Shown here: positions 1-64,000 of the stretch, one piece after another
How the letters are laid out: each line of letters opens with the position of its first letter
Numbering within the stretch: the stretch's first letter is position 1
Origin: Pseudorhodoferax soli
GTDB taxonomy: Bacteria; Pseudomonadota; Gammaproteobacteria; Burkholderiales; Burkholderiaceae_C
Reading direction: 5' to 3'
Assembly: GCF_003337555.1 (NCBI RefSeq)
Contig: NZ_QPJK01000001.1
Coordinates: 992,001-1,056,000 of the forward strand
DNA: 64,000 bases
The notes under the pieces: model-generated
The model's database searches: none
What the model was told of the DNA's origin: nothing
What the model saw: the letters and a program-made list of their open reading frames with translations, nothing else
Made by a program: the position numbers and the translations under genes

Positions 1-1
1 C

Positions 2-190
2 CCGGCGCTGGACAAGCTCAACGCCGCGCTGGCCACGGCCCTGCGCAACCCCGAGGTGCAAAAGCAGTTCCTCGACCAGGGCTCGCTGCCCGTCCAACCC
101 ATGGGCGTGGACGAATTCTGGAAGTTCGTCGTCGCGCAGATGCCGGCCGCGGCGGAGCAGGTGCGCATCTCGGGCGCGAAAGCCGAGTGA
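2..190 (+). CDS. Bug/TctC tripartite tricarboxylate receptor, C-terminal part
   Basis: Only the last 62 codons are present; the gene begins before the window. The tail (VQKQFLDQGSLPVQPMG followed by an alanine-rich closing helix) resembles the C-terminal lobe of Bug-family receptors, periplasmic binders of carboxylates and other small molecules that are greatly expanded in Burkholderiales. No membrane components of the transporter are visible, which is usual for orphan Bug genes. The family call rests on a short stretch and on the complete homologue-like gene at 23078, so it is likely but not certain. Confidence 0.65.
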   Translation, partial: PALDKLNAALATALRNPEVQKQFLDQGSLPVQPMGVDEFWKFVVAQMPAAAEQVRISGAKAE

Positions 191-269
191 AAGCGGAGTG
201 ACGCAGCACAGCGGCCCGCAGGCCAGGCCGTGAAGGCGCGGTGGGGCGGTGGCGCCGATACCATCGCGC

Positions 270-977
270 ATGAGCACACACTATGAATCCCTGCCGCTGG
301 CGCAGGACTACCAGGATGCCTTCGCGGTCCCGCCGCCCGATGCGCCCGGCCTGCGTGACATGTGGCCGCGCAAGCCGGGCTGGTGCATCCGCGCGGAGTC
401 CACCGCCTTGGCTGCGGTCGCCGATGGCGCAACCGCACCCGCCCCATCGCGCGCGCTGGTGCCCGCCCAGTGGGGCCTGGTGCCGCACTGGGTCAAGTCG
501 GCGTCCGACGGCAAGCTGCGTGCCACCAAGCTCGTCAACGCGCGTGCAGAGACGGCTGCCACCGCCCAGGCCTTCCGCGACGCCTGGCTGCAGGGCCAGC
601 GCTGCATCGTGCCGATGGCGGCGTTTTTCGAAGACGACTGGCGCAACGGCAAAGCCGTTCCCACCCGCATCAGCCGCGTCGACGGCCAGCCCATGGGCGT
701 CGCCGGCCTGTGGGCGGTGTGGACCGGACCCGACGGCGACACCCTCACCAGCTACACGCTGCTCACCGTCAACGCCGACAACCACGCCCTATTGCGCCGC
801 TACCAGCCGCAGGGCAGCGAAAAACGGATGCCGGTGGTTCTCAACGAAGGCGCGTACGACGCCTGGCTGACTACGCGCGTCGAGAAGGCCCACGCGTTTA
901 TGCGCCAGTACCCGGCCGCCTGGCTCAGGGCGAACCCGGTGGAGCACAAGGCCGACAAGGTGCCCAAGCGGCTGTAG
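270..977 (+). CDS. SRAP-domain (YedK/HMCES-like) protein with altered active site
   Basis: 235 residues starting at the ATG at 270; a GTG at 249 is also in frame but adds only seven residues. The SRAP family forms covalent links to abasic sites in single-stranded DNA through Cys2, helped by Asn, Glu and His. Here the Asn motif VNARAET (Asn90) and the Glu of AFFEDDW (Glu121) are present. Position 2 is Ser (MSTHYE), and the usual HDRxP is SEKRMP, placing Glu184 where the catalytic His is expected. It may therefore bind DNA without the classical crosslink, or use another chemistry. It stands alone between a Bug receptor and a chemoreceptor. Confidence 0.8.
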   Translation: MSTHYESLPLAQDYQDAFAVPPPDAPGLRDMWPRKPGWCIRAESTALAAVADGATAPAPSRALVPAQWGLVPHWVKSASDGKLRATKLVNARAETAATAQAFRDAWLQGQRCIVPMAAFFEDDWRNGKAVPTRISRVDGQPMGVAGLWAVWTGPDGDTLTSYTLLTVNADNHALLRRYQPQGSEKRMPVVLNEGAYDAWLTTRVEKAHAFMRQYPAAWLRANPVEHKADKVPKRL

Positions 978-1369
978 CGCCGTCGGCCGGCGGCCACCTG
1001 CATGGCCAGCCCGCGCGCGGTGACCGCGCGCAGGGCACCCGCGGCGCTGCGCGGCGTGCGGGGCGGGCAACACCAGCCCGATGGCGACGGGCTGACAGCC
1101 CGCACCGCCTGGGCGACAGACGGGAACAGCGCACCGCACACGGTGCACAACCGGCCGTAGTCTGGTGATCGTGTGAACGAACCAGACCCCAAAAATCCCG
1201 CCGTTTCATCACTTCCATGTTGTGTACCAAGGCGTCGCCAACCGGCGCATGTCGGGGCACGGCTGCGGTCGCTGAACAGGTAAGGAGCCAGCCCTCGGCA
1301 GCACGAGATCGGCAGGCACCGGGTTCCACGCACAGGCTTTCGAACCGATGAACTTGCGGGAGGGGCGAC
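978..1369. other. Intergenic region upstream of the chemoreceptor
   Basis: A 392-base gap without a convincing gene. The first half is very GC-rich with short inverted repeats; the second half is more balanced and probably holds the promoter of the chemoreceptor at 1370, which is preceded by a good ribosome binding site (gggagggg). Open frames here are shadows without recognisable protein character. Confidence 0.5.
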
Positions 1370-3178
1370 ATGGCGAAGCAGGCAATGACATTGCGGATGC
1401 GCTTGATGCTGTACACCGGCGCGCTGGTGTTGCTCGGCCTGGGAGTGCAGGCCGCCGCCAACATCTGGATCGCACGCAGCAACGCCTTGCGCACGCTGGA
1501 GTCGATCGCGCGGGCCATTGCACGCGCGCACGCTGACGGCATCGCGCAGTGGGTCGACAACCGCCTGCAGGTCATGCGCGCGATGAGCCCCTTGCCCGCC
1601 ACCGCCGATCCCATGCTGGGACTGCGGCAGGCCGCCGTCGCCGCCCGGCTGGACATCGCCTACATCGGCTTTCCCGACAAACGTGCCCTGTTTTCGCGCG
1701 ATGAGCCGCTGCCTGCGGGCTACGACCCGACCACGCGCCCCTGGTACCTGCAGGCCGCGGCCAGCGATGCGCCCATCATCACCCAGCCCTACCTGGACCT
1801 GGGCACCGGCAAGGCAGTGCTGACCGTGGCCATGGCCGTGCGCGCGGGCGGCCAGGTCAGCGGCGTGGTGGCCGGCGACGTGTTCATGGACAGCGTGATC
1901 GCCAACGTGGCCTCGATCCGGCCCATGCCCAACACGCGCGGCTTCGTGCTCGATGCCCAGGGCCGGCTGGTGGTGCACGAGGACTTGAAGCTCATCGGCA
2001 AGCCGGCAACAGACATCGCGCCGCAGCTGACCGCCGAACGTGTGGCGCGCCTGGTGGCGGCCGGCAACCTGGAGGCACTGGACATCGCCGGCCAGCGCCG
2101 CCTGGTGCAGTTCGCGCAGATCCCGGGCACGCCCTGGATCCTGGCCGTGGCGCTGGACCGCGGCGAGGCGCTGGCCGCCATGGTGCGCATGGTCTGGATG
2201 TCCTCCATCAGCAGCGTGGCCATCGCCATCGTCGCCGTGCTCGTGATCGGCGCCGTGCTGGCGGCCAGCCTGCGGCCACTGCGCGCGCTGCAGCAGGCCA
2301 TGGTCGATGTCAGTTCAGGCGAAGGCGACCTCACGCGGCGCCTGCCCGGGCGCGGCGCACGCGAACTGGCCGGCATTGCGGCCGGCTTCAACGGCTTCGT
2401 CGAGAAACTGCAGCACATGCTGCGCGAGATCCGCGCCAGCGCCGACCACATCAGCACCGCCAGCTCGGAGATCGCCACCGGCAACCAGGACCTGAGCCAC
2501 CGCACCGAGCAGACCGCAAACAAGCTGCAGGCCTCGGCATCGAGCATCGACACGCTGACGGCCACGGTGCGCCAGTCGGCCGACGCTGCGCAGCACGCCA
2601 ACCAGCTGGCCGGCAGCGCCGCCACCGTGGCGCAGCGCGGCGGCAGCGTGGCCGGCGAACTGGTGGCCACCATGGACCAGATCCAGCACAGCAGCGGCCG
2701 CATCGCCGACATCATCGGCGTGATCGACGGCATCGCGTTCCAGACCAACATCCTGGCGCTCAACGCCGCCGTGGAAGCGGCCCGCGCGGGCGAGCAGGGC
2801 CGCGGCTTCGCCGTGGTGGCCAGCGAGGTGCGCAGCCTGGCGCAGCGCAGCAGCCAGGCCGCCCGCGAGATCAAGGAGCTCATCGGCAGCAGCGTGGAGC
2901 GGGTCGGCGCAGGCAGCGCGCTGGTGCAGACCGCCGGCACCACGATGCAGGACATCGTCGCCAGCGTGCAGCGCGTGAGCGACATCGTGGGCGAGATCAG
3001 CACGGCCGCGCGCAGTCAGAGCCAGGAGATCGCCGATGTCAATGCCACGGTCACCGAGCTCGACCGGATGACGCAGCAGAACGCCGCGCTGGTCGAGCAA
3101 AGCACCGCCGCCGCGCAAAGCCTGCACGACCAAGCGGAGCGGCTGCGCCAGGCGGTCGCCGCCTTCCGGCTGGATTGA
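1370..3178 (+). CDS. Methyl-accepting chemotaxis protein with periplasmic dCache-like domain
   Basis: 602 residues. A transmembrane helix near residues 12-33 is followed by a periplasmic domain of about 250 residues that looks like a double Cache sensor (RPWYLQAA, then a [11 protein letters not shown] strand). A second membrane helix lies near 280-305, then a HAMP domain and a long signalling coiled coil. The conserved hairpin tip [19 protein letters not shown] starts near residue 453, where CheA and CheW dock. It ends AVAAFRLD, so there is no CheR-docking pentapeptide. It senses an extracellular small molecule and signals to the flagellar motor; the ligand cannot be read from sequence. The downstream diguanylate cyclase begins almost on its stop codon. 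Confidence 0.92.
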
Positions 3179-3183
3179 CAACC

Positions 3184-4377
3184 ATGGGCACCACCGCCAC
3201 CTACGCACTGGACCCGCGCACCACGGTGCTGATCGGCGGCATCACGAGCGGGCTGATGGCCCTGGTGCTGTCGCTGCTGACGCGGGCCACGCCGCTGCCC
3301 GTGCCGGGCCTGTGGACCTGGACGGCTGGCGCCTGGTCGGTGTTCGGCGCCATGCTGCTGCTGGGGCTGCGCGACTGGACATCCAACCTGGCCACGATCA
3401 CGCTGGGCAACGGCGCGCTGATGCTGGCCTACATCCTGTGGCTGGCCGGCACGCACCGGCACCTGGGCCAGCGCATGCGTTGGTGGCCCTGGCTCACCGT
3501 CTGGACGCTGGCAACCGCGCTGGTCAGCTGGTTCATCTTCGTCGAACCGAGCTTTCGCGTGCGCACGGTGGTCGTGGCCGGGCTGTGCGCCTACCTGAAC
3601 GCCCACCACGCGCTGGTGCTGCTGCGCCATCCGCGGGCCGAGCGCTTCGGCCAGTCCATCGGCGTCAGCCTGACCACCACCTGGCTGCTGATCCTGTGCG
3701 CCGTCTACGGCATCCGGGCCTTGCACGCGGCCTGGTTCGCGCAGGGCAACACGGGCCTGTTGACGCAGGGCGCCGTGCAGATCATCTACACCGGCTGCTT
3801 CACGATCTGCAACCTCATGCTCGTGATCGGCTACGCCACCACCGCCTCCGACCATGTGCGCGCGCGCATCGAGGACCAGGCCATCCATGACCCGCTGACC
3901 GGCGGGCTCAACCGCCAGGCCCTCATGGACAGCCTGGAGCGCGAGCGCGCCCGCAGCGCCCGCACGGGCCAGCCCTTCAGCGTGGCCATGCTCGATGTGG
4001 ACAACTTCAAGAAGATCAACGACAGCCACGGCCACCCCGTGGGCGACCGCGTGCTGGTCCACCTGTGCCGGCGCATGTCGGCCCTGGTGCGGCCCAACGA
4101 CGTGGTGGCCCGCTACGGTGGCGAGGAGTTCGTGATCGTGATGCCCGAGACCGCTCTGGGCGCGGCACTGCTGGCCGGCCAGCGCATCCTCAAGAACGCC
4201 GTGCAGATCGACGACCAGGCCCTGCCCCCGTTCACGATCAGCATCGGCCTGGCGCAATGGTCCAGCGCCGACACCTCGGTGGACACGGTCATCGCCCGCG
4301 CCGACGCGGCGCTCTACGCCGCCAAGGCCAACGGCCGCAACCGCGTGGAGCTGGGTGGCTCGGCAATCTCCGTATAA
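3184..4377 (+). CDS. Membrane diguanylate cyclase (GGDEF)
   Basis: About 397 residues from the ATG at 3184; a TTG at 3175 overlapping the chemoreceptor stop is a weaker alternative. The N-terminal half has about six hydrophobic helices with no named sensor domain that I recognise. The C-terminal half is a GGDEF domain with an intact active site, GGEEF at about residues 312-316, so it should make cyclic-di-GMP from two GTP. The inhibitory I-site RPND (RxxD) sits five residues before it, so product feedback is expected. The five-base gap to the chemoreceptor stop implies co-transcription and possibly translational coupling. Confidence 0.9.
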   Translation: MGTTATYALDPRTTVLIGGITSGLMALVLSLLTRATPLPVPGLWTWTAGAWSVFGAMLLLGLRDWTSNLATITLGNGALMLAYILWLAGTHRHLGQRMRWWPWLTVWTLATALVSWFIFVEPSFRVRTVVVAGLCAYLNAHHALVLLRHPRAERFGQSIGVSLTTTWLLILCAVYGIRALHAAWFAQGNTGLLTQGAVQIIYTGCFTICNLMLVIGYATTASDHVRARIEDQAIHDPLTGGLNRQALMDSLERERARSARTGQPFSVAMLDVDNFKKINDSHGHPVGDRVLVHLCRRMSALVRPNDVVARYGGEEFVIVMPETALGAALLAGQRILKNAVQIDDQALPPFTISIGLAQWSSADTSVDTVIARADAALYAAKANGRNRVELGGSAISV

Positions 4378-4395
4378 ACCCTCATCGCCACGAAC

Positions 4396-4409
4396 TGAAA
4401 CCGGTTTCA
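4396..4409. promoter_or_regulatory. PtxS-type LacI operator upstream of the ABC/kgu operon
   Basis: A perfect 14-base palindrome, TGAAACCGGTTTCA, ending 11 bases before the GTG start at 4421. It has the central CG of LacI-family operators and is identical to the operator I recall for Pseudomonas PtxS, the 2-ketogluconate-responsive repressor. The last gene of the operon it precedes (9735) encodes a LacI-family protein, so autoregulation is likely. A TATAAA at 4374-4379 could be the -10 element, which would put the operator just downstream of the transcription start. Confidence 0.8.
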
Positions 4410-4420
4410 CAATTCGGCGC

Positions 4421-5092
4421 GTGAACTATCAATTCCAGTTCGACGCTGTCCTTGCCGCCTGGCCCCTGTTGCTCAAGGGCAGCTGGATCACCGTGCAGCT
4501 CTCGCTCACGGCCACGGTGCTGGGCCTCATCGTCGCGGTGCTGTGCGCCTGGGGCAAGACCGGCGGGCCCACGTGGCTGCGCTTCGTGATCCAGGCCTAC
4601 ATCGAGCTGATCCGCAACACGCCGTTCCTGGTGCAGTTGTTCTTCTTCTTCTTCGCGCTGCCTGTGTTCGGGCTGCGCTGGTCGCCCTACCAGGCCGCGC
4701 TGACGGCCATGGTCGTGAACCTGGGCGCCTACGCCACCGAGATCATCCGCGCCGGCATCGAATCCATCCCCAAGGGCCAGGTCGAGGCTGGGCGCGCACT
4801 GAACCTGAAGGGCTGGGAGATCTTCCGCTTCGTGATCCTCAAGCCCGCGCTCAAGGCCATCTACCCCGCGCTGACCAGCCAGTTCATCCTGCTCATGCTG
4901 ACCTCGGCCGTGGTCTCGGTGATCTCCGCGGACGACCTGACATCGGTGGCCGCCACGCTGCAGTCGCAGACCTTCCGCAGCTTCGAGATCTACATCGTGG
5001 TGACGGCCATCTACCTGGGCCTGGCCCTCGCGTTCGCAGCGCTGTTCAAGCTCGTGCACCGCCAGTTCCTCAACTACCCGGACAAGAGGTAA
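4421..5092 (+). CDS. Polar amino acid-type ABC transporter permease
   Basis: 223 residues from the GTG at 4421, chosen because it follows the operator and the protein then begins (MNYQFQFDAVL) as HisM/GltJ-type permeases do; the open frame extends upstream only into the cyclase gene. Hydrophobic helices span the length, and the EAA-type coupling loop (ESIPKGQVEAGRALNLKGWE) contacts the ATPase. It is the first gene of an operon with a second permease, binding protein, ATPase, kinase and reductase. The sugar-acid enzymes suggest the importer carries 2-ketogluconate or a related acid, although the family usually handles amino acids. Confidence 0.88.
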   Translation: MNYQFQFDAVLAAWPLLLKGSWITVQLSLTATVLGLIVAVLCAWGKTGGPTWLRFVIQAYIELIRNTPFLVQLFFFFFALPVFGLRWSPYQAALTAMVVNLGAYATEIIRAGIESIPKGQVEAGRALNLKGWEIFRFVILKPALKAIYPALTSQFILLMLTSAVVSVISADDLTSVAATLQSQTFRSFEIYIVVTAIYLGLALAFAALFKLVHRQFLNYPDKR

Positions 5093-5176
5093 CGATGCCC
5101 CCACGCTCATCGCTTCGCGTATCGCTGCCCCCCGAGGGGGCGCGTCAATGCCTTCGGGCGGCCGGGCGGCACTGAC
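5093..5176 (+). repeat. GC-rich intergenic repeat unit, copy 1
   Basis: The 84 bases between the two permease genes contain a hairpin, GCCCCC-cga-GGGGGC with its outer bases at 5127 and 5141, followed by a 21-base block at 5150-5170. The same block occurs exactly in inverted orientation at 8713-8733. I recall very similar units scattered between genes in Comamonadaceae, but no search was possible. Confidence 0.55.
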
Positions 5177-5830
5177 ATGAGAACCTTCGGCTGGCCCGAA
5201 TTCCTGTTCATCGTCGAGGCGGCGAAGTGGACGCTGGCGCTCTCGGCCATCGCCTTCGTCGGCGGCGCCATCCTGGGCCTGCTGGTGGCCCTGGCGCGCA
5301 CCAGCGAGCACCGCGGCGCGCAGTTCCTGGCCACCGGCTTCATCCAGGTGTTCCAGGGCACGCCGCTCTTGCTGCAGCTGTTCCTGATCTTCTTCGGCTT
5401 CCCCGTGCTGGGGCTGGACATCAACCCCTGGGTGGCGGCCGGCATCGCGCTGACCTTGAACACGGCCGCCTTCCTGGCCGAGATCTGGCGCGGCTGCATC
5501 CAGGCCGTGCCGGGCGGCCAGCGCGAGGCGGCGCTGGCACTCAACCTCTCGTATGTGGACCGCATGCGCGACGTGATCCTGCCGCAGGCCTTCAAGATTG
5601 CGCTGCCGCCCACTGTGGGCTACCTCGTGCAGGTGATCAAGGGCACCTCGCTGGCGGCCATCATCGGCTTCGCGGAGATCACGCGCGCCGGCCAGATCAT
5701 CAACAACGCCACCTTCCAGCCGCTGCACGTGTTCAGCACCGTGGCCGCCATCTACTTCGTCATCTGCTGGCCGCTGTCGCTGCTCGCTGCGCGCATGGAA
5801 AAGCGCCGCGCCGCCGCACTGAGCCGTTGA
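5177..5830 (+). CDS. Polar amino acid-type ABC transporter permease
   Basis: 217 residues, the second membrane subunit of the importer that starts at 4421. Membrane helices are clear (for example AIAFVGGAILGLLVALA), and the coupling loop IQAVPGGQREAALALNLS is of the EAA type. The two permeases probably form a heterodimer. The 84-base gap before it holds a repeat unit, unusual inside an otherwise tight operon. Its stop is followed 28 bases later by the binding-protein gene, which has a strong AAGGAGA ribosome site. Confidence 0.9.
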   Translation: MRTFGWPEFLFIVEAAKWTLALSAIAFVGGAILGLLVALARTSEHRGAQFLATGFIQVFQGTPLLLQLFLIFFGFPVLGLDINPWVAAGIALTLNTAAFLAEIWRGCIQAVPGGQREAALALNLSYVDRMRDVILPQAFKIALPPTVGYLVQVIKGTSLAAIIGFAEITRAGQIINNATFQPLHVFSTVAAIYFVICWPLSLLAARMEKRRAAALSR

Positions 5831-5858
5831 TCTTTCGTTCACCCAAGGAGACCCACGC

Positions 5859-6635
5859 ATGACCACCACCCGCCGCGCCGCTCTGGCGCTGACCCTGGCC
5901 GCAGCCTTTGCCCTGCCCGCTGCCGCGCAGACCGTCGCCGACATCAAGAAAAAAGGCGAGATCACCATCGGCATGCTGGTCGACTTCCCGCCCTACGGCA
6001 CGACCAACGCGCAGAACCAGCCTGACGGCTACGACGCCGACGTGGCCAGGCTCCTGGCCAAGGACCTCGGCGTGAAGGCCAACATCGTCCCGGTCACGGG
6101 CCCGAACCGCATCCCCTTCCTGCTGACCAACAAGGTCGACGTGCTGGTGGCCTCGCTGGCCGTCACGCCGGAGCGCGCCAAGCAGGTCGACTTCTCCACG
6201 CCCTACGCCGCCGCCACCATCGTGCTGTACGGCGCGGCCAAGGTGCAGTTGAAGGAGCCGGCGGACCTCAAGGGCAAGCGCGTGGGCGTGGCCCGCGCCA
6301 GCACGCAGGACGTGGCCCTCACCGCCATCGCGCCCGAAGGCACGGAGATCCGCCGCTTCGACGACGACGCCTCGGCCATGCAGGCGCTGATGTCGGGCCA
6401 GGTCGATGCCATCGGCTGCTCCACCACCGTGGCCGCGCAGATCGCCAAGCGCGCACCGGCCGGCACTTACGAAAACAAGTTCAACCTGCGCCAGCAGGTC
6501 ATGGGCGTGGCCATGCGCCCCGGCCAGGCCGAGCTCAAGAAGACGCTGGACGAGTTCGTGGACCGCAACAAGAAGAACGGCGAGTTGAACAAGCTCTACC
6601 AGAAGTGGCTGGGGACGGATTTCCCGGCACTGTGA
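5859..6635 (+). CDS. ABC transporter periplasmic binding protein (SBP family 3)
   Basis: 258 residues with an N-terminal signal peptide (RRAALALTLAAAFALPAAAQ, cleavage near residue 24) and a two-lobed family-3 binding fold: KKGEITIGMLVDFPPYG at the start, GYDADVARLLAKDL, and DLKGKRVGVARAST in lobe two. It captures the substrate in the periplasm and hands it to the permeases at 4421 and 5177. The family normally binds polar amino acids, but the operon context and the PtxS-type operator suggest a ketoaldonate ligand. A large fold-back region follows the stop codon. Confidence 0.88.
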   Translation: MTTTRRAALALTLAAAFALPAAAQTVADIKKKGEITIGMLVDFPPYGTTNAQNQPDGYDADVARLLAKDLGVKANIVPVTGPNRIPFLLTNKVDVLVASLAVTPERAKQVDFSTPYAAATIVLYGAAKVQLKEPADLKGKRVGVARASTQDVALTAIAPEGTEIRRFDDDASAMQALMSGQVDAIGCSTTVAAQIAKRAPAGTYENKFNLRQQVMGVAMRPGQAELKKTLDEFVDRNKKNGELNKLYQKWLGTDFPAL

Positions 6636-6685
6636 AAACGCGGGCATGACGGTGGTGCGGGACCGCGCCGACGGTGTACTCCACT

Positions 6686-6917
6686 CCGCGAATGTCCCCC
6701 GGCCTTGCCCGCCTTGCCGGCCTGGGGCCGGCAAGGCGGGCAAGGCCTCCTCCTTTATTTCGCTGCGTGGAGCACACCATCGTCGTGGTCTGTCAGCGTC
6801 GCGTCGCACGGCTCCGCACGACGCGACGTTGCCAGGGCCGAGGGTACTGGGTGGCCCCTGCAGCGAAATAAAGGAGGAGCCTGGGCCGCCTGCGGCCCTG
6901 GCGGGGGACATTCGCGG
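6686..6917. repeat. Large fold-back element with nested hairpins inside the operon
   Basis: Outer arms at 6686-6766 and 6860-6917 match as imperfect reverse complements: CCGCGAATGTCCCCC at one end pairs with GGGGGACATTCGCGG at the other, and the CTCCTCCTTTATTTCGCTGC block pairs with GCAGCGAAATAAAGGAGGAG. Inside the left arm is a perfect 21-base-pair hairpin (6701-6721 with 6727-6747, 5-base loop). A further hairpin, CGTCGCGTCG/CGACGCGACG, lies at 6797-6806 and 6819-6828. No transposase frame is present. It could be a miniature mobile element, a REP-like unit or an mRNA stability element between the binding-protein and ATPase genes. Confidence 0.75.
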
Positions 6918-6989
6918 AAGGGGCCACCCGGTGGCCTCGGCCCCCGCACCACGCATCCGCCTCTCGCGCCACAAACCAGACGAGCCAAC

Positions 6990-7760
6990 GTGAACACCAA
7001 CCAGCAACACACCCTCGGCGCTCCCATCATCGAGATGGCCGGCGTCAACAAGTGGTACGGCCAGTTCCAGGTGCTGACCGGCATCGACCTGTCGGTGCGC
7101 GCCGGCGAGCGCATCGTGGTCTGTGGCCCCTCGGGCTCGGGCAAGTCCACGTTGATCCGCTGCATCAACCGGCTCGAGACCGTGCAGCAGGGCAAGATCA
7201 CCGTGGACGGCATCGAGCTGACTGCGGGCGGCAAGAACGTGGACCGCGTGCGGGCCGAGGTCGGCATGGTGTTCCAGCAGTTCAACCTGTTTCCGCACCT
7301 GACCATCCTTCAGAACTGCACGCTGGCGCCGATGCGCTCGCGCGGCATGACGCAGGCGCAGGCCGAAGAGGTGGCCATGCAGTACTTGACGCGCGTGCGC
7401 ATCCCCGAGCAGGCCAAGAAGTACCCGGCGCAGTTGTCGGGCGGCCAGCAGCAACGCGTGGCGATTGCACGTGCGCTGTGCATGGCGCCCAAGATCATGC
7501 TGTTCGACGAGCCGACCTCGGCACTCGACCCCGAGATGGTCAAGGAAGTGCTGGACACCATGATCGGCCTGGCCGAGGACGGCATGACCATGCTGTGCGT
7601 CACGCACGAGATGGGCTTTGCGCGCAGCGTGGCCGACCGGGTGATCTTCATGGCCGACGGCAGGATCATCGAGCAGGCGCCGCCGCAGCAGTTCTTCGAG
7701 CATCCGCAGCACGAGAAGACACGCCAGTTCCTCGGCCAGATTTTGAGTTCCCACGCATGA
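6990..7760 (+). CDS. Polar amino acid-type ABC transporter ATPase
   Basis: 256 residues from the GTG at 6990; the frame is open further upstream only across the fold-back element, which is not protein-like. Walker [10 protein letters not shown], the signature LSGGQQQR, Walker B IMLFDEP followed by TSALDPE, and the switch His in CVTHEMGF are all present. It powers the importer whose permeases and binding protein lie upstream, from which it is separated by 354 bases of fold-back sequence. Its stop codon overlaps the start of the kinase gene (ATGA), so the two are translationally coupled. Confidence 0.9.
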
Positions 7761-8710
7761 ACGACACCACCACCTTCGACGTCGCCGTGTTCGGCGAAGC
7801 CATGATGCTGCTGGTGGCCGACCAGCCCGGCCCGCTCGAGGACTGCACCGGCTTTCTCAAGCGCACGGCCGGCGCCGAGACCAACTTCGCCATCGGCCTG
7901 GCGCGCCTCGGGTTCAAGGTCGGCTGGGCCAGCCGCCTGGGCACCGACAGCATGGGCCGCTACCTGCTGCGCAGCATGCAGGCCGAGGGCATCGATTGCG
8001 GCCACGTGGTCGTCGATGCGGCGCAGAAGACGGGCTTCCAGTTCAAGGGCCGCGTGACGGACGGCAGCGACCCGCCGGTCGAATACCACCGCAAGGGCTC
8101 GGCCGCGAGCCAGATGGCGCCCAGCGACATCGACGAGGCCTGGCTGCGCGGCGCGCGCCACCTGCATGCCACGGGCGTGTTTCCGGCCATCTCGGCCACC
8201 ACGCTGCCCACCGCCGTGCGCAGCATGGAGATCGCGCGCGCCGCCGGCCGCACGATTTCCTTCGACACCAACCTGCGGCCCACGCTGTGGCCCAGCCGCG
8301 AAGCCATGGTGCAGTCCATCAACGGCTTGGCGGCCCGCGCCGACTGGGTGCTGCCCGGCATCGAGGAAGGCGAGATCCTGACCGGCGAGACGGCGCCCGA
8401 ACGCGTGGCCGCGTTCTACCGCGCGCAGGGTGCCAAGCTGGTCGTCGTGAAACTCGGCGCCGATGGCGCCTACTACGACAGCGATGTTGCCGGCACCGGC
8501 CGCGTGCCGGGCTTCCCCGTCGAGAAGGTCGTCGACACCGTGGGTGCGGGCGACGGCTTCGCAGCCGGCGTGGTCAGCGCGCTGCTCGAAGGGCTGAGCG
8601 TGCCCGAGGCCGTGCGCCGCGGATCGTGGATCGGCGCCCGCTGCGTGCAGGTGATCGGCGACACCGAGGGCCTGCCCACGCGTGCGCAGCTTGAGGAGGC
8701 TGCGCTGTGA
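7757..8710 (+). CDS. kguK: 2-ketogluconate kinase-like PfkB sugar kinase
   Basis: 317 residues. The PfkB fold shows the N-terminal sugar-binding motif ([19 protein letters not shown]) and the C-terminal signature [12 protein letters not shown] near residue 260, whose Asp is the catalytic base. The sequence matches what I recall of Pseudomonas KguK closely, including the ending [12 protein letters not shown]. KguK phosphorylates 2-keto-D-gluconate to 2-keto-6-phosphogluconate; 2-keto-3-deoxygluconate kinase (KdgK) is the main alternative. The gene overlaps the ATPase upstream (ATGA) and the reductase downstream (GTGA). The reductase and PtxS-type operator favour KguK, but a dual role is possible because ManD and DgoD products lie nearby. 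Confidence 0.75.
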
Positions 8711-9738
8711 GCGCCGCCCGGCCGCCCGAAGGCGCTCGCATCGCAGGCGAAGCCGTAGGCACTCCCAAGCACGTCGTCGTCTTCGGCGCCCTGCCGCCCG
8801 ACCAGCTGGCGCGCCTGCAGGCCGCCCACCAGGTCACCGTCACCAACCCCAAGGCCGACCCCGCTGCGTTCGAGGCCGCCCTGGCGCAGGCAGAAGGCCT
8901 GATCGGCGCGAGCTACCCGATCACACCCGCGCTGCTCGACAAGGCCCCGCGCCTGCGCGTGGTCTCCAGCGTCTCCGTCGGCGTGGACAACTACCCGCTG
9001 GCCGCACTGCAGCAGCGCGGCATCGTGCTGTGCCACACGCCCGGCGTGCTCGACGAGACTGTGGCCGACACCGTGTTCGGCCTGCTCATGGCCACCAGCC
9101 GGCGCATGGTCGAGCTGGCCAACCTGGTGCGCGAAGGCCGCTGGGCCAAGAGCGTGGGCGAAGACCTGTACGGCTGGGACGTGCACCACAAGACCATCGG
9201 CCTGCTGGGCTTCGGCCGCATCGGCCAGGCGATTGCGCGCCGCGCCGCGCTGGGCTTCGGCATGCAGGTGCTCTACCACGCGCGCCGGCCGGTCGACCTG
9301 GCCACGCAGGCACCTGAACTCGTGGGCAAGGCCACGCACACGCCGCTGGCCGAACTGCTGCCGCGCGCCGATTTCGTGGTGGCCATGCTGCCGCTGTCGG
9401 ACACCACGCGCGGCATGCTGAACGCCGAGCTGTTCGCGCAGATGAAACCCGGCAGCATCTTCATCAATGGCGGCCGCGGCGCCACGGTCGACGAGGCCGC
9501 GCTGCTGCACGCGCTCGACCATGGCCCGCTGCGCGCGGCCGGCCTGGACGTGTTCGCCAAGGAGCCGCTGCCCACAGCCTCCCCGCTGCGCACGCATCCG
9601 CGCGTGACCCCCTTGCCGCACATCGGCTCCGCCACGGCCGAAACGCGCCATGCCATGGCAGCGCTGGCCGTGACCAACCTGCTGCAGGTGCTGGCCGGCG
9701 AGCAAGCCACGGCCGCCTACGACACCGCTGCCGCGTGA
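8707..9738 (+). CDS. kguD: 2-ketogluconate reductase-like D-isomer 2-hydroxyacid dehydrogenase
   Basis: 343 residues from the GTG at 8707, which overlaps the kinase stop. NAD(P)-binding motif LGFGRIGQAIA lies in the middle, the catalytic Arg is in NGGRGATVDE, and His is in LPHIGSATAETR. It resembles GhrB/KguD enzymes, which reduce 2-ketogluconate or its 6-phosphate to (phospho)gluconate. The first 20 or so residues are not family-like: bases 8713-8733 are an inverted copy of the intergenic repeat at 5150. No later ATG or GTG restores a shorter start before the conserved HVVVFG strand, so the repeat appears to supply the N-terminus. Confidence 0.75.
   Translation: MSAARPPEGARIAGEAVGTPKHVVVFGALPPDQLARLQAAHQVTVTNPKADPAAFEAALAQAEGLIGASYPITPALLDKAPRLRVVSSVSVGVDNYPLAALQQRGIVLCHTPGVLDETVADTVFGLLMATSRRMVELANLVREGRWAKSVGEDLYGWDVHHKTIGLLGFGRIGQAIARRAALGFGMQVLYHARRPVDLATQAPELVGKATHTPLAELLPRADFVVAMLPLSDTTRGMLNAELFAQMKPGSIFINGGRGATVDEAALLHALDHGPLRAAGLDVFAKEPLPTASPLRTHPRVTPLPHIGSATAETRHAMAALAVTNLLQVLAGEQATAAYDTAAA
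8713..8733 (-). repeat. Inverted copy of the 5150-5170 repeat inside kguD
   Basis: Twenty-one bases exactly complementary to 5150-5170. Here the block encodes residues near the start of the reductase (AARPPEGA). The downstream bases to about 8760 are also unlike the family, so this copy seems to have become part of the coding sequence and to provide its start region. Confidence 0.7.
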
Positions 9739-10754
9739 GCACCGCACGGCCCACGATCTCCGACGTGGCCACGGTGGCCGGGGTCTCCAAGGCCACCGTC
9801 TCGCGCTTCTTCAACCACCGCGAACGGCTGCTGAGCCCCGACATCGCCGCGCGGGTGCAGGCCGCCATCGACCAGCTCGGCTACGCACCCAGCCCCATGG
9901 CCCAGGCGCTGAGCCGGGGCCGCTCGCGCCTGATCGGCCTGGTCGTGGCCGACATCGCGAACCCCTACTCTGTGGCCGTGCTGCGCGGCGCCGAGCGCGC
10001 CTGCCGCGAGGCCGGCTACCTGGTCATGCTGTTCAACCTGGGCAACGAGCCGGGCCGCGAGCGCGAGGCCATCGAGGCCTTGGCCGGCTACCAGGTCGAT
10101 GGCTTCATCCTCAACACCCTGGGCCGCGGCCACAGCGTGCCTGACGCCGTGGCGGCCCAGGGCAAGCCCGTGGTGCTGATCGACCGGCGCCATGCCGGCA
10201 TGCAGACCGACTTCGTGGCGCTGGACAACGCCGGCGCCATGGCGCAGCTCTGTGGCCACCTGCAGGACGGAGGCTGGCAGGAACTGCTCTACGTGACCGA
10301 ACCCGTGGCCGGCGTCAGCACGCGGCGCGAGCGCTCGGCCGCCTTCGCCAGCTGCGTGCAGGCGCCCATGGCCGGCAGCGTGTTCGAAAGCGCCGAGGGC
10401 GCCGATGCCGCGCTCGTGGCGGCCCTGGTCGCGCTGCGCCGGCGCGCCGGCAAGAAGCGCCGCCCTGCCGTGCTGGCCGGCAATGCCGTGGTCACGCTGC
10501 GCGTGGCCCATGCCGTGCGCGAACTCGGCTGGGAGTTCGGCAGCGACCTGGGCTTTGCGGGCTTCGACGATCCCGATTGGGCCTCGCTGATCGGCCCGGG
10601 CCTCACCTGCATCGCCCAGCCGACCGATGCCATCGGCGAAGGCGCGGCGCACTGCCTGATCGAGCGGCTGCAGGGCCACACGGGCCCGGCGCGGCGCGTG
10701 CTGCTGCAAGGGCAGCTGGTGGTGCGCGGCTCGTCGGCCGCCTCAGCGCGCTGA
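9735..10754 (+). CDS. ptxS: LacI-family repressor, PtxS-like
   Basis: 339 residues from the GTG at 9735, overlapping the reductase stop. The N-terminal helix-turn-helix ISDVATVAGVSKATVSRFFN and hinge helix SPMAQALSRGRS are typical of LacI proteins, followed by a periplasmic-binding-like effector domain. As the last gene of a kguK/kguD operon preceded by TGAAACCGGTTTCA it fits PtxS, which releases that operator when it binds 2-ketogluconate. A second such site at 12728 suggests it also controls the idnO operon. The specific effector is inferred from context. Confidence 0.8.
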   Translation: MSTARPTISDVATVAGVSKATVSRFFNHRERLLSPDIAARVQAAIDQLGYAPSPMAQALSRGRSRLIGLVVADIANPYSVAVLRGAERACREAGYLVMLFNLGNEPGREREAIEALAGYQVDGFILNTLGRGHSVPDAVAAQGKPVVLIDRRHAGMQTDFVALDNAGAMAQLCGHLQDGGWQELLYVTEPVAGVSTRRERSAAFASCVQAPMAGSVFESAEGADAALVAALVALRRRAGKKRRPAVLAGNAVVTLRVAHAVRELGWEFGSDLGFAGFDDPDWASLIGPGLTCIAQPTDAIGEGAAHCLIERLQGHTGPARRVLLQGQLVVRGSSAASAR

Positions 10755-10760
10755 GGCGGC
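10737..10760. terminator. 24-base perfect palindrome at the ptxS/dgoD convergent junction
   Basis: The palindrome runs from the last codons of ptxS into the 17-base gap before the dgoD stop codon. It would form a strong GC-rich stem on either strand, placed exactly where two convergent operons meet. There is no T-run, so if it terminates transcription it probably does so by blocking convergent read-through or with Rho. Confidence 0.55.
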
Positions 10761-10771
10761 GCCGGGGCGCA

Positions 10772-11920
10772 TCACCACTCCGCCACGCTGCCGTCGGCGT
10801 GCCGCCACTGCGGGTTGTGCCAGTCCGGCGGATGGCGCGCGGCGTGCCGCACGCGCTCCTCGTCGATCTCCACGCCGAGCCCGGGCTTGTCCCAGGCCTC
10901 GATGTGGCCATCGCGGACCGCGAAGTCGGCCTTGTTGACCACGTAGTCCAGCAGTTCGGCACCCTGGTTGTAGTGGATGCCCATGCTCTGCTCCTGCAGA
11001 ACGGCGTTGTAGGCGACGAAGTCCAGTTGCAGGCAGGCGGCCAGCGCGATCGGGCCCAGCGGGCAATGCGGCGCGAGCGCCACGTCGTAGGCCTCGGCCA
11101 TGGCGGCGATCTTGTGGCATTCGGTGATGCCGCCGGCATGCGAGAGGTCGGGCTGCAGGATGGCGATGCCGCCACGCTGCAGCACCTGCTTGAACTCCTG
11201 GCGCGTGTACATGCGCTCGCCGGCCGCCAGCGGGATGCTGGTGGCGGCCGCGAGCACCGGGTAGTGCTCGGCCTGCTCGGCCAGCACCGGCTCCTCGACG
11301 AACAGCGGGCGCAAGGGCTCCAGCGCGCGCAACAAGGGTTTGGCCATGGGCAGCGCCACCCGGCCATGGAAGTCCAGGCCGAAGTCCACCTCGGTGCCGA
11401 AGGCGTCGCGCACCTGCGCCGGCACGCTGACCGCGCGGTCGATCGCGCGCACCGAGTCGAGCATGCGCATGGCCTCGCAGCCGTTCAGCTTGAAGGTGTC
11501 GAAGCCGCCGGCGCGCAGCCGGTGGATCTGCTCCACCACGTCGGCCGGCCGGTCGCCACCGACCCAGCTGTAGACCTGGATGCGGTCGCGGACACGCCCG
11601 CCCAGCAGCTGATGCACGGGCGCGCCCAGCGCCTTGCCCTTGATGTCCCACAGCGCCTGGTCGATGCCGGCGATGGCGCTCATGAGGATGGCGCCGCCGC
11701 GGTAGAAATGCGTGCGCACCATGCTCTGCCAGTGGTCGTTGATGCGCATCGGATCGCAGCCGACGAGCGTGGCACCCAGTTCGTGCACGGCCGCCTCGAC
11801 GGTGCGGGCGCGGCCTTCGACCACGGGTTCGCCCCAGCCCGCGATGCCCTCGTCCGTCTCGATCTTGAGGAACAGCCAGCGCGGCGCGACATGGTAGGTG
11901 TGCAGCGCGCGGATCTTCAT
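10772..11920 (-). CDS. dgoD: D-galactonate dehydratase-like enolase-superfamily enzyme
   Basis: 382 residues, the length I know for E. coli DgoD. The N-terminal capping domain ([11 protein letters not shown]) and barrel motifs agree: metal ligands in [14 protein letters not shown] and AAGERMYTR, with the general base His in [11 protein letters not shown]. It should dehydrate D-galactonate, or a close epimer, to 2-keto-3-deoxygalactonate. It overlaps the GntR regulator upstream by four bases and both are transcribed leftwards. No dgoK or dgoA homologue lies in the window, so the product must be handled by the neighbouring kinase or by genes elsewhere. Confidence 0.82.
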
Positions 11921-12675
11921 CGGGCGGCCCTCCGCGCTGCCGTGGCGCGCCGCCCGCGTTGCAGCGGCAGCAGCTCCTCCATGTCGCGCTGCGCGGAATC
12001 GATCAGCGTGATGGCGGCCTGCTCGCCGCCCGCGCCGTCGCCCCGCTCGATGGCCAGGCACACGGCCTCGTGCATGGCCAGCGAGGACGCCGGCCCGCCG
12101 GGCTTTTGCGACACGATCTCGAATGCCGCCTTGAGCATGGCCGACATGGCCTCCAGCATCTGGCGCAGGTACTGGTTGCCACAGGCCGCCAGGATGGTGG
12201 TGTGGAAGGCGAGATCGGCCTCGACATAGTCGCCCTTGCCGGCCACGGCCCGCACCATGGCCATGTAGGCCGCGCGCAGCGCCCGGCGCTCCTCGGCGCT
12301 GGCGCGCTGCGCCGCCAGGCGCACGGCCGGCGGCTCGATGATGCGGCGCAGTTCCATCAGGTCGCGCGCCATGCTGGCGTCGAAATCGGCCGAGGCGGCA
12401 CGCCAGGCAATCACGCCGGGGTCGAACAGGTTCCAGCGCTGCGGCTCCAGCACCAGCGTGCCGATGCGCCGGTTCACCTCCAGCATGCCTTTGGCCACCA
12501 GCGACTTGATGGCCTCGCGGATCACGATGCGGCTGTAGCCGAAGCGCTCGCACAGCTCCGGTTCGGAAGGCAGTAACGCGCCCGGCGGGTAGCGGCCGTT
12601 GCAGATGTCCTGGCCCAGCTGGGCCAGGACCAGTTCATGGAATGTGGTGGCGCGGGGGCGGGGCAAGGTTGTCAT
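11917..12675 (-). CDS. dgoR: FadR-subfamily GntR regulator, DgoR-like
   Basis: 252 residues. N-terminal winged helix ([20 protein letters not shown], then [15 protein letters not shown]) and C-terminal FCD effector domain with metal-ligand residues (DLAFHTTI, then MHEAV). Its overlap with dgoD indicates it regulates that dehydratase. The divergent gap to idnO carries a 12-base palindrome TCATACGTATGA just upstream of its start, probably its own operator. The effector is likely a galactonate-type acid by analogy with DgoR; this is inferred. Confidence 0.78.
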
Positions 12676-12688
12676 GTCTGGGCGTTGA

Positions 12689-12700
12689 TCATACGTATGA
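12689..12700. promoter_or_regulatory. Palindrome TCATACGTATGA, candidate GntR/DgoR operator
   Basis: A perfect 12-base palindrome 14 bases upstream of the GntR start at 12675, in the divergent promoter region. FadR-type regulators bind short palindromes like this. A half-site GTCATAC recurs at 12764-12770 near the idnO promoter, so the regulator might act on both sides. Confidence 0.6.
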
Positions 12701-12727
12701 CATCGCCATCGGCAAGCTGTAAGAGCG

Positions 12728-12741
12728 TGAAACCGGTTTCG
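12728..12741. promoter_or_regulatory. Second PtxS-type operator, upstream of idnO
   Basis: TGAAACCGGTTTCG, differing from the site at 4396 only in the last base and keeping the perfect 12-base core GAAACCGGTTTC. It lies in the divergent region between the GntR gene and idnO, 49 bases before the idnO start, upstream of a TATAAA at 12774-12779. It implies the LacI-family protein at 9735 controls this operon too. Confidence 0.75.
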
Positions 12742-12789
12742 GGTTTATCCCGATCCGCCAAACGTCATACCTCTATAAATTGCCGGTGG

Positions 12790-13569
12790 ATGAACACCAC
12801 CGCCCCCCGCAGCCCCTTCGACCTGTCCGGCCGCAGCGCCCTGATCACCGGTTCCACGCGCGGCATCGGCTACGCGCTGGCCCAGGGCCTGGGCCGCGCC
12901 GGCGCCCACATCGTCGTCAACGGCCGCCAGCAGCCGGCCGTCGATGCAGCCGTCGCCGGCCTCTCGGCCGAGGGCATCTCCGCCAGCGGCGCGGTGTTCG
13001 ACGTGGCCGATGAAGCCGGCGTCGCCGCCGCCTTCGCGCAGTTCGACGCCGAGGGCCGGCAGATCGACATCGTGGTCAACAACGCGGGCATCCAGCACCG
13101 CCAGCCCATGCTGGAGCTGCCGCTCGCCGACTGGCAGCGCGTGATCGACACCAACCTGACGGCGGCCTTTCTGGTCGGCCGCGAGGCGGCGCGCCGCATG
13201 GTGCCGCGCAAGGCCGGCAAGATCATCAACATCGGCTCGCTGACCAGCGCGGCCGCACGCGCCACGGTGGCGCCGTACACCGTGGCCAAGGCCGGCATCA
13301 AGCTGCTGTCCAAGGCGATGGCGGCCGAATGGGCGCAGCACAACATCCAGGCCAACAGCATCGGCCCCGGCTACATCCTGACCGACATGAACCAGGCGCT
13401 GGTCGACAACCCCGACTTCGACGCCTGGGTCAAGGCCAGCAACCCCACCAAGCGCTGGGGCCGGCCGGACGAGCTGGCCGGCACCGCCGTGTACCTGGCG
13501 TCCAGCGCTTCGGACTATGTGAACGGCCAGATCATCTACGTCGACGGCGGCTGGCTGTCCGTGCTGTGA
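12790..13569 (+). CDS. idnO: Gluconate 5-dehydrogenase-like SDR
   Basis: 259 residues from the ATG at 12790. Classical SDR: TGSTRGIGYALA for NAD(P), NNAG, catalytic Ser in NIGSLTS and YTVAK, and C-terminal DGGWLSVL. The sequence follows E. coli IdnO closely (NNAGIQHRQP, ERKAGK-like PRKAGKIINI, ASDYVNGQ). It should interconvert 5-keto-D-gluconate and D-gluconate. It leads a rightward operon with ManD, a hydroxyacid dehydrogenase, TRAP genes and an IdnD-like dehydrogenase, so L-idonate or ketogluconate is the likely substrate stream. Confidence 0.82.
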   Translation: MNTTAPRSPFDLSGRSALITGSTRGIGYALAQGLGRAGAHIVVNGRQQPAVDAAVAGLSAEGISASGAVFDVADEAGVAAAFAQFDAEGRQIDIVVNNAGIQHRQPMLELPLADWQRVIDTNLTAAFLVGREAARRMVPRKAGKIINIGSLTSAAARATVAPYTVAKAGIKLLSKAMAAEWAQHNIQANSIGPGYILTDMNQALVDNPDFDAWVKASNPTKRWGRPDELAGTAVYLASSASDYVNGQIIYVDGGWLSVL

Positions 13570-13582
13570 GGGTGCTCTGAAG

Positions 13583-14830
13583 ATGGCCACGCGCATCACC
13601 GGCGTCCGCGCCATCGCCACGGCGCCGCAGGGCATCAACCTGCTGGTCGTCCGCGTCGACACCGACCAGCCCGGCCTGTACGGCCTGGGCTGCGCCACCT
13701 TCGCCTACCGCCACCTGGCCGTGCAATGCGTGGTCGAGCAGTACCTGAAGCCCCTGCTGCTCGGCCGCGACGCCGAGGCGATCGAGGAGATCTGGCAGCT
13801 CATGCACCAGAACGCCTACTGGCGCAACGGCCCGATCGAGAACAACGCCATGTCGGGCGTGGACATGGCCTTGTGGGACCTGAAGGGCAAGCTCGCCGGC
13901 ATGCCGCTGTACCAGCTGCTGGGGGGCAAGGTGCGCCAGGGCGTGCCGGTCTACCGCCACGCCGAGGGAAGGGACCTTGCCGCGCTGTGCGACGACGTGG
14001 CGCGCCTGCAGGCGCTCGGCATCCGGCACATCCGCTGCCAGAGCGGCGGCTACGGCGGCGGCGCCTTCGGCCCAGCGCCGGCGCAGGCCGCCGAAGGCGC
14101 GGCCGAGGGCATCTACCTGGAGCCGCGCCGCTACATGCGCGACACCGTGGCGCTGTTCGACGCGCTGCGCGCCAAGCTCGGCTTCGACGTGGAGCTGTGC
14201 CACGACGTGCACGAGCGCCTGCGCCCGGCCGATGCCGTGCGGTTGGCGCAGCAGCTCGAGCCCCACCAGCTGTTCTTCCTCGAAGACGCGATCCCGCTCG
14301 AGGAAGGCGACTGGCTGCGCCGGCTGCGCGCACAGACCAGCACGCCGCTGGCCCAGGGCGAGCTGTTCAACCACCCGTTCGAGTGGCGCACGCTGATCGC
14401 CGAGCGGCTGATCGACTTCATCCGCGTGCACCCGAGCCAGCTGGGCGGCATCACGCCCACGCGCAAGCTGCAGGTCTTCGCCGAGCAGTACGGCGTGCGC
14501 ACCGCCTGGCACGGGCCGGGTGACCAGTCGCCGCTGGGCCACGCCGCCAACATCCACCTGGACCTGGCGGCGCGCAACTTCGGCATCCAGGAGTGGTCGG
14601 GCACGGAGCCGCCCAACTTCGTGATCCAGGAGCTCAGCGGCTCGGGCAGCGCGTTGCAGGGCGTGTTCCCCGGCCTGCCGGAATGCCGCAACGGCTTCGT
14701 CTACGCGAACGACCTACCCGGCCTGGGTGTGGACCTCGACGAAGCCGAAGCCGCCAAGTACCCGGCCACCGCCGGCGTCACGACCTGGACGCAGACGCGT
14801 TTGCTCGACGGCAGCCTGGCGCTGCCCTGA
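13583..14830 (+). CDS. ManD-family mannonate/gluconate dehydratase
   Basis: 415 residues of the enolase superfamily. The metal-binding triad is visible in LCHDVHERL (Asp), FFLEDAIP (Glu) and AQGELFNHPFEW (Glu), with HGPGDQSPLGHAA near the end. These are marks of the ManD/RspA family, members of which dehydrate D-mannonate, D-gluconate or both to 2-keto-3-deoxygluconate. Placed 13 bases after idnO, which makes gluconate, gluconate dehydration is the natural guess. Activity cannot be assigned to one acid from sequence, since many ManD proteins are poor catalysts. Confidence 0.82.
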   Translation: MATRITGVRAIATAPQGINLLVVRVDTDQPGLYGLGCATFAYRHLAVQCVVEQYLKPLLLGRDAEAIEEIWQLMHQNAYWRNGPIENNAMSGVDMALWDLKGKLAGMPLYQLLGGKVRQGVPVYRHAEGRDLAALCDDVARLQALGIRHIRCQSGGYGGGAFGPAPAQAAEGAAEGIYLEPRRYMRDTVALFDALRAKLGFDVELCHDVHERLRPADAVRLAQQLEPHQLFFLEDAIPLEEGDWLRRLRAQTSTPLAQGELFNHPFEWRTLIAERLIDFIRVHPSQLGGITPTRKLQVFAEQYGVRTAWHGPGDQSPLGHAANIHLDLAARNFGIQEWSGTEPPNFVIQELSGSGSALQGVFPGLPECRNGFVYANDLPGLGVDLDEAEAAKYPATAGVTTWTQTRLLDGSLALP

Positions 14831-14846
14831 ACCCCGAAGGACTCCC

Positions 14847-15812
14847 ATGAAGATCGTGTTCCACGGCCAGAACGCCGGCGGCTTCCGCGAGGGCTTCGAC
14901 GCGCTCATCGGCCCCGGCCATGAGATCGTCCACGTCAGCGACACGCTGGCCGCGCCCGGCGAGGCCGCGCACTTCGCCAGTGCCGACGTGCTGATCGGCA
15001 CCAGGCTCGACGCCAGCCTGCCCAGCCCCGCCGCCGCGCGCCTGTACCACGCGCCGGCCGCCGGCACCGACATGATCGACCGCACGCGCCTGCCCGCCCA
15101 GACCGCGCTGTGCAACTGCCACGGCCACGAGCACGCGATCGCCGAGTACGTGTTCGCCGCGCTGCTGGAGCGCCATGTGCCGCTGGCCCGCGCCGATGCC
15201 GACCTGCGCCGCGGCGAGTGGACCTACTGGGCCGGCCGCCCGGGCGCGCTGCGCACCGAACTGGGCAGCCAGACCATCGGCCTGCTGGGGTTCGGCCACA
15301 TCGCCCAGGCCATCGCGCACCGCGCACGCGCCTTCGGCATGCGCGTGCATGCGGCCAACCGCAGCCCGCTGGCGGCCGATGCCGTGGACCGCGCTTTCGG
15401 CCTGCCCGAGTTGCATGCCTTCCTGGCCAGCGTCGACATCGCCGTCGTCACGCTGCCGCTGACGCCCGAGACCACCGGCATCGTCGACGCCGCCGCCATC
15501 GCCGCCATGCGCCCCGGCAGCGTGCTCGTGAACGTGGCGCGCGGTCCGGTGGTGGACGAGCAGGCGCTGTACGACGCACTCAAGGGCCGCCACCTGGGCC
15601 ACGCCGTGATCGACACCTGGTACCAGTACCCCACCGCCACGCAGCCGCAGTGCCAGCCCTCGCGCCTGCCCTTCGCGGAACTCGACAACCTGCGCATGGC
15701 GCCGCACATGTCGGGCTGGACCGACGGCACGGTGCGCCGGCGCCAGCAGACCATGGCCGACAACATCGCGCGCCTGGCGGCCGGACAAGACCTCGTGAAC
15801 CGACTCGTGTAA
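14847..15812 (+). CDS. D-isomer specific 2-hydroxyacid dehydrogenase
   Basis: 321 residues. Coenzyme motif LLGFGHIAQAIA, catalytic Arg in NVARGPVVDE and His in MAPHMSGWTDG. It belongs to the phosphoglycerate/glyoxylate reductase superfamily but is shorter and clearly different from the KguD-like protein at 8707. It probably reduces a 2-keto acid generated from the imported sugar acid, or oxidises the reverse. The gene lies between the ManD dehydratase and the first TRAP receptor of the same operon. The exact substrate is unknown. Confidence 0.82.
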   Translation: MKIVFHGQNAGGFREGFDALIGPGHEIVHVSDTLAAPGEAAHFASADVLIGTRLDASLPSPAAARLYHAPAAGTDMIDRTRLPAQTALCNCHGHEHAIAEYVFAALLERHVPLARADADLRRGEWTYWAGRPGALRTELGSQTIGLLGFGHIAQAIAHRARAFGMRVHAANRSPLAADAVDRAFGLPELHAFLASVDIAVVTLPLTPETTGIVDAAAIAAMRPGSVLVNVARGPVVDEQALYDALKGRHLGHAVIDTWYQYPTATQPQCQPSRLPFAELDNLRMAPHMSGWTDGTVRRRQQTMADNIARLAAGQDLVNRLV

Positions 15813-15839
15813 GCCAACCACCCCCTGGGAGACAAGCGC

Positions 15840-16823
15840 ATGCAGAAGAAGATCGTCCGACTCGTCCTGGCCTGCGTGGCCGCCGCCTGCCTGCCGGCCG
15901 GCGCCCTGGCAGCCAAGTACAACCTGAAGCTGGGCCATGCGGTCAATACCACCGACGGCCAGCACGCAGCCGCCGTGAAGATGGCCGAACTGGTGAAGCA
16001 GCGCAGCAACGGCGAGGTGGAGATCACGGTCTTCCCGTCGAGCACGCTGGGCACGGACGCCGCCATGATCAGCGGCGCGCGCGGCGGCGCCATCGACATC
16101 GTCTCCAGCGGGGCTTCCAACTACAACGGCATCGTGCCGGCCACGGCCGCCTTCGAGCTGCCCTTCGTGTTCCGCAACGCGCAGCATGCCTATGCCGTGC
16201 TGGACGGCCCCATCGGCACCAAGGTGCTCGACGACTTCGGCGCGCAGCGCCTGAAGGGCCTGGCCTACTGGGAGAACGGCTGGCGCGCCTTCACCAACGG
16301 CAAGCGCCCGGTCCGCACGCCCGAAGATCTGAAGGGCCTGAAGATCCGCTCCACGCCCAACCCGTACCACATCCAGGCCTTCAAGCTGCTGGGCATGAAC
16401 CCCTCGCCGCTGGCCATCGCCGAGCTGTACTCGGCCCTGGAGACCGGTGCCTTCGACGCGCAGGAACACCCGATCAACGTCACGCTGTCCAACAAGTTCT
16501 ACGAGGTGCAGAAATACCTCACGGTCAGCAACCACATCTACTCGCCGCTGATCCTGGTCATGAACAAGGCCAGGTTCGACAGCCTGCCGCCCGAGTACCA
16601 GAACGTCGTCGTCGAAGCCGCGCGGGAGGCCTCGCGCTACCAGCGCGAACTCAATGCGAGCAACGCCGGCAAGTGGGTCGACGAACTGCGCAAGGCCGGC
16701 ATGCAGGTGGTCGACAAGGTCGACATGGCGCCGTTCCAGAAGATCGTCTCCGAGCCCATCGCCAGGACCTTCTCCGAGAAGCTCGGCCCCGACCTGCTCA
16801 AGGCCATCGAGAACACGCAATAG
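15840..16823 (+). CDS. TRAP transporter receptor DctP, copy 1
   Basis: 327 residues with signal peptide (RLVLACVAAACLPAGALA). The DctP fold is recognisable: KLGHAVNTTDGQHAAAVKMA at the start, LKGLKIRSTPNP with the conserved Arg that pairs with the substrate carboxylate, and SNHIYSPLILVMNK. It delivers an organic or sugar acid to the DctQM pair downstream. It is one of three receptors in this operon and is less like the other two than they are to each other. A terminator-like hairpin follows it. Confidence 0.88.
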   Translation: MQKKIVRLVLACVAAACLPAGALAAKYNLKLGHAVNTTDGQHAAAVKMAELVKQRSNGEVEITVFPSSTLGTDAAMISGARGGAIDIVSSGASNYNGIVPATAAFELPFVFRNAQHAYAVLDGPIGTKVLDDFGAQRLKGLAYWENGWRAFTNGKRPVRTPEDLKGLKIRSTPNPYHIQAFKLLGMNPSPLAIAELYSALETGAFDAQEHPINVTLSNKFYEVQKYLTVSNHIYSPLILVMNKARFDSLPPEYQNVVVEAAREASRYQRELNASNAGKWVDELRKAGMQVVDKVDMAPFQKIVSEPIARTFSEKLGPDLLKAIENTQ

Positions 16824-16831
16824 CCCCCCGG

Positions 16832-16863
16832 GCGCGCCGGCCCGTGCGGCGCGCTGTTTTCTT
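16832..16863 (+). terminator. Terminator-like hairpin between two TRAP receptor genes
   Basis: An 8-base-pair GC stem, GCGCGCCG (16832-16839) with CGGCGCGC (16847-16854), and a 7-base loop, followed by TGTTTTCTT. It looks like an intrinsic terminator but lies inside the TRAP operon, nine bases past the stop of the first receptor. It may attenuate transcription so that the first receptor is made in excess of downstream genes. Confidence 0.6.
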
Positions 16864-16885
16864 CCAACCCGACATCGGAGACCAC

Positions 16886-17899
16886 ATGTCGTTCCTGCCC
16901 ACCACCACCCGCCGCTCCGTGCTGGCCCTGGCCACTGCCTGCGCACTGGCCATGCCCGCCATGGCCGAGATCAAGGCCCGCATCGGCCACGCCATGCCGG
17001 AGAGCCATCCCCAGGCCGTGGCCATGAACAAGTTCTGCGAGCTGGCCTCCACCTACACCAAGGGCAACGTCAAGATCCAGGCCTACCACAGCGCCGTGCT
17101 GGGCAGCGACGAGAAGCAGCTGCAGGCCGTGCAGTCCGGCACGCAGGACCTGTACATCGGCACGCTGGCGCCGCTGTCCACCCGCGTGAAGGAAGTGCAG
17201 GTCTGGGACCTGCCCTTCCTGTTCCGCGACCAGCGCGAGGTCTACGCCGTGCTCGATGGCGCCTCGTCGAAGAAGATCTTCGAGAAGATCGCACCGGCCG
17301 GACTGGTCGGCCTGACCTGGACCGGCATGGGCTTTCGCAACCTGTCCAACAGCAAGCGCAGCGTCAACGCGGTGGAGGACGTGAGCGGCCTGAAGATCCG
17401 CGTGATGACCAACCCCGTGGCGCTGGACACCTGGAAGTCCATTGGCGCCAACGCCACGCCGATGGCCTTTGCCGAGGTCTTCCCGGCCCTGGAGATCAAG
17501 GCACTGGACGGCCAGGAGAACCCGCTGCAGCACATGTATGCCAACAAGATGCAGGAGGTGCAGAAGTTCATCACCGTGACCAACCACGTCTACACGCCGG
17601 TGGCCATGGTGGCATCGAAGAAGTTCTGGGACAGCCTGTCGGCCGACGACAAGGCCGGCGTGCAGAAGGCCGCCACCGAGGCCGGCCTGTACCAGCGCAA
17701 GCTGCTGGACGATGGCGATGTCGAGGTCATCGCCAAGTTCAAGGCCGCCGGCGTGACCGTCAACACCATGAGCGCAGCCGAGCTCGTGCGCGTGCAGGAC
17801 AAGGTCAAACCCGTGGTGGCCAAGTTCGCACCGCAGATCGGCGATGACTTCGTGAAGGGCTTCATGGCCGAGATCGAAGCCGTCCGCGCCGCCAAGTAA
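16886..17899 (+). CDS. TRAP transporter receptor DctP, copy 2
   Basis: 337 residues with signal peptide (VLALATACALAMPAMA). DctP features include RIGHAMPESHPQAVAMNKFC, SGTQDLYIGTLAPLS, VSGLKIRVMTNPVAL with the carboxylate-binding Arg, and TVTNHVYTPVAM. It is clearly paralogous to the receptor at 20856 (shared GTQDLY, ALEIKALDG, NKM, EVQK patterns). Seven bases separate it from dctQ, so it is probably the primary receptor for this transporter. Confidence 0.9.
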   Translation: MSFLPTTTRRSVLALATACALAMPAMAEIKARIGHAMPESHPQAVAMNKFCELASTYTKGNVKIQAYHSAVLGSDEKQLQAVQSGTQDLYIGTLAPLSTRVKEVQVWDLPFLFRDQREVYAVLDGASSKKIFEKIAPAGLVGLTWTGMGFRNLSNSKRSVNAVEDVSGLKIRVMTNPVALDTWKSIGANATPMAFAEVFPALEIKALDGQENPLQHMYANKMQEVQKFITVTNHVYTPVAMVASKKFWDSLSADDKAGVQKAATEAGLYQRKLLDDGDVEVIAKFKAAGVTVNTMSAAELVRVQDKVKPVVAKFAPQIGDDFVKGFMAEIEAVRAAK

Positions 17900-17906
17900 G
17901 CGCGCC

Positions 17907-18488
17907 ATGGGGAAGGTCTTCAAGGCGGCGGCCGATGGGCTGACGCGCGGGCTCGAAGTGCTCATGGTGGCCTGCATGGTCGTCATGCTGGTCATGGTGT
18001 TCGGCAACGTGGTGCTGCGGCTGTTCCTGAACACCGGCATCGACCTCTCGGAGGAGGTGCCGCGTTTTGCCTTCGTCTGGTTGACCTTCCTGGGCGCCAT
18101 CGTGGGCATGCGCAAGCGTGCCCACCTGGGCGTGGACCTGGTCGTGCAGCTGCTGCCCGCGTTCGGGCGACGCGTGTGCTGGGGCATCAGCCAGGCCATC
18201 ATGCTGGTGTGCTGCGGCTACATCGTCTACGGCACCTGGCTGCAGCACGACATCATCGCGGGCAACGCCTCGCCGGTGGCGCAGTGGAGCATGCTGTGGG
18301 TGTACGGCGTGAGCTACCTCACGGGTGGGGCCATCGGCCTGATCTGCCTGTCCAACCTGGTGCGGCTGTTCGCCGGCCAGGTGGCCGACGACGAGCTCAT
18401 CGACGTGCACGAAGAAGGCATGGACGAGGCACTGGAGGCCGAGCACGAGATGAAGGCGCAGGGCGCCGCACCCGGGGGCCGCGCATGA
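17907..18488 (+). CDS. TRAP transporter small membrane subunit DctQ
   Basis: 193 residues with four hydrophobic helices (for example VLMVACMVVMLVMVFGNVVL and QAIMLVCCGYIVYG) and the DctQ signature EEVPRFAFVWLTFLGA. DctQ chaperones or links the large subunit and the receptor. An acidic C-terminal tail of about 35 residues extends past the last helix. Its stop overlaps the dctM start (ATGA), indicating coupled translation. Confidence 0.9.
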   Translation: MGKVFKAAADGLTRGLEVLMVACMVVMLVMVFGNVVLRLFLNTGIDLSEEVPRFAFVWLTFLGAIVGMRKRAHLGVDLVVQLLPAFGRRVCWGISQAIMLVCCGYIVYGTWLQHDIIAGNASPVAQWSMLWVYGVSYLTGGAIGLICLSNLVRLFAGQVADDELIDVHEEGMDEALEAEHEMKAQGAAPGGRA

Positions 18489-19765
18489 CCATCTTCATCT
18501 TCATCGCCTCGCTGCTCGGCCTCATGGCGCTGGGCATGCCGGTGGCCTTCGCGCTGATCGGCTGCGGGCTGGCCATCATGTACACCATGGGCTTCACCGA
18601 TCCGCAGATCGTGGTGCAGAACATGTGGGATGGCGCCAACAGCTTCCCGCTGCTCGCCGTGCCCTTCTTCATGCTGGCCGGCGAGTTCATGAACGCCGGC
18701 GGCATGACGCGGCGCATCATCGTCATGGCCATGGCCTGGATGGGCCACATCCGCGGCGGGCTGGGCTATGTGGCCGTGCTGGCTGCCGTCGTCATGGCCT
18801 CGCTCTCGGGCTCGGCCGTGGCCGACACGGCCGCGCTGGCCGCCGTGCTGGTGCCGCTGATGCGCAAGGCCGGCTACGACGTCAACCGCTCCTGCGGGCT
18901 GATCGCCTGCGGCGGCATCATCGCGCCGGTGATTCCGCCGTCGATCGCGATGATCCTGTATGGCGTGACGGGCGGCGTGTCCATCACCAAGCTGTTCATC
19001 GCCGGCATCGTGCCGGGCATCATGATGGGCCTGGCGATCATGCTGGCCTGGCGCTGGTGCATCGGCCGCGACCAGATGACGACCGAGCCGCGCAAGACCA
19101 CGGCCGAACGGCTCACCGCCACGCGCCAGGCGCTGTGGGCGCTGGTGCTGCCCGTCGTCATCATCGGCGGCCTCAAGTTCGGCCTGTTCACGCCGACCGA
19201 GGCAGCGGTGATCGCGGCGGTCTACTCGCTCGTGGTCGGCATGTTCGTCTACCGCGAGATCAAGCCATCGCAGCTGTTCAGGCTGATCTACCGCGCCGCG
19301 GAAACCACGGCCATCATCATGTTCCTGGTGTCGGCGGCCGGCGTCTCGGCCTGGCTCATCACCACGGCCAACATCCCGCAGCAGCTGGCCGACCTGGTGC
19401 AGCCGCTGATGGACAACAAGATGCTGCTGACCTTCGCGCTGATGATCCTGGTGCTGCTGGTCGGCACGGCGCTGGACTTCACGCCCACGGTGCTGATCAT
19501 GACGCCGGTGCTGATGCCGGTCTTGAAGCAGGCCGGCATCGACCCGGTGTACTTCGGCGTGCTGTTCATCATGAACAACGCGATCGGCCTGGTCACACCG
19601 CCGGTGGGCACGGTGCTCAACGTGGTCTGCGGCGTGGCCAAGATCCCGATGAGCGGCGCCATCAAGGGCGTGGTCCCGTTCATGGTGGCGCAGACCATCG
19701 TGATGTTCCTGCTGGTGCTGTTCCCGCAGATCGTCATGTGGCCGCTGGCCTGGATGACACGCTGA
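18485..19765 (+). CDS. TRAP transporter large membrane subunit DctM
   Basis: 426 residues, the usual length, with about twelve hydrophobic segments and the DctM motifs LSGSAVADTAALAAVLVPLM and VIPPSIAMILYG in the first half and LVTPPVGTVLNVV in the second. It forms the sodium-driven transport path for the acid bound by the DctP receptors. The neighbouring idonate, gluconate and mannonate enzymes point to a sugar-acid substrate. Confidence 0.92.
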   Translation: MTIFIFIASLLGLMALGMPVAFALIGCGLAIMYTMGFTDPQIVVQNMWDGANSFPLLAVPFFMLAGEFMNAGGMTRRIIVMAMAWMGHIRGGLGYVAVLAAVVMASLSGSAVADTAALAAVLVPLMRKAGYDVNRSCGLIACGGIIAPVIPPSIAMILYGVTGGVSITKLFIAGIVPGIMMGLAIMLAWRWCIGRDQMTTEPRKTTAERLTATRQALWALVLPVVIIGGLKFGLFTPTEAAVIAAVYSLVVGMFVYREIKPSQLFRLIYRAAETTAIIMFLVSAAGVSAWLITTANIPQQLADLVQPLMDNKMLLTFALMILVLLVGTALDFTPTVLIMTPVLMPVLKQAGIDPVYFGVLFIMNNAIGLVTPPVGTVLNVVCGVAKIPMSGAIKGVVPFMVAQTIVMFLLVLFPQIVMWPLAWMTR

Positions 19766-19796
19766 TTCCCCCCTTTCCCCAGCCAAGAGACACCCC

Positions 19797-20834
19797 ATGG
19801 AAGCACTCGTCATCCACGCCCCCAACGACCTGCGCGTCGAGGACGTTCCCACGCCGCCGGTGGAGGCTGGCCAGGTGCGCGTGCGCGTGCGCGCCGGCGG
19901 CATCTGCGGCTCGGACCTGCACTACTTCCAGCATGGCGGCTTCGGCACCATCCGCATCCAGCAGCCCATGGTGCTGGGCCACGAGGCGGCCGGCGCGATC
20001 GAGGAGTTGGGCGCAGGCGTGACAGCGTTGCCGCTCGGCACGCGCATCGCCATCAACCCCAGCCAGCCCTGCAGCGCCTGCCGCTTCTGCCTGATGGGGC
20101 TGCAGAACCACTGCCTGGACATGCGCTATTACGGCAGCGCGATGCGCATGCCGCATGTGCAGGGCGCGTTCCGGCGCGAGATCGTGATCCACCAGAGCCA
20201 GGCCTTCCCGCTGGCCGACGGCGTGAGCGACGCTGAAGGCGCGATGGCCGAGCCGCTGGCCGTGGCGCTGCATGCCGTGAACCGCGCCGGCCCGCTGCTG
20301 GGCCGCACCGTGCTCGTGACGGGCTGCGGCCCGATCGGCGCCATGGTCGTGATCGCGGCGCGCCGCGCCGGCGCCACCCGCATCGTGGCCACCGACGTGG
20401 TGGCGCAGACCTTGCGCAAGGCCCAGCAGATCGGCGCCGACGAGGTCATCAACGTGGCCGAGCAACCGGAAGCCCTGGCGAAGTACGCAGTCGACAAGGG
20501 CCAGTTCGACGTGCTGTTCGAGTCGAGCGGCAATGCGGCTGCGCTGCGTGCGGCCTTCGACGTGGTGCGCCCGCGCGGCGTAATCGTGCAGCTGGGCCTG
20601 TCGGGCGCCGAGCTCACGCTGCCGTTCAACGTGGTGGTGGCCAAGGAGTTCGACCTGCGCGGCACCTTCCGCTTCCACGCCGAATTCGGCGTGGCGGTGC
20701 AGCTGATCAACCAGCGCCTGGTGGACTTGAAGCCGCTGGTCTCGGCCACGCTGTCGTTCCGCGATGCGGGCCGCGCGTTCGCGCTGGCCGCCGACCGCAC
20801 CCAGTCCATGAAGGTGGTTCTGAGCTTCGACTGA
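19797..20834 (+). CDS. idnD: L-idonate 5-dehydrogenase-like zinc alcohol dehydrogenase
   Basis: 345 residues of the medium-chain dehydrogenase family. Catalytic zinc ligands lie in GGICGSDLHYF and VLGHEAAG, and the structural zinc cysteines in PCSACRFCLMGLQNHC. The coenzyme motif is TGCGPIGAMV. The run DMRYYGSAMRMPHVQGAF matches IdnD closely. IdnD oxidises L-idonate to 5-ketogluconate, the substrate of the IdnO-like enzyme at 12790, so the operon carries both idonate steps. It sits between dctM and a third receptor gene. Confidence 0.82.
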   Translation: MEALVIHAPNDLRVEDVPTPPVEAGQVRVRVRAGGICGSDLHYFQHGGFGTIRIQQPMVLGHEAAGAIEELGAGVTALPLGTRIAINPSQPCSACRFCLMGLQNHCLDMRYYGSAMRMPHVQGAFRREIVIHQSQAFPLADGVSDAEGAMAEPLAVALHAVNRAGPLLGRTVLVTGCGPIGAMVVIAARRAGATRIVATDVVAQTLRKAQQIGADEVINVAEQPEALAKYAVDKGQFDVLFESSGNAAALRAAFDVVRPRGVIVQLGLSGAELTLPFNVVVAKEFDLRGTFRFHAEFGVAVQLINQRLVDLKPLVSATLSFRDAGRAFALAADRTQSMKVVLSFD

Positions 20835-20855
20835 CAACCCATTGGAAGACACACC

Positions 20856-21872
20856 ATGCACCGCACGACCCGACGCCTGTTCACCGCCGCCCTCGCCACG
20901 CTGGCGCTCGCCTCTGCAGGCGTTGGCGCGCAGGACACCAAGCGCGCCCGCCTGGGCCATTCCTTCGCCGACAGCCACCCGCGCGCGGTGGCCATGAAGC
21001 AGTTCGCGGCCGACGTGGCCAAGGCCACCGGCGGCAAGGTGCAGATCGACGTCTACGGCAGCGCCCAGCTGGGTGCCGAAGACAAGATGCTGATCGCCAC
21101 GCAGAGCGGCACGCAGGACCTGTACATGGGCGCGCTGGCGCCGATCTCCGCGCGCAGGAAAGAGCTTCAGATCTTCGACTTCCCGTTCATCTTCGGCAGC
21201 GACGCGGAAGCCGCCGCCGTGCTCGACGGCCCGGTCGGCCGCAAGATGCTGGATGGCCTGGGCGAGATGAACATGCAGGGCCTGGTGTGGGCCGGCGGCG
21301 CGTTCCGCAACATGTCCAACAGCAAACGCCCCTTGACCAGCATGGCCGAGATGAAAGGCCTCAAGGTGCGCGTGATGCAGAGCCCGATGGCCCTGGCCAG
21401 CTTCAACGCCATGGGCATGAACGCCGTGCCCATGGCGTTCAGCGAGGTGTATCCGGCGCTGGAGATCAAGGCACTGGACGGCTACGAGCACCCGGTGGTC
21501 GACATGTTCGCCAACAAGATGTTCGAGGTGCAGAAGTACCTGACCATCACCAACCACGTCTACACGCCGGTGGCGCTGGTGGCCTCCAAGCGCTGGTGGA
21601 GCAGCCTCACGCCCGAGCAGCAGCAGGCCGTGCAGAAGGTGGCCGAGGACACGCGCCGCCTGCAGCGCAACCTGGAACTCAAGGACGCGGCCGATGTCGT
21701 GGGCCAGCTCAAGGCCAAGGGCATGGCAGTCAACGAGATGCCGGCCGCCGAGCTCGACAAGATCCGCGCGGCCGTGCAGCCGGTGATCGACAAGAACATG
21801 GAGACGGTCGGCGCCGACTTCGCGCGCAGCTTCTACGCCGAAGTCGCCAAGGCGCGCGCGGCCACGCGCTGA
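20856..21872 (+). CDS. TRAP transporter receptor DctP, copy 3
   Basis: 338 residues with signal peptide (ATLALASAGVGAQ). It parallels the receptor at 16886 through most of its length: SHPRAVAMKQF, SGTQDLYMGALAPIS, KGLKVRVMQSPMAL and ITNHVYTPVALVA. It has no membrane subunits of its own and probably uses the DctQM pair at 17907-19765, widening the range of acids taken up. The neighbouring idnD-like gene suggests an idonate-type ligand; this is inference. Confidence 0.88.
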   Translation: MHRTTRRLFTAALATLALASAGVGAQDTKRARLGHSFADSHPRAVAMKQFAADVAKATGGKVQIDVYGSAQLGAEDKMLIATQSGTQDLYMGALAPISARRKELQIFDFPFIFGSDAEAAAVLDGPVGRKMLDGLGEMNMQGLVWAGGAFRNMSNSKRPLTSMAEMKGLKVRVMQSPMALASFNAMGMNAVPMAFSEVYPALEIKALDGYEHPVVDMFANKMFEVQKYLTITNHVYTPVALVASKRWWSSLTPEQQQAVQKVAEDTRRLQRNLELKDAADVVGQLKAKGMAVNEMPAAELDKIRAAVQPVIDKNMETVGADFARSFYAEVAKARAATR

Positions 21873-21926
21873 CAGCGCGGTGGACGGATAGCATCGGCTC
21901 CCGCCATACACCAGAGGGAGACAAGC

Positions 21927-22970
21927 ATGACCACCGCCCGCACCAACCACCAGGTCCGCCTGGCCAAGCGCCCCGAGACCACCGCGACGCGCGAACACTG
22001 GAACTTCACCACCGAGCCGGTGGCCGATCCGTCGGACGGCGGTGTGCTGGTGCAGACGCTCTCGCTCTCGCTGGACCCGGCCATGCGCGGCTGGCTCAAC
22101 GACGCCAAGAGCTACATCCCGCCCGTGGCCATCGGCGAGGTCATGCGCGCAGGCGGCGTCGGCCGCGTGCTCGCCTCGAAGAACCCGGCCTTCGCCGTCG
22201 GCGACACGGTCTACGGCACGCTGGGCGTGCAGGAATACGCGCTGCTGCCGCAAGAGGCCATCCAGCGCGCCGGCCTCGTGAAGATCGACCTGGGCATGGG
22301 CACGGTGGGCCAATGGCTCAACGTGCTGGGCATGCCGGGCATGACCGGCTACTTCGGCTTGCTGGACATCGGCCAGCCGCAGCCGGGCCAGACCGTGGTG
22401 GTCTCCGCCGCGGCCGGCGCGGTCGGCCAGACGGTCGGCCAACTGGCCAAGATCAAGGGCTGCCGCGCGGTCGGCATCGCCGGCGGCCAGGCCAAGTGCG
22501 ACTGGGTGGTGCGCGAACTCGGCTTCGACGCCTGCATCGACTACAAGGCCGGCCCCGGCGCCGTGCGCGAAGGGCTCAAGCAGCACTGCCCGAAGGGTGT
22601 GGACGTGTACTTCGACAACGTGGGCGGCGAGATCCTCGACCACGTGCTGGCCAAGCTGGCACGCAAGGCCCGCGTGATCGTCTGCGGCGCCATCAGCCAG
22701 TACAACAACGCCAACAGCATGCCGGGCGCCGGCCCGCGCAACTACCTGAGCCTGCTGGTGAACCGCGCGCGCATGGAGGGCATGGTGGTGTTCGACTACG
22801 CCGACCGCTTTCCGCAGGCGATCGCCGAGCTGGCCGGCTACCTGAAGGACGGCCGCATGCAGAGCAAGGAAGATGTGGTGCAGGGCCTCGACAGCTTCCC
22901 CGAGACGCTGAACAAGCTGTTCGCGGGCGGCAACTTCGGCAAGCTGGTGCTGCAGGTGGCGGCGGCCTGA
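21927..22970 (+). CDS. NADP-dependent MDR-family oxidoreductase (CurA/prostaglandin reductase-like)
   Basis: 347 residues, no zinc ligands. It has the leukotriene/prostaglandin reductase pattern: GMPGMTGYFGLLDIGQ, the coenzyme loop VSAAAGAVGQTVGQLAK, FDNVGGEILD and CGAISQYN. Such enzymes reduce enones with NADPH, as in E. coli CurA. It may be co-transcribed with the receptor 54 bases upstream but has its own strong ribosome site (gagggag). A link to sugar-acid metabolism is not obvious; it could be a detoxification enzyme. Confidence 0.85.
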   Translation: MTTARTNHQVRLAKRPETTATREHWNFTTEPVADPSDGGVLVQTLSLSLDPAMRGWLNDAKSYIPPVAIGEVMRAGGVGRVLASKNPAFAVGDTVYGTLGVQEYALLPQEAIQRAGLVKIDLGMGTVGQWLNVLGMPGMTGYFGLLDIGQPQPGQTVVVSAAAGAVGQTVGQLAKIKGCRAVGIAGGQAKCDWVVRELGFDACIDYKAGPGAVREGLKQHCPKGVDVYFDNVGGEILDHVLAKLARKARVIVCGAISQYNNANSMPGAGPRNYLSLLVNRARMEGMVVFDYADRFPQAIAELAGYLKDGRMQSKEDVVQGLDSFPETLNKLFAGGNFGKLVLQVAAA

Positions 22971-22979
22971 AACCGCCAC

Positions 22980-22998
22980 CATGCGAATTTTTCGCATG
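22980..22998. promoter_or_regulatory. Inverted repeat CATGCGAA-ttt-TTCGCATG
   Basis: Perfect 8-base arms around three T residues, ten bases after the oxidoreductase stop and 80 bases before the Bug receptor start. It could end the upstream message as a hairpin or serve as an operator for the receptor gene. No T-run follows, so an operator is somewhat more likely. Confidence 0.45.
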
Positions 22999-23077
22999 CA
23001 ACGTTGCTGATGCTGTGATGGACGGCAATGCAGGCGGATCCTAGGATGCGCCCATTGCCCACCCTGGAGTTGCCGCC

Positions 23078-24058
23078 ATGACCATCCAACGCCGTCTTTC
23101 CCTGCTGGCCTGCGCGCTGGGCCTCTTGGCCGCCGCACTGCCGGCCGCCGCCCAGGGCAAGTACCCGGACCATCCCGTCAAGCTGATGGTGGCGCTGCCG
23201 GCCGGTGGCGGCGTGGACATGATCGCGCGGCTGGTGGGCCAGAAGCTGGCCGTGTTGAACGGCCAGCCCTACGTGGTCGACAACCGGGCGGGCGCCTCGG
23301 GCCGCATCGGCCTGCCGCTGGTGGCCAAGGCCGCCCCCGATGGCTACACGCTGATGGCCTCGCCGGCATCGTTCCTCACGACCAACAAGCACATCTTCAA
23401 GGAGATGCCCTACGACGCCGAGGCCGACTTCGCGCCCATCACCAAGCTGGCCAACCAGGCCATGGTGCTGGTGGTGAAGGACCGGCAGAAGTTCGCCAAC
23501 GCCGGCGCGGTGCTGGCCGCGGCGCGGGCCAAGCCCGAGGCGGTGAACTACGCTTCGTCGGGCGATGGCAGCCCGCAGCACCTGGCCGCGCTGATGTTCG
23601 AGACGCGCATGAAGGTGCGCATGGTGCACATCCCCTACAAGGGCGGCGCGCTGGCCATCAACGACCTGCTGGGCGGCAACGTGGACATGCTGTTCGCACC
23701 CCTGCCCGAGGCCCTGCCCCACATCAAGGCCGGCAAGCTCACGGCGCTGGCGATCATGAGCGAGCAGCGCTCGGCACTGATCGCCGACGTGCCCACCATG
23801 CGCGAGGCCGGCATCGACAACATGGTGTTCCAGACCTGGATCGGCATGCTGGCCCCGGCCCGCACACCGCGCCCGCTGATCGACCAGCTGAACCAGCAGA
23901 TCCACGCCATCCTGGCCAGCGACGAGGTCAAGGCGCAGCTGCGCGAGGCCGGCATGGACGTGGCACCGACGACGCCCGAGCAGTTCGCCAAGACCATCTC
24001 GGACGAAAGCCGGCTGCACGCGGAACTGGTGAAGGCCTCGGGGCTGGTGCCGCAGTAA
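23078..24058 (+). CDS. Bug/TctC tripartite tricarboxylate receptor
   Basis: 326 residues with signal peptide (LSLLACALGLLAAALPAAAQ). Bug hallmarks: KYPDHPVKLMVALPAGGGVD, VDNRAGASGRIG, DGYTLMAS, INDLLGGNVDMLF and PTMREAGID. These periplasmic proteins bind dicarboxylates, nicotinate-type or other small molecules for TctAB transporters or for signalling. No TctA/TctB lies nearby, so it is an orphan receptor. It follows the oxidoreductase after 107 bases and ends where the lower-GC patch begins. Confidence 0.92.
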   Translation: MTIQRRLSLLACALGLLAAALPAAAQGKYPDHPVKLMVALPAGGGVDMIARLVGQKLAVLNGQPYVVDNRAGASGRIGLPLVAKAAPDGYTLMASPASFLTTNKHIFKEMPYDAEADFAPITKLANQAMVLVVKDRQKFANAGAVLAAARAKPEAVNYASSGDGSPQHLAALMFETRMKVRMVHIPYKGGALAINDLLGGNVDMLFAPLPEALPHIKAGKLTALAIMSEQRSALIADVPTMREAGIDNMVFQTWIGMLAPARTPRPLIDQLNQQIHAILASDEVKAQLREAGMDVAPTTPEQFAKTISDESRLHAELVKASGLVPQ

Positions 24059-24138
24059 GCGCCCGTACCACGATGCGCCGCAGAAACCTCATCAGGCCCA
24101 GGACGTACCGGGAAACTGGCGACTTCCGCTTGTATTTT

Positions 24139-24878
24139 TCAAGCAAGAGCGCCAGCGTCGACGAGCAACGACGCGCCGGTGATCAGGCCGGCGGCAGGAC
24201 TTGCAAGAAACGCGACGGCGTCGGCGATTTCCTTTGGTTCACCGAAGCGTCCCAGTGAAGTCATACCTCTCTGGAACTCTGCCGCCGGGCCGCTCGCGGG
24301 ATTCGCATCCGTATCCGTCGCACCGGGTGAACGATATTCACGGTAATTCCCTGGGGCCCAAGTTCACGTGACAGTCCGCGCGTGAATGCCACCAGCGCGG
24401 CCTTGGTCATGGCGTAGGCCGTGAGGCCAGGGAACGGCACACGCTCGGCCAAGCCAGACCCAATCGAAACGATGCGGCCGCCTGCCTTGAGGTGCGGAAT
24501 CACAGCCTTTGCGAACAGTACAGGTGCGCGCACGTTCGTATCCATCAAAGCCTGGTACGCGTTCAAGTCGAGGTCGGCAATCATTCCAGTGTGGCCGATT
24601 GCCGCGCTGTTGACGAGAATGTCAATACCTCCCAGATGCCCAGCAGCTTCGCGCACTGCACGTGCGATGGCTTCCTCATCCGTACTGTCGGCCTGAATGG
24701 AAAAGGCACGGCGGCCCAGCCCTTCGATCGCCTTGACGACCCATGCGGCCTTGTCGGAGGAGTTGCGGTATGTAAAAGCGACATCTGCGCCATTATGTGC
24801 CAGCGCCTGCGCGATGGCGGCGCCGATACCGCGCGAGCCTCCGGTGACGAGAGCCAGTTTTCCGTTCAGATTGATCAT
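24139..24878 (-). pseudogene. SDR-family oxidoreductase, frameshifted
   Basis: Start ATG at 24878, after a GAGGA ribosome site; an upstream ATG at 24917 is possible. The first part is a normal SDR (TGGSRGIGAAIAQAL, NSAA, YAMTK). After GITVNIVHP the frame departs and ends at 24261. One missing G in the CCGG run at about 24324-24327 explains this: with it restored, the reading continues [44 protein letters not shown] to a stop at 24139, giving 246 residues, the usual SDR length. Either a recent pseudogene or a sequencing error. GC is lower than in flanking operons. Confidence 0.75.
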
Positions 24879-25466
24879 ATCCGTCCTCAGGTTCGGTAAT
24901 TCGGGGAATGGCTTCAAGCGATTCCCCGGCTACACATAAAATCCGGTCCCGCACCCGTACATCACGGGTACTCGATGTGAAAATCCGCGCCAGGCACCAC
25001 CGAATTCCAGCTTCCAAACTGCACCCGACATACCGCCGTTCGAACGGGGCACATTCTTCATGAACTTCGTCGGGAATATGCAGCCGGGCCGGAGGCACGA
25101 CGATCCACATCGCATGGAAACCTTCGCGATGTGAGCGCGAAGGTCGACCCCAGTATCTTCGGACGGCTGACGAAACGCACTGTCTGATCCTGCCGTGTCC
25201 AGATTGAAATTGCCTTTGGCGCGCGCTGTGTGCATCGACACAGCACGCCGAACGCAACGCATGCATGGTCGATGCACGCGAAACCGGAGAAGTGGTCAAT
25301 ATCCGACTGGTTGGTGCAACGTCAGACAGTGCAACTGAGCGCGAGCATGGGCACCATCCCATGGGCACCGACGGTGGATTCCCCGGTGTGAGGATCGGCT
25401 TGGGACGACGCGCGACCAGGTCTTTCCAGCCAATTGCATCGCGCCCGTCTGACCAAGGAACATGGA
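24879..25466. other. Lower-GC gap with several hairpins, no convincing gene
   Basis: Between the divergent SDR and YcaC-like genes. Fold-backs: CGGGGAAT/ATTCCCCG (24902-24909 with 24921-24928), CCTTCGCG/CGCGAAGG (25121-25128 with 25136-25143, 7-base loop) and the spaced pair GTGCATCGAC/GTCGATGCAC (25230-25239 with 25268-25277). Minus-strand frames here have no recognisable protein character. The region probably contains two promoters and an operator, possibly for the AraC-type regulator at 26221. Confidence 0.5.
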
Positions 25467-26123
25467 ATGACCAAATCCGGCCTCACGGCACTTCTCCGCC
25501 CCGAAGACAGCATCGTTGTGCTGATCGACCACCAACCATTTCAGTTCGCGAATCTGCACAGCCATGAACCAACGATGATCGTGAACAACGTCATCGGTCT
25601 GGCCAAGGGCGCAAAGGCATTCAACGTCCCGACGATTCTCACGACCGTACTGGAGGAGCGGGGAGGCTATTTGCTGAAAGGGCTCCAAGATGTGTACCCC
25701 GAGCAAAAGCCCATCAACCGGACGTTCATCAATACCTGGGAAGACCCTGCGGTCACAGACATTGTTCAGAAATCCGGGCGCAAGCAACTCATCCTTGCTG
25801 CTCTCTGGAGTGAGGTGTGCCTTGCCATGCCGGCAATCCAGGCGCTGGGCGAGGGTTATGAAGTTTTCGTCGTCACCGACGCATCCGGCGGCGTGTCCCC
25901 CGAGTCGCACGACATGGCCATTCGGCGGCTCGTCCAAGCGGGCGCGGTGCCCATGACGTGGCTGGCGGTGCTGTGCGAATGGCAGCGCGACTGGGCCCGG
26001 GAAGTCACTGCGCAAGCGCTGTCTCAGGTGCTGCTCGAGCACGGCGGCAGCAGCGGCATCGCATTGGCATGGGAAATTCAGCTCCTCAACTCGGCCGGGA
26101 AAGCCGTCGCCAACGGGGTCTGA
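25467..26123 (+). CDS. YcaC-like isochorismatase-family cysteine hydrolase, copy 1
   Basis: 218 residues from the ATG at 25467. The isochorismatase-like fold shows the catalytic Asp in VLIDHQPFQF and nucleophilic Cys in LWSEVCLAMPAIQALG, as in E. coli YcaC, a hydrolase of unknown substrate. The protein at 38477 is nearly colinear with it (shared LLRPEDSIVVLIDHQP and NLHSHEPTMIVNNVIGLAK). It belongs to a module with the AraC-type regulator at 26221 and the NTF2-like protein at 27555. Confidence 0.85.
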   Translation: MTKSGLTALLRPEDSIVVLIDHQPFQFANLHSHEPTMIVNNVIGLAKGAKAFNVPTILTTVLEERGGYLLKGLQDVYPEQKPINRTFINTWEDPAVTDIVQKSGRKQLILAALWSEVCLAMPAIQALGEGYEVFVVTDASGGVSPESHDMAIRRLVQAGAVPMTWLAVLCEWQRDWAREVTAQALSQVLLEHGGSSGIALAWEIQLLNSAGKAVANGV

Positions 26124-26220
26124 CGAAGCCCCACCGATGGAAGGCCCCAGGCCCTTGCTTGGGTGTCCGGGGGCCGCGCCTGATGTCCTCCCTACCGCGC
26201 AACGCCGAACGGAGAAATTT

Positions 26221-27093
26221 TTACGAGGCGCGGTCCTTACGCCATGATGACGGCGTGACGCCGGTCATCTTCTTGAACATCCGCGCGAAATGCACGGCAT
26301 CGGCAAAACCCGTGGCCTCCGCGATGTCCTCGAGCGACATCGTTTTGAAAAGCAATAGCGCTTGGGCTTGCTGAATTCTCGTTTGCAGTTGCCATTGGTA
26401 TGGCGCCAATCCAGTCGTCGCCTTGAAGGCGCGACTGTAGTAGGACGGGGATAAACCCGCAAGCGCGGCCAAGGTGGCCAGTTCAACGCGATGCGGCATA
26501 TTCGCTTCAAGAAACGAAATGGCGTCTCTCAACTGAAGCGGCGACAACTTCGATTCTCGCTTGGGTGCGTTCCTGGCCCGGCTGAGCAGCCGTGTCGCCA
26601 GGGCCGTGACCAAGGCATCTCCGTAAAGCTGCACAGACGGGTCGGGATCCTCTACGACATCGGACAGCAATTTCATCACCGTCGCAAGTCGCTCGTCGGT
26701 GAACCGGAGCACGGGACCATCGGTCAGATTTCCGTCGGACGGCAAATGACACTGCTCGCGCAGCTTGTTGACGTCGAAACACAGCCTGACGTCTCTGGCG
26801 AATCGAATGTCGCCGCTGTATCCCCAGATGCTCATTCCTGCAGGAACGAAGTTCAGCTGCAGAGGTTTGTAGTCTACAGGACAGGGAACACCTCGGTCCA
26901 ATCGAGGTTCCGAACGATGGGCACCGACCTCTTCGAGAATCAACCCTAGCCGGGACTCCTCGTGATGGGGGACTTCATACATCACCCTGCCTGAACAAGT
27001 AAATTTTGCGTGAATGACGGTCGCGCAATGCCATGTTCTCGATGCGCTGCTCAAATTCAGAACATTTTCCGGTAGATCTACAGAGGTCTGCAT
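26221..27093 (-). CDS. AraC-family transcriptional regulator, module 1
   Basis: 290 residues. The C-terminal third has two helix-turn-helix motifs (LATLAALAGLSPSYYSRAFK and the [20 protein letters not shown] stretch). The N-terminal sensing domain contains GYSGDIRFARDVRLCFD, which is shared with the regulator at 36527 ([18 protein letters not shown]), so the two are paralogues. It is convergent with the YcaC-like gene and divergent from the NTF2-like gene, an arrangement fitting control of both. The ligand is unknown. Confidence 0.88.
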   Translation of the reverse strand: MQTSVDLPENVLNLSSASRTWHCATVIHAKFTCSGRVMYEVPHHEESRLGLILEEVGAHRSEPRLDRGVPCPVDYKPLQLNFVPAGMSIWGYSGDIRFARDVRLCFDVNKLREQCHLPSDGNLTDGPVLRFTDERLATVMKLLSDVVEDPDPSVQLYGDALVTALATRLLSRARNAPKRESKLSPLQLRDAISFLEANMPHRVELATLAALAGLSPSYYSRAFKATTGLAPYQWQLQTRIQQAQALLLFKTMSLEDIAEATGFADAVHFARMFKKMTGVTPSSWRKDRAS

Positions 27094-27554
27094 TGTGGAT
27101 TAACTGTTCGGTCAGGAGTTTTGAATCAGCCGAGGCGACGGACTGGGTGAATGGTCGGGCTGGCCGAACCAGGCGAAAGACATGTTCCAGATTTCTCATG
27201 GGTTTGCCGCCTGCGGAGGTCGGTATGCGTCGACCCAGCCTTGGTCGTGTTCTCTCGCGCATTGTGACGTGGCCCGCGGCGTGACGCAGAAGGCTGCCAC
27301 GCACGCACTGTGCCAACCCGTCCGTATCGCGCATCGGATACTCTGAAACATGCCCAGGCACTGCGGTGGAATGGGCGAGAACCGACTGTATTGGGCAAAT
27401 GCAGACAGTGACTTGGTCCTGGTTCCCAGGAAGAATTTTTGGGGCGACGCTGGCCGTCGGGGCTTTGGACGCACCTTGGGCTTCAACCCGGCGTCGGCCC
27501 GCCCCATGGACGCGCTCCGACTTCGCTGATGCCCATTACTTGAAAGGTGGAACC
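27094..27554. other. Divergent intergenic region of the AraC/NTF2-like pair
   Basis: A 461-base gap of comparatively low GC (one 60-base line counted by hand is 48%). It must contain the promoters of the AraC-type gene and the NTF2-like gene. Short open frames on both strands have no recognisable domain. I see no strong repeat apart from a small CCTGG/CCAGG fold-back near 27417. Confidence 0.5.
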
Positions 27555-28145
27555 ATGACTATTTCCAAGCACAAGGATTCGAATCCGGCCGACCGCCGCA
27601 ACTTTATCGCCGCGGGTGCCGCTGGCGCTGCAGCCGTGGTATTGGGTGAGAACGCCGAGGCTGCACCCGCTGCCGGCAGCACCGCTGCCACGCGGGTCGT
27701 CGCAGAGTTTTTACAGAACACGGCGCCGGAGAAGATTGAAGCAGCGACAAACCGCCTCGTGGCGGAAGACGCCACCTATATCTCGCTCAACTTCGACAAT
27801 CCAGAATTGAAGAAGATCCTGCCGTGGACCGGCACGCAGAAAGGGCGTCAGGCCTACATCACCACGTTCACTGGCGTGGCCAAGCTCTGGACGGTCGAGG
27901 ACTTCAAAATCTTTGACCTGTTCGGCGCTGGCGACAATGTCGCGGTATTCGGCTCGTTCACGTACCGCTCCAACGCACGGGGAAAGTCGTTCACGTCGCC
28001 GTTCTCGGTCCATGCGAAGGTCAAGAACGGCAAGATCGTCTACTTCCTCTTCATGGAGGACACGTTCGCCTCTTCGCGCTCCTTCAGTTCGGGTGGCACG
28101 TGGACCATCAAGACCGACGCCAACGGCCCGGAATTCCAGGTCTGA
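27555..28145 (+). CDS. Tat-exported SnoaL/NTF2-like protein
   Basis: 196 residues from the ATG at 27555, preceded by AAAGGTGG. A twin-arginine signal (DRRNFIAAGAAGAAAV, ending near AEAAPA) predicts folded export to the periplasm. The mature part is an NTF2/SnoaL-like alpha+beta barrel (KIEAATNRLVAEDATYISL, FDLFGAGDNVAVFGSFTYR, FSVHAKVKNGKIVYFLFMED). Such domains bind or isomerise small hydrophobic molecules; no catalytic residue can be named. It is divergent from the AraC-type gene at 26221. Confidence 0.8.
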   Translation: MTISKHKDSNPADRRNFIAAGAAGAAAVVLGENAEAAPAAGSTAATRVVAEFLQNTAPEKIEAATNRLVAEDATYISLNFDNPELKKILPWTGTQKGRQAYITTFTGVAKLWTVEDFKIFDLFGAGDNVAVFGSFTYRSNARGKSFTSPFSVHAKVKNGKIVYFLFMEDTFASSRSFSSGGTWTIKTDANGPEFQV

Positions 28146-28281
28146 GGCGCCACTCTTCGACACCTCCCTGCCTGTCTCGCCCTCCCGCGCGAGGCAGGCC
28201 TGCCAAGGCGCCATGGCGACCGCGCCCGCCCCGGCGGCACGCGTGGCTTGAAATCCGCCCGGCCGCCCCGCAGCTGAATCC

Positions 28282-28728
28282 ATGACCACCCCGCTGCACC
28301 TCGTCTGCCCGCACTGCCACACCACCAACCGCGTCGCCACGGCCGACCTGGCCAAGGCGCCGGACTGCGGCAAGTGCCACCAGGCGCTGTTCACAGGCCA
28401 TTCGGTGGCGCTGGACGCCGCCAGCTTCGAGCGCCACATCGGCCGCAGCGACATCCCGGTGCTGGTGGACTTCTGGGCACCCTGGTGCGGCCCCTGCCGC
28501 CAGATGGCGCCGGCCTTCGAGCAGGCCGCGGCCCAGCTGCAGCCGCATGTGCAGCTCGCCAAGCTCGACACCGAGGCCGAACAGGCGCTGGGCGCGCGCT
28601 TCAACATCCGCAGCATCCCGACACTGGCGCTGTTCCGCGGCGGCCGCGAGATCGCACGCCAGGCCGGCGCCATGGGTGCGGCCGACATCGTGCGCTGGAC
28701 GCAGGCGCAGCTGGCGCGGGTGGGCTGA
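28282..28728 (+). CDS. trxC: Thioredoxin 2
   Basis: 148 residues. The N-terminal zinc ribbon (CPHC and CGKC) and active site WCGPC near residue 70 identify thioredoxin 2, a cytoplasmic disulfide reductase whose zinc site is redox sensitive. The cis-proline motif IRSIPTLALF is intact. It stands alone, convergent with the channel gene; in E. coli trxC responds to oxidative stress, but no OxyR site could be recognised here. Confidence 0.93.
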   Translation: MTTPLHLVCPHCHTTNRVATADLAKAPDCGKCHQALFTGHSVALDAASFERHIGRSDIPVLVDFWAPWCGPCRQMAPAFEQAAAQLQPHVQLAKLDTEAEQALGARFNIRSIPTLALFRGGREIARQAGAMGAADIVRWTQAQLARVG

Positions 28729-28755
28729 GACCGCGTCGACGATCCAGGTCTCAGC
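28724..28755. terminator. Hairpin between convergent trxC and channel genes
   Basis: Perfect 9-base arms GCTGAGACC (28724-28732) and GGTCTCAGC (28747-28755) enclose a 14-base loop and contain both stop codons. The symmetric position in a 22-base convergent gap suggests a bidirectional terminator without T-runs. Confidence 0.55.
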
Positions 28756-29422
28756 GCCGCTGCAGCGTGAGCCCGATCAGCCGCGACACCACGGCCGCCA
28801 GGTAGATCACGCCCGCGAACATCTCCAGGCTGGCCATGGCGCGCGCCAGCGGCCGCACCGGGATCACGTCGCCGATGCCGGTGGACGACAGCAGCGCGAA
28901 GCTCAGGAACACCAATTCCGTCCAGCTGCGCGGCGCCTGCGGGTCGATGGCCGCGAGGAAGCTGCCGGGCTGCAGCGCCTGCAACACCACGAACACATGG
29001 GCGAAGGCCCAGGCCAGCAAGGTGAAGGTGGCGCCCGCGGCGAACAGCTCGTCGGTGGTGGCGCGCAGGTCGCCCAGCATGTAGGCGATCAGGCTGCCCA
29101 CGGCGTAGAAATAGAACACCGCCTCCAGCGCCGCAGACCAGGGCAGCAGCCAGTGCATGTCCCAGGCCGACTGCAGCACCAGCAGCACGATGGCCGGCAG
29201 CGCGATGCACACGCTGAGCCAGGTCAACCCCGGCGTGCTGCGCACCATGTGCGTGGTGACGATCAGCACGAGGATGCCGAGCGTGCCCAGGGCCAGCGGC
29301 CCGGCCCGCGTGGCCTCGAGCAGCGGGTACAGCACCAGGCCCGCCAGTTGGACGAGCAGCAGGATGGCGGAGGGATGGCGCCGAGTGAGCGCGAGGAAAC
29401 GCAGGGGACGCATGCGCCGCAT
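28751..29422 (-). CDS. Two-TM-type potassium channel-like membrane protein
   Basis: 223 residues with about six hydrophobic segments. The last third contains a pore region, LVFLSFALLSSTGIGDVIPV, where STGIGD corresponds to the TxGxGD potassium selectivity filter, followed by a final helix (MASLEMFAGVIYLAAVVSRL). No cytoplasmic RCK/TrkA domain is attached. It is probably an ion channel of the Ion_trans_2 type in the inner membrane; ion and gating are inferred only from the filter. Confidence 0.75.
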   Translation of the reverse strand: MRRMRPLRFLALTRRHPSAILLLVQLAGLVLYPLLEATRAGPLALGTLGILVLIVTTHMVRSTPGLTWLSVCIALPAIVLLVLQSAWDMHWLLPWSAALEAVFYFYAVGSLIAYMLGDLRATTDELFAAGATFTLLAWAFAHVFVVLQALQPGSFLAAIDPQAPRSWTELVFLSFALLSSTGIGDVIPVRPLARAMASLEMFAGVIYLAAVVSRLIGLTLQRR

Positions 29423-29455
29423 TCTCGGCGCAGCGCCCCCGCCCGCTCGCCGCCG

Positions 29456-30667
29456 TCAGGCTTGCCGGGCAGGCCGGGGGCCGTGGCGCCAGACCAGCAG
29501 CGCGCCCAGCGTGACCGAGCCCAGCGCGAACAGCGGTCCGCCGTGCGCGCCCACATGGTCGACCAGCAGGCCCCCGCCGATGGCGCCGCTCGCGATGGCG
29601 ACCTGGAAGGCCGCGACCAGCAGCCCGCCCGCACCCTCGGCCTGGTCGGGCGCGGCACGCACGATCCAGGTCTGGAAGCCCACCGGGAACGCACCGAAGG
29701 CAAAGCCCCAGAGCACCACGGCCACGGCCGTGACGGCCACCGACGAGGCGCCCACGAGCAGCACGCCGGCCAGCAGCGCCACCAGGCTGCCGCCGGCCAC
29801 GATGGCGCGGCGCTCGCTGCGCTCGGCGATGGCGCCGCCGACCAGGTTGCCGAAGAAGCCGCCGACGCCGTAGCCCAGCAGCACGCCGGTAATCGCGCCG
29901 ACCGACAGGTGCGTCACGTTCTCCATCAGCGGGCGGATGTAGGTGAAGCCCGCGAAGTGGCCCGAGATCACCAGCAGCACGGCCAGCAGCGCCACGCGCA
30001 CGTCCGGCCGCGTGAGCAGTTCGGCCAGGACGCGCAGGTCGGGCCGGTCGCGCGGCGGCAACGCGGGCAGCGTGGCCAGCTGGAAGGCCAGCGTCACCAG
30101 GCTCACGCCGCCGGCCGCCCAGAAGGCGCTGCGCCAGCCCCATTGCTCGCCCATCCACGCACCGATGGGCGCGGCGCAGACGGTGGCCACCGACACGCCG
30201 GTCAGGATCAGCGCCATGGCGCGCGCGAAGCGGTCAGGCGGCACCAGCCGCAGCGCCAGCGCGCCCGACATCGACCAGAAGCCGCCCAGCGCCACGCCCA
30301 GCAGCACGCGCGCCACCAGCAGCGCGGGCAGGCTGGTGGCGGCCACGGCCAGGCCGTTGGACAGGACCAGCAGCACCGTCAGCGCCAGCATCACGGCGCG
30401 GCGGTCCAGGTTGCGCGTGAGCAGCGGCAGGCTGGGCGCGGCCACGGCCGCGACGAGCGCGGTGGCTGTCACGGTCTGGCCTGCGGTGCCTTCGCTGACG
30501 TGCAGGTCGGCGGCCATGGCGGTGAGCAGGCTCGCCGGCAGGAATTCGGCCGTGACCAGGCCGAACACGCCCAGCGCCAGTGCGGCGACGGCCGGCCAGT
30601 GGGCCTCTGTGGGTGCCGGCGCGGCGCCAGCGGTGGAGGGGCAGGTGGTGCAGGAAGCGGAAGACAC
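29456..30667 (-). CDS. MFS drug/metabolite exporter (DHA1 type)
   Basis: 403 residues from a GTG at 30667, the only start near the first helix; the frame stays open upstream without protein character. Twelve hydrophobic helices and the MFS motifs LLTRNLDRRAVML between helices 2 and 3 and GLAVAATSLPALLVARVLLG near helix 4 are seen. It resembles AraJ/NepI/PbuE-type exporters of sugars or nucleosides. It is divergent from the AraC-type regulator at 30747, which probably controls it. The substrate is unknown. Confidence 0.85.
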   Translation of the reverse strand: MSSASCTTCPSTAGAAPAPTEAHWPAVAALALGVFGLVTAEFLPASLLTAMAADLHVSEGTAGQTVTATALVAAVAAPSLPLLTRNLDRRAVMLALTVLLVLSNGLAVAATSLPALLVARVLLGVALGGFWSMSGALALRLVPPDRFARAMALILTGVSVATVCAAPIGAWMGEQWGWRSAFWAAGGVSLVTLAFQLATLPALPPRDRPDLRVLAELLTRPDVRVALLAVLLVISGHFAGFTYIRPLMENVTHLSVGAITGVLLGYGVGGFFGNLVGGAIAERSERRAIVAGGSLVALLAGVLLVGASSVAVTAVAVVLWGFAFGAFPVGFQTWIVRAAPDQAEGAGGLLVAAFQVAIASGAIGGGLLVDHVGAHGGPLFALGSVTLGALLVWRHGPRPARQA

Positions 30668-30746
30668 AGGGTAAACACCAGGTTGGACAAGCAGAGCGCG
30701 GAGCTTAGGCCTAAGATCTGGGCGTTTGAATGCCGGAAAAGCCGAA

Positions 30747-31733
30747 ATGCTTGACGAATCCTCCAGCCCTGCCCCGTCCGCCGCGGAACTGCCCGCCATC
30801 CCCCCCGACCGCCGGGACACGCTCACGCGCATCCTGCTGGGCCTGCGGCTGGATGGCGTGGAGTACGGCCGCTGCCTGGTGCGCGCGCCCTGGTCGCTGC
30901 GCTTTCCGGCCCAGCGCGACGCGCACTTCCACTTCGTCGCCAGCGGCGGGGCCTGGCTGCGCCTGCCCGGCAGCGCCTGGGTGCGGCTGGAGCCCGGCGA
31001 CGCCGTGCTGCTGCCGCGCGGCAGCGCGCACGAACTGGCCAGCGCGCCCGACCTGCCGGCCACCGACATCGCTGCCCTGGCACGGGTGCCGGTGTCCGAG
31101 CAGGTCTACCTGGTGCGCGATGGCACGCCGGACGACGGCGACGCACCGGCCGACCTGCTGTTCTGCGGCAGCATGCGCTTCAACCTGGATCCGCTGCACC
31201 CGCTCATGGCGCTGATGCCCGACCTCATGCGCGCGGGCGAACTCGCGCTGCGCGACCCTGGCGTGCCGGCCCTGCTCGACGCCATGGAGCGCGAGGTGGC
31301 GCTGGACCGCATCGGCAGCTGCGGCATCCTCGCGCGGCTGGCCGACGTGCTGGCCGCCAGCATCATCCGCGCCTGGGTGGAATGCGCGTGCGGCGACGCC
31401 ACCGGCTGGCTGGCGGCCGTGCACTGCCCGAACATCGGCAAGGTGCTGGCCGCCATCCATGGCGAGCCCGAGCGCGACTGGAGCGTGCCCGCGCTGGCCG
31501 AACTCATGGGCGCCTCGCGCTCGCGCTTCGCCGAGGCCTTCACCAAGACCGTGGGCGAGAGCCCGGCGCGCTATGTCGCCAAGGTCAAGATGTTCCAGGC
31601 CCGGCACTGGATCGCGCAGGAGGGCATGCGCGTGGCCGTGGCGGCCAGCCGGCTCGGCTACGACTCCGAGGCTTCCTTCAGCCGCGCCTTCAAGCGCGTG
31701 ATCGGGCAGCCGCCGAGCGCGGTGCGGGGCTGA
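30747..31733 (+). CDS. AraC-family regulator with cupin domain
   Basis: 328 residues from the ATG at 30747; a TTG at 30726 is also in frame. The N-terminal half is a cupin-6-type sensor (RDAHFHFVASGGAWLRLPG, LEPGDAVLLPRGSAHEL). The C-terminal half holds two helix-turn-helix motifs (VPALAELMGASRSRFAEAF and VAVAASRLGYDSEASFSRAF). The 79-base divergent gap to the MFS gene suggests it senses the exported compound and activates the pump, a common layout in proteobacteria. Confidence 0.88.
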   Translation: MLDESSSPAPSAAELPAIPPDRRDTLTRILLGLRLDGVEYGRCLVRAPWSLRFPAQRDAHFHFVASGGAWLRLPGSAWVRLEPGDAVLLPRGSAHELASAPDLPATDIAALARVPVSEQVYLVRDGTPDDGDAPADLLFCGSMRFNLDPLHPLMALMPDLMRAGELALRDPGVPALLDAMEREVALDRIGSCGILARLADVLAASIIRAWVECACGDATGWLAAVHCPNIGKVLAAIHGEPERDWSVPALAELMGASRSRFAEAFTKTVGESPARYVAKVKMFQARHWIAQEGMRVAVAASRLGYDSEASFSRAFKRVIGQPPSAVRG

Positions 31734-31867
31734 GGTGCCCCGCGATCGCGTGCGCCGCATGTCGCGCAAGTGATCGCAGGCGGCCGCTGGCCTGCGGATG
31801 ATCGCCCGCGCGATCGACCGGCCGGCCATGGCCGGCGGCCCCACACAGCAACGACAGGGAGACATGC

Positions 31868-32545
31868 ATGGAATTCGACCAGGTGGTGCGCCAGCGCCGC
31901 AGCATCCGCGGCTACCAGAACAAGCCGGTTCCGAAGGCGCTGATCCGCGAGGTGCTGGAACTCGCGATCCGCGCCCCGACCTCGCTCAACACCCAGCCGT
32001 GGAATTTCCACGTGGTCACCGGCGCGGTGCTCGACCGGATCCGCGCCGGCAACGTGGAGCGCAACCTGGCCGGCGTGCCGCACTCGCGCGAGTTCCGCAT
32101 GGGCCCGGACTACGCGGGCCCGCACCGCGAGCGCCAGATCGGCATCGCCAAGCAGCTGTTCGCGGCCATGGGCATCGCGCGCGAGGACAAGGCCGCGCGC
32201 CAGGACTGGGTGCTGCGCGGCTTCCGCCAGTTCGGCGCGCCGGTTTCCATCGTGGTGACCTACGACCGCGCCATCCACGGCAGCGACATCGCGCCCTTCG
32301 ACTGCGGCGGCGTGGTCAACGCCATCGTCAACGCAGCCTGGTCGCGCGGCCTGGGCTGCGTGATCAACAGCCAGGGCATCATGCAATCGCCCGTGGTGCG
32401 GGCCGAGGCCGGCATCCCCGACGACCAGGTGATCCAGACCTGCATCGCCATGGGCTGGCCCGACGAGAGCTTCCCCGCCAACGCCGTGGTGTCGCAGCGC
32501 AAGTCGGTGGACGAGGCGGCGCGCTTCGTGGGGTTCGACGACTGA
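31868..32545 (+). CDS. Nitroreductase-family flavoprotein
   Basis: 225 residues. Starts with the FMN-binding motif VRQRRSIRGYQNKPV and APTSLNTQPWNFHVV, and ends with AMGWPDESFPAN, both typical of NfsB/FRase-like nitroreductases. These FMN enzymes use NAD(P)H to reduce nitro, quinone or enone compounds. It stands alone after a 134-base gap with a good AGGGAGA ribosome site. The physiological substrate is unknown. Confidence 0.88.
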   Translation: MEFDQVVRQRRSIRGYQNKPVPKALIREVLELAIRAPTSLNTQPWNFHVVTGAVLDRIRAGNVERNLAGVPHSREFRMGPDYAGPHRERQIGIAKQLFAAMGIAREDKAARQDWVLRGFRQFGAPVSIVVTYDRAIHGSDIAPFDCGGVVNAIVNAAWSRGLGCVINSQGIMQSPVVRAEAGIPDDQVIQTCIAMGWPDESFPANAVVSQRKSVDEAARFVGFDD

Positions 32546-32650
32546 GCGCCAGGCCGGTGGCGCGGCCCGCCGCGCCGGCCACGCCCACGCGGTGATCCGA
32601 ACGCGCCGGGCGGCCGTACACCAGCCTCACGCGTCACCGACCGAGGCCAC

Positions 32651-33532
32651 TTGCTCCGCACATCCCCGCTCTTTCGCGCGCTGGCCCTGCTGGTCGCCGC
32701 ACTCGCCACGCTGCCCCTGCTGGGCGGGTGCTCTGCCACCGGCACGCTGAACGCGCTGTCGGCGCGCGGCAGCTACACCCTGCAATCTGGTGTGCCCTAC
32801 GGCGACGGCCCGCGCCAGCAGCTCGACATCTACACGCCCACCGCCACGCCGCCCGCCGCAGGCTGGCCGATGGTGGTGTTCTTCTACGGCGGCTCGTGGA
32901 ACTCCGGCGCACGCGGCGACTACCGCTTCGTCGGCGAAGCCCTGGCCGCGCAAGGCGTGCTGGCGCTGATCGCCGACTACCGCCTGTACCCCGAGGTGCG
33001 CTACCCGGAGTTCCTGCGCGACAGCGCGCGGGCCGTGGCGCATGGCCTGGAGCAGGCGCAGCGCCTGGGCGCCGACCCGCGCCGCGTGTTCGTGATGGGC
33101 CACAGCGCGGGCGGCTACAACGCCGCCATGCTGGCATTGGATGCGCGCTGGCTGCAGGCCGCCGGCCACCGCCCGCAGGAGCTGGCCGGCTGGATCGGCC
33201 TGGCCGGCCCCTACGACTTTTTCCCGACCGACAACCCCGACGTGCAGCCGGTGTTCTTTCACCCCGACTATCCGCCGCGCGCGCAACCGATCGACTTCTC
33301 GCCGACCGATGCGCCGCCGGCCTTTCTGGGCGCCGCCGCAGAGGATGCGCTGGTCAGCCCCGAGCGCAGCACGGTGCAACTGGCGCACAAGCTGCAAGCC
33401 GCCGGCGTGCCCGTGACGCTGCGCCTGTACAGGCGCGTGAACCACGCCACGCTGGCGGGCGCATTCGCCTGGCCGCTGCGCTGGCTGGCGCCGGTGCGCG
33501 AGGACGTGGGCGCCTTCATCGCCGGGCACTGA
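32651..33532 (+). CDS. Lipoprotein-like alpha/beta hydrolase (esterase)
   Basis: 293 residues from a TTG at 32651. The N-terminal hydrophobic stretch ends in LLGGC, a lipobox near residue 27, so it may be lipid-anchored outside the inner membrane. The oxyanion motif FYGGSW (HGG-like), nucleophile GHSAGG and a late Asp and His (NHATL) give a complete triad. It belongs to the BD-FAE/carboxylesterase group, which includes formylkynurenine formamidases, and it is convergent with the kyn operon. That neighbour may be coincidence, since a metal-type KynB is present. Confidence 0.8.
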   Translation: MLRTSPLFRALALLVAALATLPLLGGCSATGTLNALSARGSYTLQSGVPYGDGPRQQLDIYTPTATPPAAGWPMVVFFYGGSWNSGARGDYRFVGEALAAQGVLALIADYRLYPEVRYPEFLRDSARAVAHGLEQAQRLGADPRRVFVMGHSAGGYNAAMLALDARWLQAAGHRPQELAGWIGLAGPYDFFPTDNPDVQPVFFHPDYPPRAQPIDFSPTDAPPAFLGAAAEDALVSPERSTVQLAHKLQAAGVPVTLRLYRRVNHATLAGAFAWPLRWLAPVREDVGAFIAGH

Positions 33533-33549
33533 TGCGCAAGGCCCGCACC

Positions 33550-33571
33550 GAGCGCGCTTTCACGCGCGCTC
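33550..33571. terminator. Hairpin between convergent esterase and kynA
   Basis: Perfect 8-base arms GAGCGCGC (33550-33557) and GCGCGCTC (33564-33571) with the loop TTTCAC, in the 37-base convergent gap and touching the kynA stop. Probably a bidirectional terminator; it has no T-run. Confidence 0.55.
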
Positions 33572-34406
33572 AGAGCGCCGTGCGCACCGACCAGATCTCG
33601 GGGAACAGCACCACGTCCAGCATCTTGCGCAGGTAGCTCACGCCGCCCGTGCCGCCGGTGCCGCGCTTGAAGCCGATCACGCGCTCCACCGTGGTCACAT
33701 GGCGGAAGCGCCAAAGCCGGAACGCGTCCTCGATGTCGGTGAGCTTCTCGCCGAGCTGGTACAGGTCCCAGCGCTGGTGCGGGTCGCGGTAGACGGCGGC
33801 CCAGGCGGCCTCGACTTCGGCACTGGCCGCATAGGGCTGGGTCCAGTCACGCTGGAGCCGGTCGTCCGGAATGTCCAGGCCCGCGCGCGCCAGCAGGCGC
33901 AGCGCTTCGTCGTACAGCGAAGGCCCGCGGTAGGCGGCCTCCACCTGGGCCAGCAGGTCCGGCCGGTGCGCGTGCGGCTTGAGCATGGCCGCGTTCTTGT
34001 TGCCCAGCGCGAACTCGATGCACCGGTACTGCGCGCTCTGGAACCCGCTGGAGTTGGCCAGGTAGGGCCGCATGGCGCTGTACTCGGGCGGTGTCATGGT
34101 CGAGAGCACGGTCCAGGCGCTGACCAGCTGTTCCATGATGCGCGTGACGCGGGCCAGCATCTTGAAGGCGTCGGCGCGCTGGTCGCCGGCGATCGCCCCG
34201 ATGGCGGCGCGCAGCTCGTGCAGCATGAGCTTCATCCACAGCTCGCTGGTCTGGTGCTGCACGATGAACAGCATCTCGTCGTGCGCTGGCGACAGCGGGT
34301 GCTGCGCGTTCAGGATTTCGTCCAGGTGCAGGTAGTCGCCGTAGCTCATGGACTGGCTGAAGTCCAGCTGGGCCTTTTCGTCGTGGACGATCTTCTCGGC
34401 TCCCAT
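33570..34406 (-). CDS. kynA: Tryptophan 2,3-dioxygenase
   Basis: 278 residues, the bacterial family length. The distal-site motif [14 protein letters not shown] carries the catalytic His, and the heme-ligand His is in [14 protein letters not shown], followed by the [11 protein letters not shown] loop over the active site. The enzyme opens the indole ring of L-tryptophan to N-formylkynurenine using heme and O2. Its start codon shares one base with the kynU stop (TGATG), so it is the last gene of a kynB-kynU-kynA operon read leftwards. Confidence 0.96.
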
Positions 34407-35677
34407 CAGGTCACCGCGTTCTTCTGGTTGAACTCGGGCAGGCGCCACTCTTCGGTCGCCAGGACTCCGCGCAGGTGTTCGACGGAATGCCAGACGTCCT
34501 CGAAGCCCAGGTACAGCGGCGTGAAGCCGAAGCGCAGGATGTCGGGCATCTGCGCATCGCCGGCGCGGTAGTCGCCGATCACGCCGCGCGCGATCAGGGC
34601 CTGCACGATGGCGTAGGCGCCCTCGCTGCGCGAGAGGCAGACCTGCGAGCCGCGTTGCGCATGAGCGCGCGGCGTCACGAGTTCCAGGCCATGGCCGGCG
34701 CAGCGTTCTTCGACCAGTGCGATGAACAGGTCCGTCAGCGCGAGCGACTTCGTGCGCAGCGCCGCCATGCCGCCCAGCGGCTCGGCGGCCAGCACCGTGT
34801 CCAGCCCGCACTCCAGCCCCGTGAGGCTCAGGATGGGCTGCGTGCCGCACAGGTAGCGCGCGATGCCGGGCGCCGGCCGATAGTCACTCGTGAACGCGAA
34901 CGGCGCCGCATGCCCCCACCAGCCCGACAGCGGCTGCCAGAAGCGCTGTGCATGGCGCGGATGCACCCAGACGAAGGCCGGCGCCCCCGGGCCGCCGTTG
35001 AGATATTTGTAGCCGCAGCCGACCGCGAAGTCGGCACCGCCGCCGTTCAGGTCGACCGGCACCGCGCCGGCGCTGTGGGCAAGGTCCCAGACCGCGAGCG
35101 CGCCGGCCGCGTGCGCGGCGGCGCTGATGGCCGCCATGTCGTGCATGGCGCCAGTGCGGTAGTTCACATGCGTGAGCATCAGCACGGCGGTCTCGGGCAG
35201 CAGCGCGGCGATCTGGCCCGGCTCGTCCACCAGCTGCAGCGTGAAGCCGCGCTCGCGGCACAGGCCCTCGGCGATGTAGAGGTCGGTCGGGAAGTTGCTG
35301 CGCTCGCTGACGACCAGGCGGCGCTGCGGTGCGTCCTCGGCGGTGATCTTGAGCGCGGCCGACAGCACCTTGAACAGGTTGACCGAGGTGGAATCGGTGC
35401 AGACCAGTTCGCCAGGCTGCGCGCCGACCAGCCGCGCGAGCCGGTCGCCCAGGCGCTGTGGCAGGTCGAACCAGCCGCTCTCGTTCCAGGCGCGGATCAG
35501 CTGTTGGCCCCACTCCTCGGTCACCGCGGCGGCGATGCGCGCGGGTGCGGCGGCGGGCATCACGCCGAGCGAGTTGCCGTCGAGGTAGATCACGTCCGCG
35601 GGAATCGTGAACAGGTCGCGCAGCGGGCGCAAGGGATCGGCGGCATCGCGCGCGCGGCAGTCTTCAAGGGTGGTCAT
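34406..35677 (-). CDS. kynU: Kynureninase
   Basis: 423 residues. PLP enzyme: the Schiff-base Lys is in [15 protein letters not shown], with the phosphate-binding [11 protein letters not shown] and the cofactor Asp in [15 protein letters not shown]. It cleaves L-kynurenine to anthranilate and L-alanine. The gene overlaps kynA by one base and lies three bases after kynB, so one message is likely. Length and motifs are normal. Confidence 0.96.
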
Positions 35678-35680
35678 GGT

Positions 35681-36322
35681 TCAGCGTCGGAGTTCGCGCA
35701 GCACGGCGCGCACGGGGGAGGCATCGGCCGTCGTCAGCTTGAGCGGCAGCGCGATGAGTTCGTAGTCGCCCTCGGCCACGCCGTCGAGCACGAGGTTCTC
35801 GAGCACGCGCATGCCGTGCAGGCGGATCAGTTGGTGGCTATCGAGCGTCTTGCTGTCGGCCGGGTCGATGCTGGCGGTGTCGATGCCGATCAGCCGCACG
35901 CCCAGCGCGGCGAGCCGCTCCACCGTGTCGGGCGCGTAGGCCGCGAGCTGCGGGTCCCAGCGGTCGATGGGCATGCGCGCGTAGGTGCGCACCAGCAGGC
36001 GCGGCGGCAGGCCATCGAGCGCATGCGCCAGGTGCGCCCACGTGACCAGCGGCCCGCAACCGATGGCATGCACCACGCGGCACGGCCCCAGGTAGGGCGC
36101 GAGGTCGACGGCGCCGATGGCGGCGCCGGCAGGGTCGTAGTGCAGCGGTGCGTCGGCGTGCGCGCCCACGTGCGGCGACAGCGTCAGCTCGCCGACGTTG
36201 ACGGGGCAGCCGGGGCCGATGCTGGCGGCCCAGCGCTGCTGGTAGGGGGTGTCGCCCGGGAACACCGGCGTGCCCGCGTGCACGGGCGGCGAGATGTCCC
36301 ACAGGCGGGGTTCGGAAGGCAT
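35681..36322 (-). CDS. kynB: Kynurenine formamidase (metal-dependent)
   Basis: 213 residues from the ATG at 36322, just before the family start ([20 protein letters not shown]). The metal-binding motif [14 protein letters not shown] corresponds to HxGTHxDxPxH. It hydrolyses N-formylkynurenine to kynurenine and formate, completing the three-step route to anthranilate with KynU and KynA. First gene of the operon. The usual Lrp-type regulator KynR is not in the window; the divergent neighbour is an AraC-type gene. Confidence 0.95.
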
Positions 36323-36526
36323 GGGCGTGAAGGTAGCGCCATGCAGGGGGGCGTGGTGTCGGTTATTTCCAACAGGGCGGTGCGCGACGCCGCGGGCCTG
36401 CGGGGCTGCGCGGTGGTCGCGCGCCGTGTCCGCGCCGAACGGCCCCGATGCAGCGCGCCTTCTACCCGATCCAGGCCTTTCCCCGCCTTCCATGGGCAAA
36501 AGGGCGGCTGCGGCATAGTTCCCGCG

Positions 36527-37468
36527 ATGACACTGCAGCGCACCATGCATCGGCCAGTCGACGACGCCGCCGCGCCGCCCGCGGCGGCTGCCCGGACGGG
36601 CCCCGCCGTGCCCCTGCCCGACAACGTGACCCGGCTGACCCAGGCCCAGCGCGGGTGGAACGCCGTGCAGCTGACGGTGACCGACTTCCAGTGCGCCGGC
36701 CCCGTCGTCCATCGCCTGGGCAGCGACGACCAGGTTTCCATGAGCACCGTGCTGCAGGAGGTGGGGGGGCGCTGCGAGCCCCGCCTGCGCAAGAACCGGC
36801 CGAGCCCGTTAGCCCACCGGCCCAGGCACCTGACCGTCGTGCCACCGGGCATGGAGGTCTGGGGCTATGGCGACCAGCTGCGCTTCGCACGCGACGCCAC
36901 GCTGCAGTTCGATGCCGACGCACTCGAGGCCCGGCTCGGTCTTCGCGTGGACGCGGACGGTCTGCACGTGCCCCGGCTGGGCATCGCCGACGACCATGCC
37001 TGGACCCTGGTCCGGCTGCTGGCCGATGTGGTCGACGACCCCGACCCATCGACGCAGCTGTACGGCGATGGCCTGGTCACAGCGGTCTGCGCCAGGCTCT
37101 TTGCCGGGCGGCAGAACGACGCCCCCCGCACCGGCGCGGGCTTGGCGCCCTGGCAGCTGCGGCGCGTCATCGAACGCCTGGACGACCGGCTGCCCGCGCG
37201 CGTCGAACTCGCCGAACTGGCCGAGCTGGCCGGGCTGTCCCAATCGCACTTCAGCAAGGCCTTCAAGGCATCGACGGGGCTGGCGCCGTACCGATGGCAG
37301 CTGGATGCGCGCATTCGCCGGGCCAAGGCACTGCTGCTCGACAGCGACGCACCGCTGGAGTCGGTGGCCGAGGCCACCGGCTTCGCCGATGCCGTGCACT
37401 TCGGCAAGGCGTTCCGCAAGCTCGTCGGCGCAAGCCCCGGCGCGTGGCGGACCGACCGCAAGCATTGA
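36527..37468 (+). CDS. AraC-family transcriptional regulator, module 2
   Basis: 313 residues from the ATG at 36527; a second Met lies five codons later. Two helix-turn-helix motifs occupy the C-terminus ([18 protein letters not shown] and the [19 protein letters not shown] region). It is a paralogue of the regulator at 26221, aligning through [11 protein letters not shown] and [17 protein letters not shown]. It is followed by the MoaF/NTF2 gene and the YcaC-like gene in the same direction. Probably the activator of those two; control of the divergent kyn operon cannot be excluded. Confidence 0.88.
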
Positions 37469-37663
37469 CCCGCGCCACGCGTCCGGTCAGGCCTCGCCCT
37501 GCCCCCGCACGCACGACGCCGCCGCCGTGATCGATTCGAACTGCTGTCCGCAGGAACGGACAGTGCCGCGCGCGCCGCATGCCGGCAACATCCTTTCCAT
37601 CTTGCAGCCCGCCAGCATGCATTCGGCAGCGGTTCGGGCGGCCCCACAGAAAGGACCACGGAC

Positions 37664-38398
37664 TTGTCGATTGATCGTTTCCCCGTCGGGTTGGAAGTGG
37701 ACGTTGCCTACCCGCAGTTCCAGGTCCACCTCGCGCTGCTGTCCGCCACCCAGCTGCGGTTCGAGATCAAGGAGGGGCCGTTCGCGCGGACGGAGACCGT
37801 CGACATCCAGGTCGTCGCGCTCGGCAACGGTCTCTTCGCCGTGAGCTGGCAGGAGAAGGATGGCGCGACGGTCACGAATGTCCAGGACTATGACCGCGGA
37901 CAAGTCCACTCCTTCGCGACCCTGCCAGGCGGCCAGTTCCTGCGGATGACCGGCACCATGGCGGTTACGCGGCCCGCCGAGCGCGCGCTCGATGCGCGTC
38001 CCGCGAGGAACAAGGCCCTGGTGCGCGATGCGATGACGTCGCTGTTCCAGCGTCACGATGCGTCGGCGGTGGACCGCCTGTACGCGGCCGACTACGTGCA
38101 GCACAACCCCGGCATCCCGCAGGGCCGTGACGCCTTGCGGGCCCTCGTTGCCAAGCTGTCGCCGGACGTGCACTACGAGCCCGGCCTCATGGTTGCCGAA
38201 GGCGATCTGGTCGCCATCCACGGCCGCATCCGCGGCTGGGCGGACGCACCCCAGGTGGTGATCGATCTGTTTCGCATCGCGCACGGCAGGCTGGCCGAGC
38301 ACTGGGATGTGCTGCAGAACGAGGTGCCCGCGACGGCTGCCCTTGGCGGCATTGCCATGTTCGACCCCGACGAAGCCGCGCGTAGCGGCGCATCGTAG
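37664..38398 (+). CDS. MoaF-like plus SnoaL/NTF2-like fusion protein
   Basis: 244 residues from a TTG at 37664, the only start that includes the whole first domain. Residues about 1-105 resemble a MoaF-like beta-barrel (LFAVSWQEKDGATVTNVQD, LPGGQFLRMTGTM). Residues about 115-230 are a SnoaL-type NTF2 domain (LYAADYVQHNPGIPQGRDAL and HGRLAEHWDVLQ). There is no signal peptide, unlike the NTF2-like protein of module 1 at 27555. Function unknown; both domains usually bind small molecules. It lies between the AraC-type and YcaC-like genes. Confidence 0.72.
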   Translation: MSIDRFPVGLEVDVAYPQFQVHLALLSATQLRFEIKEGPFARTETVDIQVVALGNGLFAVSWQEKDGATVTNVQDYDRGQVHSFATLPGGQFLRMTGTMAVTRPAERALDARPARNKALVRDAMTSLFQRHDASAVDRLYAADYVQHNPGIPQGRDALRALVAKLSPDVHYEPGLMVAEGDLVAIHGRIRGWADAPQVVIDLFRIAHGRLAEHWDVLQNEVPATAALGGIAMFDPDEAARSGAS

Positions 38399-38476
38399 GC
38401 GACGCACGCCACAACCTGCCTATTCTTCCCAACCCCCGTGGCGCCTCGCCGCCGCATTTGCCCGACAGGAGTTTCC

Positions 38477-39124
38477 ATGCCCAAGACCGGCCTTTCCGGA
38501 CTGTTGCGTCCCGAAGACAGCATCGTCGTCCTCATCGACCACCAGCCCTACCAGTTCGCCAACCTGCACAGCCATGAGCCGACGATGATCGTCAACAACG
38601 TCATCGGCCTGGCCAAAACAGCCAAGGTGTTCAACGTTCCGACCATCCTGACGACCGTGATCGAGGGACGGGGCGGCTACCTGATCAAGGGTTTGCAGGA
38701 CGTCTTTCCCGAACAGAAGCCGATCGACCGCACCTTCATCAACACCTGGGAAGATCCCAAGGTCACCGACATCGTGAAGAAAAGCGGACGCAAGCAGTTG
38801 GTGCTGGCCGCGCTGTGGACCGAGATCTGCCTCGCGATGCCGGCCATCCAGGCGCTGGGTGAGGGCTACGAGGTGTTTATCGTGACGGACGCCTCCGGCG
38901 GCGTCTCGCTGGAGGCCCACGACATGGCCGTGCGGCGCATGGTGCAGGCCGGCGCCGTGCCGATCACCTGGACCGCCGTGCTCGCCGAATGGCAGCGCGA
39001 CTGGGCGCGCGAGGAGACCGCAGCAGGCGTGTCGAACGTGGTGCTCGAACATGGTGGCGCCAGCGGCGTGGCGCTGGCGTGGGAGTTGCAGTTGCTGGCT
39101 ACGGCGGCACGGGCGGGCAAGTAA
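38477..39124 (+). CDS. YcaC-like isochorismatase-family cysteine hydrolase, copy 2
   Basis: 215 residues from the ATG at 38477, after CAGGAG. Catalytic Asp in VLIDHQPYQF and nucleophilic Cys in LWTEICLAMPAIQALG. It is very close to the protein at 25467 over the whole length but has higher GC at third positions, matching its surroundings. It follows the MoaF/NTF2 gene by 78 bases. The substrate of this YcaC-like group is unknown. Confidence 0.87.
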   Translation: MPKTGLSGLLRPEDSIVVLIDHQPYQFANLHSHEPTMIVNNVIGLAKTAKVFNVPTILTTVIEGRGGYLIKGLQDVFPEQKPIDRTFINTWEDPKVTDIVKKSGRKQLVLAALWTEICLAMPAIQALGEGYEVFIVTDASGGVSLEAHDMAVRRMVQAGAVPITWTAVLAEWQRDWAREETAAGVSNVVLEHGGASGVALAWELQLLATAARAGK

Positions 39125-39301
39125 GGCCCGGCCGCAGCAGCAACCCTGGCCGGTGCGCCGCGGCCCCTGCCCCTGCCCCGCGCGTCTGCCGCGCCGGGCT
39201 TCCTCCTACCCGCGTTGCTCGCCGTCGGCGGACAGCCGGGCATCCCCGCCGTGCCTACGCTGGCCATGCGACCGCGACGGCGCACACCACAGGAGGCAGC
39301 G

Positions 39302-39562
39302 ATGACCCCGACCGACAGACCACAGGACCACCCCGACCTGCAGGGTCAGCCAGGCCAACCCCAGCCCGGCGCCATCAATCCGGCCAGCGCGCAGGGCGGA
39401 CAAGGCGAGAGCCAGCCCAGCATGACCCAGGTCGACACGACCAAGACAGCTGGCGCCACCGCCACGCAGATGGACCCGCAAGGCCGTGCACTGGGCGTCG
39501 ACGGACGGCAGGAGGGACCGGACGGCCCGCCAGACACGGCTCCAAGCGAGTCGCAGCCCTAG
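39302..39562 (+). CDS. Small hydrophilic protein, unknown function
   Basis: 86 residues from the ATG at 39302, preceded by AGGAGG. The protein is almost entirely polar and rich in Gln, Gly, Pro, Asp and Thr (DHPDLQGQPGQPQPG, MTQVDTTKTAG), with no hydrophobic core, so it is probably disordered. No known domain. The good ribosome site and the absence of a competing frame support it being real, but it could be a shadow. Confidence 0.5.
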   Translation: MTPTDRPQDHPDLQGQPGQPQPGAINPASAQGGQGESQPSMTQVDTTKTAGATATQMDPQGRALGVDGRQEGPDGPPDTAPSESQP

Positions 39563-39592
39563 CCGCCGCGTCGTGGAGCTGCGCGGCGAGCT

Positions 39593-40981
39593 CTAAGCCC
39601 CCAGCGCCTCGATCTCCCACGCGCACTGCAACACCCGCGGGTCCTCGAACCGCGGCCCCACCACCTGCAGCCCCACCGGCAGCCCGCGCACCGCGCCGGC
39701 CGGCACCGAGCACGCCGGCACGCCGCAGTAATTGAACAGCGGGGTGAAGGCCGCATGGCCGCGCGGCCCGGCCGGCTTGCCGCCGATCTCGGGCGGGCCG
39801 AGTTGATCCAGTGGCCAGGCCGTGACCGGCGTGGTCGGGCACAGCAGCAGGTCGTAGCGTTCGAAGAAGCCCGACAGGCTGGCGATCAGCTTCTCCTTGA
39901 GCCGCAGCGCGCGCGCCACCTGCTCGGGCGTCACCGCCGCGCCGGCCTCGATCTGCGCCACCAGCACCGGGTCGATGAGAGCGCGGGCGTCGGCCAGCCG
40001 GGCGCCGTACAGCGCATGCAGACCGGCTTGCTGCAGCGCCAGCAGCGGGTACTCGCGCGCCTCGGCCGGCCAGGGCGGATCGGCATCGTCGATCTGCCAG
40101 CCGGCAGCGCGCAGCGCGTCCACACGCTGCTGCAATGCCTGCAGCACGTCGGCGTCGACCGCGAAGTCGCAGCCCAGCTGCGGGCTCCAGGCCACGCGCA
40201 GCGCCGCGGCCGGCGCTTGCAGACCGGGCGTCGCCTCCAGCCCCACGGCGATTGGCACGCCGGCCGGGTCGGCTGCGTCGTAGGCCAGCAGCTGGTCGTA
40301 GAGCCATGCGCAGTCTTCCACGTTGCGCGCGAGCTGCCCGACCACCGAGAGCCCAAAGTTCGGCTCGGCGAAGCCCCAGGGATGCGGAATGAGCCCGTTG
40401 CTGGGCTTGAAGCCGACCAGGCCGCAGTGCGCCGCAGGCCGGCGCGTGGAACCACCCGCGTCGGTGCCCAGCGCCAGCAGGCCCAGGCCCGCGGCCAGCG
40501 CCGACACGGCGCCGCCCGAGGAGCCCCCCGGCGTAAGCATGGGGTCGAGCGGGTGGCGCGTGGCGCCGTACAGCAGGTTGCTGGTCACGCCCTTGCAGGC
40601 GAATTCCGAGCAGTTGGTGATGCCCAGCACCACCGCGCCGCGCGCGCGCAGGCGGGCCACGGCCCAGGCGTCGCGCGGCGCCACGAAGTCCTCGAACAGC
40701 CGCGAGCCCTGGGCGATGTGCCGGCCTGCGACCCAGAGGTTGTCCTTGACGGTGAACGGCACGCCGGCCATGGGCAGCTGCTCGCCGGCCGCCAGCCGCG
40801 CATCGACCGCCGCAGCCTCGGCCAGCACGGCTTGCGCGTCGAACTGCACGATGGCGTTGAGCGCCGGGTTCAGCCGCTCGACGCGTTCGATGAAGTGGCG
40901 TGCCACGGCCACCGCGCTCAGCGCGCCCGCGTTGACCTGACCTGCCAGCGCGCGTGCGCTGCGTTCGTGCAATTCCGTCAT
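39593..40981 (-). CDS. Amidase (amidase-signature family)
   Basis: 462 residues. The Ser-cisSer-Lys triad is complete: Lys in FTVKDNLWV, cis-Ser in PGGSSGGAVS and nucleophile Ser in LGTDAGGSTRRPA. It hydrolyses a carboxamide to acid and ammonia; the Glu-tRNA amidotransferase subunit GatA is excluded because no gatB/gatC are near and the loops differ. Its start overlaps the stop of the racemase-like gene upstream. It is the last gene of a leftward cluster with a deacetylase and amidohydrolases, so it may act on a late intermediate. Confidence 0.9.
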   Translation of the reverse strand: MTELHERSARALAGQVNAGALSAVAVARHFIERVERLNPALNAIVQFDAQAVLAEAAAVDARLAAGEQLPMAGVPFTVKDNLWVAGRHIAQGSRLFEDFVAPRDAWAVARLRARGAVVLGITNCSEFACKGVTSNLLYGATRHPLDPMLTPGGSSGGAVSALAAGLGLLALGTDAGGSTRRPAAHCGLVGFKPSNGLIPHPWGFAEPNFGLSVVGQLARNVEDCAWLYDQLLAYDAADPAGVPIAVGLEATPGLQAPAAALRVAWSPQLGCDFAVDADVLQALQQRVDALRAAGWQIDDADPPWPAEAREYPLLALQQAGLHALYGARLADARALIDPVLVAQIEAGAAVTPEQVARALRLKEKLIASLSGFFERYDLLLCPTTPVTAWPLDQLGPPEIGGKPAGPRGHAAFTPLFNYCGVPACSVPAGAVRGLPVGLQVVGPRFEDPRVLQCAWEIEALGA

Positions 40982-41733
40982 GCCGTCCTTCCGAACAACT
41001 GTGCGAGTGCGGGCGACACGCCCTGCACGGAACGCCCGCCCGTGGGGCTCACGCTGCCCACGCGTGCGCGCGGCAGGCGCAGGCCGGCCATGGCCTGGGC
41101 CAGCGCCACCGCGCAGCCCACGCCGTCCAGCAGCGGCACGGGCAGCTGCGGCTGCAGCGCCTCGGCCATCGATGCCATGGCCGCACCGGCGAGCAACACG
41201 GCCTCGGCGCCGTCGCGTTCGATGAGCGTGTGGGCGGCCGCCACCACCGCATCCTGCGCAGCCTGTATGTCCTGCGGTGAGCCGACCATCTGCTGCGGCG
41301 TGAGCGCCAGCGTCTCGACGCCGGCCAGGCGTTCTCCCAGGCCGTAGGACTGCACGAGCTCGCGGTACAGCGGCCCCATGCGCGCGCCGTTGGTCAAGAG
41401 GCCGATGCGCGTGGCCACGGTCGCGCCGCACAGCAGGCCGGCCTCGGTCATGCCGACGACCGGGATGTCGAGCAGTTCGCGGCAGGCCCACAGCGCGGTG
41501 TCCAGCGACACGCCCAGCACCACGGCGTCGCAGCCCGGTGCATGCCGGGCCACCAGGTCGAGCACGCCGTGCTGGGCGAGCGCGTTCTCGGCACGCGAGC
41601 CGATCACCGCGGGGCCGAAGCTGCCCGTCACTGCCAGCAGCTCCGTGCCGGGCGCGGCCCGCACGCGTGCGGCGGCCAGCACCGCGTCGGTCACGGCCTG
41701 GGTCAGGTTCGGGTTGACCAGCAGGATCTTCAT
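40978..41733 (-). CDS. Asp/Glu/hydantoin racemase-family protein without canonical cysteines
   Basis: 251 residues. The family start MKILLVNPNLTQAVTDAV and the IPVVGMTEAGLLC region are clear. Hydantoin racemases use two Cys, in a CFGDPGL-like motif and a GCAGM-like motif. Here these read VVLGVSLDTAL and VLLAGAAMASM, so neither Cys is present. Other Cys occur (GLLCGATVA, DGVGCAV) but not at the known sites. It may be a racemase variant, a decarboxylase-like relative or a binding protein. It overlaps both neighbours by four bases within the leftward cluster. Confidence 0.78.
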   Translation of the reverse strand: MKILLVNPNLTQAVTDAVLAAARVRAAPGTELLAVTGSFGPAVIGSRAENALAQHGVLDLVARHAPGCDAVVLGVSLDTALWACRELLDIPVVGMTEAGLLCGATVATRIGLLTNGARMGPLYRELVQSYGLGERLAGVETLALTPQQMVGSPQDIQAAQDAVVAAAHTLIERDGAEAVLLAGAAMASMAEALQPQLPVPLLDGVGCAVALAQAMAGLRLPRARVGSVSPTGGRSVQGVSPALAQLFGRTA

Positions 41734-42638
41734 GCGGCGTCCTCCGGTGGTGGCACGTTCGCCAGCCAGTGGCGCGCGATCTGCTCGCGCGTGGCGCACC
41801 ACGCGCCGCCACGCTGGGCGATGTGGCGTGTCAGCTGGCGCAGGCCCTCGATGCGGCCGGGCCGGCCGATGATGCGGGTGTGCAGGCCGATGGAGAGCAT
41901 GCGCGGCGCCGTGCGCGACTCGGCCAGCAGCGCATCGAAAGCATCGATCGCGTAGTCGGCGAAGTCGCTGCCGCGCACGTAGGCATAGCTGTCGAAGAAG
42001 CGCATGTCGTTGGTGTCGAACGCGTAGGGCAGCACCAGGTGCGGCTGGCCCGCCACGCGCACGTAGTAGGGCAGGTCGTCGCTGTAGGCATCGCTGTCGT
42101 ACAGGAAGCCGCCCTGCTCGACCAGCAGGCGCCGCGTGTTGACCGATGCCGAGGACTTGGTGTGCCAGCCCACGGGCGCACGGCCGTGCAGGCGGCGGAT
42201 GCTCTCCACGCAGCGCGCGATCAGCGCGCGCTCGTGGCCCTCTTCCATGCCCGCATGCGATTCCCAGCGCCAGCCGTGGCAGCAGACCTCGAAGCCCTGC
42301 TCGGCCGCGTCGGTGGCGATCCAGGGCGTGGCTTCCAGCGCCCGGGCGCAGGCGTTCAGCGTCAGGCCGATGCCGGCGTCCATCAGGTGCCGCGTGATGC
42401 GCCAGTAGCCCACGCGCGCGCCGTACTCGAACTGGCTCTCCATGCACAGGTCGGGCGCGCCCACCACCTCGTGCTTGACCTCGTGTTGGCTCTCGTTGCG
42501 TGCGTCGCCGGCGCTCAGGGCGAACTCGGCGCCCTCCTCCACGTTGAGCACGAAGGACACGGCCAGGCCGGCATCGCCGGGCCAGCGCAGTGCGGGGTAG
42601 TTCCAGCGGTAGCCTGAGAAGTCGCGTGCGGCTGCCAT
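41730..42638 (-). CDS. PuuE-like polysaccharide deacetylase-family hydrolase
   Basis: 302 residues with a NodB-like fold: AVSFVLNVEEGAEFAL at the start, CCHGWRWESHAGM and GWHTKSSASVNTRRL in the middle. This pattern matches the cofactor-independent allantoinase PuuE and relatives, which open ureide or cyclic amide rings rather than cutting sugars. The neighbouring amidase and amidohydrolases support a small nitrogenous substrate. Stop and start overlaps with the genes on each side imply one operon. Confidence 0.82.
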   Translation of the reverse strand: MAAARDFSGYRWNYPALRWPGDAGLAVSFVLNVEEGAEFALSAGDARNESQHEVKHEVVGAPDLCMESQFEYGARVGYWRITRHLMDAGIGLTLNACARALEATPWIATDAAEQGFEVCCHGWRWESHAGMEEGHERALIARCVESIRRLHGRAPVGWHTKSSASVNTRRLLVEQGGFLYDSDAYSDDLPYYVRVAGQPHLVLPYAFDTNDMRFFDSYAYVRGSDFADYAIDAFDALLAESRTAPRMLSIGLHTRIIGRPGRIEGLRQLTRHIAQRGGAWCATREQIARHWLANVPPPEDAA

Positions 42639-42640
42639 GC

Positions 42641-44017
42641 TCAGCCTCCCCTGGCGCGTTGCCACAGCGCGTTGGCCGCACGCTGGGCGTCGTCCAGGAT
42701 CTGGTCCAGGTCCACCTGCGTGGGCCGGCCCGAGGCCACGACCTGGCGCCCGGCCACCCACACGTGTTCGACATCGCGGCCTTGCGCCGTGTGCACCAGG
42801 TTGCCGACCGGGTTCACACAGGGCACCAGGTGCGGCTGGCGGAAATCGAACGCCACCAGGTCGGCCTGCTTGCCCACCTCGACGCTGCCGATCTGCCCGG
42901 CCAGCCCCATGGCCTGGGCGCCGCCCATGGTTCCCATGCGCAGAACGTCGACGGGCTGCCAGAAGTCGTCCACGCCATCCTCCTGGATGCGGCCGATGGC
43001 CAGCGCCCAGCGCAGCACCTCGACCATGTCGGCATGCATGTTGTCGGTGCCCAGCGTCAGCGCCGCGCCCGCACGCCGCAAGGCCGAGGTGGGCGCGGCC
43101 GTGCCGCCTGTCGCGTTGCCCTTGGGAATGTGGGCGACGTGGATGCCGGCGCGCCCGCAACGGGCGATGTCGGCCTCGTCCAGGAACAGGCAGTGCGCCG
43201 CCAGCAGGTGGTCGTTCAGCAACCCCACCTCGTCGAGCAATTGCGCGGGCGTGCGGCCGGAACGCAGCATGACCTGCGCGACTTCCTTGCGGCTTTGCGC
43301 CAGATGGGTGTTCACGCGCAGGCCGTGCCGGCGCGACGCCTCGCCGATGCGGGCCAGCAGCGCGTCCGAGCAGGTGTCGGGCGCGTGCGCCGAGAGTTGC
43401 ACGCCGGTGCGGCCGTCGAAGGCCCCATGCCAACGTTCGGCCAGCGCCAGCGCCTCGCCCAGCGTGCGTTCGCCGATGGCGTCGTGGTGCTCCCAGCGGC
43501 CGTCGCCGATCAGCGAGAAATCGGCGTCGTGGATGCGGCCGCAGCTGTACACGCGGCCGCCGATCCCGGCCATGGCCGGCAGCGTCAGGTCGGCATGCAC
43601 ATAGGTGTCGTTGACCAGCGTGGAGCCGAACAGCAGGGCCTCCACCGCGCCGAGGCGGGCCAGGGCCACGGCCTCGTCGGGCGTCACATCGTGGCCATGC
43701 GGAATGCCGGGCGTGTAGGCGGGCGCGAAGCCCAGGTCTTCGGCCACGCCGCGCACCATGCTCAGGATGGCATGCGTGTGCACGTTGACGAAGCCGGGCG
43801 TCAGCACCCTGCCGCGCAAGGCCAGCCGCGGCAGCTGTGCCTGCTCGGGCGGCAGCTCGGCCATGGGGCCGACCCAGGCGATGCGGCCCGCGCGGATGGC
43901 GACACCGGCGTTCTCCAGCACCCGCATCTGCGCGTCCACGGTCACGACCGTGAGGTCGGTCAGCAGTCGATCGGTCGTGTCCATGGTCCGGTTCGGTTCG
44001 GTTGCGGTGTCAGGCAT
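42641..44017 (-). CDS. Amidohydrolase/deaminase (chlorohydrolase-type), copy 1
   Basis: 458 residues from the ATG at 44017; the ATG at 43984 is an alternative that avoids the 8-base overlap with the ATPase gene. The metal motif FVNVHTHAI, later His in NTHLAQS and HCLFL, and Asp in [11 protein letters not shown] identify a cytosine/SAH-deaminase-like (ATZ/TRZ) enzyme. It is clearly paralogous to the protein at 54114 (shared [23 protein letters not shown]-like stretches). It probably deaminates or hydrolyses an N-heterocycle. Confidence 0.86.
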
Positions 44018-44768
44018 GCAGGTGTCCCAAAAAGCGTTGGGTGCGCTCGGCCTGCGGCGCGTCGAAGATCTGCTCGGGCGGGCCCTGCTCGATGACCAGG
44101 CCACCGTCCATGAAGATCACACGGTCGGCAGTCTGGCGCGCAAAGCGCATCTCGTGCGTCACCACCACCATGGTCATGCCGCCAACGGCCAGCTCGCGCA
44201 TCACATCCACGACCTCGGTGACGAGCTCGGGGTCGAGCGCGGACGTCGGCTCGTCGAACAGGATCAGCTCGGGCCGCATCGCCAGCGCGCGCGCGATCGC
44301 TACCCGCTGCTGCTGGCCACCAGAGAGCTGAGACGGCCGCTTGTCGATGTGCTGGGACATGTGCACGCGTGCCAGTTCGGCGCGGGCACGCTCGCGCGCC
44401 TCCTCGGCCTGGATACCCAGCACCCGGCGCGGGCCCATGGCCACGTTGTCCAGTGCCGACTGGTGGGCGAACAGGTTGAAGCGCTGGAACACGAAGCCGA
44501 TGCGGCTGCGCTGGCGCGACAGTGCGGCCTCGCTGTGCTCGCGGCCATCGACGTCGCGGCCGATCAGGTCGCCACGCAGGCGGATGCGGCCGGAGTCCGG
44601 CGTCTCCAGCCAGTTCAGGCAGCGTAGGAATGTGGTCTTGCCGGAGCCGGACGGACCGATCAACACGACGGTTTCGCCCTCCGCCACGGTCAGCGCCGCA
44701 TCGTGCAGCACCTGCCGGCCGCCGAAGCTCTTGCACACGTCGGTCGCTTGCAATACGGGTTTCACCAT
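44010..44768 (-). CDS. Polar amino acid-type ABC transporter ATPase
   Basis: 252 residues from the ATG at 44768, which overlaps the permease stop; an ATG at 44792 would add eight residues. Walker [10 protein letters not shown], signature LSGGQQQR, Walker B LILFDEP with TSALDPE and the switch His in VVTHEMRF are intact. It energises the permease at 44762 and binding protein at 45417. The cluster context suggests uptake of a nitrogen compound processed by the amidohydrolases. Confidence 0.9.
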
Positions 44769-45415
44769 GCGGGCAGCCTCTTTTCCAGCCATCGTGAGAG
44801 CCAGGCCAGCGCCGACACCGTGAGGTAGTAGTACAGCGCGATCAGCAAAAACAGTTCGAAGGGTGCGAAGTGCACTGCGATGATGGCCTGGCCCGCGCGC
44901 GTGAGCTCGTAGACGGAGATCACGGACAGCAGCGCCGACCCCTTGACCAGCGAGATCATCTCGTTGGTCGCAGGCGGAACCACGGCGCGCAGCGACTGCG
45001 GCAGCAGCACGTGCCAGAGGATCTGGTGATGCCGCATGCCAATGGAGCGTGCGGCCTCGGCCTGGCCCTTCTCGACCGAGTTCAGCCCCCCGCGGAAGAT
45101 CTCTGCCAGGAAGCCCGCCGCATTCAGTGCCAGCGCAATCACGCCGGCCCAGAACTCAGGCAGGTTGATGCCGATCTCGGGCAGCGCGAAGTAGACGAGG
45201 AAGATCTGGATCAACAGCGGCGTTCCGCGGATGAAGTCCACATAGGCCCGCACGCACCAGCGTAGCGTGCGCGAGCGCGACATCGAGGCCAGTCCCAGCA
45301 CGCTGCCCAGCACCAGGCCCAGCAGCATGGCCAGCGACGAGATCTTCAGGGTCGTCACCAGGCCAGCCCCCAGCAGGGGCACCGAGTTCTCGACCAGAGT
45401 CCAGTCGAACGCCAT
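44762..45415 (-). CDS. Polar amino acid-type ABC transporter permease
   Basis: 217 residues, membrane helices throughout (for example [19 protein letters not shown]). The coupling loop [20 protein letters not shown] precedes [21 protein letters not shown], as in HisM/GlnP-type permeases. Only one permease gene is present, so it probably works as a homodimer. It lies one base after the binding-protein gene and overlaps the ATPase gene. Confidence 0.9.
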
Positions 45416-45416
45416 C

Positions 45417-46262
45417 TCAGCTGAAGGACGGGATGCTGTCGGCCAGGTTCATGCGGAAGCCGAACCATTTCTCCTGCAGCTGGTAGATCGCGCCACTGGC
45501 TTTCAGCGCCTGCAGTTGCGTGTTGAGGTACTCGACGATTTCGGTGTCTTCCTTGCGCGCTGCGATGCCAGCCCAGTTGTCGCCGCCCATCCCCTTGACG
45601 ATGGCGTACTTGCCCGGCGCGTCCTTGAGCACCATGGCCAGGGTGGCCAGCGTGTTCAGCACGCCGTCGACACGGCCCTGGGCCAGCGCCACGTAGGCGG
45701 ACGGATGGTCGTCGAAGGTCCGCAATTCCTTGAAGCCCGCGCCGCCCGCGCTCTTGAGCGATGCGTTCATCTTGTCCTGCAGGATCTGGCCCGGGGAGCC
45801 CAGCTTGACCGCCAGGGTGCGGCCGTTCAGGTCGTTGGCGGCCTTGATCCTGTCCGCGTCGGCGGCCCGCACCAGCAGCGCCTGCGATGCCTCGGCATAC
45901 GGCACCGTGAAGCTCACGCGTTCCAGACGCTCCTTGGTGTAGCTCATGGAACTCATGACCACGTCGAACTTCTTCGTGTAGAGCGAGGGGATGACGCCGG
46001 CCCAGGCGGTGTCGACAAACACCGGCTTGACGCCCAGCGGCTTGCACAGCAGATCGGCAAGCTCGACGTCGTACCCGACGATCGTGGCGCCCTGGCGGTA
46101 CGTGAAGGGCACGTACGCGGCCTCGCAGCCGATGCGCAGCTCGCCGGAAGACTTGATCTGGGCCAAGGTCGTGCCGCCGGCGGCGTGCGCCGCGCGGGAC
46201 AGCAGGGGCAAGGCGGTGGCCGCGCTGGCGGCGAGCAGATGGCGGCGGGAGATGAACGTCAT
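45417..46262 (-). CDS. ABC transporter periplasmic binding protein (SBP family 3)
   Basis: 281 residues. Signal peptide with an Arg pair (SRRHLLAASAATALPLLSRA), possibly Tat-type. Family-3 features: SSGELRIGCEAAYVPFTYR, GYDVELADLLCKPLGVK, MSSMSYTKERLERVSFTVPY and DLNGRTLAVKLGSPG. It collects the substrate for the permease and ATPase downstream. Polar amino acids are the usual ligands, but the flanking amidohydrolases suggest a ureide- or heterocycle-like one. Confidence 0.88.
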   Translation of the reverse strand: MTFISRRHLLAASAATALPLLSRAAHAAGGTTLAQIKSSGELRIGCEAAYVPFTYRQGATIVGYDVELADLLCKPLGVKPVFVDTAWAGVIPSLYTKKFDVVMSSMSYTKERLERVSFTVPYAEASQALLVRAADADRIKAANDLNGRTLAVKLGSPGQILQDKMNASLKSAGGAGFKELRTFDDHPSAYVALAQGRVDGVLNTLATLAMVLKDAPGKYAIVKGMGGDNWAGIAARKEDTEIVEYLNTQLQALKASGAIYQLQEKWFGFRMNLADSIPSFS

Positions 46263-46318
46263 GGGCAAAGCTCCAAGGGAACGGATGTGGATGGAAGGAA
46301 CGGGAAAACCGAGGGCGC

Positions 46319-47833
46319 TCAGTGCAGCGGCAGGCGTGCGGCGTAGGTGTCGGCCGGTACCGGCGTGGCCAATGCCTGGCGGTAGATTCCTTCGACGGCC
46401 CGCAGGATGGGCTCCACCGAGGCCTCGGCTTCGGCGAAGCGTTCGGCCAGCTGGCGGAACTCGGCCTCGGTCTCGCGCAGCAGCGCGCGCTCGTCGATGC
46501 GCTTCAACACGCCGGCGCTCAGCACCACCTCGCCGGCCACCATCGAGAAATCGAGGCCGGCGCCGCGCTCGGCATAGACCAGCTGGCGCACCGGGTCGTT
46601 GTAGGGCGTGAAGGTCACGGTGTCGGTGCGGTAGGCCACGAGGTCGGCGATCGCGCCGACGCGCACGCTGCCCAGCGCATCGCCGAAGCCCAGCGCCCGA
46701 CCACCGGCCAGCGTTCCCGCCGACAGCGCCTCGAGCGCCGACAGCCAGCGGCCCGGCTCGTCGCCGCGCAACTTGGAGACTGCCGCAGCGCTGCCCAGCA
46801 CGTTCAGCATGTTCACGGTGACGGTGGAGCAGGAGCCGTCGGAGCCCAGGCTCACGTTCACGCCGGCGTCCAGCAGCTCGCGCACGGGCTGTACGCCCGA
46901 GCCCAGCGTCAGGTTGCTCCACGGGTTGTGCTGGGCCGTGGCACCGCTGCGAGCCAGCGCATCGATCTCGCGCGGGTTGAGCCAGACCGCATGGATCAGG
47001 CTGGTCGCCGGCTTCAGGAAGCCGATGCGGTCCAGGTACTCGACGATGGGGCTGCCATACAGGATCTGGCCCGTCACGACCTGCATGCGGGTTTCCTGCA
47101 CATGGGTGATCAACGGCAGCGCCAGTTCGTCGGCCAATGCGCGCACGGCCAGCAGGAAGGATTCGTTGCAGCGCTGCGGCGCCGAGGCCGAGACCAGCAC
47201 GCCCACCCGGTTCTGCTGCGGGTGGCGCGTCCGTGCCAGTTCGCGCACGAGGCTCAGTTGGTCGCTACCGGCGGGCGGTGGCGACGCACGCAGGTCGGCC
47301 GCCAGGTCGGCAGGAAAGTGCTCCGCGACGAAGGGGAAGTTGTCGACGATGGGCTTGTCCATCATGGCGAAGCCGGTCAACGAGCGGATGCCGATGTCTT
47401 CGTACGCCTGCAACGACGCCTCGATGCGCTCGCGGTCGATCGCGCCACCCAGCGCCATGTCGTCGACCAGCGTGGTGCAGCCGGTGCGCAGCGATTCGAT
47501 GGCCCCGATCATGGTCCGCAGGTAGACCTGGCGCGGCGTGAGCGGCACCGGGATGCGCGTGCGCACCAGATGCATCCACAGCTCCAGCGGCAGGTTCTCG
47601 GTGCGTCCGCGCTGGTAGTGCTCGTGCGAATGCTGGTGGCCGTTCACGAGGCCTGGCACCAGCAGGCGGTCCGCGAGGTCGACCACCGTGTCGGCCTGCC
47701 CCAGCGTGCCGGCCGCTGCGATGGCCACGATGCGGTCGCCCTCGACCAGCACGTCCTGCGGCTGCGCCGACGGCGCGAGTGCGTCCCCCAGCAACACGCG
47801 CGCGTTGCGCAAAAGGGTGCGTTTCTTGCTCAT
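46319..47833 (-). CDS. Amidohydrolase/deaminase (chlorohydrolase-type), copy 2
   Basis: 504 residues. The metal ligands are visible in VNGHQHSHEH, LITHVQETRM, IHAVWLN and SLGSDGSCSTV. It is longer than, and only distantly related to, the enzymes at 42641 and 54114. Members of this superfamily include guanine deaminase, TrzN and AtzA-like enzymes. It leads the leftward operon and is divergent, across 32 bases, from the CMP/guanine-deaminase-like gene. Confidence 0.85.
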   Translation of the reverse strand: MSKKRTLLRNARVLLGDALAPSAQPQDVLVEGDRIVAIAAAGTLGQADTVVDLADRLLVPGLVNGHQHSHEHYQRGRTENLPLELWMHLVRTRIPVPLTPRQVYLRTMIGAIESLRTGCTTLVDDMALGGAIDRERIEASLQAYEDIGIRSLTGFAMMDKPIVDNFPFVAEHFPADLAADLRASPPPAGSDQLSLVRELARTRHPQQNRVGVLVSASAPQRCNESFLLAVRALADELALPLITHVQETRMQVVTGQILYGSPIVEYLDRIGFLKPATSLIHAVWLNPREIDALARSGATAQHNPWSNLTLGSGVQPVRELLDAGVNVSLGSDGSCSTVTVNMLNVLGSAAAVSKLRGDEPGRWLSALEALSAGTLAGGRALGFGDALGSVRVGAIADLVAYRTDTVTFTPYNDPVRQLVYAERGAGLDFSMVAGEVVLSAGVLKRIDERALLRETEAEFRQLAERFAEAEASVEPILRAVEGIYRQALATPVPADTYAARLPLH

Positions 47834-47865
47834 GCCTTGGCTCCGGATTTTTGAAAGGATGTTGG

Positions 47866-48327
47866 ATGACCGACGCGCACTGGATGCGCCTGGCGCTGGA
47901 CGAAGCCGAGGACGCCTACGCCCGCGGCGACTGGCCGACCGGCGCGGTGCTGGTGAAGGACGGTGAACTGCTGGGCCGCGGCCAGAACCGGCAGGTGAGC
48001 CAGGGCGACCCCACGCTGCATGCCGAGCCCGACGCGCTGCGCCAGGCCTTCGCCGCGCACGGCCCGGCCGCGGCGCAGGGCGCCACGCTGTACTGCACGA
48101 TGGAGCCCTGCCCGATGTGCGCGGGCGCGCTCAAGCTGGCCGGCGTGGGCACGCTGGTGCTGGCCCTGCGCCACGCCACGCTGCGCCGCAGCGACCTGGG
48201 CGACTACAGCATCGAGCGCTTCTGCGCGCTGACCGGACACGCCATGGCGCTGCGGGACGGCGTGCTGGAGGCCGACTACCTCGCGCTGCGGCTGCGCTGG
48301 GGCGGCGACCGCGTGCGCCCTGCCTGA
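47866..48327 (+). CDS. CMP/dCMP- or guanine-deaminase-like zinc protein
   Basis: 153 residues. The zinc deaminase motif is complete: LHAEPDALRQA (His, catalytic Glu) and EPCPMCAGALK (two Cys). The fold is that of the cytidine/guanine/tRNA-adenosine deaminases. It is too divergent from TadA for a tRNA role to be assumed, and the neighbouring amidohydrolases suggest a free base or heterocycle. It is the only rightward gene between two leftward operons. Confidence 0.85.
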   Translation: MTDAHWMRLALDEAEDAYARGDWPTGAVLVKDGELLGRGQNRQVSQGDPTLHAEPDALRQAFAAHGPAAAQGATLYCTMEPCPMCAGALKLAGVGTLVLALRHATLRRSDLGDYSIERFCALTGHAMALRDGVLEADYLALRLRWGGDRVRPA

Positions 48328-48341
48328 AGCCTGGCCGCGCA

Positions 48342-49211
48342 TCAGCGCATGTGGCGCGTGATGCCGGCCACGCGCTCCATGACGACCATCAGCACCAGCG
48401 TGGCGGCGATCAGCACACCGGAAACCGCCGCGGCCCGCACATCCAGGTTCGACTCGATGATGTGCCACATGCGGATCGGCAGCACCTCGCTGCGCGCGTC
48501 CGACAGGAACAGCGACACGGCCACGTTGTCGAACGAGTACATGAAGCCGATGAAGGCACCGGCCAGCACGCCGCGCGCGATCAGCGGCAGCGTGACGGTG
48601 CGGAACACGTAGAGCGGCGAGGCACCGAGCGAGTGGGCGCTTTCCAGCAGCACGCCGTCCATCTGCAGCAGGCTGGCCGAGGTGGTCCGCAGGATGTAGG
48701 GCGTGGTGATGGCCACGTGGCCCAGCACCAGCGTGGCGAACGACAACCCCGTGCCCGCGATGTTGAACAGCATCAGCAGCGACAGGCCGATGGCCAGCGC
48801 CGGCAGCATCAGCGGCGACAGCAGCACCGCCTCGGCCGCGCGCGCCCAGCCCTCGCGCCGGCGCGCCAGCGCCAGCGCGGCGGCCACGGCCAACACCACC
48901 GAGATGCCGGTGCCCACGGCCGCCAGCTTGAGCGAGAGCACGCCGGCATCGATGAGTTCGGGCGAATCCCACAGCGCCTGGTACCAGCGCACCGAGTAGC
49001 CCGGCGGCGGGAACTTGAGCGAGAAGCCGCTCGTGAACGAGGTGATGAGCACCACCACGGTCGGCGCCAGCAGCAGCACGCCGGCGCAGAGGCCCAGCAG
49101 GCCGAACACGGCCCAGAACGAGCGCCGCTCGAAGGCGCCAGCCAGCGACTCGGCCGCGCGCGGCGCGGTGGCGGGGCGCACGGGGGCGCCGGAAACGAAG
49201 GCATCAGGCAT
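48342..49211 (-). CDS. Polyamine-type ABC transporter permease (PotC-like)
   Basis: 289 residues with six membrane helices (first LGLCAGVLLLAPTVVVLITSF). The coupling loop with LESAHSLGASPLYVFRTVTLP is typical of PotC/ThiP-type permeases. It forms the channel together with the permease at 49204, whose end it overlaps by eight bases. The system belongs to the spermidine/putrescine/iron class by family; the real ligand is likely a cluster substrate. Confidence 0.88.
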   Translation of the reverse strand: MPDAFVSGAPVRPATAPRAAESLAGAFERRSFWAVFGLLGLCAGVLLLAPTVVVLITSFTSGFSLKFPPPGYSVRWYQALWDSPELIDAGVLSLKLAAVGTGISVVLAVAAALALARRREGWARAAEAVLLSPLMLPALAIGLSLLMLFNIAGTGLSFATLVLGHVAITTPYILRTTSASLLQMDGVLLESAHSLGASPLYVFRTVTLPLIARGVLAGAFIGFMYSFDNVAVSLFLSDARSEVLPIRMWHIIESNLDVRAAAVSGVLIAATLVLMVVMERVAGITRHMR

Positions 49212-50055
49212 GGACGAATCCCCGGCTGCGGCGGCCCAGCGCGTTGATGGCGACGACCACGGCCAGCACGCTGGCCAGCAGCAGCATCGCGATCGCGGCG
49301 GCGAACGGATAGTTGTTGGCCTGGATGGCCTGCTGGTACATGTAATAGGGCATGAACATCTGCTGCCCGCCACCCACCAGCGTCTGCGTGACGAAGGCGC
49401 TGATGCTGGAGGCGAACACCAGCAGCGCGCCGGCCAAGAGGCCCGGCATGGTGAGCGGCAGCGTGACCTGCCAGAAGGTGCGCCAGTGGCCGGCACCCAG
49501 CGCCAGCGAGGCCTGGCGCAGGTTGGCGTCGGTGTTCATGAGCGAGGTGATCAGCGGCAGCACCATCAGCGGCAGCTCGATCTGCGCCAGCGCCACCGTC
49601 ACGCCGCCCGGGGTGTAGAGCAGCTTGAGCGGCTCGGCGATCAGGCCCCAGTCCAGCAGCACCGTGTTCACGATGCCCTGGCGGCCCAGGATCACGACCC
49701 AGGCGAAGGTGCGCACTACCGAACTCGTGAGCAACGGCAGCACGATCAGCAGCATGAGCATGCCTTGCCAGCGCGCCGGCGCCTGGGTGTAGAGGTAGGC
49801 CAGCGGGAAGCCGATCAGCAGGCTCAGCGCCGTGACCTTGAGGCCCAGCCACAGCGTGCTGCCCAGCACGCCCAGGTTGAAGCCGTCGCCCAGGAACTTG
49901 GCGTACTGGCCGATGCCCATCTGCGCCATGCCGGGGTCGTCGTGCAGGCTGATCCAGCCCAGCAGCAGCATCGGCGCGAAGACGAAAAACAGGAAGAAGA
50001 TGCCGAGCGGCAGCGCCAGGCCCAGCGGCGGCGCGAAGCGGGGTGCGGTTGCCAT
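49204..50055 (-). CDS. Polyamine-type ABC transporter permease (PotB-like)
   Basis: 283 residues from the ATG at 50055. Six helices (LALPLGIFFLFFVFAPMLLLG, LLIVLPLLTSSVVRTFAWV) and the coupling loop QASLALGAGHWRTFWQVTLP identify a PotB-type permease. It pairs with the permease at 48342 and uses the ATPase at 50060, whose stop is five bases away. Part of a leftward operon divergent from its presumed binding protein at 51438. Confidence 0.88.
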   Translation of the reverse strand: MATAPRFAPPLGLALPLGIFFLFFVFAPMLLLGWISLHDDPGMAQMGIGQYAKFLGDGFNLGVLGSTLWLGLKVTALSLLIGFPLAYLYTQAPARWQGMLMLLIVLPLLTSSVVRTFAWVVILGRQGIVNTVLLDWGLIAEPLKLLYTPGGVTVALAQIELPLMVLPLITSLMNTDANLRQASLALGAGHWRTFWQVTLPLTMPGLLAGALLVFASSISAFVTQTLVGGGQQMFMPYYMYQQAIQANNYPFAAAIAMLLLASVLAVVVAINALGRRSRGFVHA

Positions 50056-50059
50056 GCCG

Positions 50060-51148
<1,089 letters not shown>

Positions 51149-51253
51149 GCGGTGGCCTGGTGGTGGGGCGGCACCGGAAGGCGCCGCGATGACGGTGCAA
51201 CTCAAGAACCGTGCCACGGATCGCTGCCCCGCATGGCTACAAACGTCCTCCAC

Positions 51254-51287
51254 ATTGGACACAATCTGGTTTTTCATTGAGCACAAT
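51254..51287. promoter_or_regulatory. Tandem ATTG-N4-CAAT boxes in the divergent transporter promoter
   Basis: Two 12-base boxes, ATTGGACACAAT (51254-51265) and ATTGAGCACAAT (51276-51287), are spaced 22 bases apart, two helical turns, so both face the same side of the DNA. They lie between the PotA-like gene and the binding-protein gene. Related boxes occur at 54072, 55501 and 55605. GntR/FCD regulators bind sites of this kind, and one is encoded at 53298. Confidence 0.65.
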
Positions 51288-51437
51288 TTGGTGCGTGATG
51301 CGCCACATTGGCGCAGTTGCCGCACCGGCTTGGGAGAGGCGCCCTGCGGCGCCACTGGATACAGGCCATGGCACAAAGCTTGCGCAGAGAGCCGCAGTCC
51401 CGCCATCGGGCAGCCCTCGCAACCTAGGAGTCCACCC

Positions 51438-52487
51438 ATGTCCCTGTCCCGCCGCACGCTGCTGCAGGCCGCCGCCGGTTTCGGTGCCGCCCAACTGCCG
51501 CTGCACGCCAGCCTGGCGCACGCGCAGTCCAAGACCATCTCGGCCACCACCTACCCGGGCGCCTGGGAATCGGCGCACCGCAGCATCCTGCTGCCGGCGT
51601 TCGCCAAGGCCACGGGCGCATCGACCAGCCTGGTCTCCTCGCTGGCGGTGGACACGGTGTCCAAGATCGTCGCCTCCAAGGCCAACCCGCCCTACGACGT
51701 GGTGATCCTCGACGAAGGCCCCTACCTGGCCGCACTCTCGCAGGACATCTTCGAGAAGATCCCCGTCGACAAGATGCCCAACCTCAAGGACGTGCCGCCC
51801 AAGCTGGTCGACCCGCGCGGGCTCGGCGTGTTCGTGTCGGGCCAGATCATCGGCATCGCCTACAACACCGAGAAGATCAAGAACCCGCCGAAGAACTGGA
51901 ACGACCTGCTCAAGCCCGAGTACAAGGGCCGCGTGGGCCTGGCGGGCATGGGCTCGACGCTGATGTCGGCCTGGATGGTGGAGATCGCGCGCCTGAACGG
52001 CGGCAGCGAGGAAAACCTCGAACCCGCGTTCCAGTTCGTCAAGAAGCTGCTGCCCAACGTGAGCGCGGTGGCCAGCAACCCGGGTTCGCTCGCCACGCTG
52101 TTCCAGCAGGGTCAGATCGACATCTCGGTGCACTACAACAACAACGTGGGCGACCTGCAGGGCAAGGGCGTGCCGGTGGCGCTGGCCCGCCCGGAGACGG
52201 GCTGGATCCACATCAAGAGCGTGATGCACATCGTCAAGAACACCAAGAACCCCGACCTCGCCGCCGCCTACATCAACGCCGCGCTCAGCCCCGAAGTGCA
52301 GACGCAGATGGCGGCCGCGCCCTACTTCGTCGCGCCGGTCAGCAGCAAGGCGCAGTTCAGCCCCGGGCTGCAGGCCTACGCCAAGAACGTGGCGGAGATC
52401 GAGGCGATGAACGGCGTGGACTGGGCCAAGCTGAACCCGCGCCGCGGCGAGTACATCGACCGCTTCAACCGCGAAGTGAAGGTGTGA
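51438..52487 (+). CDS. Polyamine/iron-type ABC transporter binding protein
   Basis: 349 residues from the ATG at 51438, preceded by CTAGGAG. A signal peptide with RR near its start (SRRTLLQAAAGFGAA, ending ASLAHA) may be Tat-type. The body is a PotD/FbpA-type binding protein (SKTISATTYPGAWESAH, YDVVILDEGPYLAAL, GIAYNTEKIKNPPKNWNDLL). It is transcribed away from its presumed permeases and ATPase at 48342-51148, sharing the divergent promoter. The ligand is unknown. Confidence 0.87.
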   Translation: MSLSRRTLLQAAAGFGAAQLPLHASLAHAQSKTISATTYPGAWESAHRSILLPAFAKATGASTSLVSSLAVDTVSKIVASKANPPYDVVILDEGPYLAALSQDIFEKIPVDKMPNLKDVPPKLVDPRGLGVFVSGQIIGIAYNTEKIKNPPKNWNDLLKPEYKGRVGLAGMGSTLMSAWMVEIARLNGGSEENLEPAFQFVKKLLPNVSAVASNPGSLATLFQQGQIDISVHYNNNVGDLQGKGVPVALARPETGWIHIKSVMHIVKNTKNPDLAAAYINAALSPEVQTQMAAAPYFVAPVSSKAQFSPGLQAYAKNVAEIEAMNGVDWAKLNPRRGEYIDRFNREVKV

Positions 52488-52491
52488 GCCG

Positions 52492-53223
52492 ATGAAGCGT
52501 GTGCTGCTGGGCATGCTGACGCCCTCGTCCAACACCGCGCTGGAGCCGCTCACCGCGGCCATGCTGGCGGGGTTGCCGGAGGTGTCGGCGCATTTCGCGC
52601 GCTTCCGCGTGACCGAGATCTCGCTCGGCGCGCAGGCGCTGGGGCAGTTCGACCTCGAACCCATCCTGCAGGCCGCGCGGCTGCTGGCCGATGCGCGCGT
52701 CGACGTGATCGCCTGGAATGGCACCTCGTCGGGCTGGCTCGGCTTCGACACCGACGAGGCTCTGTGCGCACGCATCACCGCGGAGACCGGCATCCCGGCC
52801 TGCACCTCGGTGCTGGCGCTGAACGAGGCGATGCGGCTGTCCGGCCACACGCGCTTCGCGCTCGCATCGCCCTACCTGGCCGACGTGCAGCAGCGCATCG
52901 TGGCCAACTACCGTGCGAGCGGTTTCGACTGCGTGGCCGAGCGCCACCTGGGCAAGCAGGTCAACTTCGAGTTCTCCGAGGTCACGCCCGCGCAGATCGA
53001 GGCCATGGCGCGCGAACTCGCCGCCGCCGGACCGCAGTGCATCACCACCTTCTGCACCAACCTGCGCGCCGCGCACTTGGTGCCGGCGCTGGAAGCAGAA
53101 CTGGGCATGCCCGTCTACGACACCATCGCCACCGCCGTCTGGAAGTCGCTGCGCCTGGCCGGCGTGGACACCCGCCGCGTGCAGGGCTGGGGGCGCTTGT
53201 TCAGCGAACTGCCGGGCGCCTGA
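52492..53223 (+). CDS. Arylmalonate decarboxylase/maleate isomerase-like protein
   Basis: 243 residues. It aligns with the Asp/Glu racemase superfamily branch holding arylmalonate decarboxylase (AMDase) and maleate isomerase: GMLTPSSNTALEP, WNGTSSGWLG, GIPACTSVLALNEA, and RRVQGWGRLFSEL at the end. The first catalytic Cys site is Gly, in GTSSG, as in AMDase (GTSLS); the second is kept, in TTFCTNLRA. A single Cys is the decarboxylase pattern, so decarboxylation of a malonate-like intermediate is plausible. It follows the binding-protein gene by four bases and is co-transcribed with it. Confidence 0.78.
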   Translation: MKRVLLGMLTPSSNTALEPLTAAMLAGLPEVSAHFARFRVTEISLGAQALGQFDLEPILQAARLLADARVDVIAWNGTSSGWLGFDTDEALCARITAETGIPACTSVLALNEAMRLSGHTRFALASPYLADVQQRIVANYRASGFDCVAERHLGKQVNFEFSEVTPAQIEAMARELAAAGPQCITTFCTNLRAAHLVPALEAELGMPVYDTIATAVWKSLRLAGVDTRRVQGWGRLFSELPGA

Positions 53224-53297
53224 ACGCGCCGCCTGCCGCTACCATCGGCCCGCCTTCCTCCGGCCATCCACCCACCACCACCGTCATCAGGTCCACC

Positions 53298-54035
53298 ATG
53301 GCCACCCCTCCGTCCCGGCGCACGCTGCGGCTGCCCCCCACCCAGGCCAGCGGCAAGGCCGCCTCCAAGGACGACATCTACGAACGCATCTACGAGGCCG
53401 TGGTCGAGCACCGGCTGCTGCCCGGCACCAAGCTGTCGGAAGAGCGCGTGGCCGAACTGTTCGCGGTCAGCCGCACCCAGGTGCGCGGCGTGCTGCAGCG
53501 CCTGGCGGTCGAGCAGCTGGTGACGCTGATCCCCAACCGCGGCGCCTTCGTGACCACGCCCAGCGCCGAGGAGGCGCACGACGTGCTGGAGGTGCGCCGC
53601 ACGCTGGAGCCGGCCGTGGTGCGCCGGCTCATCGCGCGCATCGCCGCAGGCAAGGCCAACACCGCCGTCAAGCAGCTGCGCGCGCTGGTCAAACGCGAGC
53701 AGCAGGCCCATGCCAGCGGCGACCGGCGCGCGGCCGTGCGGCTGTCCGGCGAGTTCCACGTGCTGCTGGCCCAGCTCTCGGGCAGCGCGATCATGACGCG
53801 CATGCTGCGCGAACTGACCCCGTTGACCTGCCTGGCCATCCTGACCTTCGACGCACCCACCGGCGCGGCCTGCCCGAACGACGAGCACACCGAGCTGCTG
53901 GACGCCATCGAGGCTGGCGATGCCGATGCGGCGGTCGCGCTCATGGACGAGCACCTGCACCACATCGAGAAGTCGCTGAACCTCGACGCCGAGGCCGCGC
54001 CGGAGATCGACCTGGCCGAGGCGCTGCTCGGCTGA
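53298..54035 (+). CDS. GntR-family regulator (FCD type)
   Basis: 245 residues from the ATG at 53298. Winged helix near residues 25-95 (GTKLSEERVAELFAVSRTQV, then LAVEQLVTLIPNRGAFV) followed by an FCD domain (EFHVLLAQLSGS, DEHTELLDAIEAGD, MDEHLHHIE) with the His/Asp residues that often bind metal and ligand. It lies centrally among three transcription units that each carry an ATTG-N4-CAAW box, so it is the best candidate for their common regulator. FCD proteins usually release DNA on binding a carboxylate. Confidence 0.87.
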   Translation: MATPPSRRTLRLPPTQASGKAASKDDIYERIYEAVVEHRLLPGTKLSEERVAELFAVSRTQVRGVLQRLAVEQLVTLIPNRGAFVTTPSAEEAHDVLEVRRTLEPAVVRRLIARIAAGKANTAVKQLRALVKREQQAHASGDRRAAVRLSGEFHVLLAQLSGSAIMTRMLRELTPLTCLAILTFDAPTGAACPNDEHTELLDAIEAGDADAAVALMDEHLHHIEKSLNLDAEAAPEIDLAEALLG

Positions 54036-54071
54036 TCTCCGGCTGACCTATCGGCGACAGTCCGCCAGCAG

Positions 54072-54083
54072 ATTGGATACAAA
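54072..54083 (+). promoter_or_regulatory. ATTGGATACAAA box upstream of the amidohydrolase
   Basis: A 12-base box 30 bases before the start at 54114 and 36 bases after the GntR stop. The identical sequence is found at 55605 and its exact reverse complement at 55501. Candidate operator for the GntR protein at 53298. Confidence 0.65.
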
Positions 54084-54113
54084 GCCGGCACGGCCGTTGC
54101 TTGCAACGGCCGC

Positions 54114-55472
54114 ATGACCGACCTGACCGACACCCCTACCTTCGACCTGCTGCTGCTCGACGCCATCGCGCTGACAGCCGACCCTGCCCAGCCCGAGATC
54201 CGCGGCGCCGCCATCGGCATCGCCAACGGCCGCATCACCTGGCTGGCCGCGCAGCCGCCCGAGCGCTACGAAGCCACACGCGTGCTGCGCCTGCCGGGCC
54301 ACTTCGTCACGCCGGGCTTCGTCAACACGCATGCCCATTCCATCCTGACCATGGTGCGCGGCGTGGCGGCCGACCTGGGCTTTGCGCCCTCGTACACGCC
54401 CGGCATTCCGAAGGGCACGCAGGTGAACCCCGATCAGGCGCGCGCGCTGGCACGGCTCGGCGCACTGGAGGCCCTGCTGTTCGGCTCCACCGTGCTGGGC
54501 GACAACTTCGTGCACGCCGACGTGACGACCGAGGCCATGGTGGAGCTGGGCATGCGCCTGGCGCCCAGCTGGCGCATCCACGACGTGGATTTCGCGCGCG
54601 TGGCGCATGGCGACTGGCACCACAGCGCAGACATTGGCAACGCCACGCTGCAGGCCGGGCTGGACCTGCATGCGCGCTGGGCTGCTCACCCCCGCGTGCG
54701 CGTGAACCTGGCCGCGCACGCGGTCGACACCTGCTCCGAGGGCTTCCTGCGCGAGGTGGCCGCGGCATCGCAGCAGCACGGCCTGGTGGTCAGCACGCAC
54801 CTGGGCCAGAGCCAGGTGGAGGTCGACCGCGTGCTGGCGCGCTGCGGCCGCAGCTCCACCGAGGTGCTGGCCGACACCGGCCTGCTGAACGAACGCCTGA
54901 TGGGCGGCCACTGCATCTACGTGACGCCCGAGGACGCCGCCCGCATGGCCGCGGCCGGCGCGCATGCCGTGCACATCCCCAAGTGCAACGCCACCTCGGG
55001 CCGGCTCGCGCCCACGCCTATGCTCAAGCGCGCGGGTGTGAACATGGCGCTGGCCACCGACACGCAGCACGGCGACATGGTCGAGCTGATGCGCTGGGCG
55101 CTGGTCACCGCGCGCGTGCAGGAAGGCCGCGTGGACGACAGCTGGCAGCCGCGCGACGTGTTCCACATGGCCACGATGGGCGGCGCCAAGGCCTTGGGCA
55201 TGGCGGACGAGATCGGCAGCCTGGCCTTGGGCAAGGCGGCCGACCTCGTGGTCTTCGACGCCAACCGCCCGCACCTGCGCCCGCACGTGAACCCGCTGGG
55301 CAACCTGGTTCACACGGGCCAGGGCCGCGATGTGTCGATGGTGGTGGTGGACGGCGAGATCCTGGTGGAGAACGGCCGGCCCACGCGCGTGGACATGGAC
55401 GCCGTCTGCGCCGAGGCGGAAGAGGCCGCACGCGCGCTGTGGGCCGCCGAGGGCAAGCGCTACTGGCTCTGA
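54114..55472 (+). CDS. Amidohydrolase/deaminase (chlorohydrolase-type), copy 3
   Basis: 452 residues. Metal ligands in FVNTHAHSIL, VSTHLGQSQ and ALATDTQHGDM place it in the cytosine/SAH-deaminase-like group. It shares long colinear segments with the protein at 42641 (MVRGVAADLGFAPSYTPGIP against [20 protein letters not shown]), so the two are paralogues that probably accept related substrates. It has its own candidate operator box at 54072. The next operon begins 213 bases downstream. Confidence 0.87.
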   Translation: MTDLTDTPTFDLLLLDAIALTADPAQPEIRGAAIGIANGRITWLAAQPPERYEATRVLRLPGHFVTPGFVNTHAHSILTMVRGVAADLGFAPSYTPGIPKGTQVNPDQARALARLGALEALLFGSTVLGDNFVHADVTTEAMVELGMRLAPSWRIHDVDFARVAHGDWHHSADIGNATLQAGLDLHARWAAHPRVRVNLAAHAVDTCSEGFLREVAAASQQHGLVVSTHLGQSQVEVDRVLARCGRSSTEVLADTGLLNERLMGGHCIYVTPEDAARMAAAGAHAVHIPKCNATSGRLAPTPMLKRAGVNMALATDTQHGDMVELMRWALVTARVQEGRVDDSWQPRDVFHMATMGGAKALGMADEIGSLALGKAADLVVFDANRPHLRPHVNPLGNLVHTGQGRDVSMVVVDGEILVENGRPTRVDMDAVCAEAEEAARALWAAEGKRYWL

Positions 55473-55500
55473 CGGCCCGGCGCGCACCAAGGCCGGGCAA

Positions 55501-55512
55501 TTTGTATCCAAT
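55501..55512 (-). promoter_or_regulatory. TTTGTATCCAAT box, inverse orientation
   Basis: Exact reverse complement of the boxes at 54072 and 55605, 28 bases after the amidohydrolase stop and 104 bases before the next box. The pair at 55501 and 55605 could allow looping or cooperative binding by the GntR regulator in front of the taurine-type transporter operon. Confidence 0.6.
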
Positions 55513-55604
55513 GTGGCGCATGGTGTGGCGCCACTTTCGTGCCGCACGGCTGGCGCCCAGGGCCATCGCACCAGTGAATCCGTTTGGCGACAAACACTTA
55601 TAGG

Positions 55605-55616
55605 ATTGGATACAAA
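55605..55616 (+). promoter_or_regulatory. ATTGGATACAAA box upstream of the taurine-type transporter operon
   Basis: Identical to the box at 54072; it ends 69 bases before the binding-protein start at 55686. Its repetition in front of a separate transcription unit is the strongest sign that these boxes are operators rather than chance. Confidence 0.65.
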
Positions 55617-55685
55617 CTGGCATGTCCCTTGCTGAACTGCACCAGGTCCCGCGCTCGCGGGCCCGGCCAACCTCCAGGGAGCACC

Positions 55686-56681
55686 ATGTTCAAACTTCTC
55701 GCCCGCCTCGCCCTCGCCGCGGCCGCGGTCCTGCCGCTGGCAGGCCAGGCCCAGGACGCCATCAAGCTCGGCTACGCCAAGTGCGCGCACTGCACGCCGC
55801 TGGCGCTGACGCCGGCCAACGCCAGCAACGTCAAGCTCGAAGCCATCGCCTTCAACACCGGCAACGATGTGCTGACCGCCCTGCTCTCCAAGAGCATCGA
55901 CGTGGCCCAGGTCACCTACCTGCACTACGCCACCGCGCTGGACAAGGGCTTCGACGTGGTCGCCATCTCCGGCCAGATCAATGGCGGCTCGCAAATCCTG
56001 GTGGGCAACGACCTGCCGCTGGCCGAGAACGACTGGGCCGGCCTCAAGAAACTGATCGCCGACTACAAGGCCCAGGGCAAGCCCTTCCGCGTGGCGGCCT
56101 CGCGCGGCAATGCGCAGGACATCCACATGCGCGGCGCGTTCGCCAAGCAGGGCATCGACATCAACAAGGATGTGCAGTTCATCAACATCCCGAACCCGTC
56201 GGACCACGTGCAGGCGCTGCGCCGTGGCGAGGTCGAGCTGATCTGCTCGGTCGACCCGTTCGCCACCCAGATCCGTGAGGTGAAGGCCGCCAAGTTCTTC
56301 ACCTTCCCGTACGACCAGGCGGCCGGCAAGCTGACCAACCTGATCGTGACGCGCTCGGACGTGATCTCCGGCCGCGCCAAGGGTGTGGAAGAGACGGTGC
56401 GCTCCATCATCAAGGTCAACAAGCTCATGGAGAGCGACAAGGCGCAGTTCATCGACACCATCCAGAAGGTGACGGGGCTGGACAAGGCCATCGCCACCGG
56501 CGCCGCCGCCAACCTGTACCCGGACTACGCCATGCACCGCGCATCGGCCGTGGCCATCGCCCAGATGATGCGCGAGCTGAAGTACATCAACACCGACGTG
56601 AGCACGGCCGTGGAGAAGAACATGGACTACCGCTTCCTGGAAGCCGTGACCGGCCAGCCCAAGACGGCGCTGGGCTACTGA
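55686..56681 (+). CDS. Nitrate/taurine-type ABC transporter binding protein
   Basis: 331 residues from the ATG at 55686. Signal peptide LARLALAAAAVLPLAGQAQ. The NitT/TauT/SsuA fold is recognised by IKLGYAKCAHCTPLAL, GNDVLTALLSKSIDVAQVTY and ALRRGEVELICSVDPFA. This class binds nitrate, sulfonates, pyrimidine precursors or aromatic acids. It is the first gene of a tight operon containing permease, ATPase, epimerase, SDR, dihydropyrimidinase and racemase-like genes, suggesting the cargo is the substrate of these enzymes. Confidence 0.85.
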   Translation: MFKLLARLALAAAAVLPLAGQAQDAIKLGYAKCAHCTPLALTPANASNVKLEAIAFNTGNDVLTALLSKSIDVAQVTYLHYATALDKGFDVVAISGQINGGSQILVGNDLPLAENDWAGLKKLIADYKAQGKPFRVAASRGNAQDIHMRGAFAKQGIDINKDVQFINIPNPSDHVQALRRGEVELICSVDPFATQIREVKAAKFFTFPYDQAAGKLTNLIVTRSDVISGRAKGVEETVRSIIKVNKLMESDKAQFIDTIQKVTGLDKAIATGAAANLYPDYAMHRASAVAIAQMMRELKYINTDVSTAVEKNMDYRFLEAVTGQPKTALGY

Positions 56682-56692
56682 GAGGCGTGCGC

Positions 56693-57517
56693 ATGACCCG
56701 AGATTCCGTCCTGCTGCGGCTGTACCGGCGCGTCGAGCGTGCCCTGGTTCCGGTGGCGCTGCTGATCGGCTGGGAGCTGTTCTCGCGCTCCGGCGTGCTG
56801 CCGCCGGCGCTGCTGCCGGCGCCCTCCCAGGTGCTGGTGGCCTGGGCGGACTGGGTCTTCGCGACCGACGGCAACACCCAGACCTACACCGGCAAGTGGA
56901 TCCACGACGTGGCCGCCAGCGCCACGCGCGTGTTCGCCGGCTTCGCCATCTCCACCATCCTGGGCGTGGGCATCGGCATGGCCATCGGCTGGTCGCGCAC
57001 GGTGGAGCGGCTGTTCGAGCCTGTGCTGCAGATCCTGCGGCCGGTGCCGCCGGTCTCGTGGATCCCGCTGGCCATCATCTGGTTCGGCATCGCCGACAAG
57101 CCGGCAATCTTCCTGGTGTTCCTGGGCTCGTTCTTCCCGGTGCTGCTGTCGACCATCCACGGCGTGAAGACCTGCGACCGCAACCTGCTGCGCGCCGGCG
57201 CCATGGCCGGCGGCACGCCGGGCAAGCTGCTGCGCCACATCGTGTTTCCGGCCGCGCTGCCCAGCATCTTCTCGGGCTTGCGCATCGCCATCGGCTCGGC
57301 CTGGATGCTGACCGTCACGGCCGAGATGGTGGCCGTCAAGAGCGGCGTGGGCTACGTGCTCTGGGATTCGTATTACTTCCTGCGCTACGACATCGTCATC
57401 GCGGCCATGGTCAGCATCGGCCTGCTGGGTTTCTTGAGCGACCTGGCGATCAAGCTGCTGGCCGGCCGCGTGCTGCGGTGGCAGCGCGGCTCCACCCTGC
57501 AAGCCAAGGAGGCATGA
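56693..57517 (+). CDS. Nitrate/taurine-type ABC transporter permease
   Basis: 274 residues from the ATG at 56693, chosen over a GTG at 56687 because a GAGG lies seven bases upstream. SsuC/TauC-like, with six helices and the loop ILRPVPPVSWIPLAIIWFG and NLLRAGAMAGGTPGKLLRH that couples to the ATPase. It forms the membrane channel for the binding protein at 55686. It is separated by one base from the ATPase start. Confidence 0.9.
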   Translation: MTRDSVLLRLYRRVERALVPVALLIGWELFSRSGVLPPALLPAPSQVLVAWADWVFATDGNTQTYTGKWIHDVAASATRVFAGFAISTILGVGIGMAIGWSRTVERLFEPVLQILRPVPPVSWIPLAIIWFGIADKPAIFLVFLGSFFPVLLSTIHGVKTCDRNLLRAGAMAGGTPGKLLRHIVFPAALPSIFSGLRIAIGSAWMLTVTAEMVAVKSGVGYVLWDSYYFLRYDIVIAAMVSIGLLGFLSDLAIKLLAGRVLRWQRGSTLQAKEA

Positions 57518-57518
57518 G

Positions 57519-58289
57519 ATGAGCCTGATCGAGATCGACCACGTCACGCGCTTGTTCGACGACCCCAAGCGCGGCAGCGCCGTGAAGGCGCTGGACGATG
57601 TCAACGTGCACGTGGCGCGCAACGAGTTCCTGTGCCTGCTGGGGCCCAGCGGCTGCGGCAAGTCCACGCTGCTGAACCTGATCGCGGGCTTCGACATGCC
57701 CTCCAGCGGCACGGTGCGGGTGGGTGGCCATGCGGTGACGGCACCAGGCGCCGACCGCGGGGTGGTCTTCCAGCAGCCCACGCTGATGCCCTGGCTGACG
57801 GTCTGGGAGAACGTGGCCTTCCACCTGACCATGCAGGGCGTGGGCACGGAGATCCGCCGCAAGAAGGCGCAGCACTTCATCGAGATGGTGAACCTGAAGG
57901 GCTTCGAGAACCACTTTCCGAGCGAGCTGTCGGGCGGCATGAACCAGCGCGTGGGCATCGCGCGGGCGCTGCTCATGAACCCCGAGGTGATCCTCATGGA
58001 CGAGCCCTTCGGCGCGCTCGACGAGCAGACCAAGATGGAGATGCACGCCGAGCTGGTCCGCATCTGGCGCGACAGCCAGAGCACCATCGTGTTCGTGACG
58101 CACGGCATCGACGAATCGCTGGCGCTGGGCACGCACGTGGCGGTGATGTCGGCGCGGCCGGGCCGCATCCGCGAGACGCTGACCATCGACCTGCCGCGCC
58201 CGCGCGACTCGACCAGCCCGCAGTTCAACGACATGAAGCGGCGCATCCTCTCGCTGCTGCGGCCCGAGCCGGCGGCGGTGGCGGCCTGA
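57519..58289 (+). CDS. Nitrate/taurine-type ABC transporter ATPase
   Basis: 256 residues. Walker A GPSGCGKST, signature LSGGMNQR, Walker B VILMDEPFGALDEQT and switch His in FVTHGIDES are in place; FGALDE after Walker B is typical of the SsuB/TauB group. It drives the permease at 56693. Its stop shares one base with the start of the epimerase-like gene (TGATG), so the transporter and the enzymes are one operon. Confidence 0.92.
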   Translation: MSLIEIDHVTRLFDDPKRGSAVKALDDVNVHVARNEFLCLLGPSGCGKSTLLNLIAGFDMPSSGTVRVGGHAVTAPGADRGVVFQQPTLMPWLTVWENVAFHLTMQGVGTEIRRKKAQHFIEMVNLKGFENHFPSELSGGMNQRVGIARALLMNPEVILMDEPFGALDEQTKMEMHAELVRIWRDSQSTIVFVTHGIDESLALGTHVAVMSARPGRIRETLTIDLPRPRDSTSPQFNDMKRRILSLLRPEPAAVAA

Positions 58290-59287
58290 TGGCCACCTTC
58301 ATCACCGGGGCCTGCGGCTTCGTCGGCCTGGCGCTGGCGGAACGCCTGCTGCAGCAGGGCGAGACCGTCGTCGGCTTCGACCAGGCGCCGCTGCCGGCTG
58401 CCGCGGCGCGCGCCTTCGCCGCCCTGCCCGGCCGGCTGGCCATGGTGCAGGGCGACGTGCGCAACGGCGCGGCGCTGGAGGCAGCCATGCGCACGCACCG
58501 GCCGCAGCGCCTGGTGACGCTGGCCGCCATCACGGCCGATGTGCGGCGCGAGCGTGCCGCACCGGCCTCCATCTTCGAGGTCAACCTGGGCGGCGTGGTG
58601 GCGGCGCTGTCTGCCGCGGCCGCCTGCGGCGTGCAGCGCGTGCTGCACGCGAGTTCGGGCTCGGTCTATGGCGCCAGCGGCAAGGGCGCCGCCGCGCTGC
58701 AGGAAGACCGCACGCCGCTGCAGCCCGAGGGGCTGTACGGCATCTCCAAGCAGGCCGCCGAGGCCGCGGCGCTGCGCCTGGCCGCGCTGCACGGGCTGGA
58801 CCTGGTGGTCGGCCGGCTCGGCACCTGCTTCGGCCCCTGGGAGGCCGACACCGGCGTGCGCGACACGCTCAGCGCGCCGCTGCAGGTGCTGCTGCGGGCC
58901 GAACGCGGCGAGGCCGTGCGGCTGCCGCGTGACAGCCACCGCGACTGGCTCTACGTGCGCGACGCCGCAGCGGGCCTGCAGGCGCTGCTGGACACGCCAC
59001 GCCTGCCGCACGCCGTCTACAACGTGGCAGCAGGATTCATGGGCACCATGGCCGAGTGGTGCGAGGTCGTGGCCACGCAGCACCCGGGCTGGTCGTGGCG
59101 GATCTCTGCTGCGGCCGACTCCAACATCGACTACTACGCACCCTACGACCGCGCGCCCATGGACATCACCCGCCTGCGCGCCGACACCGGCTTCGTGCCG
59201 CGTTACGACCTGCACGCCGCGGCCGAGGACTTCTTCGCCTGGCGGCGCGCGCACAGCGCCGCCACACCCCTGCCAGCCCATGCCTGA
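58289..59287 (+). CDS. NAD-dependent epimerase/dehydratase-family protein
   Basis: 332 residues. Extended SDR with the NAD motif ITGACGFVGLALAERL and the catalytic Tyr-Lys in LYGISKQAAEA; Ser is in LHASSGSVYGA. Family members epimerise nucleotide sugars or oxidise hydroxy acids. Nothing else for sugar-nucleotide synthesis is nearby, and the operon encodes a transporter and ring-opening enzymes, so a small catabolic substrate is more likely. It overlaps both the ATPase gene and the next SDR gene. Confidence 0.85.
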   Translation: MATFITGACGFVGLALAERLLQQGETVVGFDQAPLPAAAARAFAALPGRLAMVQGDVRNGAALEAAMRTHRPQRLVTLAAITADVRRERAAPASIFEVNLGGVVAALSAAAACGVQRVLHASSGSVYGASGKGAAALQEDRTPLQPEGLYGISKQAAEAAALRLAALHGLDLVVGRLGTCFGPWEADTGVRDTLSAPLQVLLRAERGEAVRLPRDSHRDWLYVRDAAAGLQALLDTPRLPHAVYNVAAGFMGTMAEWCEVVATQHPGWSWRISAAADSNIDYYAPYDRAPMDITRLRADTGFVPRYDLHAAAEDFFAWRRAHSAATPLPAHA

Positions 59288-60086
59288 CGCCTACGCCCTC
59301 CAACCCACAGCGGCCGCCCGCATGGCCGGCCAGGTCTGCATCGTCACCGGAGCGGCCTCCGGCATCGGCCGCGCCATCGCACGCCTGCTGGCCGCCCACG
59401 GCGCCGCGGTGGTGGTCGCCGACATCACGACCGAGGTCATCGAGGGCGGCGCGCCGACCGTGGCCGCCATCCAGGCCACCGGCGGCCGCGCCGCGTTCAT
59501 CGAAACCGACGTGGCCAGCACGGCCCAAGTCGACGCGCTGGTGGCGCAGACCGTGGCGCGCTACGGCCGGCTCGACGTGCTGGTCAACAACGCCTGCATC
59601 CGCCACGCGCGGCCGCTGCTCGACCTGGAAGAGGCCGACTGGCAGCGCGTGCTGGACGTGAACCTCTCGGGCGTCTACCGCTGCTGCCGCGCCGCCGTGC
59701 GCCAGATGCTGCGGCAGGCGCCGATGGACGGGGTGCGCGGCCGCATTGTCAACCTGGCCTCGCAGCACGGCATGATCGCCGCGCCCGAGGACCTGGCCTA
59801 CGGCGTGAGCAAGGCCGGCATCGCCTACCTCACGCGCCAGGTGGCGACCGACTACGCGGCCCGGCAGATCGTCTGCAATGCGGTGGCGCCCGGCAAGATC
59901 CAGACCGGCCAGGGTGGCCGCGCGCTGGATCCGGCCGTGATGGACCGCGCCACGCGCCGCACGCCCTGGCCGCGCCTGGGCCAGCCGGACGACGTGGCGC
60001 GCGCCGTGCTGTTCCTGGCCAGTCGCGATTCGACCTTCACCACCGGCGCCCAGCTCATGGTGGATGGCGGCTGGATGGCCGCCTGA
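59280..60086 (+). CDS. SDR-family oxidoreductase
   Basis: 268 residues. Classical SDR: TGAASGIGRAIARLL, NNACIRHARP in place of the usual NNAG, catalytic Ser in NLASQHGMI and YGVSK, and DGGWM near the end. It overlaps the epimerase-like gene by eight bases. It probably oxidises or reduces an alcohol or keto group of the cluster substrate. The substitution of Cys for Gly in NNAC is uncommon but does not affect the catalytic tetrad. Confidence 0.88.
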   Translation: MPDAYALQPTAAARMAGQVCIVTGAASGIGRAIARLLAAHGAAVVVADITTEVIEGGAPTVAAIQATGGRAAFIETDVASTAQVDALVAQTVARYGRLDVLVNNACIRHARPLLDLEEADWQRVLDVNLSGVYRCCRAAVRQMLRQAPMDGVRGRIVNLASQHGMIAAPEDLAYGVSKAGIAYLTRQVATDYAARQIVCNAVAPGKIQTGQGGRALDPAVMDRATRRTPWPRLGQPDDVARAVLFLASRDSTFTTGAQLMVDGGWMAA

Positions 60087-60117
60087 TGCCCCCTCATTCC
60101 CAACGCAACACGAACCC

Positions 60118-61536
60118 ATGTCCGACTTCGACCTTGTGATCCGCAACGCGCGGGCCGTGACCGCCTCCGACAGCTTCGACTGCGACATCGGCATCCGCGC
60201 CGGCCGCATCGCCCAGCTGGGCCTGGACCTGGCGGCCGGCAAGCGGGAGATCGACGCGGCAGGGCGCACGGTGACGCCCGGCGGCGTCGACGCGCACTGC
60301 CACCTGGACCAGCCGATGCCGCCGCCCACGCGCACCGCCGACGACTTCGACACCGGCACGCGCTCGGCCGCCTGCGGTGGCACCACCACGGTGATCCCGT
60401 TCGCCGCGCAGCAGAAGGGCCAGTCGCTGCGCGCCGCGGTGGAGGACTACCGCGCGCGCGCGGCGGGCAAGGCGCACATCGACTACGCCTTCCACCTGAT
60501 CGTGAGCGACCCCACGCCCACGGTGCTGCAGGAGGAGCTGCCGGCGCTGATCCGGGAGGGCTTCACCTCGTTCAAGATCTACATGACCTACGACGACATG
60601 AAGCTGGACGACGGCCAGATCCTGGACGTGCTGGACGTGGCCCGTCAGCACGGCGCACTGGCCATGGTGCATGCCGAGAACGCCGACTGCATCGAGTGGC
60701 TCACGCGCCGGCTGGAGGCCGCCGGCCGCACGGCGCCGCGCTTTCACGCGCATGCGCGGCCCATGCTGGTGGAGCGCGAGGCCACGCACCGCGCCATCGC
60801 GCTGGCCGAGCTGGTGGACGTGCCCATCCTCATCGTGCACGTGTCGGGCCGCGAGGCGGTGGAGCAGATCCGCTGGGCGCGCGCGCACGGGCTGAACATC
60901 TTTGCCGAGACCTGCCCGCAGTACCTGTTCCTGACGGCGGAAGACCTCGGCATCGACGACAGCTACAAGGGCGCCAAGTGCGTCTGCAGCCCGCCGCCGC
61001 GCGACCGCGCCAACCAGCAGGTGATCTGGGACGGGCTCAACGACGGGCTGTTCACGGTGTTCTCGTCCGACCACGCGCCGTTCAAGTTCGATGCGCCCGA
61101 GGGCAAGAAGCCGAACGGCGAGGAGGTGTCGTTCCGCCACATTCCCAACGGCATCCCGGGCCTGGAGACGCGCATGGCGCTGCTGTGGTCCGAAGGCGTG
61201 CTGGCCGGCCGCATGACGCCGCACCGCTTCGTCGAGTTGACCGCCACCGGCCCGGCCAAGGCCTACGGCCTGCACCCGCGCAAGGGCACGATCGCCATCG
61301 GCGCGGATGCCGACCTCGTCATTTGGGACGAACGCGAATTCGTGCTGCGCAACGAACAGCTGCACCACGAAGTGGACTACACGCCCTACGAGGGCATGCG
61401 CCTGAAGGCCTGGCCCGGCATCACGCTCAGCCGCGGCGAGGTGGTGTGGGACGGCCAGTTCCATGCGCGCCCCGGCGAGGGCCAGTTGCTCGCATGCGGC
61501 AAGCCCTCGTTGCTGCCCCAACGCCGCGCGGATTGA
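60118..61536 (+). CDS. Dihydropyrimidinase/hydantoinase
   Basis: 472 residues from the ATG at 60118. Binuclear-zinc amidohydrolase: DAHCHLDQP (His-x-His), the carbamylated Lys in FTSFKIYMTYDD, His in MVHAENAD and LIVHVSGREA, and Asp in SSDHAPFKFD. It reversibly opens dihydrouracil-, hydantoin- or related cyclic imide rings to N-carbamoyl acids. No N-carbamoyl amidohydrolase of the HyuC/PydC type is present in the window; the amidase at 39593 could take the next step. The racemase-like gene follows by four bases. Confidence 0.93.
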   Translation: MSDFDLVIRNARAVTASDSFDCDIGIRAGRIAQLGLDLAAGKREIDAAGRTVTPGGVDAHCHLDQPMPPPTRTADDFDTGTRSAACGGTTTVIPFAAQQKGQSLRAAVEDYRARAAGKAHIDYAFHLIVSDPTPTVLQEELPALIREGFTSFKIYMTYDDMKLDDGQILDVLDVARQHGALAMVHAENADCIEWLTRRLEAAGRTAPRFHAHARPMLVEREATHRAIALAELVDVPILIVHVSGREAVEQIRWARAHGLNIFAETCPQYLFLTAEDLGIDDSYKGAKCVCSPPPRDRANQQVIWDGLNDGLFTVFSSDHAPFKFDAPEGKKPNGEEVSFRHIPNGIPGLETRMALLWSEGVLAGRMTPHRFVELTATGPAKAYGLHPRKGTIAIGADADLVIWDEREFVLRNEQLHHEVDYTPYEGMRLKAWPGITLSRGEVVWDGQFHARPGEGQLLACGKPSLLPQRRAD

Positions 61537-61540
61537 CGCC

Positions 61541-62284
61541 ATGAAGCTGCTCGTCATCAACCCCAACATCTCCACCAGCGTCACCGCGCTGATCGAGGCC
61601 GAGGCGCGCCGCAGCGCGTCCGCCACCACCGCGCTGACCATGCAGACCGCACCCTTCGGCGTGGCCTACATCGAGACGCGCTTCGAGGCGCTGATCGGCG
61701 CCTACGCCACGGCGCAGGTGGCGGCCGAGCACGCGCCGGGGCACGACGCCGTGATCGTGGCGGCCTTCGGCGACCCGGGCCTGGCGGGCCTGCGCGAGGT
61801 GCTACCCATGCCGGTGCTGGGCCTCACGGAATCGGCGCTGGCCAGCGCCTGCCTGCTGGGGCAGCGCTTTTCCATCGTCGCGATCTCCCAGCGCATCAGC
61901 GCCTGGTACCGCGAGGTGGTCGACGCCAACGGCCTCATCGGCCGGCTGGCCAGCATCCGCGCGCTGGACCAGCCGCTGGCCGGCATCGGCAGCGTGCAGA
62001 CCGACCACGGCACGGCGCTGAAGGCGCTGTGCGAACGCGCCGTGGCCGAGGACGGTGCCGACGTGATCGTGCTGGCCGGCGCGCCGCTGGCGGGGCTGGC
62101 GCGCAGCCTGCACGGGCAGTTGCCGGTGCCGGTGGTCGATGGCGTCTCCAGCGCCGTGCGGCATGCCGAATCGCTGGTGGCCCTGGCGCCGGGCAAGGCC
62201 ACGCGCGGCAGCTTCGCGCCGCCGCCGGTCAAGCCGAACGCGGGCTTGCCCGAGGCGATCGCGCGGCTGCTGGCGCGCGGCTGA
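61541..62284 (+). CDS. Hydantoin racemase-family protein without canonical cysteines
   Basis: 247 residues. The family start LLVINPNISTSVTALIEAEA and the block VAAFGDPGLAGLREVLPMPV align well with hydantoin racemases. At the first catalytic site CFGDPGL reads AFGDPGL, and the GCAGM site reads LAGAPLAGL, so both Cys are replaced. Other Cys exist (SACLLGQ, ALCERAV) but at different places. It sits next to a dihydropyrimidinase, exactly where a racemase is expected, which makes the loss notable. It may be a non-racemising relative. Confidence 0.82.
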   Translation: MKLLVINPNISTSVTALIEAEARRSASATTALTMQTAPFGVAYIETRFEALIGAYATAQVAAEHAPGHDAVIVAAFGDPGLAGLREVLPMPVLGLTESALASACLLGQRFSIVAISQRISAWYREVVDANGLIGRLASIRALDQPLAGIGSVQTDHGTALKALCERAVAEDGADVIVLAGAPLAGLARSLHGQLPVPVVDGVSSAVRHAESLVALAPGKATRGSFAPPPVKPNAGLPEAIARLLARG

Positions 62285-62605
62285 TCAGGCGTCCAGCGGC
62301 GCCATGCCGTGCCGCGCCCGCGCGCGGCCGCAGGCGTCGCTGCCGGCCTCGAACTCGCGGCAGGGCGAGGGCCGCCACTCGTAGATGCCGCAGCCCACGT
62401 GCTGCCCCAGCTTGCCCGTCAGCGCGGCGCAGCGGACCGGCACGTGGTCGGTGCCCCGCATGCGGGCGGTGCTGCCGTTGACATCCACCGCCAGCCCGTC
62501 GGGCACGCTGCCGCCTTCGCGCTGCAGTTCGTAGACCGAGAAGTCGACGCGGAAGTTGGCGCAGCAGGCGCCGCAGGACTGGCAGGGCGAAACGGCGGTG
62601 GACAT
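62285..62605 (-). CDS. YkgJ-family cysteine-cluster protein
   Basis: 106 residues. The N-terminal cysteine cluster CQSCGACC and later Cys (VRCAAL, GCGIYEWRPSPCREFE) match the YkgJ family of predicted zinc- or iron-chelating proteins. Function unknown. Its stop codon abuts the stop of the racemase-like gene (TGATCA), so the genes are directly convergent. Confidence 0.85.
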   Translation of the reverse strand: MSTAVSPCQSCGACCANFRVDFSVYELQREGGSVPDGLAVDVNGSTARMRGTDHVPVRCAALTGKLGQHVGCGIYEWRPSPCREFEAGSDACGRARARHGMAPLDA

Positions 62606-62645
62606 GGGCGCGATTGTCGCGGCGCCCGCGGCGCGCCTTCCCTGC

Positions 62646-63785
62646 TCAGGCGATGCGCTCCACGAACCACCAGGACGACAGCAGGATCAGCACGCCGGAG
62701 CCACCGCGCACCACCAGCGGCTGGTACCAGCGGCGGTCGACCACGGCCTGCACCAACAGCACCCAGCCCGAAACGGCCAGCAGCTGCCCGGCCTCCACGC
62801 CCAGGTTGAAGCCGGCCAGCGCCCAGGGCAGCAGCCCGGGCGGCGCCGCCATCTCCGACAGCAAGCCAGCGAACCCGTAGCCATGCACCAGCCCGAATAC
62901 CAGCGCCAGCCGCTCGGCGCGCAGCCCGGGCACGGGCCACAGGTTGAGCACGGCGGTGGCGGCGATGGACGCGGCAATGACCGGCTCGACCCAGGCCGGC
63001 GATGCGGACGTCCAGCCCAGCGTGGCCGCGACGAGCGTGATGGAGTGGCCGATGGTGAACGCCGTGACGGTGCGCAGCAAGGACCACCAGGCCGTGCCGG
63101 CCGGCTCCGCTGGCCCGGCGGCCGTGCGGCGGCCGAGCCGCAGCCCCAGCGGCAACACCAGCGCGAGCAGGAACGCCAGGTGGTCGTAGCCCTCCAGCAG
63201 ATGCAGCATGCCGAGCATGAAGTAGTCGCGCAGCGTGGCGGCGGCACCGCGCGGGGCCGTGCCATCGGCCTGCAGCCGCAGCGGCTCGTCCATCTGCGGC
63301 GCGCGCGTGGCCAGCAGCGGCTGGCCGCCGACCTGTCCCGAAACGAGCAGGCGGTGGTTGCTGTCCTGCTCGCGCAGCAGCGTGTAGCGCCAGATGCGCG
63401 CGGTGGCGGCGCAGGCGCTGCGCGCAGTGGCACGCAGGTAGGCGCCATCGCTGCGGCGCTCCAGGCCGTCGAAGCGCCAGGCCAGCGCGCAGGCCGGGTC
63501 TTGCGCGGGTTCGGCCTCCAGCCGCGCGTGCTGCTGCAGCAGGGCCAGCACGGCGGGCGTGGCGGCCTGCACCTCGCCCCAGGTGACGAGGCCATCGGCA
63601 TCGGCGTCCAGCGGCAGCAGCAGGTCGAGGTCCTTCAGCGCGACGGACAGGGTGGCCTGCAGGCCTTCGGCGCTGTCTTGCAGATCGAGGTAGGCGTCGC
63701 TGCCCTTGTGGGCCCAGGCCGGGCCTGCCATCAACGCCCAGGTGGCCAGCAGCAGGGCCAGCCGCCGCCACCGGAGCGGGCTCAT
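62646..63785 (-). CDS. HupE/UreJ-like membrane protein with EF-hand motif
   Basis: 379 residues from the ATG at 63785. A signal peptide (LALLLATWALMAGPAWA) is followed by an extracytoplasmic part of about 160 residues that includes DADADGLVTWGE, a complete EF-hand calcium loop. The second half has about seven helices with the HupE/UreJ-2 pattern (MLGMLHLLEGYDHLAFLLAL, FTIGHSITL, VFGLVHGYGFAG), rich in His that could bind nickel or other metals. It probably handles a metal ion, but neither hydrogenase nor urease genes are in view. The start overlaps the upstream stop (ATGA). Confidence 0.8.
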   Translation of the reverse strand: MSPLRWRRLALLLATWALMAGPAWAHKGSDAYLDLQDSAEGLQATLSVALKDLDLLLPLDADADGLVTWGEVQAATPAVLALLQQHARLEAEPAQDPACALAWRFDGLERRSDGAYLRATARSACAATARIWRYTLLREQDSNHRLLVSGQVGGQPLLATRAPQMDEPLRLQADGTAPRGAAATLRDYFMLGMLHLLEGYDHLAFLLALVLPLGLRLGRRTAAGPAEPAGTAWWSLLRTVTAFTIGHSITLVAATLGWTSASPAWVEPVIAASIAATAVLNLWPVPGLRAERLALVFGLVHGYGFAGLLSEMAAPPGLLPWALAGFNLGVEAGQLLAVSGWVLLVQAVVDRRWYQPLVVRGGSGVLILLSSWWFVERIA

Positions 63786-64000
63786 GGCGTGCGCTCCACC
63801 AGGCGCCGGTCGACCAGGCCGCTGGCCTGCAGCTCCTGCCGCAGGCCGCGCAGGGCCGCATCGTCGCCGGCGCGCTGGGCGCTCTGCAGCGCCAGCCACC
63901 AGTCGATGGGCTCACGCTGCAGGGCCAGGTTGCGCCGCGCGAGCGCCAGTGCGGCGGGCGCGTCGTCGTGCAGCCACAGCGCCGCGAGGGCCTGCTCGCG
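63782..64000 (-). CDS. TPR-like repeat protein, C-terminal part
   Basis: The last 72 residues of a gene that begins beyond the window. It reads REQALAALWLHDD, APAALALARRNLALQREP, then WWLALQSAQRAGDD: paired helices with the alanine/leucine spacing of tetratricopeptide repeats. The stop overlaps the start of the HupE/UreJ-like gene, so they are co-transcribed. Partner protein unknown. Confidence 0.65.
   Translation of the reverse strand, partial: REQALAALWLHDDAPAALALARRNLALQREPIDWWLALQSAQRAGDDAALRGLRQELQASGLVDRRLVERTP

What the first reader, a model, noticed from the sequence alone, without database searches (positions are those of the whole stretch)
4396..12741. Two PtxS-type operators define a two-operon ketoaldonate regulon
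TGAAACCGGTTTCA at 4396-4409 and TGAAACCGGTTTCG at 12728-12741 precede two different operons, and a LacI-family gene ends the first. The palindrome equals the PtxS operator I recall from Pseudomonas. This would extend PtxS-like control from 2-ketogluconate genes to an idonate/gluconate TRAP operon in a betaproteobacterium.
Basis: partly seen in the sequence, partly recalled or inferred. Interest (0 to 1): 0.75.

Follow-up and report, generated by a model that had tools for sequence, protein, structure and literature searches.

The report
Ketogluconate repressor with two target operons
A bacterium related to Pseudorhodoferax carries a 2-ketogluconate sensor-repressor whose DNA docking sequence occurs only twice in the genome, once before its own uptake operon and once, unusually, before a neighbouring sugar-acid operon, so the two probably switch together.

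Summary
TGAAACCGGTTTCA (4396-4409) and TGAAACCGGTTTCG (12728-12741) are present, and their 12-bp core GAAACCGGTTTC occurs nowhere else in the 8.16-Mb genome (0.08-0.18 copies expected by chance). The LacI gene (9735-10754) groups with the PtxS of a kgu cluster, apart from the 16 own-genome LacI paralogues tested. Its operon encodes KguK- and KguD-like enzymes plus an amino-acid-type ABC transporter instead of the MFS carrier KguT. Site 1 is exact in 63 of 68 orthologous loci and has 1-2 mismatches in the other 5. That half is a conserved PtxS/kgu operon.

Site 2 lies midway between a FadR/GntR-type regulator gene and a sugar-acid operon (dehydrogenases, dehydratase, TRAP transporter). It is in 2 of 6 genomes with that gntR-sdr pair, both of this genus, and absent from 4, of which 2 have the LacI. 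All 6 keep boxes that look like GntR's own. I read site 2 as a real but lineage-restricted operator added to an operon chiefly run by its GntR. Binding, direction of control and effector were not tested. PtxS control of a second operon (gad) is already known in Pseudomonas; the new elements are the target operon and the transporter.

The parts
4396..4409 (.). Site 1, PtxS operator TGAAACCGGTTTCA, upstream of the ABC/kgu operon; about +11 to +24 if the TATAAA at 4373-4378 is the -10 (inferred)
   Evidence: exact in 63 of 68 orthologous loci, 1-2 mismatches in the other 5
4421..5092 (+). ABC permease, polar-amino-acid type (GlnP/EhuC-like), GTG start
5177..5830 (+). second ABC permease, same type
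5859..6635 (+). ABC solute-binding protein, amino-acid-type family (below curated cut-offs)
6990..7760 (+). ABC ATPase (GlnQ-like)
7757..8710 (+). PfkB-family sugar kinase, KguK-like (53% to the Enterobacter kgu-cluster kinase); best NCBIfam model is KDG/KDGal kinase, below cut-off
   Evidence: the other two own-genome matches at E 1e-15 are 33% identical
8707..9738 (+). 2-hydroxyacid dehydrogenase, KguD/GhrB-like (50% to Enterobacter KguD)
9735..10754 (+). LacI-family regulator, PtxS clade
10772..11920 (-). galactonate dehydratase (DgoD), over NCBIfam cut-off; overlaps the end of gntR (probably one transcript)
11917..12675 (-). FadR/GntR-family regulator, divergent to sdr
12688..12701 (.). 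putative GntR-type operator ATCATACGTATGAC overlapping the putative gntR -10
   Evidence: GTATGAC in 5 of 6 gntR-sdr intergenic regions read, GTTTGAC in G253 (by eye)
12728..12741 (.). Site 2, TGAAACCGGTTTCG, midway between the gntR and sdr starts
   Evidence: 14 of 14 identical in the relative G253 against 28 of 57 aligned columns to the left and 36 of 48 to the right
12764..12779 (+). second GntR-type box (GTCATACC) and the putative sdr -10 TATAAA (12774-12779) beside it
   Evidence: TCATAC in 6 of 6 (by eye); promoter scan
12790..13569 (+). SDR, gluconate 5-dehydrogenase-like (below the cut-offs of the models shown)
13583..14830 (+). enolase-superfamily dehydratase, ManD-like (below cut-off)
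14847..15812 (+). D-2-hydroxyacid dehydrogenase
15840..19765 (+). TRAP transporter: DctP 15840-16823, DctP 16886-17899, DctQ 17907-18488, DctM 18485-19765
19797..20834 (+). L-idonate 5-dehydrogenase-like enzyme (below cut-off)
20856..21872 (+). third DctP solute-binding protein; best PDB match 7bbr

Best explanation
The 9735 gene encodes PtxS. Without 2-ketogluconate it binds site 1 near the start of transcription of its own ABC/kguK/kguD/ptxS operon and represses it; 2-ketogluconate releases it. In this genus the same protein also binds site 2, halfway between gntR and sdr, adding a 2-ketogluconate-dependent input to a divergent sugar-acid operon (GntR-DgoD / SDR-ManD-like-2HDH-TRAP-IdnD) whose primary switch is its own GntR acting on boxes at both promoters. 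Shown here: the sites, their rarity, conservation of site 1, PtxS-clade identity of the LacI, presence of site 2 in one further species. Taken from published Pseudomonas work: operator sequence, 2-ketogluconate as effector, repression by overlap with the transcription start. Inferred: binding at site 2, the promoter positions, GntR's role, and the direction of control at site 2. Site 2 centres about 52 nt upstream of the putative sdr start, so it could repress (against GntR or RNA polymerase) or help activation.
For: Exact core only twice in 8.16 Mb, 8.3 kb apart. The PtxS beside kguE-kguK-MFS-kguD in Enterobacter has the window LacI as its best match among this genome's LacI proteins (241 bits; next 145) and joins it in a 100/100 clade without any of 16 own paralogues. 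kguK 53% and kguD 50% to that cluster. Site 1 exact upstream of permA in 63 of 68 orthologous loci, and one perfect palindrome upstream of permA in each of the 6 genus genomes. A motif from 80 sites in the orthologous loci scores site 1 at 30.3 and site 2 at 22.6; the next-best stretch of the window scores -0.3, and the 8 one-mismatch loci scored (of 10 such genome sites) reach 7-14. The site-2 letters, on the other strand, are one of a pair of sites before permA in L118. Site 2 is intact in G253/Leaf267 although the gntR half of the intergenic region has diverged. It sits 62-49 nt before the sdr ATG, within the 140-30 bp zone holding over 75% of LacI-family sites (PMC4052901, passage).
Against: No binding or expression data. 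Site 2 is absent from 4 of 6 gntR-sdr loci; two of those genomes (G022, G052) have the LacI. In the 15-17-kb stretches around the ManD-like gene of the 11 genomes other than the window and G253, no palindrome with up to 2 mismatches was found, though 4 of these genomes (G300, G022, G052, G303) have the LacI. TGAAACCGGTTTCG by itself is a background 14-mer: of 11 such loci fetched from the family scan, 1 lies in this operon and 10 elsewhere. Site 2 is not at the putative transcription start, unlike the published PtxS sites. The conserved block between the two species continues to the right of site 2, and they may share it by plain descent.
Confidence: 0.7

Rival explanations
1. Only site 1 is functional. 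Operon 2 is run by its GntR alone, and site 2 is a chance or relic match carried along by descent in two related species.
For: GntR-type boxes on the sdr side in 6 of 6 gntR-sdr loci and on the gntR side in 5 of 6 plus a one-base variant, site 2 in only 2 of 6. The asymmetric 14-mer is usually unrelated to kgu genes (10 of 11 fetched loci).
Against: Expected core copies in the 115-bp intergenic region about 1e-6. Operator 14 of 14 identical between species while columns to its left are 28 of 57; but the conserved block continues to its right, so the operator is not conserved on its own.
Confidence: 0.22
2. Another LacI-family protein of the genome (17 other PF00356 matches) is the one that uses site 2, or both sites.
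For: LacI-family regulators share CG-centred palindromes (PMC4052901, passage), and the genome has 18 PF00356 matches.
Against: The 9735 gene is co-located with both sites, its orthologues keep the same operator in 63 of 68 loci, and the 16 paralogues tested fall outside its clade.
Confidence: 0.05
3. The palindrome serves GntR or RNA structure rather than a LacI protein.
For: It sits inside the gntR-sdr regulatory region.
Against: The 4 other gntR-sdr intergenic regions lack it but keep the GTATGAC/TCATAC boxes; no Rfam family reached its gathering score in the window.
Confidence: 0.03

Closest known systems
PtxS/kgu regulon of Pseudomonas (P. aeruginosa, P. putida, P. plecoglossicida)
   Same: LacI-family regulator beside kguK/kguD; identical 14-bp operator; the published kgu site at +5 to +18 and gad site at +10 to +23 (PMC5902321, passages) compare with about +11 to +24 inferred here for site 1; more than one target operon.
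   Different: ABC transporter instead of KguT; no kguE-like gene found in this genome (a query with no positive control); ptxS is the last gene of the operon; second target is a sugar-acid TRAP operon rather than gad; site 2 lies upstream of the putative start, not over it.
kgu cluster of Enterobacteriaceae (Enterobacter hormaechei NZ_CP077309, Klebsiella aerogenes LR134124)
   Same: ptxS-kguE-kguK-MFS-kguD; PtxS, KguK and KguD 40-54% identical to the window's.
   Different: The palindrome there is TGGAACCGGTTCCA (Enterobacter) or TGGAACCGGTACCA (Klebsiella); MFS carrier.
GntR-SDR-(MFS or TRAP)-enolase sugar-acid loci of Burkholderiales (named examples: Burkholderia pyrrocinia, Caballeronia grimmiae)
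   Same: FadR/GntR regulator (about 56% identical to the window's) next to an SDR and an enolase-family protein.
   Different: MFS carrier in these two records; in the window TRAP genes, idnD, dgoD and the added PtxS-type site.

Membership tests
PtxS (2-ketogluconate repressor) | LacI-family DNA-binding domain and clade membership | tested here: met
   PF00356 match; 100/100 clade with the PtxS of an Enterobacter kgu cluster (its Klebsiella counterpart is annotated PtxS), excluding 16 own paralogues.
PtxS (2-ketogluconate repressor) | operator TGAAACCGGTTTCA at the kgu promoter | tested here: met
   site 1 identical to the published operator; conserved in orthologues
PtxS (2-ketogluconate repressor) | gene linked to kguK and kguD | tested here: met
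   53% and 50% to the Enterobacter cluster
PtxS (2-ketogluconate repressor) | kguE and MFS carrier kguT in the operon, as in Pseudomonas | tested here: not met
   ABC genes occupy the transporter's place; no kguE-like match in the genome at E 0.001 (no positive control). The regulator's own features are still met; the operon is a variant.
PtxS (2-ketogluconate repressor) | 2-ketogluconate releases the protein from DNA | not testable with these tools
   needs EMSA or calorimetry
PtxS regulon member (operon 2) | operator-type site in the promoter region | tested here: met
PtxS regulon member (operon 2) | site conserved upstream of orthologous operons | tested here: inconclusive
   2 of 6 gntR-sdr loci, both in this genus
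FadR/GntR-regulated sugar-acid locus | divergent GntR gene and shared boxes on both sides of the intergenic region | tested here: met
   TCATAC on the sdr side in 6 of 6; GTATGAC on the gntR side in 5 of 6, GTTTGAC in the sixth (by eye)

The most novel reading that the evidence does not exclude
A PtxS operator has been added to a GntR-run sugar-acid operon that has no sugar kinase of its own. Related loci in two genomes (G197, G208) carry a KguK-like kinase inside the operon and show no match to this PtxS; in Pseudorhodoferax the operon sits beside the kgu operon, has no kinase, and shares its operator. The operon would borrow KguK from its neighbour, and the shared operator would keep the borrowed kinase and the borrowing pathway in step, with GntR and PtxS acting as a two-input switch.
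Probability: 0.2. Interest if true: 0.55.

Novelty: new variant of a known kind. Interest (0 to 1): 0.38.

Why it matters
It shows a small, traceable case of regulon growth: one regulator with exactly two exact core sites in an 8-Mb genome, one conserved through the Burkholderiales loci examined, one found in only two of the species examined. It also points to an amino-acid-type ABC transporter as the probable 2-ketogluconate carrier of many of these bacteria, a prediction that is easy to test. The regulatory principle itself is known from Pseudomonas.

Tried and rejected
Structured-RNA explanation: no Rfam family reaches its gathering score in the window. Other operators in the window: the best remaining stretch scores -0.3 against the 80-site motif. 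An alternative promoter that would put site 2 at a transcription start (-35 ATGACA 12697, spacer 15, -10 TGTAAG 12718; 9 of 12 positions) was weighed and set aside by reading the alignment by eye: the G253 sequence keeps a -35-like TTGACA but no matching -10. A kinase-for-kgu trade across genomes was examined and is only suggestive: G197 and G208 each hold a second KguK-like kinase elsewhere, and G395 has sdr-manD-dgoD-TRAP-idnD with neither a kinase match at E 1e-40 nor the LacI at E 1e-70.

Literature: the listings of searches (titles and abstract starts) showed no paper on PtxS control of an idonate or galactonate operon, nor on an ABC 2-ketogluconate carrier in Burkholderiales. Three listings were capped (15: 20 of 30; 26: 10 of 35; 65: 12 of 38), and only the held open-access library was searched. 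The main text of the large LacI-regulon study does not contain the word PtxS; its supplements were not seen.

Limits. Among the models shown, only DgoD, the DctP proteins, DctM and the permease domain pass curated NCBIfam cut-offs, so the substrates of SDR, ManD-like, idnD-like, kguK and kguD products are family-level guesses. The ORF picked for paralogue L028 was identical to that of L013, so L028 was dropped from the tree; L024 is the window gene itself. The family scan matched 40 of 299 genomes; I mapped the 30 loci of about 3 kb it fetched. In these, 17 of 19 perfect palindromes lie next to the ABC permease gene (own genome included); the other two (L039, L048) do not. The class scan matched 11 of 369 genomes, own included; apart from re-finding the site in 10 loci, their neighbourhoods were not studied. 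The backward-control counts were for up to one mismatch only. No structure prediction was run.
Full report
WHAT IS THERE. The two palindromes are at the stated places: TGAAACCGGTTTCA at 4396-4409 and TGAAACCGGTTTCG at 12728-12741. The shared 12-bp core is found exactly twice in the 8,162,227-base genome, both times in this window; 10 further sites have one mismatch, and the backward control pattern has 10 places with up to one mismatch. Expected exact copies genome-wide are 0.18 (base composition) or 0.08 (first-order Markov model of the window), and about 1e-6 for the 115-bp intergenic region holding site 2. The closest named genomes by the LacI protein are Pseudorhodoferax strains (94, 92, 93 and 85% identical) and one labelled Variovorax boronicumulans (93%).

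OPERON 1. Genes 4421-10754: two permeases, a solute-binding protein and an ATPase of the amino-acid-type ABC group, a PfkB-family kinase, a 2-hydroxyacid dehydrogenase and a LacI-family regulator. Against the ptxS-kguE-kguK-MFS-kguD cluster of Enterobacter hormaechei ([quoted passage not shown] The Enterobacter PtxS prefers the window LacI (241 bits) over the other LacI proteins of this genome (next 145 bits). A maximum-likelihood tree of 29 proteins puts the window LacI, 11 orthologues and that PtxS in a 100/100 clade without the 16 own paralogues included. No Pseudomonas PtxS sequence was obtained, so the link to Pseudomonas rests on the operator, the gene set and published work.

SITE 1. 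The published PtxS operator is the same 14 letters (PMC3402500, passages; PMC5902321, passages; PMC11678583, passages). Of 80 orthologous loci fetched from named contigs, 68 contain the first ABC gene with its upstream region: 63 have the exact palindrome there, 3 have copies with one mismatch and 2 with two; 12 loci show no such gene in the stretch held. The 11 orthologues in the tree include Comamonadaceae, Alcaligenaceae, Oxalobacteraceae, Burkholderiaceae and Sphaerotilaceae (labels). Each of the 6 genus genomes has one perfect palindrome, before permA. If the TATAAA at 4373-4378 is the -10 (inferred; its -35 is poor), site 1 lies at about +11 to +24, like the published +5 to +18 (kgu) and +10 to +23 (gad).

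SITE 2 AND OPERON 2. Site 2 lies between gntR (FadR/GntR family; followed by dgoD) and the operon sdr, ManD-like dehydratase, 2-hydroxyacid dehydrogenase, two DctP, DctQ, DctM, idnD-like, third DctP. In the family, 13 of 399 genomes hold the ManD-like gene at E 1e-100. Six of the 13, own genome included, show the gntR-sdr pair. By eye, TCATAC stands on the sdr side in 6 of 6 and GTATGAC on the gntR side in 5 of 6 (GTTTGAC in G253). In the window these boxes overlap or adjoin the putative -10 of each gene (TATGAT for gntR, TATAAA for sdr). This points to the GntR as the operon's own, older regulator (inference). Site 2 is in 2 of the 6: the window and G253, whose 230 bases there are identical to those of Pseudorhodoferax sp. 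Leaf267 (L063). The other four lack it, although two of them (G022, G052) have the LacI. More widely, none of the 11 other genomes with the ManD-like gene shows a palindrome with up to 2 mismatches in the 15-17 kb around that gene, though 4 of them (G300, G022, G052, G303) have the LacI. Between the window and G253 the operator is 14 of 14 identical; aligned columns, gaps counted, are 28 of 57 to its left and 36 of 48 to its right. The conserved block thus runs from the operator toward sdr, which suggests (inference) that it belongs to the sdr promoter; it also means the operator is not conserved on its own.

IS SITE 2 GOOD ENOUGH TO BIND? A motif from 80 sites in the orthologous loci scores site 1 at 30.3 and site 2 at 22.6 bits; the next best in the window is -0.3, and the 8 one-mismatch genome sites scored (of 10) reach 7-14. 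The changed base is at the outermost position, the most variable of the 14, and the same variant is one of a pair of sites before permA in L118 (1 of the 80). Against this, the variant 14-mer is seen without connection to kgu genes in 10 of 11 fetched loci of the family scan.

GENE ORDER. In L059-L062 lacI is followed by curA and ttt; in the window the dgoD-to-dctP3 block sits between lacI and curA; in L063/G253 the order is lacI, ttt, block, curA. In the other four genus genomes searched the best gntR matches are only 31-32% identical, so the gntR-containing block is absent there; one of them (G300) has a ManD-like gene in another setting. Whether the block was gained twice, or was ancestral and lost, is not resolved.

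A POSSIBLE REASON FOR COUPLING. Neither the window's block nor G253's shows a kinase. In G197 and G208 the block has a KguK-like kinase (54% and 53% to the window kguK; 57% and 54% to the Enterobacter KguK) and those genomes have no match to this LacI at E 1e-70. So the Pseudorhodoferax operon may rely on KguK next door; the other two matches to it in the genome at E 1e-15 are 33% identical. The evidence is thin: both comparison genomes also have a second such kinase elsewhere, G022 and G052 have the LacI and no kinase in the block but no site 2, and G395 fits neither pattern.

TRANSPORTER CLUES. The third DctP has PDB 7bbr as its best match and the second DctP has it second. That 7bbr is the sugar-acid protein CxaP of Advenella is my recollection; a review lists CxaP with xylonic, fuconic, galactonic and gluconic acid (PMC12076931, passage).

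VERDICT. Operon 1 is a well-supported betaproteobacterial PtxS/kgu operon with an unusual transporter class. Operon 2 as a PtxS target is likely but unproven, restricted in distribution, and probably secondary to its own GntR.

Noticed in passing
4421-7760: An amino-acid-type ABC transporter (GlnP/EhuC/GlnQ-like) holds the place of the MFS carrier KguT in this kgu operon; its first permease gene is also present in 68 of 80 orthologous loci. It is the probable 2-ketogluconate carrier.
   Followed up: partly
6636-6990: The gap between the solute-binding and ATPase genes inside operon 1 holds nested inverted repeats, among them a perfect 22-nt pair (6701-6722 / 6726-6747); it resembles an inserted repeat element. 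No further copy was found in the window or in the own-genome loci compared; the whole genome was not searched for it.
   Followed up: partly
12688-12779: GTATGAC/TCATAC boxes recur on both sides of the gntR-sdr intergenic region in the six genomes read (one base different on the gntR side of G253) and in the window overlap or adjoin the putative -10 elements of both genes: a likely operator pair for the FadR/GntR regulator.
   Followed up: partly
L115, L117, L118, L122: In these loci, where lacI lies upstream of the ABC genes, the region before permA carries two imperfect palindromes whose starts are 20-23 bp apart, and a further site precedes lacI.
   Followed up: no
L186 and L187 (Klebsiella, Enterobacter): The palindrome after ptxS there is TGGAACCGGT(A/T)CCA, differing at position 3 from the TGAAACC half-site, and in the Enterobacter protein the recognition-helix region reads GKTS where the window LacI has SKAT: a possible specificity pair (by eye).
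   Followed up: no
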